Positions 1-28,034 of a stretch of 28,034 nt of DNA are shown one piece after another. Under the pieces are notes generated by a model. It made no database searches, was not told the origin of the DNA, and worked only from the letters and a program-made list of their open reading frames with translations. The DNA comes from a virus. Location: the IMG/VR virus record IMGVR_UViG_3300027777_000119, positions 1 to 28,034 of that record, one strand, 5' to 3'. The position numbers were made by a program, and so were the translations under genes. Positions within the stretch are counted from its first letter, which is position 1, and each line of letters opens with the position of its first letter.

Positions 1-40
1 TAGCAATAATGACTTTCTCGATCAATGTCTCTTTAATCAT
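1..40 (-). CDS. Start of an unidentified gene, cut by window edge
   Basis: Only the first 13 codons are present (product begins MIKETLIEKV); the gene runs off the left edge. The ATG overlaps the TGA of the preceding HTH gene as ATGA, and a GAGG ribosome binding site sits about six bases upstream, so the start is well supported. It continues the leftward early operon. Too little is visible to suggest a function. Confidence 0.6.
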   Translation of the reverse strand, partial: MIKETLIEKVIIA

Positions 41-297
41 TTCGGCCTCTTCAGTGCGCGGTATATCGCGTCATGTGTCATGCCCAGTTGGAAGGCGATC
101 TCTTTGTAGCTGACACCCGTCTCGCGCAGTGACCTTACCTTTTCCGCAAGGGCGTCGTGGAAAACCTTGCGGTCATACAGCCGCTGTCCTTGGCGCAAGA
201 TCGAAGCGGTTCTGCTCTGCGCTTTCTGGGGACTGCAGCGCTGCCCCTCGATCACGCAGTACGAGTCTGTGGGTGCGGCTGGTCGGGCGTATGGCAT
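37..297 (-). CDS. Small helix-turn-helix protein
   Basis: The product has 86 residues. The C-terminal third (about residues 60-85, SYKEIAFQLGMTHDAIYRAL) has the pattern of a resolvase- or sigma-type helix-turn-helix: a first helix with 'KEIA', a turn with 'LGM', and a recognition helix with 'IYRAL'. This suggests sequence-specific DNA binding. The N-terminal part is basic, proline/serine-containing and has no recognised domain. The start ATG overlaps the TAA of the upstream gene (TAATG), with AAAGGAG about 11 bases upstream. It is probably a phage regulator of the early arm; the target is unknown. Small phage HTH proteins of this kind are common, and no specific family is recognised. Confidence 0.65.
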   Translation of the reverse strand: MPYARPAAPTDSYCVIEGQRCSPQKAQSRTASILRQGQRLYDRKVFHDALAEKVRSLRETGVSYKEIAFQLGMTHDAIYRALKRPK

Positions 298-461
298 TAT
301 GAATTCTTCTCCTTTAACAACGCTTCAATTGCTCTGGCAAATTCAAATCTGTTTGCATATGGCATCGTATTACTAAGGGCAAATATTTCTGCATCATCCG
401 TCAGCCCGACCCAAGGGCGTTGTGGTGTTGCTTCCAATAATAGTTCGTCGAAAGTATTCAT
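297..461 (-). CDS. Small hypothetical protein (54 aa)
   Basis: The product has 54 residues (begins MNTFDELLLE). An upstream extension of the frame to 698 is arginine/proline-rich and antisense-like, so I reject it. The ATG at 461 overlaps the TGA of the 34-residue membrane peptide gene as ATGA, which fixes the start by translational coupling. The sequence is acidic and probably helical (FARAIEALLKE at the end), with no recognised domain. It belongs to a tight cassette of four small overlapping genes in the distal early arm. Function unknown. Confidence 0.6.
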   Translation of the reverse strand: MNTFDELLLEATPQRPWVGLTDDAEIFALSNTMPYANRFEFARAIEALLKEKNS

Positions 462-562
462 TTCTTGTCCATTTCGAAAATGCTTAAGGCGACCATCGCG
501 ATCAGCCCCAGCACGAAGGTGAAGCCGATCACGGCGAAGACGCAGAGCAGGAACAGAATCAT
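458..562 (-). CDS. 34-residue single-pass membrane peptide
   Basis: The product has 34 residues: a hydrophobic segment from about residue 2 to 27 (LFLLCVFAVIGFTFVLGLIA is its core) and a charged tail EMDKK. This looks like a small inner-membrane peptide with the tail in the cytoplasm. The start ATG overlaps the upstream TGA as ATGA and follows a G-rich ribosome binding site; the stop overlaps the next ATG the same way. These two couplings are the main reason to accept such a short gene. Function is unknown. A role in membrane remodelling or superinfection control is possible but not shown. Confidence 0.5.
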   Translation of the reverse strand: MILFLLCVFAVIGFTFVLGLIAMVALSIFEMDKK

Positions 563-777
563 ACGACCCCCAGCTTGACGGCCAACTCGGGGCGGTTGTC
601 GGCCAGCCACTTCGCGAACTTCGGAGTCTGCGCCGCCTTGGCGTAGCTGTGGGGCCACGCCCGGCTGGGCGACCGGATTGAACGAAAATACTCGGCAACC
701 TCCGCCGAGGGTTGCCAGCGGTTAGCGTTGTCAGCGCGACCGATGTGGCGGATGGTGTGCCAGTTCAGGGTGTTCAT
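559..777 (-). CDS. Small hypothetical protein (72 aa)
   Basis: The product has 72 residues (begins MNTLNWHTIR). I chose the ATG at 777 because GAGAGG lies upstream at good spacing; the longer frame starting at 855 overlaps the upstream gene heavily. The C-terminal half is rich in Ala, Lys and Trp (AKAAQTPKFAKWLADNRPEL) and is likely helical. No known domain. It sits 10 bases after the preceding gene and overlaps the next by four bases, so it is probably cotranscribed. Function unknown. Confidence 0.6.
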   Translation of the reverse strand: MNTLNWHTIRHIGRADNANRWQPSAEVAEYFRSIRSPSRAWPHSYAKAAQTPKFAKWLADNRPELAVKLGVV

Positions 778-787
778 CGCGGGCCTC

Positions 788-1099
788 TCAGAAGTTGTAA
801 TCGTAGAAACGGATCGGAGCATCGGCCAGCTTGTACTTGTGGCCGCTGGCATCACGCCAGCCGTGGCGCTTGGACAGGCGCAGGCGGATGACCGGGTTGC
901 TGTCGTTTTCGGTGATGATCCATTTTTGCTGCCGTTGGTTTACGAAGTAAGCGCAGTACCCACCGGCATAGGCTTCAAGCACCACGCTGGGGTCACGCTC
1001 GGAGTCGAGCGCACGCACTTCGATGGTTTTGTCCGTGATGGCGCGGACGACGATATACGGGCGGACGTCCGTGTAGGTGTGTTGGTTGGCGTATTTCAT
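788..1099 (-). CDS. Hypothetical protein downstream of an operator-controlled promoter
   Basis: The product has 103 residues (begins MKYANQHTYT). The ATG at 1099 is preceded by GAAAGCGA, a weak purine-rich site that recurs before other genes in this arm. The longer start at 1150 would lie inside the promoter/operator described at 1141-1170, so I reject it. The sequence is mixed beta/aromatic with basic stretches (RLRLSKRHGWRD) and no recognised domain. It is the first gene after that promoter and may head a short transcription unit down to position 1. Function unknown. Confidence 0.65.
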   Translation of the reverse strand: MKYANQHTYTDVRPYIVVRAITDKTIEVRALDSERDPSVVLEAYAGGYCAYFVNQRQQKWIITENDSNPVIRLRLSKRHGWRDASGHKYKLADAPIRFYDYNF

Positions 1100-1119
1100 T
1101 TTTCGCTTTCGAGGTTGGC

Positions 1120-1133
1120 CTGCACCGTTGCAG
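1120..1133 (-). other. Leader hairpin CTGCA-ACGG-TGCAG
   Basis: On the minus strand a perfect 5-bp stem CTGCA/TGCAG closes an ACGG loop, between the promoter at 1141-1170 and the start at 1099. Similar CTGC...GCAG hairpins occur in the leaders at 2063-2075 and 4898-4911, which makes chance less likely. It may influence translation or RNA stability (inference). Confidence 0.4.
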
Positions 1134-1140
1134 AGCCTGC

Positions 1141-1170
1141 AGTGTAACACGATCTTACACCGCAGGGTAA
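1141..1170 (-). promoter_or_regulatory. Leftward promoter with GTGTAA-N7-TTACAC operator
   Basis: Reading the minus strand: -35 TTACCC (1165-1170, poor match), 18-bp spacer, -10 TACACT (1141-1146). A perfect inverted repeat GTGTAA-N7-TTACAC occupies 1142-1160, covering the -10 and most of the spacer. The same -10, spacing and operator recur at 2964-2993 and 4919-4948. A protein bound here would block RNA polymerase, so repression is the likely mode. The small HTH protein encoded at 8382-8591 is a candidate repressor (inference). Confidence 0.6.
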
Positions 1171-1177
1171 TTATTTA

Positions 1178-2041
1178 TCAGAAACCGTATTTCTCGGCGC
1201 AGATCGGGCCGATGCCGCGCTCGATGCTGCTTGCGTCCGTCAGTTCGCGGGCGCAGATGGCGCAGGAGCCGAAGCGCTTGCCATATGCTACCGCAGCACT
1301 GGCTGGGTCGCTGGAGACCGCTACGATGCGATCTGATGCGTCCTTGGGGCAGTCGCGGGTTGCGAACAGACGGCCACCGACGACTTTGCCAAGGTAGGTC
1401 TCGTCTTCCTTGACGTAGATCGCGCCAGCATTGACACCCGTGTCCGGGGCAAGGCTGAAGACGAAAGTGTCGAGGCGCAGCTTCGGACGCTTGATGCCAG
1501 CGGCCTTGGCCTTGCCGAATGCAACTTCGATGGCCTCGACGCTGAGGGTCGGGGCGTCAGCAGCGCGGGTGGCCTGCTCTGCAGCACGGGTGACGAGGCG
1601 CTCAGCGGCCTTGAGGGTGAGGCGCTGCACGGTCTCAAGCTGGCGCTCTGTCAAGCTGCCGTACTTGAGCAGGGCGGCGTACACGCTGGCGGCGTACTCG
1701 AACTTCTCGACGTTGGCCTTCAGCCAAGCGCTCTCTGCCGGGTACGCCTCACTCCATGCCAGCACTTGGGTAGCCTTGGCGTCCGCCTTGGCCGACTCGC
1801 GGCGCTGCGTACCGGCCTTGGCCTTGGCGCGTGCGGTGGGGCTGGTCTTGAACGTGAGCTTGCCGGTGCCCTTGCAGGGCAGGCAGTTAGCGCCGAGGCG
1901 GCTGTGGTAGCCGTACAAGCCGCTGCCCGCGCACTTGGGGCAAAGCTGCTCGAACGTAACCGGGGCGGCTACGGTGGCGGCGGAGCCTTGAAAATCCAAG
2001 TCGCTTTCAAGGTCGTCAAATGCGGAGTAGGTCTGGTTCAT
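1178..2041 (-). CDS. DnaJ-type zinc finger and DUF6011 zinc-motif protein
   Basis: The product has 287 residues. Near the N-terminus is a CxxCxGxG pair (C34, C37, C53, C56; CPKCAGSG and CLPCKGTG), as in the DnaJ central zinc finger. A central Ala/Lys/Arg-rich helical region follows. The C-terminus (about 258-287) has C260, C263 and C281 in the pattern CxxC.reLtd...GiGPxC, matching the DUF6011 zinc-binding motif. Both ends therefore probably bind zinc; a nucleic-acid role is likely but unproven. I chose the ATG at 2041 over a longer start at 2098 because AAAGGA precedes it and its leader resembles that of the gene at 4588-4875. It has its own candidate promoter at 2083-2111. Confidence 0.75.
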   Translation of the reverse strand: MNQTYSAFDDLESDLDFQGSAATVAAPVTFEQLCPKCAGSGLYGYHSRLGANCLPCKGTGKLTFKTSPTARAKAKAGTQRRESAKADAKATQVLAWSEAYPAESAWLKANVEKFEYAASVYAALLKYGSLTERQLETVQRLTLKAAERLVTRAAEQATRAADAPTLSVEAIEVAFGKAKAAGIKRPKLRLDTFVFSLAPDTGVNAGAIYVKEDETYLGKVVGGRLFATRDCPKDASDRIVAVSSDPASAAVAYGKRFGSCAICARELTDASSIERGIGPICAEKYGF

Positions 2042-2062
2042 TTCGCTGTCCTTTCTGGGTTG

Positions 2063-2075
2063 CTGCACGTCGCAG
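2063..2075 (-). other. Leader hairpin CTGC-N5-GCAG
   Basis: A 4-bp stem CTGC/GCAG lies in the leader of the zinc-motif gene. The surrounding leader is similar to that at 4876-4918: CACTGC, then GCAGCAAC, then an AAAGGACAGCGA-type ribosome binding region just before ATG. The repetition suggests a duplicated leader. Confidence 0.4.
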
Positions 2076-2082
2076 TGATGCA

Positions 2083-2111
2083 ATAATAAATTAAACAAAG
2101 GGGGAATGCAA
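2083..2111 (-). promoter_or_regulatory. Candidate leftward promoter
   Basis: On the minus strand TTGCAT (2106-2111) is followed by a 17-bp spacer and TATTAT (2083-2088, five of six consensus bases). The -35 lies inside the loop of the hairpin at 2100-2116. No GTGTAA/TTACAC operator is present, unlike the other early promoters. It would serve the gene starting at 2041. Confidence 0.35.
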
Positions 2112-2122
2112 CCCCCCCCCCC
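2100..2122 (-). terminator. Candidate intrinsic terminator with an 11-base C/G tract
   Basis: The minus-strand transcript would form GGGGG-TTGCATT-CCCCC followed by a U-rich stretch (TTTGTTTAATTTATT). It begins two bases after the stop of the peptidase-like gene. The plus strand shows an unbroken run of 11 C (2112-2122), of which five make the stem. The run could slip during replication or sequencing. Termination here would separate the 2125-2514 gene from the one downstream. Confidence 0.45.
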
Positions 2123-2124
2123 GT

Positions 2125-2514
2125 TTACGCCTTGGCCCAGTACCCGTAGACCATGCGCTCAGTGCTGTCCCATGCGTCATAAGCAACACCGTCAATCACC
2201 GCTACAAAGTGACGGGCCTGCTTTGCAATGACCACGCCTTTGAGGTCACTGCAACGCGCCTTACGGCCTGCAAACTGTGGAGCCTTCATCCACACAAAAC
2301 CGTAACGCTTTAACACCTCTGTGTATAAATCTTTCATCACGCCGTTACGAGCAGACTTTGCGCGACCGTTGTCAGCATTGGCTTGAGCCAACTCCTTATA
2401 CACCGCGCTGTAGTCGAGGCCCAGTGCGATTGCCATTGCACGAGCGCCACAGTCGCCTGCGGTTCCCTTGAAGCCAGCGGCCTTGCGGCCTCCATCGTTG
2501 TATTGATATTTCAT
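2125..2514 (-). CDS. Probable papain-fold cysteine peptidase-like protein
   Basis: The product has 129 residues. Near the N-terminus is GDCGARAMAIAL (C22), and late in the protein RHFVAVIDGVAYDAWDS gives H102 and D113. The order Cys at the start of a helix, then His-containing strand, then Asp is the arrangement of papain-like and C39-like peptidases. Many phages encode small proteins with this 'GDC.tRA...HfvaviDG' layout, but activity is rarely tested. Start: GAAGGAAAG lies just upstream of the ATG. It could instead be an inactive fold or an amidase or transglutaminase-type relative. It sits among early genes, so a host protein is a possible target (inference). Confidence 0.65.
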   Translation of the reverse strand: MKYQYNDGGRKAAGFKGTAGDCGARAMAIALGLDYSAVYKELAQANADNGRAKSARNGVMKDLYTEVLKRYGFVWMKAPQFAGRKARCSDLKGVVIAKQARHFVAVIDGVAYDAWDSTERMVYGYWAKA

Positions 2515-2535
2515 TTCTCTTTCCTTCGCTGTGAT

Positions 2536-2551
2536 GGGGGCCGAAGCCCCC
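2536..2551 (-). other. Intergenic hairpin with C(UUCG)G loop
   Basis: The minus strand reads GGGGGC-TTCG-GCCCCC, a perfect 6-bp stem with the very stable UUCG tetraloop. It lies between the stop at 2559 and the ribosome binding site of the gene starting at 2514. There is no U tract, so it is more likely a pause, processing or stability element than a terminator. A near copy is at 4568-4581. Confidence 0.55.
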
Positions 2552-2558
2552 GGGATGG

Positions 2559-2924
2559 TTAAGCTGCTTGTTTTTCTGCAGCCGCACGGTCGGCTTCGGT
2601 GCCCTGCAAGATGTACTCGGTTGAGCCGTAGCGCGGATCAATTTCGTCCCAATGATCAAAATTGATTCCTCCTTTACGCGCATTGACACGGGCGGTGAGG
2701 ATGTCTGCTTTTGCCTCCGCCCACTCGCGGCGATCCTCAAAAAACGGCTCGAAGTCGTGCTGGTTGTACACCACCGCGCAACCCTTGAACTGCTCTTTGT
2801 GGCAAAACCGGCGACCCGCCGCGTTCTCGATCACCACAAAAAAAACCTCGGCGGTATAATCTTCGCCGTCTTCGGTCTTACCTGCTACATACAAGTCGCT
2901 GCTGGTGTGTGCGGTGTAGTTCAT
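2559..2924 (-). CDS. Hypothetical early protein (121 aa)
   Basis: The product has 121 residues (begins MNYTAHTSSD). The ATG at 2924 follows CGGAGA; the longer start at 2993 would run through the promoter and operator at 2964-2993 and is rejected. The sequence is acidic with alternating strands (DYTAEVFFVVIENAAGRRF) and a C-terminal Ala/Glu helix (AAAEKQAA). There is no recognised domain. It is the first gene behind an operator-controlled promoter, so it is likely made early. Function unknown. Confidence 0.7.
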   Translation of the reverse strand: MNYTAHTSSDLYVAGKTEDGEDYTAEVFFVVIENAAGRRFCHKEQFKGCAVVYNQHDFEPFFEDRREWAEAKADILTARVNARKGGINFDHWDEIDPRYGSTEYILQGTEADRAAAEKQAA

Positions 2925-2963
2925 TTTAATCTCCGGTTGGTAATTCGCTGTTTCAGTGAAGCT

Positions 2964-2993
2964 AGTGTAACAGCAAATTACACAACCGTACAA
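2964..2993 (-). promoter_or_regulatory. Leftward promoter with GTGTAA-N7-TTACAC operator
   Basis: Minus strand: -35 TTGTAC (2988-2993), 18-bp spacer, -10 TACACT (2964-2969). The perfect inverted repeat GTGTAA-N7-TTACAC is at 2965-2983. Upstream AT-rich sequence with AAAATAA and the downstream TAGCTTCACTG are shared with the module at 4919-4948, so roughly 65 bp look duplicated between the two sites. Confidence 0.65.
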
Positions 2994-3017
2994 GTTATTT
3001 AATAAGTGTTGTTTATT

Positions 3018-3494
3018 TTACACAATCTCACGCAGCGCCATGAACTCGAGCAGCGATTCCGCAACCAGCCAAGCGTTCAGATCCTCGGAATTTTCGGTGA
3101 GCCACAGGTCGATCCCTGCTATCGCGTAGCCGTACCCGATGTTCCACACCTCGGCATACCGCCGTGCCGCCTTGGGGCTCAGTCGGAAAAAGGGCTTGAC
3201 GTCCTCGGGTGCCACCGCACGCATGACGCGCTGGCTGCGCCCTGAGCGGGCCTTGCGGCGCTCCCCAGTGTCAATGATGTAGCCCTTGCGGAGCAGCGCC
3301 GCGTAGCGGGGCGACACGGAGTCGATGCGGTGATCGGGCAAGATCCACAGGATCTCTTCGCTCGTGCAGCCCTCGGGGTAGCTGCGGATGATGTCAAGCA
3401 CCAGCGTCTCAAGTGCGGTGGCGTTGACACGCTGCGCGGCCTCGTGGCTCGTGTCGGGGTCGGTAGCACGGGCCATCAATTTCGGATCAGTCAT
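3018..3494 (-). CDS. Winged-helix-like phage protein
   Basis: The product has 158 residues. It opens with ARATDPDTSHEAAQRVN, which precedes a winged-helix region (about residues 28-90: LVLDIIRSYPEGCTSEEI, then SPRYAALLRKGYIIDTGERR, the second helix and wing). This layout is common in phage proteins and suggests DNA binding. The C-terminal half is helical, without a known domain. AGGGAGA stands upstream of the ATG, which lies inside the end of the preceding gene (8-base overlap), so the two are probably coexpressed. The stop is just upstream of the 2964-2993 promoter. The specific role is unknown. Confidence 0.7.
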   Translation of the reverse strand: MTDPKLMARATDPDTSHEAAQRVNATALETLVLDIIRSYPEGCTSEEILWILPDHRIDSVSPRYAALLRKGYIIDTGERRKARSGRSQRVMRAVAPEDVKPFFRLSPKAARRYAEVWNIGYGYAIAGIDLWLTENSEDLNAWLVAESLLEFMALREIV

Positions 3495-4176
3495 TTAATT
3501 TCTCCCTGAAAGCATAGTCATGAAAAATAGCGCCCCGGGCGGGGTCGCCAACGATGCAACTCTTCACCCACACCGGGCCGTTCTTCGTGCGCCTGAAGTG
3601 GCCTCGGCGGTCATGCTGCCGGGGACTGGCGTGGGTGCCACCGTGGCTCTCGTTCTTTTGCTTTACCGGCTCGATATAAACCGTCACGAGTTCGTACAGC
3701 GGCAGCAGGCCACGCTTTGCTCTGCTGACGTTAGCCCTGTGTGGCACCGGCTTGTAGGACGTTGACGGCTGGCTGACAGACTCAAAGAAATTTGCCAGCA
3801 GGTGGCTGACAATGCTCAAATCCTCTTCCGTCGGCGGGTCATCATCCTCGGTCGGGCCTCTGCATATCAAACCTTCGTCGTTCGTGATAAACGTCATTGA
3901 CGGTATGCGCTGGTGGCTCTGCTGATAAATCTTTGAGCCCCCCACGATTATTCCGTCCTGCGTGTTGTTGCCGACAGCCACCAGAGCAAACTCCCAGCCC
4001 TCCTTGACTCGGCCCATAATCATGCAGCGGTGAAACGGGCTTCGCCCATTAAGCAGCCAAGCCGGGACATCGACCTCGTAGTTGAGGGCGTTTGAGATGT
4101 CAAACCACTGCAGGTCAGTAGGGTCGTTCCCCCCCTTTGCCCACCACTTGACCATCTCGCGCACGAGCGGTGTCAT
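3487..4176 (-). CDS. Conserved-type phage hypothetical protein (229 aa)
   Basis: The product has 229 residues. The C-terminal region carries a His/Arg-rich block, about residues 178-215 (SPRQHDRRGHFRRTKNGPVW followed by VGDPARGAIFHDY). This block looks like the C-terminus of many phage proteins of unknown function; I know no biochemical role. The N-terminal part has mixed alpha/beta character with an acidic central linker (EDDDPPTEEDLS). The start ATG overlaps the preceding TGA as ATGA, and AGGGGAAG is well placed. The basic block could contact nucleic acid (inference). Confidence 0.65.
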   Translation of the reverse strand: MTPLVREMVKWWAKGGNDPTDLQWFDISNALNYEVDVPAWLLNGRSPFHRCMIMGRVKEGWEFALVAVGNNTQDGIIVGGSKIYQQSHQRIPSMTFITNDEGLICRGPTEDDDPPTEEDLSIVSHLLANFFESVSQPSTSYKPVPHRANVSRAKRGLLPLYELVTVYIEPVKQKNESHGGTHASPRQHDRRGHFRRTKNGPVWVKSCIVGDPARGAIFHDYAFREKLND

Positions 4177-4379
4177 TTCTTCCCCTGCTCGATCTGCAGT
4201 TGACGCTCACGCAGGGCGTCGATCTCTGCCCAGAGCTTGATCGCATAAGTGTCGTCGCACTGGTACTCGCCGACGCGCAGCGTGTCGTGGCAGTCCTTCA
4301 GGGCCGTTGCACAGGCAAGGGCGGAGTACGTCCGCACCTTGGCCGTGAACACCTCGCGGAGGTGTTCGATGCAGGTCAT
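4173..4379 (-). CDS. Small hypothetical protein (68 aa)
   Basis: The product has 68 residues, largely helical and charged, ending LRERQLQIEQGKK. It has three cysteines (C3, C23, C30) in its N-terminal half and no recognised domain. ATGA overlaps occur at both ends, with an AAAGGTG ribosome binding site upstream, so it is part of a coupled run from 4540 to 3018. Function unknown. Confidence 0.6.
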   Translation of the reverse strand: MTCIEHLREVFTAKVRTYSALACATALKDCHDTLRVGEYQCDDTYAIKLWAEIDALRERQLQIEQGKK

Positions 4380-4540
4380 GCAATCACCTTTTGCAGTGCC
4401 TCAATTAATTGACGCGCCTCGTCGGGCGTGATCACAACACGAACGCTGGCGCACGTCACGCCGATGGACAGCCACACGTCGGCCTGAAATTCATCAATGT
4501 GGATGTGACCATCGTTTACGGCAAGGGTTGTTTTTTTCAT
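4376..4540 (-). CDS. Small hypothetical protein (54 aa)
   Basis: The product has 54 residues (MKKTTLAVND at the start, ARQLIEALQKVIA at the end). A beta-rich first half is followed by a C-terminal helix, a layout seen in small phage proteins of unknown role. The ATG is preceded by GAAAGCGA, the same weak site as at 1099, and the stop overlaps the next ATG as ATGA. It is the first gene after the UUCG hairpin at 4568-4581. No domain recognised. Confidence 0.6.
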   Translation of the reverse strand: MKKTTLAVNDGHIHIDEFQADVWLSIGVTCASVRVVITPDEARQLIEALQKVIA

Positions 4541-4567
4541 GATTCGCTTTCGATTGGGTTTTAATCA

Positions 4568-4581
4568 GGGGCCGAAGCCCC
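4568..4581 (-). other. Intergenic hairpin with C(UUCG)G loop, second copy
   Basis: The minus strand reads GGGGC-TTCG-GCCCC, a 5-bp stem with a UUCG loop. It is almost identical to the hairpin at 2536-2551 and similarly placed, after one stop codon and before the next ribosome binding site. No U tract follows. Confidence 0.55.
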
Positions 4582-4587
4582 CGTGGT

Positions 4588-4875
4588 TTACTTGCTGGTG
4601 ACCTTGACGCTGAACACGGCAGTGACCTTGGTGTGCTTGGCAATCTGGGCCGAGGTTGCGCCCAGTTCGGCCAGCAGCGCCTTGTTGTCAACTACTGAGC
4701 GGTTGGACTCAATGTAGGTAGCTTTGAAGAGGTCGCCCTCAACCACGGTGTCGCCACCGAGGCTGGCGCTGTCCTTGATGCCGTCTTTGATGGCGTCGGC
4801 CTGCTTGGTCAACGCTGCGATCTGGGCCAGCAGAGCGCCGAGGGTGTCTACGTCGTGGGTGAGGGTGATGTTCAT
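4588..4875 (-). CDS. Small coiled-coil-like early protein (95 aa)
   Basis: The product has 95 residues. The first 40 form a probable helix or coiled coil (LGALLAQIAALTKQADAIKD). The rest is beta-like, with SNRSVVDNKALLAELG and a basic end VFSVKVTSK. The layout recalls small phage proteins of the Gp157 or nuclease-inhibitor kind, but I cannot assign it. The ATG follows AAAAGGA at good spacing. It is the first gene behind the operator-controlled promoter at 4919-4948. Confidence 0.65.
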   Translation of the reverse strand: MNITLTHDVDTLGALLAQIAALTKQADAIKDGIKDSASLGGDTVVEGDLFKATYIESNRSVVDNKALLAELGATSAQIAKHTKVTAVFSVKVTSK

Positions 4876-4897
4876 GTCGCTGTCCTTTTCAAAGTTG

Positions 4898-4911
4898 CTG
4901 CGTTAGTGCAG
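4898..4911 (-). other. Leader hairpin CTGC-N6-GCAG
   Basis: A 4-bp CTGC/GCAG stem in the leader of the gene starting at 4875. It is placed like those at 1120-1133 and 2063-2075. Confidence 0.4.
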
Positions 4912-4918
4912 TGAAGCT

Positions 4919-4948
4919 AGTGTAACCCGAAATTACATCTGTACACAA
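4919..4948 (-). promoter_or_regulatory. Leftward promoter with near-perfect GTGTAA-N7-TTACAC operator
   Basis: Minus strand: -35 TTGTGT (4943-4948), 18-bp spacer, -10 TACACT (4919-4924). The inverted repeat is at 4920-4938 with a single mismatch in the upstream arm (ATGTAA). Flanks match the 2964-2993 module on both sides. It serves the gene starting at 4875. Confidence 0.65.
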
Positions 4949-4965
4949 CTTATTTGTGATTGTTG

Positions 4966-5256
4966 TTATTTTGCCTCACCTAACAGTTTCCGCACTTCGG
5001 CAAGCATAGAGTCCTCGTCGTAGCCGTAGTGCTTCGGGAAGCCCTTCGTGCCAAGCCCGTGGAGGCCCGTAGCGCCCCTGTGATGCTCTGGGCATAACGG
5101 GATAGCCAACAGGTGGTTTGCGCGTCTCCCAGCCCCTGTACCGGCCCTCTTGTGGTGTATTTCGGCTGGGGTGCCCTCATACCCAAGCCGCTTGCATACG
5201 ATGCAGCCAATCTCCGCCACGCGGTTTAAGCGCTTTTTCTCGGCAAGCGTGGTCAT
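4966..5256 (-). CDS. Ref-like HNH nuclease (RecA-dependent nuclease family)
   Basis: The product has 96 residues. It shows C18 and C21 (CIVC), EIHHKRAG (H34, H35), H48, then IPLCPEHHRG (C55, H58, H59) and H66. This order of Cys pairs and His residues matches the HNH/zinc core of phage P1 Ref, a nuclease that cuts at RecA-made D-loops. P1 Ref is about twice as long; this protein holds only the nuclease core. It overlaps the upstream gene as ATGA and has GGGGAGGG before the start. Its place after RusA suggests recombination or DNA processing. Activity and RecA dependence are inferred from the family. Confidence 0.8.
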   Translation of the reverse strand: MTTLAEKKRLNRVAEIGCIVCKRLGYEGTPAEIHHKRAGTGAGRRANHLLAIPLCPEHHRGATGLHGLGTKGFPKHYGYDEDSMLAEVRKLLGEAK

Positions 5257-5588
5257 AACGTGGCCCTCCCCTCGGCGCGGTTGGTGGCCTCTTTGCTGCG
5301 CCAGACTTCGATGCGGGCCTGCGCTGCCACCAGACCCCAGCGAATCTCCTCTTCGGCCTCCACAGCGGCCTTCAATCCCTTCAGCAGGGCAACATACTCC
5401 GGGTCACTGTAGGCGTCTCGCTCCTGCGCGTTAACGGCGCTCTCGATACTGCGCTTCATCAAGATCGCCTTGAGGCTCTTGCGAAATTCTTCGCAGTAAA
5501 TCCGATTCGCTTTCGCTTCGGCAAAGCGCTTGCCCTGCTCAAAAATGTACTCAATCGCTGCGTCCGGGTCTTTGATGTCACTTCTCAT
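5253..5588 (-). CDS. Hypothetical helical protein next to rusA
   Basis: The product has 111 residues, helical throughout and rich in Ala, Glu, Arg and Lys. Recognisable stretches are EAKANRIYCEEFRKSLKAIL and ARIEVWRSKEATNR. Similar small proteins often sit beside rusA in phages, but I know of no defined function. AGGGGAA precedes the ATG. It overlaps RusA by 11 bases and the Ref-like gene by four, so the three are likely made together. It may be an accessory of recombination or replication (inference from position). Confidence 0.65.
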   Translation of the reverse strand: MRSDIKDPDAAIEYIFEQGKRFAEAKANRIYCEEFRKSLKAILMKRSIESAVNAQERDAYSDPEYVALLKGLKAAVEAEEEIRWGLVAAQARIEVWRSKEATNRAEGRATL

Positions 5589-5934
5589 TGCGTTCCCCTA
5601 TCGTCACTTTCAACATTCCACCGATGATCGGTGCCCAATAAATTCTCAAATTGCTGATCTGGCTGTCGTCTTTGTAGACTCCTGCATGGCACAGCGCGTC
5701 CAGCGGGGCTTTGAGCAGGTTGTCGAGGTCGCGCTTGCGTCTGTCCGGTTGCCACGCCTCTATCGTCATGTCGAGCTTGCCGGTGAGCCCGGCGTCCGCC
5801 CCCTGATCGCGCACCAGCACGCACACGGCAGCACGGTACTCCCGGCCCTTGGCGCTGATGATCATGCGGCCCCGGAACGTGCGCCAGTACGCATTCACGC
5901 TCGGGGGCCACGGCAGTGTGATTTCAATGCTCAA
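5578..5934 (-). CDS. rusA: RusA-family Holliday junction resolvase
   Basis: The product has 118 residues, the usual RusA length. It starts with the family's LPWPPSVNAYWR and carries RRKRDLDNLLKAPLDAL and YKDDSQI. By alignment with E. coli RusA (D70, D72, K76, D91) the catalytic residues are D69, D71, K75 and D90, all present. The enzyme should cut four-way junctions to resolve recombination or branched replication products. The start is TTG: it overlaps the helicase TGA as TTGA and has a strong GGAGG six bases upstream, while no ATG fits. It follows the helicase and precedes two small genes. Confidence 0.92.
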   Translation of the reverse strand: MSIEITLPWPPSVNAYWRTFRGRMIISAKGREYRAAVCVLVRDQGADAGLTGKLDMTIEAWQPDRRKRDLDNLLKAPLDALCHAGVYKDDSQISNLRIYWAPIIGGMLKVTIGERNEK

Positions 5935-6938
5935 GCTGAGCCTCCATCAAATGATTCTGGATAGCCGTTGTTGTTGTCCAGAAATTGCTGGCTGTCGCGG
6001 TGATACCAGAGGCTGTACCAGTCCTCGGCCTCGCCGTTGCGCTGCTTCTCGCACATCAGGTAGGCGTCAGGGGTGCCCGGGTCTGGCGTCTGGCCTGCTT
6101 GGATCTGGTGTTCTTTCTTTTTGTTGCGAAACACCATCAGCACATTGTCCACCTGATCGGCAATCGCCCCCGTGCCCTTGATGTCGCTCTTGCTGGGCAT
6201 CGTCTCTTCGTTCCCCAGCTTGCGGATGTGGTGGACGAGGTGGATGTGGATGTTGTGGTCGCGGGCCAGCGAGGTCAGTTCGTCAACAAAAGACTTTTGC
6301 GCGTTGTAGTCGTCCTCGCCCGTAACGCATTTCATGAGCGAGTCGATAAAGACGTGCTGGATGCCAAGCTCCACCGCGCAGTACCGCGCCATCGCGATGA
6401 CCTGCTGGCTCGACGTCGTCCCCTGCTGATCGTAAAACCACAGCTTGCCGTAAGCAAAGTTGCCGAAACGGGCCAGCAGCCGGGTGACGTAAACGGACTT
6501 ATCGATCAGGCGCGGCTGCTCGATATTCTCTCCGCTGAACTGGCGCAGCATCCGGTACAGCGTGCGCTTTGGTTTCATTTCGAAACTAGCAATACAGATG
6601 CGCTGACCCTGCTTAATCAGGCCAAGGGCAATCTGGCCGGTGATCAGCGACTTGCCACCGCCGTTGCTGCCAGCGTAGCAAGTGACCTCACCCGGGCGGA
6701 ACTTGAAGCCGTCGAAGGTCTTTGACCACGGCATCGTGGACGTCTCGTCTTCCGCCTTGGGATTGACTAAGTCCTGCTCGACCTCGTCAAGGTAGACGCC
6801 CGCGTAATGGACTTTGTGCGACACGTCGTTGGCCTTCAAATACTTTTCCGTGTCGATCTCTTTGGAGCTTATCAGACGCACCTTGCGGGCCTCGTCCAGT
6901 GCGCGTGCGCGTTGCTCAATCGCTGTAATTTCAGACAT
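5931..6938 (-). CDS. DnaB/gp4-type replicative helicase (RecA-fold ATPase)
   Basis: The product has 335 residues. Motifs in order: Walker A GSNGGGKS (about 90-97), SFEMK with a likely catalytic Glu near 120, Walker B HVFIDS (195-200), HLVHH (233-237), KGTGAIADQVDNV (255-267) and KQRNGE (298-303, arginine-finger region). These match hexameric DnaB and T7 gp4 helicase domains. There is no primase domain in the protein. I chose the ATG at 6938 because GAGGT precedes it; a longer start at 6977 lacks support. It overlaps the zinc-domain gene by eight bases. It probably unwinds phage DNA at the fork. Confidence 0.88.
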   Translation of the reverse strand: MSEITAIEQRARALDEARKVRLISSKEIDTEKYLKANDVSHKVHYAGVYLDEVEQDLVNPKAEDETSTMPWSKTFDGFKFRPGEVTCYAGSNGGGKSLITGQIALGLIKQGQRICIASFEMKPKRTLYRMLRQFSGENIEQPRLIDKSVYVTRLLARFGNFAYGKLWFYDQQGTTSSQQVIAMARYCAVELGIQHVFIDSLMKCVTGEDDYNAQKSFVDELTSLARDHNIHIHLVHHIRKLGNEETMPSKSDIKGTGAIADQVDNVLMVFRNKKKEHQIQAGQTPDPGTPDAYLMCEKQRNGEAEDWYSLWYHRDSQQFLDNNNGYPESFDGGSA

Positions 6939-7353
6939 TTGTATACCTCGTTGCCTCATCAATTCGCTGGTATGCAAGACGCATTCTTTCCTGCGTCTGC
7001 TCGGTCACTTCTTTGCCCTCTGCAATATCGAGGGCCACAATCTTCACAACAAGCGCTTCAAAGTGAATAATTCGCATCAGGTCGGACGCATAGAACTGCG
7101 TCTTCAGGCGCGGCTTGCTCTGCTGCCCGTCGAGCTTCGGCGGGAACAAGTCTGCCATATCCATACCGACCGCCCCAAGCACGCTGTGGACATCGCAGCC
7201 GCCGAAACAGTGGATCAGCACCCGGCCATCGTCGCCCTCTTTCACGGCCAGTGACGGCGACCTATCCTCGTGCGCTGGGCAGCAGGCAGTCCACGTCCCA
7301 TTACGGCCCTTGACCTTGGACAAGCGCGACAGGAAATTCTCAACAGGTGTCAT
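6931..7353 (-). CDS. CHC2-type primase zinc-binding domain protein
   Basis: The product has 140 residues. C25, H28, C49 and C53 (CCPAHED...HCFGGCD) form the CHC2 zinc ribbon of DnaG and T7-type primases, followed by the family's VLGAVGMDMADLFP. There is no TOPRIM catalytic domain here or in the helicase that follows, so this is a stand-alone template-recognition domain. The C-terminal 60 residues are helical and may contact the helicase. AAAGGGGG gives a strong start. The gene overlaps the helicase gene by eight bases. Full primase activity would need another protein from phage or host. Confidence 0.85.
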   Translation of the reverse strand: MTPVENFLSRLSKVKGRNGTWTACCPAHEDRSPSLAVKEGDDGRVLIHCFGGCDVHSVLGAVGMDMADLFPPKLDGQQSKPRLKTQFYASDLMRIIHFEALVVKIVALDIAEGKEVTEQTQERMRLAYQRIDEATRYTNV

Positions 7354-7366
7354 CTTTTACCCCCTT

Positions 7367-7738
7367 TCAAAACAGGTTTTTCTGCTTGGAATTAAACGGC
7401 ACCCGCTTGTCACCAAAAATGTTGCTGCGCCACAGAGTAACCTCGGCCATGTGGTTATGCGACTGCACAGGCTCAACTTTCGATACCGACGAAATCCAGC
7501 CAATTTGCTGCAAAGCCCTTGCGCCACTGACCCATGTGTTGTGATGCAAATTGCTTGGCAAACTCAAACCCTGCAACTCACACTGCGCTCTGAACTCGTC
7601 ACCCATGACAAAAGGACGATTCAGCAAAAAGTTTTGCATGATCTCCAAATACTGCTCAACAAAAATAGGTGCGGCACGATAAGCCTTGCCCCAACATTTA
7701 TCGGCCAGTATCAACGCCTGTTTCATGCGCTCGGTCAT
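7367..7738 (-). CDS. Hypothetical protein within the replication cluster
   Basis: The product has 123 residues. It contains FVMGDEFRAQCELQGLSLPS and a region around residues 66-80 with ARALQQIGWISSV, a helical arrangement seen in small phage proteins near replication genes. There is no catalytic motif. It overlaps the DUF1376 gene as ATGA and lies 13 bases before the primase gene, so it is probably translated together with replication proteins. I do not recognise a function. Confidence 0.6.
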   Translation of the reverse strand: MTERMKQALILADKCWGKAYRAAPIFVEQYLEIMQNFLLNRPFVMGDEFRAQCELQGLSLPSNLHHNTWVSGARALQQIGWISSVSKVEPVQSHNHMAEVTLWRSNIFGDKRVPFNSKQKNLF

Positions 7739-8385
7739 ATCACCCTCCGTCCCATCGTAGCCTCGCCCTGATCGTCTTCCCAGCGTCGTTGGTTGATGTA
7801 CGTCAACGGTGCTGGCTCGTAGCCGCTAGTCCACTGCTCCGAGCCCCGCAGGCCGGTGACGCTGGCAATGATTCGGTCAGCCACCGTGTCGAGCTTGAGC
7901 TTCAGCCACTTCGTCTCGCAAGTGGACTTCGCCACCTTACGCTTCGACGTCGGCCATGTTGCCCAGAACTCGTCGAATCGTGATGTCGTCGTCGTTTGCG
8001 ACAATGTCTTTATATTCTGTATCTGTATCTTCTTAGGGTTATTGTTCGCTTTCGATTCGGTTACCGATTCGGTTTTCTTCGGCCTGCCGCCTAGCTTTCC
8101 GAGTCGTTGATTATTTGCAACCTGCGCTTGATACCTCTCGATTTCGACATGACAACGATTGTTGAAATAGCCGTTTTCGGTATGTTCAAAGAATTCACCC
8201 AAAACCGATTCGGTTATGTCCTCATCAAGCCTGATTTTGCGTGACACAACGCGGATGTCAAGAGGGATTGGCTTCTCTGACATATAGTACAAATCAAGCA
8301 AACGACGATATGCTAAGTCCTCAGCATCGGACAGATGCACGGTGTGGGTGAGATAGTCACCGATATGGAATTTGTACCAGATCAC
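7735..8385 (-). CDS. DUF1376 (YdaU-like) replication protein
   Basis: The product has 216 residues. Residues 1-85 match DUF1376: WYKFHIGDYLTHTVHLSDAE, then YRRLLDLYY, IPLD and GEFFEHTENGYFNNRC. A Lys/Asn-rich linker follows. The C-terminal part (about 137-205, FDEFWATWP...WLKLKLD...TYINQRRWED) resembles the end of phage replication or helicase-loading proteins. Such proteins usually precede a helicase, as here, and likely bind the origin or load the helicase (known from context in other phages, not from a direct assay). The start is GTG with GGAGG upstream, overlapping the HTH gene as GTGA. Confidence 0.8.
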   Translation of the reverse strand: MIWYKFHIGDYLTHTVHLSDAEDLAYRRLLDLYYMSEKPIPLDIRVVSRKIRLDEDITESVLGEFFEHTENGYFNNRCHVEIERYQAQVANNQRLGKLGGRPKKTESVTESKANNNPKKIQIQNIKTLSQTTTTSRFDEFWATWPTSKRKVAKSTCETKWLKLKLDTVADRIIASVTGLRGSEQWTSGYEPAPLTYINQRRWEDDQGEATMGRRVI

Positions 8386-8591
8386 TTGAGTCCTCCGAAG
8401 ACGTCAGGGCGCAGCGTTTCGCGGGTCACTTGGCCCTTAGTAAGCTGCTCAATCGCGTTACACAGTTGGGGGCTTGGTGCCTGCCGATTTGTGATAATAA
8501 GGCTCAGCCAAGTCTTGCTGATGCCTAGTGCCGTCGCCATTTCTAGCTTCGAGCCTCGCGGCTTGGTTGAGAAAAATTCAGTCAGTGTCAT
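8382..8591 (-). CDS. YdaS/Cro-type HTH regulator
   Basis: The product has 69 residues. It has the small Cro/YdaS-type layout: GSKLEMATALGISKTWLSLI is the helix-turn-helix, then ITNRQAPSPQLCNAIEQL, and VTRETLRPD close to the end. This is the 'LRPD' signature of YdaS-like and Cro-like regulators, which bind short inverted repeats. It is the first gene of the leftward arm and lies next to the divergent control region with a degenerate GTGTAA/TTACAC repeat. It is my best candidate for the protein that binds that operator family. No CI-like partner is visible in the window. Confidence 0.8.
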   Translation of the reverse strand: MTLTEFFSTKPRGSKLEMATALGISKTWLSLIITNRQAPSPQLCNAIEQLTKGQVTRETLRPDVFGGLK

Positions 8592-8610
8592 ACGTTTCTT
8601 CCGGTGGTTG

Positions 8611-8657
8611 GTTTAACGTAATCATACACAATAAATTATTTTGCACAAGGGGCTTGT
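8611..8657. promoter_or_regulatory. Divergent control region with promoter and operator-like repeats
   Basis: The gap 8592-8714 separates the leftward HTH gene from the rightward operon. Leftward: -35 TTGTGC (8643-8648), 16-bp spacer, -10 TATGAT (8621-8626). The repeat at 8611-8629 reads GTGTAT-N7-TTAAAC on the minus strand: one mismatch per arm to the GTGTAA-N7-TTACAC operators and the same 19-bp length. A separate palindrome ACAAG-GGG-CTTGT is at 8645-8657. For the rightward genes I see TTTAAT (8667-8672) as a possible -10 but no good -35. Confidence 0.5.
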
Positions 8658-8714
8658 ATGAATAAGTTTAATTTGGTACAGTGCGATCTCACAAACAGCG
8701 AAAAGGAAAGCGAA

Positions 8715-8897
8715 ATGAAAGTCGTGCCTTACACAACGCCGAGCGGCCTGCAGATTGGGTGCCGGTATGAGCCGAAGGCTGTATATACGGTCAGTCAAGA
8801 CATGGAGTTACTCCAGTCGTCGTTGTTGTCGAGCAGCAAAGCCACACCGCTCAGCAGGCTGCGGCGGTTCTGGAAAAACTGCTTTAGGTATGACTGA
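8715..8897 (+). CDS. Small hypothetical protein, first gene of the plus operon
   Basis: The product has 60 residues. AAGGAAAG lies seven bases before the ATG at 8715, so I prefer it over the upstream ATG at 8658, which lies in the divergent control region. The sequence contains VPYTTPSGLQIGCRYEP and SQDMELLQSSLL, then a basic C-terminus. Small phage proteins with similar SQDMELLQ stretches exist, but their function is unknown. The stop overlaps the next start (TGATG). Confidence 0.6.
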   Translation: MKVVPYTTPSGLQIGCRYEPKAVYTVSQDMELLQSSLLSSSKATPLSRLRRFWKNCFRYD

Positions 8898-9076
8898 TGG
8901 AACACGAAGCGAGTGAAGCGATGGCAGAAAGGATGCAAATGCTTGAGGAGGCGCTAGATCGGGCCGAAGCAGGCGTTGCAAAAGCAGGCGACTGGGCAAT
9001 AATCCGCTACGAGTGCGGGATGCCCAAGCGCAATTCGGAAGTATCAAAAGCGTACAAATGGAGTGACATATTATGA
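8897..9076 (+). CDS. Small hypothetical protein (59 aa)
   Basis: The product has 59 residues (begins MEHEASEAMA), with an amphipathic Glu/Ala/Met-rich helix in the first half and a basic end. The start overlaps the previous stop (TGATG) and the stop overlaps the ATG of the ssDNA-binding-like gene (ATGA). These two couplings are the main evidence; no domain is recognised. It is probably cotranslated with its neighbours. Confidence 0.6.
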   Translation: MEHEASEAMAERMQMLEEALDRAEAGVAKAGDWAIIRYECGMPKRNSEVSKAYKWSDIL

Positions 9077-9720
9077 GTTTGATTGCGAGAGACAGTGGCG
9101 GCGGTGGATCTTTTACGCCAGTCCCCCCGGGTATGTATCTGGCGCGTTGCTACCGGATCATCGACCTCGGCACACAGCGCTCTGACGGCCAGTACGGCCC
9201 CAAGTCGTTGCAGAAAGTCATGCTGCAGTTTGAAGTCCACGGCGAAGACGACGCAGGCAAATCCTTGACTACGGCCAAGGGTGAAGCGATGTCGATCAGC
9301 AAGAATTTTACGTTGTCGTTGGCTGAAAAGGCGACGCTGCGGATTGACCTGCAGACGTGGCGCGGCAAGAATTTCACGCGAGAAGAACTGGAAGGGTTTG
9401 AACTCAAGAACGTCCTCGGCGCATGGGCCATGCTCAACGTCAGCAAGTCCATTGGCAATAACGGCAAAGAGTACACAAACATCGTGACGATCAACAGCGT
9501 TCCCAAACAACTGCGTGAGAAACTGCCGACCCCGTCAAACAAGACCGCCATGTTTGCAATTGAGAACCCGGACATGGCCCTGTTTGAGACGTTCAGTAAC
9601 AGCTTGAAACTCAAGATCGAGGCCAGCCCTGAGTGGCAGGCGCGGTCGAGCAAGCCAAGCAAACTTGCCAATCCCGGCGTTGAATTTGAAGATCTTGATT
9701 CCGACATACCTTTTAATTAG
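9073..9720 (+). CDS. ssDNA-binding-like replication protein (DUF669-like)
   Basis: The product has 215 residues. The first 150 are beta-rich (VPPGMYLARCYRIIDLG, then VMLQFEVHGED and AWAMLNVSKS), in the pattern of DUF669-type phage replication proteins that resemble OB-fold ssDNA-binding proteins. A flexible Ser/Lys/Pro region leads to the acidic end FEDLDSDIPFN. Bacterial SSB ends in a very similar D-D-I-P-F tip, which docks partner enzymes. It therefore probably coats ssDNA and recruits nuclease or helicase partners (inference). It overlaps the gene upstream as ATGA and lies in the same operon as the PD-(D/E)XK nuclease. Confidence 0.75.
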   Translation: MSLIARDSGGGGSFTPVPPGMYLARCYRIIDLGTQRSDGQYGPKSLQKVMLQFEVHGEDDAGKSLTTAKGEAMSISKNFTLSLAEKATLRIDLQTWRGKNFTREELEGFELKNVLGAWAMLNVSKSIGNNGKEYTNIVTINSVPKQLREKLPTPSNKTAMFAIENPDMALFETFSNSLKLKIEASPEWQARSSKPSKLANPGVEFEDLDSDIPFN

Positions 9721-9762
9721 AACGGGCCTATAATGGTTGCTCCAAAGTCACTGGAGTTCAAC

Positions 9763-10197
9763 ATGGTTCGTTCTAAAACTTGTTTCAAGTGCAACGCTGT
9801 CAAGCCATTGGAAGAATTTTACAAACATCCAATGATGCTTGACGGCCATGTCAACAAATGCAAAGAATGCAACAAAAATGATGTTACAACCAATCGAAAC
9901 AAAAACATTGACCGATTCAGAGCTTATGACAGAGAGCGTGGAAAAAATACGGAGCGAAAGAAAGCTGCCGCAGAAATTTCAATAGCGTGGCGACAGGCAG
10001 ACGCAAGACGCCAAAGCTGTCACAACAAAGTTGCACGGGCAATACGAAATGGAACATTGGTTCGACAACCCTGCATTCGATGCAAAGCAGAAAAATCGTT
10101 AGCGCATCACGAAGATTATGACAATCCTCTTGATGTAATGTGGCTTTGCCAACCATGCCATAAACAGCGGCATAAAGAATTAAAACTACTTTTCTAA
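9763..10197 (+). CDS. HNH endonuclease with two zinc-binding pairs
   Basis: The product has 144 residues. The N-terminus has CFKC (C7, C10) and CKEC (C33, C36), a zinc-binding pair of knuckles. The C-terminus has CIRC (C104, C107), AHHEDYDNPL (H115, H116), then CQPCHKQRH (C129, C132, H133, H137), the HNH core seen in phage homing-type nucleases. The ATG at 9763 follows GGAG; an upstream ATG at 9733 lacks a ribosome site. It is more AT-rich than its neighbours and, unlike them, not coupled to the gene before it. It may be a selfish insert or a packaging-type or homing nuclease; the target is unknown. Confidence 0.8.
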   Translation: MVRSKTCFKCNAVKPLEEFYKHPMMLDGHVNKCKECNKNDVTTNRNKNIDRFRAYDRERGKNTERKKAAAEISIAWRQADARRQSCHNKVARAIRNGTLVRQPCIRCKAEKSLAHHEDYDNPLDVMWLCQPCHKQRHKELKLLF

Positions 10198-10207
10198 AGG
10201 GGCACCC

Positions 10208-10435
10208 ATGTTTATTTCAAATGCACACAAAGAAGCAATCTTTACCGTGATTGAAGAGTTGATCATCCGTGTTACGGCGTTGGAAGACAAGCGCGTGGCA
10301 GTGCCTAAAAAAGTCCGCTTGCCTCTCACTGAAAAGCAAGTTATGCAAGCAGCGAGGCAGCGCGAATACAACCGCCGCTACAAGGCCAAAAAGAAGCTGG
10401 CAAACGAAGTGGCTGCTGTCGCGGTGGTTCAATGA
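10208..10435 (+). CDS. Small basic hypothetical protein (75 aa)
   Basis: The product has 75 residues, with an N-terminal helix (HKEAIFTVIEELIIRVTALE) and a strongly basic middle (RQREYNRRYKAKKK), so nucleic-acid binding is plausible. No domain is recognised. AAAGGGG precedes the ATG. The stop overlaps the next ATG as ATGA, so it is coupled to the PD-(D/E)XK nuclease and could be its partner (inference). Confidence 0.55.
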   Translation: MFISNAHKEAIFTVIEELIIRVTALEDKRVAVPKKVRLPLTEKQVMQAARQREYNRRYKAKKKLANEVAAVAVVQ

Positions 10436-11205
10436 TTGCAAAAGAAATTCGGGCCAGCGAAAGCCAGCACTGGTACACCCGTGACGGCGTACCCCGGTAC
10501 ACTGTCATGGGAAAGAACGGTAAGGAGCGCAATACAACCCTGCGTGACGCCCGCACCGAAAGTCTGGTGCCGAGCGTTACAACGGTGTTGAACGTCGCAG
10601 CCAAGCCCGCCCTGATGCAGTGGATGCAGCGCCAAGTCCTGATGGCCGCGCTCACGCTACCCAAGGTTGACAATGAGGTGGAGGATGATTACATCTCCCG
10701 CATCATTCAAGACAGCAAGGAGCAGGGCAGGGCCGCTGCGGATGCCGGTACAGACATCCACGCCGCCGTCCAAGGCTTTTATGAGGGTCAGGTATACCCC
10801 CGCCATGAACATCACGTCAGAGGGTGCATTACGGCCCTCCGTGTGCATTTTGGTGATGTTGGCTGGATCCCCGAGCGGTCATTCGGCCACAGCCACGGTT
10901 TTGGCGGAAAGTCCGACCTGTACGTCCCGGCCTCCGAAGGGTTCGACGGGATTGTTGTTGACGTCAAGACCAAAGAATTCTCAGACCCAACGAAGGTCGA
11001 TGCTTACGATGAGCATCTGATGCAGCTTGCTGCATACCGGGTAGGGCTGGGCGTCCCTGCAGCACGTTGTGCAAACATCTTTGTCTCCCGTACCGTCCTT
11101 GGCCTGTCCGTGGTCAAGGAGTGGAGCGCAGAAGACTTAGACCGTGGCTGGGAGATGTTCTGCTCCCTGCTTAAATTTTGGCAACTGAAGAACAAACACA
11201 CATGA
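10432..11205 (+). CDS. PD-(D/E)XK nuclease, RecB/Cas4-like
   Basis: The product has 257 residues. Motifs: GTDIH with H110, E149, GGKSDLY with D162, VVDVKTK with D177 and K179, and QLAAY with Q198 and Y202. The G..H, D, DxK and QxxxY order is that of RecB, Cas4 and phage-type PD-(D/E)XK exonucleases; QxxxY is typical of the RecB/Cas4 branch. There is no four-cysteine iron-sulphur cluster as in Cas4. It may resect DNA ends for recombination or process replication ends, with the nearby SSB-like protein. The ATG overlaps the preceding TGA. Confidence 0.82.
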   Translation: MIAKEIRASESQHWYTRDGVPRYTVMGKNGKERNTTLRDARTESLVPSVTTVLNVAAKPALMQWMQRQVLMAALTLPKVDNEVEDDYISRIIQDSKEQGRAAADAGTDIHAAVQGFYEGQVYPRHEHHVRGCITALRVHFGDVGWIPERSFGHSHGFGGKSDLYVPASEGFDGIVVDVKTKEFSDPTKVDAYDEHLMQLAAYRVGLGVPAARCANIFVSRTVLGLSVVKEWSAEDLDRGWEMFCSLLKFWQLKNKHT

Positions 11206-11420
11206 AAACCATCAACGCATTCGTCACCACCGACGGGGCTCTTTTTGAAACCAAGAGTCTTGCCGAGAAGCACGAAATGACGCTCAGCAAGCTGGGGCTC
11301 ATTGCCGACTTTTTGGGCAGCGAGTTCAACAAGTACCCGGCCCGACAGCAGAGCGTAATTGCCAAGAATTCAATCATTGGCTGGGAACTGTGGAAGGTGA
11401 AAAATGACCTACCTAAGTGA
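11202..11420 (+). CDS. Small hypothetical protein (72 aa)
   Basis: The product has 72 residues (begins MKTINAFVTT). The start ATG overlaps the nuclease stop as ATGA; an upstream start at 11178 lies inside the nuclease gene. The stretch FVTTDGALFETKSLAEKHEM recalls a family of small phage proteins with no known role. No domain recognised. It is probably cotranslated with the nuclease. Confidence 0.6.
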   Translation: MKTINAFVTTDGALFETKSLAEKHEMTLSKLGLIADFLGSEFNKYPARQQSVIAKNSIIGWELWKVKNDLPK

Positions 11421-11631
11421 CGATACGGTTAAGCAAATATTCTTCTACTGCGCCGATGACGACAAAACGGCAGTATTTGCCGACAATGTTGACATCGTGC
11501 AGTTTGCTGACAAGATTATTGCCTACGCCCGCCCCTTGATTGCCAAAGACGAACACGCCCGCTGTGTGCAAATTGTGCGAGACATGAACAAGGACGTTGC
11601 TAAAGCCCTTGAAGGTCAGTTGCCGAAGTAG
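11404..11631 (+). CDS. Small hypothetical protein, end of plus operon
   Basis: The product has 75 residues, acidic and helical (begins MTYLSDDTVK). It overlaps the preceding gene by 17 bases, with GAAGGTG just before its ATG. Its last 16 bases overlap the 3' end of the lytic transglycosylase gene on the other strand (11616-11631). No domain recognised. Function unknown. Confidence 0.6.
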   Translation: MTYLSDDTVKQIFFYCADDDKTAVFADNVDIVQFADKIIAYARPLIAKDEHARCVQIVRDMNKDVAKALEGQLPK

Positions 11632-13193
11632 TCGCCCATCGGGTTAGAGGGCGGAATGTCGGCAGCTTGAACGGCATCAAATTTCCTGCCCAGCGCTTCT
11701 TGATTAGCGGGGTCAATAGCTTGTTGGCCCAACATAGCAGCAACTGTTAATGGGACACCAACTCTTCTAGTGGGCGGGAAAGCTGAAGCAAAAGACCCGG
11801 TGGCGCGTAGGGCGTGCAAAATTGCTTTTGAAATGTCTATATCATTAGATGGAAGTCTTAGCTCTTGCGCTAACTGAGCGCCCTGCCCCGCTGCGTCAGC
11901 AAGCGCCAACGGCGGAGATCCGTACTTAACCACTGTGCCAAACGCTTGTCCTACCGGGCTCCTTATCATGCCTTTGAACATATTAGTTACGGCGTCAAGG
12001 CCAGAAGTAGCCTTGGGTATCGGATTGGGAATAGATTGAGTTGGGGGAAGCTGCCTGAGCCCCGGCGCTTGACCGGCTGGTAATTCAGGAGATGGAGGAA
12101 TTGCCGGTACAGGAACAAAACTTTTTTTGACCCCACCGACACCTTCGTCGGGCGTCATGACGCCACCAAACCTTGGGTCTTCAGAAAAGTTACCAAAACC
12201 CATTTGTTTAAGCCGTTCTAAGGCCGCACTGCGTTTATTAACAAGATCATGTACACCGCCAGCGTTGCGAGTCATGTCCGTTGCGTGCAAAGCTTCAATG
12301 TCAGGCAAGCCTGCTGACTTAGCATAGTTGTAAGGCATGGTGCCAGTTTGGCCTTGAGCCATACGGCCAGCGTCTGCTACCCCCATGACTGGCGGTCTGG
12401 CAACGGGTGGCAACCCTCCAGCAGCAGGGGCCACCCCTCCAGCAGCAGGAGCCACGCCACCAAGAGGGGCAGCAGGAGCCGTCGTTATTGGGGACACTTT
12501 GGCCGATGGCCAGCCGCCGCCCTGCCTCCCAGCGGTAAACCCAGCACCAACGCGCCGTGCGCCCGCCTCTAAACCAAGCCCTGCAATTCCTGTTGCGCTT
12601 ACGCCTGCACCAGCACCGGCCCCTATATATTGGGCCATCCGGGTCTCTTGATCGTTTTCTTCGCGTTTGATTCTGGCACGCTCTGGGGCCGAACTTGCGT
12701 CATCAATTGGCTTGGCCGGTACAACTACCATTTCGCTGTCTTGCTCTTTTTTCTTACCGGGAGCTTCCCCTTCAAAAGCGCCGTAACCATTCACGCTTCG
12801 GATATAGTCCTGCGTGCTGGCAGGCAGGTCTCCTCCTGAAAAGAATTTTGAATCAATGCCCGCGTTGTAGCCAATTGTGGCAAGTTTTTGGTCACCCTTA
12901 GTGGCGTCCAATGCCTGTTTCAAATATCGAATCCCTGTGGCAATGTTTTTATCCGGATCGCGCAAATCTTTTTCAGAAGACCCGAGCATTTTCCCAGTCG
13001 ATTGTCTGACCTGCATGATGCCAATTTCTCCAGCACCACCATCTTTTGCATTTGGATTTAAACCGCTTTCTTGATAAGCAATGGCAACAGCCAACCGTGG
13101 GGGCACACCCGCCGCCTTGGCTGCTTTGGCAATCTTTTCGGCGTACTCAACCTGACTTTCGGTCAGCTTGTCCATAAACGATAGGTTTGCCAT
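11616..13193 (-). CDS. Virion lytic transglycosylase (SLT domain)
   Basis: The product has 525 residues. Residues about 12-150 form an SLT-type lytic transglycosylase: AVAIAYQESGLNPNA with catalytic E42, GEIGIMQV, NIATGIRYLKQ and GYNAG. The rest is a long Gly/Ala/Pro-rich part with two GGVAPAA copies and no further domain. The gene ends the late arm, after three large structural-type genes. This suggests a virion protein ejected with DNA that opens a hole in peptidoglycan, as in podoviruses, rather than a holin-dependent endolysin. AAGGA precedes the ATG. It converges with the plus operon. Confidence 0.85.
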   Translation of the reverse strand: MANLSFMDKLTESQVEYAEKIAKAAKAAGVPPRLAVAIAYQESGLNPNAKDGGAGEIGIMQVRQSTGKMLGSSEKDLRDPDKNIATGIRYLKQALDATKGDQKLATIGYNAGIDSKFFSGGDLPASTQDYIRSVNGYGAFEGEAPGKKKEQDSEMVVVPAKPIDDASSAPERARIKREENDQETRMAQYIGAGAGAGVSATGIAGLGLEAGARRVGAGFTAGRQGGGWPSAKVSPITTAPAAPLGGVAPAAGGVAPAAGGLPPVARPPVMGVADAGRMAQGQTGTMPYNYAKSAGLPDIEALHATDMTRNAGGVHDLVNKRSAALERLKQMGFGNFSEDPRFGGVMTPDEGVGGVKKSFVPVPAIPPSPELPAGQAPGLRQLPPTQSIPNPIPKATSGLDAVTNMFKGMIRSPVGQAFGTVVKYGSPPLALADAAGQGAQLAQELRLPSNDIDISKAILHALRATGSFASAFPPTRRVGVPLTVAAMLGQQAIDPANQEALGRKFDAVQAADIPPSNPMGDYFGN

Positions 13194-13202
13194 ATCGGTT
13201 CC

Positions 13203-14831
13203 TTATTGCTTTAGTAATTCGTCTACACGCTTACGGGCACTGGTCAAATCTCTTGGATTTGCTGCCGGTTTCACGGATGGTGTTGACTTCAAGGGCGGGG
13301 CCAACATTGTTTTCCCAGAAATAATTCCCGACAAGCCCTCTCGATACTCGTCATACATTTTATCAAATTCGTCTGAATCCCTGAAGTCTTTGGCAGTCAT
13401 CTTCGATGCGCCGTAAGCCCTATTCAAACGACGATCAAATTGCGCCCGTGCCGTCAAAATGTCAGCCTTCATGCGAATTGATTGTGGCGTATCGCCTACA
13501 GAAATGCCAGCGTTTGACAAAAGATCGCGCTCTCGATCTGAAGTAGCGCCCTTCATCAGCCGTTCTTTGTCCATTGCCATTTGAGTCGCAAGCATCAAGA
13601 ACGTGCGGTATTTGGATTGTTGCTCAGGATTCAAGCCAGCGTTACGCATGACATCCTCAATTGCAGGAACGCCAATGCTAAAGTTGTTTGTGCCAACCCC
13701 CGTCTTTGCCAACAGTGTAATGCCAGAAACAATTTTGTCGTTTGCCAAAATACCAACCATTTTCCCTGCGTCTGGATCACTGGCGAATGTTCTAAAATTG
13801 TTCATGTTCGTAATAACATCATTGGCATCTCTGGAATTTTTACCAAACTCCGCTCGAGCTTCAAGTTCTGTTTTGATGTCTGCTTCGTTAAACCCTTTTG
13901 CTTTTTCCTCTGCGCGGGCTCTTTCCTGAACGGATGGATTTCCAGCAACAAAAGTTTTCACAAGTCGACTGTATTCGGCTGTATTGTTTTTATTTGCCGC
14001 AACAGACAAAGCCATCGCAACATCTGACGGAACCATGTAAGTGCCCGTCATGCCTTGTATTGGCACTTCTTCATACTTAGCACCCGGCGTTGGCTTAAAT
14101 TCACTTGTGTCAAGCCTATAAATTCCGGAAGGGCTTATAACAAACAGTTTCTTCCATTCCTCACGCACATCGTTTTCCAATGCGCCAAGTTGTTTGCCAG
14201 AATTCTGGTTTAGTTTTAAATAGTCTAGTCTAAATTTCTTAAACGCATCCGAATCAAAGGAAGGAATCGCAACGGCAGGTGTGGCAGGAGTTCCAACAGT
14301 AGGCGTGGCAACAGGCGGGAAAGTCGGGGCCGGTGAAACAGTTGGTGCCTCTGCAAGAGTGAGCGCCCCAGCAGCAGGAGGAGTAAGCCCAGACAGTGGG
14401 CCTGCCCCAGTTTTAGCGGCAGGGTTAACAGGGGCAGTTGGTAAACCGCCAACCGCATTGGGATCTTTCAAAGCATTTCTAATCTCTTGGCCCTGCTGCC
14501 GCTGCCGCTGAAGCTGCATCCCCATAGTCGCAAGGGAAAACTGATCCTGCGCGTTCTCTTGCTCTTGCTTGGCCTGCGTCTCTTGACTCTTTGTGTAGTT
14601 CCCTAGCGCGTTACCAAGCGATTCTCCAAAGCCACCCGTTTGAGTTGGCGCAAAGAAACCTGCCGCAGCCGACAACAAAGAAGGGTCGTATGACTTGTTT
14701 TTGCGGGCATCCAGTGATGTCTTCAGCCTGTCGTAGGCATCCTTCATCTCCTGATTAGCCAAGACCGACTCTGGGTCGTCACCAAATGCAATCTGCATTG
14801 GCTGCGTTTTGATTGCTGTTGAGGTAGCCAT
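13203..14831 (-). CDS. Putative internal virion (ejection) protein
   Basis: The product has 542 residues. It is helical and Gln/Lys/Asp-rich around residues 30-115 (QEMKDAYDRLKTSLDARKNK, with heptad-like Gln-rich repeats), then has a Pro/Ala/Thr linker (about 125-190), then a mostly helical C-terminal half. No enzymatic motif is visible. Its place between the lytic transglycosylase and the 373-residue protein, and the podovirus habit of clustering ejection proteins, suggest an internal virion protein. I do not recognise the family, so this is inference from position and composition. Confidence 0.6.
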   Translation of the reverse strand: MATSTAIKTQPMQIAFGDDPESVLANQEMKDAYDRLKTSLDARKNKSYDPSLLSAAAGFFAPTQTGGFGESLGNALGNYTKSQETQAKQEQENAQDQFSLATMGMQLQRQRQQGQEIRNALKDPNAVGGLPTAPVNPAAKTGAGPLSGLTPPAAGALTLAEAPTVSPAPTFPPVATPTVGTPATPAVAIPSFDSDAFKKFRLDYLKLNQNSGKQLGALENDVREEWKKLFVISPSGIYRLDTSEFKPTPGAKYEEVPIQGMTGTYMVPSDVAMALSVAANKNNTAEYSRLVKTFVAGNPSVQERARAEEKAKGFNEADIKTELEARAEFGKNSRDANDVITNMNNFRTFASDPDAGKMVGILANDKIVSGITLLAKTGVGTNNFSIGVPAIEDVMRNAGLNPEQQSKYRTFLMLATQMAMDKERLMKGATSDRERDLLSNAGISVGDTPQSIRMKADILTARAQFDRRLNRAYGASKMTAKDFRDSDEFDKMYDEYREGLSGIISGKTMLAPPLKSTPSVKPAANPRDLTSARKRVDELLKQ

Positions 14832-15952
14832 TAGATTAAATTCCCGTTAGCATCCCATGTCTGCGATCCATCTGGGCTTGTAAAAGTACCGTCTCCATTA
14901 TCTACAAACCCATTAGATACAAAAAAATCACTATAGTCTGTTGTAGTCCCACCACCGCCACCACCACCAGAACTACCGCCACCACCACCAGAACTACCGC
15001 CGCCGCCACCAGAACTACCGCCGCCGCCAGCACCACCACCGCCAGCAGGCGGGCCAAAAATAGATCCATACGTCTTTTTAAGATAGTTAGTTAAATTATC
15101 AGCTACCGTCCCACCTAAACCATCCTTACCTGTCCCAGCCCCAAGAGCCGTCAAAACACCCATGATGTTGGCAAGGTCTGATTGTTTATAAAGGCCAGCC
15201 TTCGGGCCAACAAACTTAGCCTCCTGCGTACCCGGTACGGTAACGCCTTGCAATAGTTTCGCGGCGTTGCCAGCGGCCACCATCGGCTCATTGATAATGC
15301 TCTGCTGGTATGCTTGCTTCTCAGCGCCCGCTTTGGTTAAAGCCCCAGCACCAGTAAGCCCTTCATCTTGCGCCTGCTTTGCCAACGCGCCCTGCGTCTG
15401 TGCGGTTTGGTTCTTCAGCGATGCTTCGTCTAAGGCTGCTTTTTGAGCTTGGGTGTAACCCGCAGAGAGCGCACCGTACTGTTGCCCCGTCAGGTTTGAT
15501 TGGGTGTCGGCCATAGACTGCCCAAGAGCGTTGGCGTAGCGTTGACTGCCAGCACTACCAGATCCAACAAACCCGGCTTGCAATCCGGGCAGGACATTGC
15601 GCTGGTAATTCTGCGCGGACAACCGAGCCATTTCGTTGACTACGTTGTTCGTGTACGGGTTCATCAACGCGCTAATGCGGTTTGGGTCAATACCCTTAGC
15701 CGCCTGATCAGCAGTTGCCGTTGCATTCGTAAGGCCCGGTTTATAAGCGTCAGCCGCCGCAGGTACCGCCGCGTAGCCCTGCGTCTGCAGCGCATCCAGC
15801 CCGGCAATCATGTCCGTAGGCTTTGCGTCCATTGCGGTTTTACCCGCAGCCGCCAAATCCGTCAGGTGGTTGTTGTAATAATCAGGAACCGTATTCGTTG
15901 TTGTGGTTGTCTGCGTAATATCGGGCAGTGCTTCGCCTTGGGTAATTGACAT
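14831..15952 (-). CDS. Putative virion protein with Gly/Ser linker
   Basis: The product has 373 residues. The first 290 are Ala/Gln-rich and helical. Residues about 300-335 are a Gly/Ser linker built from a 7-residue GGGGGSS unit. The last 35 are a small beta-like end (NGFVDNGDGTFTSPDGSQ). No catalytic motif. The ATG at 15952 lies two bases after the TAG of the preceding gene, whose end contains AGGAG as ribosome site. The stop and next start share a base (TAATG). Probably an internal or tail-tip structural protein; the family is not recognised. Confidence 0.6.
   Translation of the reverse strand: MSITQGEALPDITQTTTTTNTVPDYYNNHLTDLAAAGKTAMDAKPTDMIAGLDALQTQGYAAVPAAADAYKPGLTNATATADQAAKGIDPNRISALMNPYTNNVVNEMARLSAQNYQRNVLPGLQAGFVGSGSAGSQRYANALGQSMADTQSNLTGQQYGALSAGYTQAQKAALDEASLKNQTAQTQGALAKQAQDEGLTGAGALTKAGAEKQAYQQSIINEPMVAAGNAAKLLQGVTVPGTQEAKFVGPKAGLYKQSDLANIMGVLTALGAGTGKDGLGGTVADNLTNYLKKTYGSIFGPPAGGGGAGGGGSSGGGGGSSGGGGGSSGGGGGGGTTTDYSDFFVSNGFVDNGDGTFTSPDGSQTWDANGNLI
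14949..15052. repeat. 21-bp in-frame repeat coding GGGGGSS
   Basis: Tandem units of about 21 bases (plus strand CCAGAACTACCGCC plus ACCACCA or variants) encode Gly5-Ser2 linker copies in the 373-residue protein. Unit number could change by slippage and lengthen or shorten the linker without breaking the frame. Confidence 0.6.
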
Positions 15953-15954
15953 TT

Positions 15955-18900
15955 CTAGCTCCTAAACTTTTTAGCGTTGCTCAAATAAGCAAGTGGCGAT
16001 TTCGCGGCAGGCGGCAAATCCTTGGGTGCGGCAGACCGCGAACGTGCCCTGATCGAGTGCATCATGTCGTACAGTTTATCGCTTCCTGCCTTAGTTGAGC
16101 CATTACCCAGTGCAGCCACCACGTCAGCCGGGAACACAAACTCGCCATCCGCAAGCATAGCCGGGATGTCGTCAGACTGTCCATCGCCAGCGCCAGTCAC
16201 CGCATCACCATCTCGAAAATCAACTCGGGCTTTGCCTTCAAAGTTGACCGTGTTCAATCCGCCCCCAGCATACCTGCCGTGTCGGGTAGTCCCTCCAGAG
16301 GCCATCAAGGGTGGAACAAGGCCACCCCGCTTGGACTCGTAAGACATGGTCTCAGGCAGCTTAGAGGACGCAAGCAGGGAGTCAATGTTTGTCTCTTGAC
16401 CGTAAGACCAAGGACTCGATGACTGTGGCGCTGAAGCCTGCTGCGGTGCAACCTGTTGCGCTGGCTGCTGCGGGTTTGCGTATGAGTTTTGCATGACTTC
16501 TTTCGTGTATGCCTCAAGCGGGTTGACATATTCTGTCGTGTTGCCAGTGCCTGTAAAACTAAGTTTTTGATAAGCTGGGTTTGCTTCATTGATTGCAGGC
16601 GTAGTTTTACCGGCAAGTGCCGACAAGGCTGCTGCAACGCCCGCACCCCCAGTAGTAGTTCCACCACCACCAGTAGTTCCACCACCAGTAGTTCCACCAC
16701 CAGTAGTTCCACCACCAGTAGTTCCACCACCAGTAGTTCCACCGGCAGTAGTTCCACCGGCAGTAGTTCCACCGGCAGTAGTTCCACCGGCAGTAGGATC
16801 TGTTGGGCTATAACCTTCATAAGAAGGGTCAGTAGGATCTGTTGGCCTGTAGCCTTCGTAAGAAGGGTCAGTCGGGTCTGTAATAGTTTGCGCGTCATCT
16901 ATAGCTTGTCTGGCTGCAGCATCAATTTCATTTTGTGTAGTCGTATCTTCAGCAGCTTGCGTGTCATCTACAGCCTGTCTTGCTGCAGCATCAATTTCAT
17001 CTTGAGCAGTTGTGTCTTCGGCAGATTGAGTGTCATCTACAGCCTGTCTTGCTGCAGCATCAATTTCATTTTGTGTAGTCGTGTCTTCAAGAGTTTGTGC
17101 GTCATGGGCATCTTGCAAGGCTTGAACTTCAGTCCGATCATTAGTCACTTGACCATTAAATAAATCAATTTGCACCTGATAATCTTGAGATTCTTTGGCA
17201 TCTTGAAGTATCTTTTCATCAAGCGCCTCTTGGGCAACAATGGCGTTAGCTTTTTCTTCTGGAGTCACAGCCTCCATCGTTGCATCATCAATGATTTTTT
17301 GTTGTTTGGCATTGTCTTCTGCGTCCTGCGTTATTTTTGCATCAAGCTCCGCCTGCGTATCGTATGCGTTGGCAGCATCTTGAACAATTTGGTCATTACG
17401 AGCGTCAATTTCATCTTGGCGTGTCTTGGCATCGTCAACAACGCCAGCAGCCGTTACACTAAGGTCATCAGCAGCGGGCTCAATCGTATCCGCCGAGGGA
17501 ACCGCACCAGTGCCAGTAACTGATTCAGGAAGGTCATTGGAAGCAAGCACGGCTTTAACAACATCAACGGGAACCCCAGTCAATGATGCAATGACGCTGG
17601 GGGTCGGATCACCGCCCTTTGCCGCAGTCAGGACAGCATTAACGACTACAGGAGGGATCCCGGCATCTTTAGCCACGCCACCAGCTACGGTGGTCGCAGC
17701 AGATGTTGCAGCGTCACCAAAGTCGCCACCTCGGGCAAGGGTGGACGCCGCCGCCGTAAGATAAGTTGGAGCGCCAACGCTGTTGGCCGCAGTGGCCGCA
17801 CCCGAAATGATTGCATTCATCGGGTCGTTACCAGCCGCCAGTGACGTAACCGTACCAGCCAGTGCCGGGGGAATACCCAACTGCGAGGCCAGAACGCCAG
17901 CAATGCCGTTGGAAAGCCCAGCCAGTGGATCGCCAGTAGTGATCGTTGAGGTGATCATCGGCGTAAGCAGGGTTGGAACCTGCGATACCACGTTAAACGG
18001 TATACCAGCGTCAACCAACGCCTGCATCATCGGTTGGAAAATAGTTGTCTTAGCCGCGTTAATGGCTTGAGTAACGCTTTGCGTGAGGCCAGAGAAAGAG
18101 GAGGCACCTCCAGTACCCGCAACGGCTCCAGTGCCGGCAGCACCCCCCGTACCGGCAGCACCCGTACCAGATACGCTCACATCCCCAGCAGCAGCGCCAA
18201 TGGCATCAGCAGAAGGAAGCCCACCAGTAATGGCTTCAGGAAGCGTTCCAGAGGCAATACCAGCACCTTCAGCACCGGCAGCAACTTCAGGAAAAGCTTC
18301 GGCAACGGCAGCAACACTTTCAGGAATTGTACCAGCAGCAAGGCCACCAAGAATGCTTGACTCTACAGTTCCAGTAGCGGCCAACCCAAGAGCTTCAGGC
18401 GCAATACCAGCCGCCAAGGCTTCAGCCGCGCTGGCATACTGAAGGCCAACCGCAATACTATCTGCCGCAGCCATGCCAGCCCCAGCAACTGTTGTTCCAC
18501 CAGTTCCTATCATGGCAAGTAACTCTGGCGCAAATATAAGCAACCCTGCGCCAACAACTAATCCAAGAATACCCAAGTTACCAAGACCGCCATTGCCAGT
18601 AGTTTGATCGTGGGCAAATGCAGCCTGTGCGTCGCTTTCCCCTTGCCGAACCAACGCAGCATTTTCAGGGATTTTAGTTAAGTCAGCGGGAGGCGGGCTA
18701 CCAAGGACTTCAGCCACATTGTTGTTCATGGCATTAAGGAATTGAAAAGTCAGTTCCTTAATGTTCCACTGATAACCCGGTTGTCCATTAGTGCCCCCGC
18801 CTTGATGTAACCAGCTTGAATAAGCCAAAGCGTCCGGGCTGTAAATCTTACCGGCTAAATCAGGATTCTGTGCAATCTTTGCATCGTAGGCTTTCCACAG

Positions 18901-19350
18901 AACGTCATGCAGTTCCGGGCCGGGGTTGCCTTCCTGATTGTTCTTCCCGTACAGCCACATCATGCTGGGATCGGGCTTGGTCGATGTAGGCGTCCAACCG
19001 GGAGTGTTTGGGTTGATGTTGCTGTAGTCTGGTAAGGGCTCAGTGTACCCGCTTACAATGCCAGCCTTTTGAAGGGCGTCCTTACCTAAAATTGTTGTTA
19101 CGCTTCCGTTTTTAAATTCATATACGGTTCCAACTGGATTGCCATCACCGGCTTGTGAGCCAGTTTTCATCATCCACTGTTGCCCCGTATTTGGATTGTA
19201 AAAGCCAACGTATGGAGATTCAGAGTCTGGTTCGCTGGCAATAACCCCATCAGAATAAATAGGTTTAGCCGCAGTCATCCCAGCAGGAGCCCAAACCTGT
19301 GGGTTAAGGAGTACTTTTCCTACATAATTATTTTGTGTGTCTTCAGCCAT
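15955..19350 (-). CDS. Large repetitive virion protein (1131 aa)
   Basis: The product has 1131 residues. In order: a mixed N-terminal part (1-245); a hydrophobic Gly-rich segment (about 250-277) that could span a membrane; an Ala/Gly region (280-440); four roughly 36-residue helical repeats with GG/GN-DP turns (about 463-607); an acidic coiled-coil region with three 23-residue repeats (about 750-818); two DPTDPSYEGY copies; and nine TAGGT/TGGGT units. The end carries DDIPAMLADGEFVFPADVV, a motif also seen in phage tail and internal proteins. The ATG at 19350 follows AAGG; a TTG two codons earlier is less likely. Probably a DNA-ejection or tail-core protein. Confidence 0.6.
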   Translation of the reverse strand: MAEDTQNNYVGKVLLNPQVWAPAGMTAAKPIYSDGVIASEPDSESPYVGFYNPNTGQQWMMKTGSQAGDGNPVGTVYEFKNGSVTTILGKDALQKAGIVSGYTEPLPDYSNINPNTPGWTPTSTKPDPSMMWLYGKNNQEGNPGPELHDVLWKAYDAKIAQNPDLAGKIYSPDALAYSSWLHQGGGTNGQPGYQWNIKELTFQFLNAMNNNVAEVLGSPPPADLTKIPENAALVRQGESDAQAAFAHDQTTGNGGLGNLGILGLVVGAGLLIFAPELLAMIGTGGTTVAGAGMAAADSIAVGLQYASAAEALAAGIAPEALGLAATGTVESSILGGLAAGTIPESVAAVAEAFPEVAAGAEGAGIASGTLPEAITGGLPSADAIGAAAGDVSVSGTGAAGTGGAAGTGAVAGTGGASSFSGLTQSVTQAINAAKTTIFQPMMQALVDAGIPFNVVSQVPTLLTPMITSTITTGDPLAGLSNGIAGVLASQLGIPPALAGTVTSLAAGNDPMNAIISGAATAANSVGAPTYLTAAASTLARGGDFGDAATSAATTVAGGVAKDAGIPPVVVNAVLTAAKGGDPTPSVIASLTGVPVDVVKAVLASNDLPESVTGTGAVPSADTIEPAADDLSVTAAGVVDDAKTRQDEIDARNDQIVQDAANAYDTQAELDAKITQDAEDNAKQQKIIDDATMEAVTPEEKANAIVAQEALDEKILQDAKESQDYQVQIDLFNGQVTNDRTEVQALQDAHDAQTLEDTTTQNEIDAAARQAVDDTQSAEDTTAQDEIDAAARQAVDDTQAAEDTTTQNEIDAAARQAIDDAQTITDPTDPSYEGYRPTDPTDPSYEGYSPTDPTAGGTTAGGTTAGGTTAGGTTGGGTTGGGTTGGGTTGGGTTGGGGTTTGGAGVAAALSALAGKTTPAINEANPAYQKLSFTGTGNTTEYVNPLEAYTKEVMQNSYANPQQPAQQVAPQQASAPQSSSPWSYGQETNIDSLLASSKLPETMSYESKRGGLVPPLMASGGTTRHGRYAGGGLNTVNFEGKARVDFRDGDAVTGAGDGQSDDIPAMLADGEFVFPADVVAALGNGSTKAGSDKLYDMMHSIRARSRSAAPKDLPPAAKSPLAYLSNAKKFRS
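16656..16795. repeat. 15-bp in-frame tandem repeat coding TAGGT/TGGGT
   Basis: About nine 15-base units in two versions on the plus strand (TTCCACCACCAGTAG and TTCCACCGGCAGTAG) encode a Gly/Thr linker in the 1131-residue protein. The two versions are grouped, which suggests expansion of each type by slippage. Confidence 0.75.
16893..17095. repeat. 69-bp in-frame tandem repeat in coiled-coil region
   Basis: Three copies, with the shared GCTGCAGCATCAATTT at 16913, 16982 and 17051, exactly 69 bases apart. Each encodes a 23-residue acidic unit containing NEIDAAARQAVDD or DEIDAAARQAVDD. Period and composition fit a helical rod. Confidence 0.75.
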
Positions 19351-19361
19351 GATCAATCGCC

Positions 19362-19622
19362 TTACGTTGAAGACACTGCTGGGTTAACGGCTCCAACTAC
19401 GGCCTGCGCCCAATCCATCCAGTTGTCAAAAAACTCAGTTCGGGGCATACCCTCGTTGGTAAACACGTCAATCGCACTTAGACCGTCACCCCAGCGATGC
19501 CAGTCAGTATCCTTGCTCGGGATCTCAAGCTGCTGCGCGGCGTACAGTTCGCACATGAGCGAGGCCCACGATTCAAACGTGTGGCCCCGGGGGTCATAAA
19601 TAATTGAAGGATTAAGGGCCAT
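19362..19622 (-). CDS. Small hypothetical protein between tail genes
   Basis: The product has 86 residues, rich in Trp, Asp and Glu (SKDTDWHRWGDG, FFDNWMDWAQAV) and probably helical. GAGAGG precedes the ATG, which overlaps the end of the 826-residue gene by 11 bases, so it is likely coupled to it. No domain is recognised. It may be a chaperone or minor structural component of the tail (inference from position). Confidence 0.6.
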   Translation of the reverse strand: MALNPSIIYDPRGHTFESWASLMCELYAAQQLEIPSKDTDWHRWGDGLSAIDVFTNEGMPRTEFFDNWMDWAQAVVGAVNPAVSST

Positions 19623-22092
19623 AGCCTCTCACGTCGCCAACATCGGCACTAAGCAAAACCTTGCCTAACTGATAATCGCCACCCGCAACGTCGGACACAA
19701 AGATCAAACGCAACTCCCGCCGCTGCTCCCGCATATCAATCTTGCCAATATCCTTGTCAAACATATAAGGTGGGCTTCTTTCGTCTGGCCCCTGAGCGAA
19801 TGATCGCCCGGTAACGTACACCCGCATCTCGCCTTCCATAACAAAATCGGGCTCAATACGCTCCAAACGCAGCCAACGGTTTGTGCCCTCTGCAGCGGAC
19901 TGAGACGGCCCACCGCTAATCAACCCAAGGTCGTTGGTTTCAAAATAGCTTTCAATTGCCAAAACATTTTGACCAACAACTTCGTCGGTTCCAATCTCGT
20001 GTTGGTAAATAGAGATTAACCCCCCAACCGTTGAAAACGTCAACACCCCAGAAGCCGTTCCAGTTGCGGCCAAAGACATAAGGATGCCCTGAGCGTAAAT
20101 GGCTGTAACGGGGATGCGAAAGCCAGATCCAGTCCCGCCAATTGATGCGGCTGTGGCACTTAAAACATTCCCAACAACGTACCCCTGCCCTCTAGCCGTG
20201 ATCGTAACTGAGGTTACAGCCCCACCAGAAACTACAATTGTTGCCTTCGCAGAGCCACCAGAGCCCCCCGTAAGCGAAACATTGGTGTAGGTACCGTTGG
20301 TATACGAAGACCCGCCAGTAATGGCTCCAAGGGTCTTTATATTACTTGTTGAAATTGCTGCAACGGCAGTTCCAACAGCAATGTTTGAGCCACTGATTAT
20401 TTGAGTCAACTCAACCAATATGTTGTAAGTGTCAGAGTACAAAAATAAGCTACCAGAACTCACTGAATACGTTTCAGTGAAAACAACTTGGCTCACGGAC
20501 TCTTCCCAGTTTGCCTCAATTGGGTAAGCAAACACTTGAGAAAAGAAGCCCGCCGAACGCCGAGCGCCAAGAGCTTGACCAGCATCGTACCAAGTGTTCT
20601 CGCGCACGTTGTAGATGATTGCGTCCGTACATTCGGTTGCATCGCCGCGAGGGTAAAACCACCAGACTTCACCAAAACGAGGCACCTTGCAAGCCCAAAC
20701 TTTTTGTCTTTGGGCGTAGTTCAAGTTGTCAAAAAAGTAGTTCTGGTTCATGGAGTTTGGAACCTCCTTGACCACGCCGTTGTACATCAAGAAGCGGTCA
20801 ACTCCAATCCAATAATAGATGCCGTCATACTCGATGGCGCACTGGCTTGACAGGATTGATGACTGGCTGCTAATAATGTCATAACGCCAGAATTGAGGGG
20901 GGGTGCCCGTACCACCAGTGTATGAAACTCGGATCAAACTGTCGAGGCTCCAGAACAACCCAGAAGGCGCGTTAGAACCACCCCGGACGGGCAACCCTTG
21001 CACAATCTTTCCAGAGGCTACGTTGGTTGCGTTGGCATCCGCCGACACCCAATCCTGCGCGTTGCCTGCTCCACAATTTTGAATCAAACCATTATTGCCA
21101 TAAACAAAAATATAGGGGTGCAGCGTGACTACGCCACCAGACACCGCAATGTTGTTGTTGAACGTAATAACGGTTGAGGCAGATGTGGCAGTCGCTGCGT
21201 TTGACAGTTGTACGTTCTGGTACAAACCAAGAGTAAAAACAAACCCAACCGTTGTCCCAGCGGTAGTAACAACACCCGCCCCACCACTTGTGGTTGACAG
21301 TTGAAAGGTGGTTGTAAGGTTGGTGGCAATAATGTAATAAGTGGTTTGGGTTACAAGGCCCGTAGAGGTTCCTGTTAAAGCCCCAGAAACTTTTACTGTT
21401 TGCCCAACAAAAAGACCGGCAGTTGCCGTGCAACTCATTTGACCAGCGGTGCCAGTAACCGCCACCGAATCAAGGTTTGGTGCAACAAGGGTTGTAGCCA
21501 CAACCGTAGTGTTTGCTGGAATCCCAGTACCAGAAACTGTTTGGCCTGCTCCCGTAAGCACTGCAGCAGATGCTGAATAAATATTGATGGTGCTATTCAG
21601 AACAAATGCCTCAGTGAAAACACCAATCTGGCTCATTGTTAAGCCGGTAATGTCGCCAATTAAAACAGGGGTATCAACCGTGCTGCTGATGGAGTTCAAG
21701 TTCTGGCACGGCGCAGCCAAAATTGTTTGCAACCCGGAACCAGTAAGGTCATAAAAACCATCAAACTGCCATAAGTTTTTTGGCGATGCGGTAAAGTTGC
21801 TTAGCGTAAAATTTTCAACTCCTGCGCCAACACCGTTTTCATCAAGGGAAAGAACTTGCATTCCATTGTTGTACCCACTAAAAACAGACGAGGCTGCGTT
21901 TTGTGTGTTTACCCAAATACCACGAGACGGGCCATTCAATTGGTTTGAAATGACGCGATAGCCGCCAATCTTTCTAGGGCGACCGCGCTGGAACCGTACC
22001 CAGCGGCCATCGTTGTAAAAATTCCTGTCCAGCACCGTTCCGTCGCGCTGAATCCCAGCCTGTGTGTCAAGCGTGAAAACCTTTGCAGTCAT
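19612..22092 (-). CDS. Putative tail/head-completion structural protein (826 aa)
   Basis: The product has 826 residues. The N-terminus (FTLDTQAGIQRDGT, then DGRWVRFQRGRPRKIGGYR) is a layout I associate with podovirus tail or stabilisation proteins next to an adaptor gene. The middle is beta-rich and Thr/Gly/Ser-rich, with GQTVKVSGALTGTSTGLV and TTFQLSTTSGGAG. Around residues 587-669 sits a Gly/Thr-rich insert (SYTNGTYTNVSLTGG ... GSGFRIPVTA) common in decorative phage domains. The C-terminus returns to a conserved-looking end (ERSPPYMFD, YQLGKVLLS). It overlaps the 414-residue gene start/stop by one base. Confidence 0.65.
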   Translation of the reverse strand: MTAKVFTLDTQAGIQRDGTVLDRNFYNDGRWVRFQRGRPRKIGGYRVISNQLNGPSRGIWVNTQNAASSVFSGYNNGMQVLSLDENGVGAGVENFTLSNFTASPKNLWQFDGFYDLTGSGLQTILAAPCQNLNSISSTVDTPVLIGDITGLTMSQIGVFTEAFVLNSTINIYSASAAVLTGAGQTVSGTGIPANTTVVATTLVAPNLDSVAVTGTAGQMSCTATAGLFVGQTVKVSGALTGTSTGLVTQTTYYIIATNLTTTFQLSTTSGGAGVVTTAGTTVGFVFTLGLYQNVQLSNAATATSASTVITFNNNIAVSGGVVTLHPYIFVYGNNGLIQNCGAGNAQDWVSADANATNVASGKIVQGLPVRGGSNAPSGLFWSLDSLIRVSYTGGTGTPPQFWRYDIISSQSSILSSQCAIEYDGIYYWIGVDRFLMYNGVVKEVPNSMNQNYFFDNLNYAQRQKVWACKVPRFGEVWWFYPRGDATECTDAIIYNVRENTWYDAGQALGARRSAGFFSQVFAYPIEANWEESVSQVVFTETYSVSSGSLFLYSDTYNILVELTQIISGSNIAVGTAVAAISTSNIKTLGAITGGSSYTNGTYTNVSLTGGSGGSAKATIVVSGGAVTSVTITARGQGYVVGNVLSATAASIGGTGSGFRIPVTAIYAQGILMSLAATGTASGVLTFSTVGGLISIYQHEIGTDEVVGQNVLAIESYFETNDLGLISGGPSQSAAEGTNRWLRLERIEPDFVMEGEMRVYVTGRSFAQGPDERSPPYMFDKDIGKIDMREQRRELRLIFVSDVAGGDYQLGKVLLSADVGDVRGYGP

Positions 22093-23336
22093 CAGAACAC
22101 CCCACCAGACACGCCTCCAGTAAAATTTCCAGTTCCCGTAATTGCGACGCCAGTAGCTGTTAAGCCTAGGCGCTTAGTGCCAAGAATGGATATTCCAAAT
22201 TCACCAGTTGCCGGTCTGTAAACGCCAGTTGAAGGTTCAGAGGCAAAATTCAAAGTAGGTGCGCCAACCGTACCATCTGCCATAGATACCGAAGTTGCAC
22301 CAGCCGCAATGGTCGAAGCGTTCAGCAAATTAAGCGAATCGCAAACCAAAATAATTTGCTGGGCCGCTGGGACGGTTGCAACAGCGCCGCCTGAATTGGT
22401 TGTAAACGTAATATTGTAACCAGCACCCGTACCGTCGGTCTGGTTGGTAATGTAATAAACTTGCACAGTTGGCGGCAAGATAACCGTCACGTTCGCAGAC
22501 AAAGTTCCAGTAAACTTCTGGATGACGTTTGCGGCCTCACTTGCAGTCAGCGTATAGCTGCCGCTTACTACAGGGTACGTCAACTGCGTAAAGTTAAACT
22601 GACTGACCTGACCAAGCCCGACCGTGTAAAAAGCCGTGCCTGAACAGGCCAAAATACAAGAGTCAGAAGGCTGCAACGAGATGGTTCCCGCGCCATTAAC
22701 CAGACCACTTGCTGGAGAAACAGTCAAGGTGCCAGTGCCACCGTTGCGAACTAATACATACCAATCGTTGCCTAGAGTTCCCGGAGCCGTCAACGTGAGC
22801 GTACCAGCGCCGCCAGTCCAAACTCTGGTTGAGGCGCGGTCAACGGCTGTAAGCGTAGCGGAAGTAGAAAAAGTGGTAACTAAATATGCGCTGTTGAGCG
22901 TATTTGAAATTGCCTTGAGGCCATAGCCCGCAAGCGTTGTAGCGTCAACATTGGACGTCCCAACGCCAAAAGCAATGATCCCCCAAGTACCAGCCGTGGT
23001 GGCGTTTTCCGTCAAATAGATGTATTGCGTCTGACCCGGAGTTACCGTCACGATTGCGTTTACGCCAAGGTAATCCTTGACCGTAAAATTGTATGAGCCG
23101 GTGTTCCGAATCAGCGCGTCTTGACCAACCGACGTCTGGTTCGCTGGCGGCATCAGCAGGGAAAAGGAACCCGTTGCCGAACTGGACGACACGTCCATAA
23201 TCCGAGCCGCAGCATCATCCAGCGCACTGCCGTTAAGAGGCCATGTAAGCTGGAAGTTGGCAGTCAGCGCTATTGCACGGTACGAGACGTCCGTTGGCTG
23301 GATGACTTGACCTGTAAACGGGCTATTGAAGCTCAT
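22092..23336 (-). CDS. Beta-rich tail-fibre-type protein (414 aa)
   Basis: The product has 414 residues, largely beta with many Gly, Thr, Ser and Ala. Its N-terminus (SFNSPFTGQVIQPTDVSYRA) may anchor it to the tail. The middle has hydrophobic strands separated by short Gly turns. The C-terminus (STGVYRPATGEFGISILGTK, then LGLTATGVAITGTGNF) resembles the end of fibre or tail-spike proteins that fold as trimeric beta structures. GAGGGA precedes the ATG, and the start overlaps the adaptor stop as ATGA. It may be a tail fibre or a head-tail decoration; the receptor is unknown. Confidence 0.65.
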   Translation of the reverse strand: MSFNSPFTGQVIQPTDVSYRAIALTANFQLTWPLNGSALDDAAARIMDVSSSSATGSFSLLMPPANQTSVGQDALIRNTGSYNFTVKDYLGVNAIVTVTPGQTQYIYLTENATTAGTWGIIAFGVGTSNVDATTLAGYGLKAISNTLNSAYLVTTFSTSATLTAVDRASTRVWTGGAGTLTLTAPGTLGNDWYVLVRNGGTGTLTVSPASGLVNGAGTISLQPSDSCILACSGTAFYTVGLGQVSQFNFTQLTYPVVSGSYTLTASEAANVIQKFTGTLSANVTVILPPTVQVYYITNQTDGTGAGYNITFTTNSGGAVATVPAAQQIILVCDSLNLLNASTIAAGATSVSMADGTVGAPTLNFASEPSTGVYRPATGEFGISILGTKRLGLTATGVAITGTGNFTGGVSGGVF

Positions 23337-23968
23337 GAATCCCTCACAATCGCTTGTCGATCAGCCACCCGCGTGACGTCTTCCGTCTGCAGTGCGGTGA
23401 TAGTTTGCTGATATTGAGCCTGCCACATTGGCAAACGCTCATCATTTTTCAGGAACGGCATAGCCTGCAACAGGGTGCCGTAAAGAAGAGCCTGCGGGGA
23501 ATATTCCGTAAACCAGTTCGATTGGTTCGAGGAATCCAGAGGCTGGACACGCTCATAGTACAGCGCCTCGTAGGAATAATCGTCTGCGGGCGTGGGTGCT
23601 ACAAGCCAATGCGTGAAGTCGTAGTCGCAGTAAAACAGCGGCACGTCAGTCAACGAGGCATTCGGCCAGTATTCGCGCAAATACTCGTACTTACGGAGCA
23701 GGACTGGGGTACGGACACCGGCAACCGTGATGTTCATCGAAACGGTCTTGCGCCAGCGGGCGGGCTTGGCAATGACGGCCTCGCTTAAAACCATTGTGCT
23801 TTCGACGACCACAAGGTTACCAAGGAACTTAATGTCAGCCGCGATGCACTGCTCCGCCAGCATAATAAACTGCGGGATCTTGGTCAGGGTTGCTTCGTCG
23901 GTACGTTCCAGATAGGTCGATATGTCATTGACCAAGCTGTCATACGTCATAACTGCGGCTGAAGTCAC
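23333..23968 (-). CDS. Podovirus adaptor-like (head-tail connector) protein
   Basis: The product has 211 residues. The N-terminus (MTYDSLVNDISTYLERTD, then IPQFIMLAEQCIAADIKFLG) and the central aromatic part (YLREYWPNAS, CDYDFTHWLVAPTP, YEALYYERVQPL) fit the SU10-type adaptor layout, a ring below the portal. The start is a GTG at 23968 with AAAGG seven bases upstream. The ATG six codons later lacks a ribosome site, so I prefer GTG, though the shorter form cannot be excluded. A candidate promoter lies upstream. It should connect the head to the tail proteins encoded next. Confidence 0.7.
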   Translation of the reverse strand: MTSAAVMTYDSLVNDISTYLERTDEATLTKIPQFIMLAEQCIAADIKFLGNLVVVESTMVLSEAVIAKPARWRKTVSMNITVAGVRTPVLLRKYEYLREYWPNASLTDVPLFYCDYDFTHWLVAPTPADDYSYEALYYERVQPLDSSNQSNWFTEYSPQALLYGTLLQAMPFLKNDERLPMWQAQYQQTITALQTEDVTRVADRQAIVRDS

Positions 23969-23992
23969 GGGGATGCCTTTATGGTTTAAAGC

Positions 23993-24021
23993 ATTTTAAG
24001 TCTCATTGGGGGTAAAGACAA
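23993..24021 (-). promoter_or_regulatory. Candidate leftward promoter for tail genes
   Basis: Minus strand: TTGTCT (24016-24021), 17-bp spacer, TAAAAT (23993-23998, five of six consensus bases). It lies in the gap between the endolysin stop and the adaptor start. Expression of the tail block could thus be boosted separately from the lysis genes. No operator of the GTGTAA type is present. Confidence 0.4.
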
Positions 24022-24023
24022 CG

Positions 24024-24452
24024 TCAAACAAACAGCTTTGTCCCCGTTTTGTCAATTATCAGCGCTTGTTTCCTTGGCGCGGTCTCTGGATTACTTGGAA
24101 TGCTTATATGCGTCCATGAGTCAAATTCGCGGATAAGTTGGTCGTAAGGTATCCCGGAAGCTATTAAAGCCCGTACAACCCCGTCTGGGGCCATCCCGGG
24201 CACCCTGATGTCAGCCGCACAGCCAATTCGGTGCTGACTGGTGTCCTTTGACCCTACAGCGTCGTTTACCGCCTTAGACCGAAACGCCGAGTTGACCATA
24301 ATAGGCCGGTTGTTCAGGGTACTTTTTACTATCTCAAGGAACTCAGCAAGCCGTTGCAGGTTGGCTACTTCTGCACCATTTGGCGTGTTATCAAACTCAC
24401 GGTGGCTGGTGTGGGTAAGTTCTTCCAGCGTGAAATGGTCAGTCAGGTTCAT
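24024..24452 (-). CDS. Endolysin, M15-type peptidase
   Basis: The product has 142 residues, a single domain. VNSAFRSK, SQHRIGCAADI and WTHIS supply H74, D81 and H115, the zinc ligands of M15 D-Ala-D-Ala carboxypeptidase/L-Ala-D-Glu peptidases. It lacks a signal peptide, so it needs the holin encoded just before it. The ATG overlaps the holin stop as ATGA. It should cut peptide bonds in peptidoglycan at lysis. The family is well known in phages of Gram-negative hosts. Confidence 0.88.
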   Translation of the reverse strand: MNLTDHFTLEELTHTSHREFDNTPNGAEVANLQRLAEFLEIVKSTLNNRPIMVNSAFRSKAVNDAVGSKDTSQHRIGCAADIRVPGMAPDGVVRALIASGIPYDQLIREFDSWTHISIPSNPETAPRKQALIIDKTGTKLFV

Positions 24453-24838
24453 TTAGCTGCGACACCGTTGATTTTTTCAAAAGTACGCAAGGTGCCCATT
24501 CCCAGCAAGCCAAACAACAACGGCAGCATTTCGGTCAAATCCGCTGGGGATAGCGCAATAGTGACATGAGCGACAGCCAGAGCCACCTTCAATACAGGCA
24601 GGCCGATCCAGTTCCACGCACAAGCGGCACCACATACCCAGCCTACGAATGGCCTCCAACCCGAAACAAAGACGGACGGGTTGGCCGCTTCGGCTTTGTT
24701 GATGTCAAGCTGGCCCTGAACAACCATCACGGCTGCTGCAAGCTGCTGTTTCTCTGCCTCCGACTTGTCAGGCCAGATTTTATTAATGACTGTGCCAGCA
24801 AGATCAGAAATTGCACCAAGTCCAGTGAGGTCAGGCAT
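24449..24838 (-). CDS. Holin, 3TM superfamily type
   Basis: The product has 129 residues. An N-terminal helix and charged region (KSEAEKQQLAAAVMVVQGQL) precedes SGWRPFVGWVCGAACAWNW, the signature of the 3TM holin family, and then two more hydrophobic stretches (LPVLKVALAVAHVTIAL and LTEMLPLLFGLLGMGTL). It should form inner-membrane holes that let the endolysin out. AAGGGG precedes the ATG, and the stop overlaps the endolysin start. Confidence 0.82.
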   Translation of the reverse strand: MPDLTGLGAISDLAGTVINKIWPDKSEAEKQQLAAAVMVVQGQLDINKAEAANPSVFVSGWRPFVGWVCGAACAWNWIGLPVLKVALAVAHVTIALSPADLTEMLPLLFGLLGMGTLRTFEKINGVAAK

Positions 24839-24850
24839 AACAGTTACCCC

Positions 24851-25072
24851 TTATTTGTCAGCTTTTGCATCAATCTTGTCGTAAATGCCCTTGAGCATGG
24901 CTTTAATTTCCCCAACATCCCGGATGTAATCGTCCCGACGAACGTACCTATTGGGCATTTCTTTTACATCATCATCAAGCCTATCAAGCGATCTGGTTAT
25001 TCTGTTAAGAACCCAACCCCCAAAAAACCCAAAGATTGTAATGGCAATATTTACGATTGATTGAGTTTCCAT
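24851..25072 (-). CDS. Small membrane protein of the lysis cassette
   Basis: The product has 73 residues. An N-terminal hydrophobic helix (about 6-25, VNIAITIFGFFGGWVLNRIT) is followed by a charged helical part (RRDDYIRDVGEIKAMLKGIY). This single-span plus coiled-coil layout, next to a holin, fits an inner-membrane spanin or accessory lysis protein. No outer-membrane partner (lipoprotein) is seen nearby, so the spanin idea is weak. GCGGAG is upstream of the ATG. Confidence 0.6.
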   Translation of the reverse strand: METQSIVNIAITIFGFFGGWVLNRITRSLDRLDDDVKEMPNRYVRRDDYIRDVGEIKAMLKGIYDKIDAKADK

Positions 25073-25074
25073 TA

Positions 25075-25236
25075 CTACTCCGCTTTAGGTTCTTGTTGTT
25101 CAACACCGGTTTGCAATTGCCCTTCTGCTTCTTTGTTTAAACCATTGATAAGTTGGAATACCTCACCGTATGGACGGGTAGATAAGTATTGCAGGATGCC
25201 GTTAACCAAGCCGAGAGAGAAAGTCAGTTTTTCCAT
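25075..25236 (-). CDS. Small hypothetical protein (53 aa)
   Basis: The product has 53 residues (begins MEKLTFSLGL; contains LSTRPYGEVFQLINGL). AGAGGT precedes the ATG, which is directly adjacent to the stop of the 103-residue gene. The sequence suggests an amphipathic helix with a polar tail. Similar short proteins are frequent in phage lysis and tail regions, with unknown role. Confidence 0.6.
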   Translation of the reverse strand: MEKLTFSLGLVNGILQYLSTRPYGEVFQLINGLNKEAEGQLQTGVEQQEPKAE

Positions 25237-25548
25237 TTAAACCTCTAGTTGGGTTTGTAACACTGCCAACACCATTTTAGCTTTGCGTTGTTCCAGTTTT
25301 TCTGTTCGCAACGTGATGATGAGCTTGTCTTTGAACAACAGGTCTGCCACGCGGGTCAGCAGCACTTCGTCGTGGATGACGCTCACAATATCAGACAGAG
25401 CAAAATCCGCGTAATGTGCAATATCGTCATCCCATTCTTCAGTGATGTTAGCAATCATGCGCGTGTAGTTGTCAATGTTGAGTTGGTATCCCGCGATTTC
25501 TTCGATACGCTGCTCAACTGCGGCTTTGAAAGTTTCCTGTTTGTTCAT
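25237..25548 (-). CDS. Hypothetical helical protein (103 aa)
   Basis: The product has 103 residues, almost fully helical and charged (TFKAAVEQRIEEIAGYQLNI, then LFKDKLIITLRTEKLEQRKA). It could form a coiled coil, and no known domain is recognised. AGGAAA sits before the ATG, overlapping the end of the propeller gene's 3' region. It may be a chaperone or assembly factor for the fibre proteins encoded next to it (inference from position). Confidence 0.6.
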   Translation of the reverse strand: MNKQETFKAAVEQRIEEIAGYQLNIDNYTRMIANITEEWDDDIAHYADFALSDIVSVIHDEVLLTRVADLLFKDKLIITLRTEKLEQRKAKMVLAVLQTQLEV

Positions 25549-25559
25549 GCGGTTTCCTG

Positions 25560-26582
25560 TTAATTTGGAGAGAATGCTACACCATTGCCCTGCCCGGCAG
25601 GCAACGTGGTGGGATTGGCATATTTAGTCCCAAACCCAGCCGACCAAGGGTAGACGGAGATATCCGGAGAAAAACCATGAGCAACTGCTATATCACTGCC
25701 TGATGCGTTAAAAGTTACTCCAAATGCATTGCCTGCGGGTAGCGTAGCGGGATCGGCATATTTAGTCCCAAACCCAGCCGACCAAGGGTAGACGGAGATA
25801 TACGGAGAAGTGCTATGAGCAACTGCAATAGTGTTGCCAGACGGGTTAAAAGTGACCCCGTTGCCCTGCCCGGTAGGCAACGTAGCGGGATCGGCATATT
25901 TGGTTCCAAACCCAGCAGACCAAGGATATACGGAAATATAAGGTGTGCCAGCGTGTGCCACAGCTACATCAGCACCAGAAGGACTGAACACTATGCCGTT
26001 TCCAGTTCCGGCAGGCAACGTGGCAGGATTAGCGTATTTAGTACCAAAACCCGCTGCCCACGGATACGCAGAAACAAAGGGCGTGATGGCGTGGGCGATT
26101 GCTATAGTGGTTCCTGCTGGGGAAAATGCCACACTGTTGCCAGAGTTAGTAGGAAGTGTAGCGGGATCGGCATATTTAGTACCAAAACCCGCTGCCCACG
26201 GATACGCGGCGATACGCGGAGAACTGCTATAAGCAACTGCAATGGTATTGCCAGACGGATTAAAAGTGACCCCGTTGCCCTGCCCGGTAGGCAACGTAGC
26301 GGGATCGGCATATTTGGTTCCAAATCCAGACGACCAAGGGTAGACGGAGATGTAAGGTGTGGTGACGTGTGCAACTGCGATGGTATCGCCAGACGGGTTA
26401 AAAGTGACGCTGTTGCCATTTCCGGTGGGCAACGTGGTGGGATTGGCATATTTAGTCCCAAACCCAGCCGACCACGGATACACGGAGATGTAAGGTGAGG
26501 TGACGTGTGCAACTGCAATAGTGCTGCTATTTCCTGTAGCCGCTACATTCACCGACAAAAGAGCTTGTTGATTGGAACTCAT
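25560..26582 (-). CDS. Seven-bladed beta-propeller tail protein
   Basis: The product has 340 residues: a short N-terminal part, then seven tandem 46-residue repeats. Each contains a consensus of 'AVAH..(S/T)P.IS.YPW', 'GFGTKYA(N/D)P.TLP', and 'G.G..F.PSG..I'. The last repeat ends at FSPN without the final strand, while the N-terminus carries GNSSTI, so the N-terminus can close blade seven (velcro closure). The repeats suit receptor or glycan binding. The gene follows the fibre gene as ATGA. Function is inferred from fold and position; the family is not one I recognise. Confidence 0.7.
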   Translation of the reverse strand: MSSNQQALLSVNVAATGNSSTIAVAHVTSPYISVYPWSAGFGTKYANPTTLPTGNGNSVTFNPSGDTIAVAHVTTPYISVYPWSSGFGTKYADPATLPTGQGNGVTFNPSGNTIAVAYSSSPRIAAYPWAAGFGTKYADPATLPTNSGNSVAFSPAGTTIAIAHAITPFVSAYPWAAGFGTKYANPATLPAGTGNGIVFSPSGADVAVAHAGTPYISVYPWSAGFGTKYADPATLPTGQGNGVTFNPSGNTIAVAHSTSPYISVYPWSAGFGTKYADPATLPAGNAFGVTFNASGSDIAVAHGFSPDISVYPWSAGFGTKYANPTTLPAGQGNGVAFSPN

Positions 26583-27898
26583 GTCAGGTTCGTCCCAGAA
26601 ATAATCCACTCCGTAGAAGTCAGCTTAATTGCCGTAGCCAAACCGTTTGCTGTAAGGGTTCGACTTCCTGTGGTTCCCGCACCAGCCAGACGCATCGTGT
26701 CTGAGGTGATGGCAATTGTCAAAGTACCTGCGGCGTTCTGGTTTACAAACGTAACCGCCGTACCAATGGGGTAAGCAACGGAGGAGTTTGCCGGAATGGT
26801 AAATGTACGCGCTGAAGTGTCCGAGCTAGGGTGCAGAATACTCTTGCCTTGATCTCCCAGCACCAGAGTGTATGTAGTTGACTGGCTGTTCTGGGGGATG
26901 TTTAAGTATCCAACACCGTTAGTCCCATCTGCCGTACAGTTTGTGAGAGTGCCGCTAGATGGCGTACCAAGAATAGGCGTCACCAAAGTAGGGCTAATTG
27001 CAAATACATTAGCTCCAGTCCCTGTTTCATCCGTCAGGGCAGTCAACAATTGCAATGAAGTGAATGACCCAAGGGATGCTGCGTTGCCTACGGAGGTCAC
27101 CATGCCAGTAAGGTTCGCGTTAGTTGTGACGTTGCTGGCCGTGAAGCTGGTAGCCGTCCCAGTGATGTTTGTTCCAACCAGAGCAGACGGGGTTCCCAAA
27201 GCTGGAGTGACAAGAGTCGGGCTAGTCGCAAATACATTAGCACCTGTACCTGTTTCGTCGGTAAGAGCGGTTGCTAATTGCAATGATGTGAACGAACCCA
27301 ATGAGGTGGCATTACCAGAAGAAGTCACCGCACCAGTCAAATTTGCGTTGGTTGTGACGTTACCTGCGGTCAGTCCAGAAGCAGTCCCAGTCAGGTTTGT
27401 AGCAACCCCAGATGCTGGCGTACCCAATGCACCACCGTTAACTACAAACGCCCCTGCGGAGCCTACAGCAATTCCCAGAGCCGTCAATGCCCCAGTTCCC
27501 GTAGTGACAGTAGCAGGAGCAGCGCCAGCGCCACCACCGACTACCAAAGCATTCAAAGCCAGTGCAGCCGAAGATGCCCAAGCCGAAGCACTAGAAAAGT
27601 AAGGAACACCCCCGCTAGTACCGGCAACTGTCAGAGCAAGCGTCCCAGATGCCGTAATAGGAGATCCACCAACTGAAACAATACCGCCTGTAAAAGACTG
27701 AGCAACGCTGGTCACCGTGCCAGCCGCACCAGCCTTAGTGGCAATAATCTGTACCACCCCAGAGTTATCCTTGTAGTAAAGTTTGCCATCCGTAATGTTG
27801 ATGGCAAGTTCACCGTTTGTCAGATTGCCCGTGACTGGGGCTGCTGCTCCGGTGGTGCTGTAGTACAGTTGGATTGGGGTGAAGCCGCTTTGTGCCAT
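26579..27898 (-). CDS. Tail-fibre-type protein with internal repeats
   Basis: The product has 439 residues. The N-terminus (SGFTPIQLYYSTTGAAAP, then LTNGELAINITDGKLYYKD) resembles the N-terminal tail-attachment part of phage fibre proteins. The middle has at least two copies of a 76-residue repeat (NVTTNANLTG ... ALTDETGTGANVF ... TLVTP). The C-terminus is beta-rich. It probably forms a trimeric fibre on the tail. ACGGAG precedes the ATG. The repeated region could vary by recombination. Confidence 0.7.
   Translation of the reverse strand: MAQSGFTPIQLYYSTTGAAAPVTGNLTNGELAINITDGKLYYKDNSGVVQIIATKAGAAGTVTSVAQSFTGGIVSVGGSPITASGTLALTVAGTSGGVPYFSSASAWASSAALALNALVVGGGAGAAPATVTTGTGALTALGIAVGSAGAFVVNGGALGTPASGVATNLTGTASGLTAGNVTTNANLTGAVTSSGNATSLGSFTSLQLATALTDETGTGANVFATSPTLVTPALGTPSALVGTNITGTATSFTASNVTTNANLTGMVTSVGNAASLGSFTSLQLLTALTDETGTGANVFAISPTLVTPILGTPSSGTLTNCTADGTNGVGYLNIPQNSQSTTYTLVLGDQGKSILHPSSDTSARTFTIPANSSVAYPIGTAVTFVNQNAAGTLTIAITSDTMRLAGAGTTGSRTLTANGLATAIKLTSTEWIISGTNLT
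26950..27405. repeat. 228-bp in-frame repeat in tail-fibre gene
   Basis: GTTGTGACGTT recurs at 27123 and 27351, exactly 228 bases (76 codons) apart, and the surrounding sequence repeats with moderate divergence. It encodes two fibre repeats. The edges are approximate. Confidence 0.65.
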
Positions 27899-27913
27899 GA
27901 TTTACTCCGTTTT

Positions 27914-28034
27914 TCAAAAAAACATGAAGAAGTTGCCAGCGTTTGCACCCGGAATAGGCGCTGCCGAAAATATCCACCCCGTATTGTTGCCGCCATTGGT
28001 GCTGTTTGCACCGGCATACCATGCAGCACCGCCT
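27914..28034 (-). CDS. C-terminal end of a Gly/Asn-rich structural protein
   Basis: Only the last 39 residues are inside the window; the gene enters from the right edge. The end is Gly/Ala/Asn-rich and aromatic (AWYAGANSTNGG, NTGWIF, FFMFF at the terminus), as at the end of fibre or virion proteins. The stop is 15 bases before the start of the 439-residue fibre gene, so both are in the same late transcript. Function cannot be assigned. Confidence 0.6.
   Translation of the reverse strand, partial: GGAAWYAGANSTNGGNNTGWIFSAAPIPGANAGNFFMFF

Follow-up and report, generated by a model that had tools for sequence, protein, structure and literature searches.

The inverted repeats that precede the leftward early genes of this phage are probably the operators of one phage repressor, an autoregulated YdaS (8382-8591, minus strand), which would shut off promoters dispersed along the early region. 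In the window (the whole 28,034-nt stretch analysed) we predict four such sites, all on the minus strand. Two are exact GTGTAA-N7-TTACAC dyads: operator 1 at 1142-1160 (GTGTAACACGATCTTACAC), which has homologous sites in relatives, and operator 2 at 2965-2983 (GTGTAACAGCAAATTACAC). Operator 3 at 4920-4938 (GTGTAACCCGAAATTACAT) has one mismatch and reads ATGTAA-N7-TTACAC on the minus strand. The initial annotation had described these three repeats, and they stand as described; a total of three does not, as there are at least four with the degenerate operator 4 at 8611-8629 (GTGTAT-N7-TTAAAC on the minus strand), which lies over the ydaS promoter and belongs to a class also present in relatives. 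This site is two mismatches away from the GTGTAA-N7-TTACAC palindrome, a departure that we count against the proposal. It had been overlooked, as had hairpins where the messages are predicted to start.

Three GTGTAA-N7-TTACAC sites with at most one mismatch occur in the window, whereas 300 simulated runs gave 0.05 on average and never more than 2. Single perfect 6-N7-6 palindromes are as frequent as expected (8 observed versus 8.1), and a lone palindrome was consequently dropped as evidence; a perfect palindrome that is repeated was rare, arising in 2 of 100 simulations. Each of the four sites lies between genes, in an early region whose intergenic share is 7%. Furthermore, sites 2 and 3 have about 65 bp of flank in common, as had been noted for two of the modules, with an identity of ~75% as judged by eye from the alignment.

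Each of the first three sites overlaps a predicted leftward early promoter with the same -10 box, TACACT, and the same 18-bp spacer, in agreement with the earlier description. At promoter 1 the -10 box (1141-1146) follows a -35-like TTACCC (1165-1170), and its position is homologous to that of TATACT or TACACT in relatives. Promoters 2 and 3, called from the sequence, combine a -10 box at 2964-2969, preceded by TG, with a -35 TTGTAC (2988-2993), and a -10 box at 4919-4924 with a -35-like TTGTGT (4943-4948). The ydaS promoter has a 16-bp spacer between TTGTGC (8643-8648) and TATGAT (8621-8626), which places its -10 box in the other arm of the dyad. A divergent rightward early promoter, TTGTAT-N17-TACAGT, is predicted at 8654-8682 on the plus strand, and no proper N7 dyad was found on it. 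The window hexamers are weak, with no more than 8 of 12 matches, which falls short of the promoter scan's cut-off; we identified them as promoters because relatives have a clear sigma-70-type TTGACA-N16-TATACT at the same position (-35 and -10 at 15-18 bp).

Just downstream, the sequence suggests a conserved hairpin at the very 5' end of the early mRNAs. The first predicted hairpin (CTGC-AACGGT-GCAG, 1120-1133) starts 7 nt past the -10 box and has covarying stems in relatives; the second (CTG-AAA-CAG, 2948-2956) is weak and the poorest in the set, and the third is CTGC-ACTAAC-GCAG at 4898-4911, all on the minus strand. A reading of the repeats as intrinsic terminators was set aside, as there is no T-run. 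The first gene of the promoter 1 unit (788-1099, 103 aa, phrog_19789) and the gene behind promoter 2 (2559-2924, 121 aa, phrog_1507) have no assigned function; the gene behind promoter 3 (4588-4875, 95 aa, phrog_6244) has a homologue at 62 of the 71 site-bearing loci of relatives. All three are leftward.

In relatives, the 19-bp dyad, with its N7 fixed, is found on leftward early promoters in ~150 loci. One-mismatch sites numbered 62, versus 0-1 for each control pattern, and in 18 records the dyad was confined to the early region and the early strand, with no control matches. We then surveyed TTACAC with the left arm left free, that is, without conditioning on it. Among 71 noncoding occurrences, the hexamer at N7 was GTTTAA in 16, GTGAAA in 16, TTGTAA in 6, and GTGAAT in 3. 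In coding DNA, the N7 hexamers of TTACAC showed no comparable concentration. The outer arm is clade-specific (GTTTAA, GTGAAA or TTGTAA). The perfect palindrome and 18-bp spacer described earlier hold for the window but do not generalize, as most relatives carry one clade-specific arm and no perfect palindrome, and many have a spacer of 15-16 bp. Although the N7 is fixed, the register of the -10 box differs by promoter type: it falls in the right arm (TACACT, TATACT or TAAACT), in the centre (TACAAT, TATAAT), or in the left arm (TATGAT or TAACAT, both at ydaS). We therefore take the dyad to be an operator and not a promoter element.

The dyad recurs at the promoter of ydaS, overlapping it in sequence in 97 of 110 distinct loci. 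The arm used at the early promoters reappears, inverted, at the ydaS promoter of the same phage in 21/21 cases for GTGAAA and 5/5 for TTGTAA; in GTTTAA phages the arm at ydaS is GTTTAA (28), GTGTAA (12), or ATGTAA (1). The gene itself, the first of the leftward early region, encodes a predicted Cro-type HTH repressor, which we propose as the ligand of all four sites. Its product matches PF15943 (YdaS) with E 1.4e-13 and 50.8 bits, versus a curated cut-off of 30, and PDB entries 8co2/8c7k with E 5e-13. The structure model (pLDDT 91.7) superimposes on 8co2, the YdaS of CP-933P, with TM 0.88 and E 7.6e-5, the next-best structural match being Xfaso 1 Cro. PF15943 was present in exactly one copy in 15 of 15 records.

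The recognition helix of YdaS varies with the arm: TKQWMAA goes with GTGAAA (18/18), SRTWLAL with TTGTAA (6/6), and SKTWFSL mostly with GGTTAA. We count against the proposal that this correlation involves few independent shifts. Changes of the early arm number 5 on each of the YdaS, helicase and DUF1376 trees, which does not discriminate between them, and part of the correlation could simply reflect clade history. The arm at the ydaS promoter fits the YdaS tree better (9 versus 13 changes), but this site is linked to the gene. In addition, phages with the SKTWFSL helix combine GGTTAA at ydaS with GTTTAA at their early promoters, so the match between the two is not universal. In four more distant YdaS phages with other early arms (CTTTAA, CTTRAA, ATCTAA), taken as an out-of-sample test, no clear partner was found at their ydaS promoters. 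The distant spring-water phage MW202545.1, whose YdaS is 45% identical, carries ATCTAA-N7-TTAGAC twice, in at least one case together with a TTGACA box and a hairpin after it; no matching dyad was found at its ydaS.

We propose that early in infection the host sigma-70 polymerase would transcribe ydaS and start from several internal leftward early promoters. Once YdaS has built up, a dimer would bind the 19-bp dyad, whose two 6-bp arms lie 13 bp apart, centre to centre; bound there, it would cover the spacer and the -10 box and block polymerase. With the ydaS promoter and the dispersed early ones blocked in this way, the early shut-off would be coordinated. What we infer here is YdaS binding, dimer stoichiometry, repression and timing; what the compared sequences show is that the sites exist, overlap promoters, are conserved in relatives and recur at ydaS, together with the family and fold of YdaS. 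The earlier suggestion that one protein governs several early units, through an operator covering the -10 box and spacer, gains support from this comparison, in which the dyad is clade-wide and reappears at the ydaS promoter.

YdaS might occupy these sites and yet repress chiefly for lysogeny or superinfection immunity, or activate some promoters, instead of being a lytic shut-off switch; we regard this as unlikely, though worth weighing. Operators scattered in this way are usual in temperate phages, such as SPbeta with MrpR/SPBRE (PMC10516654) and the mycobacteriophages with stoperators (PMC9283540), and operator specificity has diverged between clades in the manner of immunity groups. However, a tyrosine integrase was sought in 19 records, a resolvase and an S24 repressor in 15, and an AAA_31 ParA in 14, and none turned up; a CI from outside the S24 family, for instance one like PaaR2, might still be present. 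Among 84,980 species genomes the sole match came from a phage-like contig of a metagenome-assembled genome. Activation is disfavoured by the overlap of the dyad with the -10 box. A lambdoid immunity region (CI/Cro/CII) finds no support, as neither a divergent CI-type repressor of the S24 family nor an integrase or resolvase turned up in the records searched; no CII/YdaT gene was found next to ydaS, and the downstream gene (7735-8385) carries DUF1376 only. More tentatively, there may be immunity groups without lysogeny, in which YdaS, during lytic infection, would both time early shut-off and silence co-infecting relatives of like specificity at their early promoters.

We consider it improbable that a different phage or host regulator binds the dyad, with ydaS as merely another of its targets. 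The gene of such a regulator need not adjoin its sites, and the initial annotation had offered three HTH proteins as candidates. YdaS fits, whereas the protein at 37-297 has no homologue in relatives and that at 3018-3494 is present at just 13 of the 71 site-bearing loci. Arms that differ by phage clade together with the YdaS recognition helix are not what one would expect of a shared host factor. It is more improbable still that the block is only a conserved early promoter (spacer plus -10, perhaps for a special sigma factor) with incidental symmetry, since, although the -10 box is the right arm at most early sites and an AT-rich upstream block and the leader are likewise conserved there, a sigma element would stay at a fixed distance from the start site, whereas the N7 stays constant while the -10 box shifts among right arm, centre and left arm, and the clade-specific arms are found inverted at ydaS. 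On these grounds we set aside a host regulator and an alternative sigma factor.

To judge from sequence comparison, then, a single Cro-like protein very probably switches off many early genes together with its own. This gives a testable regulatory wiring for a phage group that is abundant, uncultured and freshwater: a helicase query matched at least 600 IMG/VR stretches, and in the phage collection there was no megablast match and the best helicase match was 34%. Limnohabitans may be a host, to which a single metagenome-assembled genome points; the three isolated Limnohabitans phages (PMC12195039) have genomes of 76, 39 and 41 kb, compared to ~54 kb for this group. The recognition helix and half-site change together, providing a natural series of repressor/operator pairs useful for the Cro/YdaS DNA code. 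Moreover, a multi-operator Cro-type network in phages with no recognised CI repressor or integrase raises the question of what the repressor is for.

In phiC31, many early promoters carry inverted repeats on which a repressor acts, and T4-type phages have PeSL, a repeated cassette of promoter plus stem-loop. Both may be parallels, with proteins and sequences other than those of the window phage. In cluster K mycobacteriophages, SAS/ESAS likewise recurs between genes as a cassette whose inverted repeat immediately precedes the start codons of some genes; it differs in its unrelated sequence and in having no assigned function, and is not known to be linked to a repressor promoter (PMC3203893). 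Identity with SAS (13-bp GGGATAGGAGCCC at start codons) was ruled out, as window starts are preceded by AGCGA-type sequence. Cluster A mycobacteriophages also have numerous repressor sites, the stoperators, dispersed along their genomes, but these are asymmetric, bound by monomers, and stop elongation (PMC9283540); a stoperator system was ruled out here, the sites being intergenic dyads over early promoters. SPbeta shares the principle of one repressor with many dispersed promoter sites and differs in its 15-bp motif, its repressor protein, and its role in temperate prophage maintenance (PMC10516654). The closest parallel is the cryptic prophage CP-933P, whose YdaS, a footprinted repressor and Cro analogue, binds its own promoter and the divergent one and represses both; its region has 18-bp repeats of GTTTA type (consensus GTTTAGTAA) where both PaaR2 and YdaS bind, the exact YdaS site having been left open by the authors (PMC8630535), a point that we count against the proposal. 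The window phage differs in a 19-bp (N7) dyad, in sites spread over kilobases of early genes, in DUF1376 instead of ydaT downstream, and in having no recognised CI-type partner. What the two have in common is a YdaS of the same family and fold (PDB 8co2 and 8c7k being the nearest solved homologue) at a control region with divergent early transcription, autorepression, which is predicted for the window phage, and inverted repeats with GTTTA-type halves over promoters.

The three leftward promoters for which the initial annotation proposed a shared 19-bp dyad, GTGTAA-N7-TTACAC, lie among the replication and small early genes of the window, a 28,034-base viral record. These genes are transcribed leftward from 8591 to 1, genes 8715-11631 run rightward, and virion genes run leftward from 11616 onward. 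The proposed copies were confirmed, two being exact (1142-1160 and 2965-2983) and one having a single mismatch (4920-4938). In 300 simulated runs, sites with no more than one mismatch averaged 0.05 and never exceeded 2, against the three observed. Simulation also indicated that lone palindromes of the 6-N7-6 form are ordinary in the window, whereas a repeated one is unusual. A fourth dyad, with two mismatches, was found at 8611-8629. All four are intergenic, and intergenic DNA makes up 7% of the early region.

We sampled relatives as 80 loci retrieved with the helicase (5931-6938) and ~75 more through the YdaS alignment. A mismatch-tolerant pattern search yielded 62 one-mismatch sites in addition to a single exact one, while individual control patterns gave 0-1 each; in 18 records every site fell within the early region and the controls gave no hits. 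In a survey of TTACAC left neighbours that was not conditioned on the left arm, the hexamer at N7 before noncoding early-strand TTACAC was GTTTAA (16), GTGAAA (16), TTGTAA (6) or a close form. Coding TTACAC in the same survey showed no comparable concentration. An independent IMG/VR scan fixed only the AA of the left arm; because so short a pattern may match by chance, filtering hits for a leader hairpin was important. Hairpin-bearing hits had GTTTAA (36), GTGAAA (11) or GTGTAA (6), plus other arms in other phages. Loci L168, L185, L214, L257, L171, L179 and others have the same promoter and leader hairpin with arms CTCTAA, CTTTAA, CTTRAA and ATCTAA. A distant 57-kb spring-water phage (L281) carries two ATCTAA-N7-TTAGAC dyads near early genes (17260 and 18175), one of them preceded by TTGACA and followed by a hairpin.

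Three HTH proteins had been named as candidate binders. The product of 8382-8591 stands as a candidate: it belongs to the YdaS family (PF15943), its model matches the crystal structure of CP-933P prophage YdaS (TM 0.88; sequence E 5e-13), and 97 of the 110 distinct loci have the same dyad over the ydaS promoter. The other two were not conserved among relatives. Furthermore, the clade-specific early arm recurs, inverted, at the ydaS promoter: the site there is GTGTAT-N7-TTTCAC with GTGAAA early arms, TTGTAT-N7-TTACAA with TTGTAA and GTGTAT-N7-TTAAAC with GTTTAA, agreement in the two distinctive clades being 21/21 (GTGAAA) and 5/5 (TTGTAA). The YdaS recognition helix varies in step with the arm (TKQWMAA, SRTWLAL, SKTW(M/L)SL, SKTWFSL), a covariation of modest statistical weight because independent shifts are few. 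A comparison of the early arms on trees was not discriminating. SKTWFSL phages have GGTTAA at ydaS only.

The position of the dyad relative to the promoter varies. In window-type promoters the -10, TACACT, forms the right arm. The SKTWFSL group likewise has its -10 there, as TAAACT or TATACT, and TTGACN lies 16 bp upstream of it. In another class (e.g., L005, L028, L069, L077 and L081) the -10, TACAAT or TATAAT, is in the dyad centre, with a -35 of TTGACN or similar; at ydaS promoters the -10, TATGAT or TAACAT, is within the left arm. N7 is unchanged throughout. A fixed spacing under a shifting -10 is expected of a bound dimer, not of sigma factor, which argues that the dyad is an operator rather than a promoter element.

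Early mRNAs also seem to carry a short hairpin at their 5' end, 7 nt past the -10. The stem starts at the sixth or seventh base past this box, and at 7 nt in 72/114 standard and 14/23 shifted promoters with a detected stem; because this distance is kept in both, the hairpin tracks the start site, not the operator. Stem variants are compensatory (CTGAC/GTCAG, CTGC/GCAG, CGGTC/GACCG, ACGAC/GTCGT, CCAAC/GTTGG, GACACCAA/TTGGTGTC), and the mean folding z-score of leaders was -1.8 (n=115). In the window, promoters 1 and 3 have clear predicted hairpins (1120-1133 and 4898-4911), and that of promoter 2 is weak. The loop often has the form AGCAA..GCA, and such hairpins also occur in phages with other operator arms. 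Protection of early mRNA from decay would be the likeliest role.

Start regions resembling GAAAGGA-AGCGAA-ATG precede several early genes on both strands (2039-2047, 4538-4548, 4873-4881, 1097-1107 and 8709-8717). A rightward promoter, TTGTAT-N17-TACAGT (8654-8717 region), is conserved in many relatives; because an ATG at 8658 falls within this promoter, 8715 is the probable start of the first rightward gene. Behind gene 2125-2514, at 2092-2127, is a strong stem that resembles a terminator and has a C run on the plus strand. Elsewhere, the >1,100-residue product of 15955-19350 contains long repeats rich in Thr/Gly and in Asp/Thr, and 25560-26609 encodes a beta-propeller-like 349-residue protein built of repeats such as AVAHVTTPYISVYPWSAGFGTKYA. 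No tyrosine integrase was found in 19 records, neither a resolvase nor an S24 repressor in 15 and no AAA_31 ParA in 14; because these records were classed as possibly incomplete, absence of lysogeny genes is not proven. Bacterial genomes gave a single match, to a contig assigned to a Limnohabitans MAG, which is collinear with the window early genes and also has homologues of the window's virion genes; since this contig is itself phage-like, it offers only a hint of Limnohabitans as host.

Taken together, the relatives' dyads and their recurrence at the ydaS promoter support the idea that one protein governs several early units, here probably a repressor of the Cro/YdaS type whose operators form a dispersed network. 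Such an autoregulated Cro-type repressor, once made, would most likely occlude polymerase at several early promoters. The sites, promoter overlaps, recurrence at ydaS and protein family support this mechanism at the sequence level, and we infer its binding, repression and timing. Pfam lists YdaS as a toxin, and it has been argued instead to be a Cro analogue (PMC5917428). Previous work using EMSA, footprinting and reporters has shown that CP-933P YdaS binds the promoter of its own gene as well as the divergent one and represses both, the region carrying 18-bp repeats whose consensus is GTTTAGTAA (PMC8630535); this consensus resembles the GTTTA half-site of the phages studied here.
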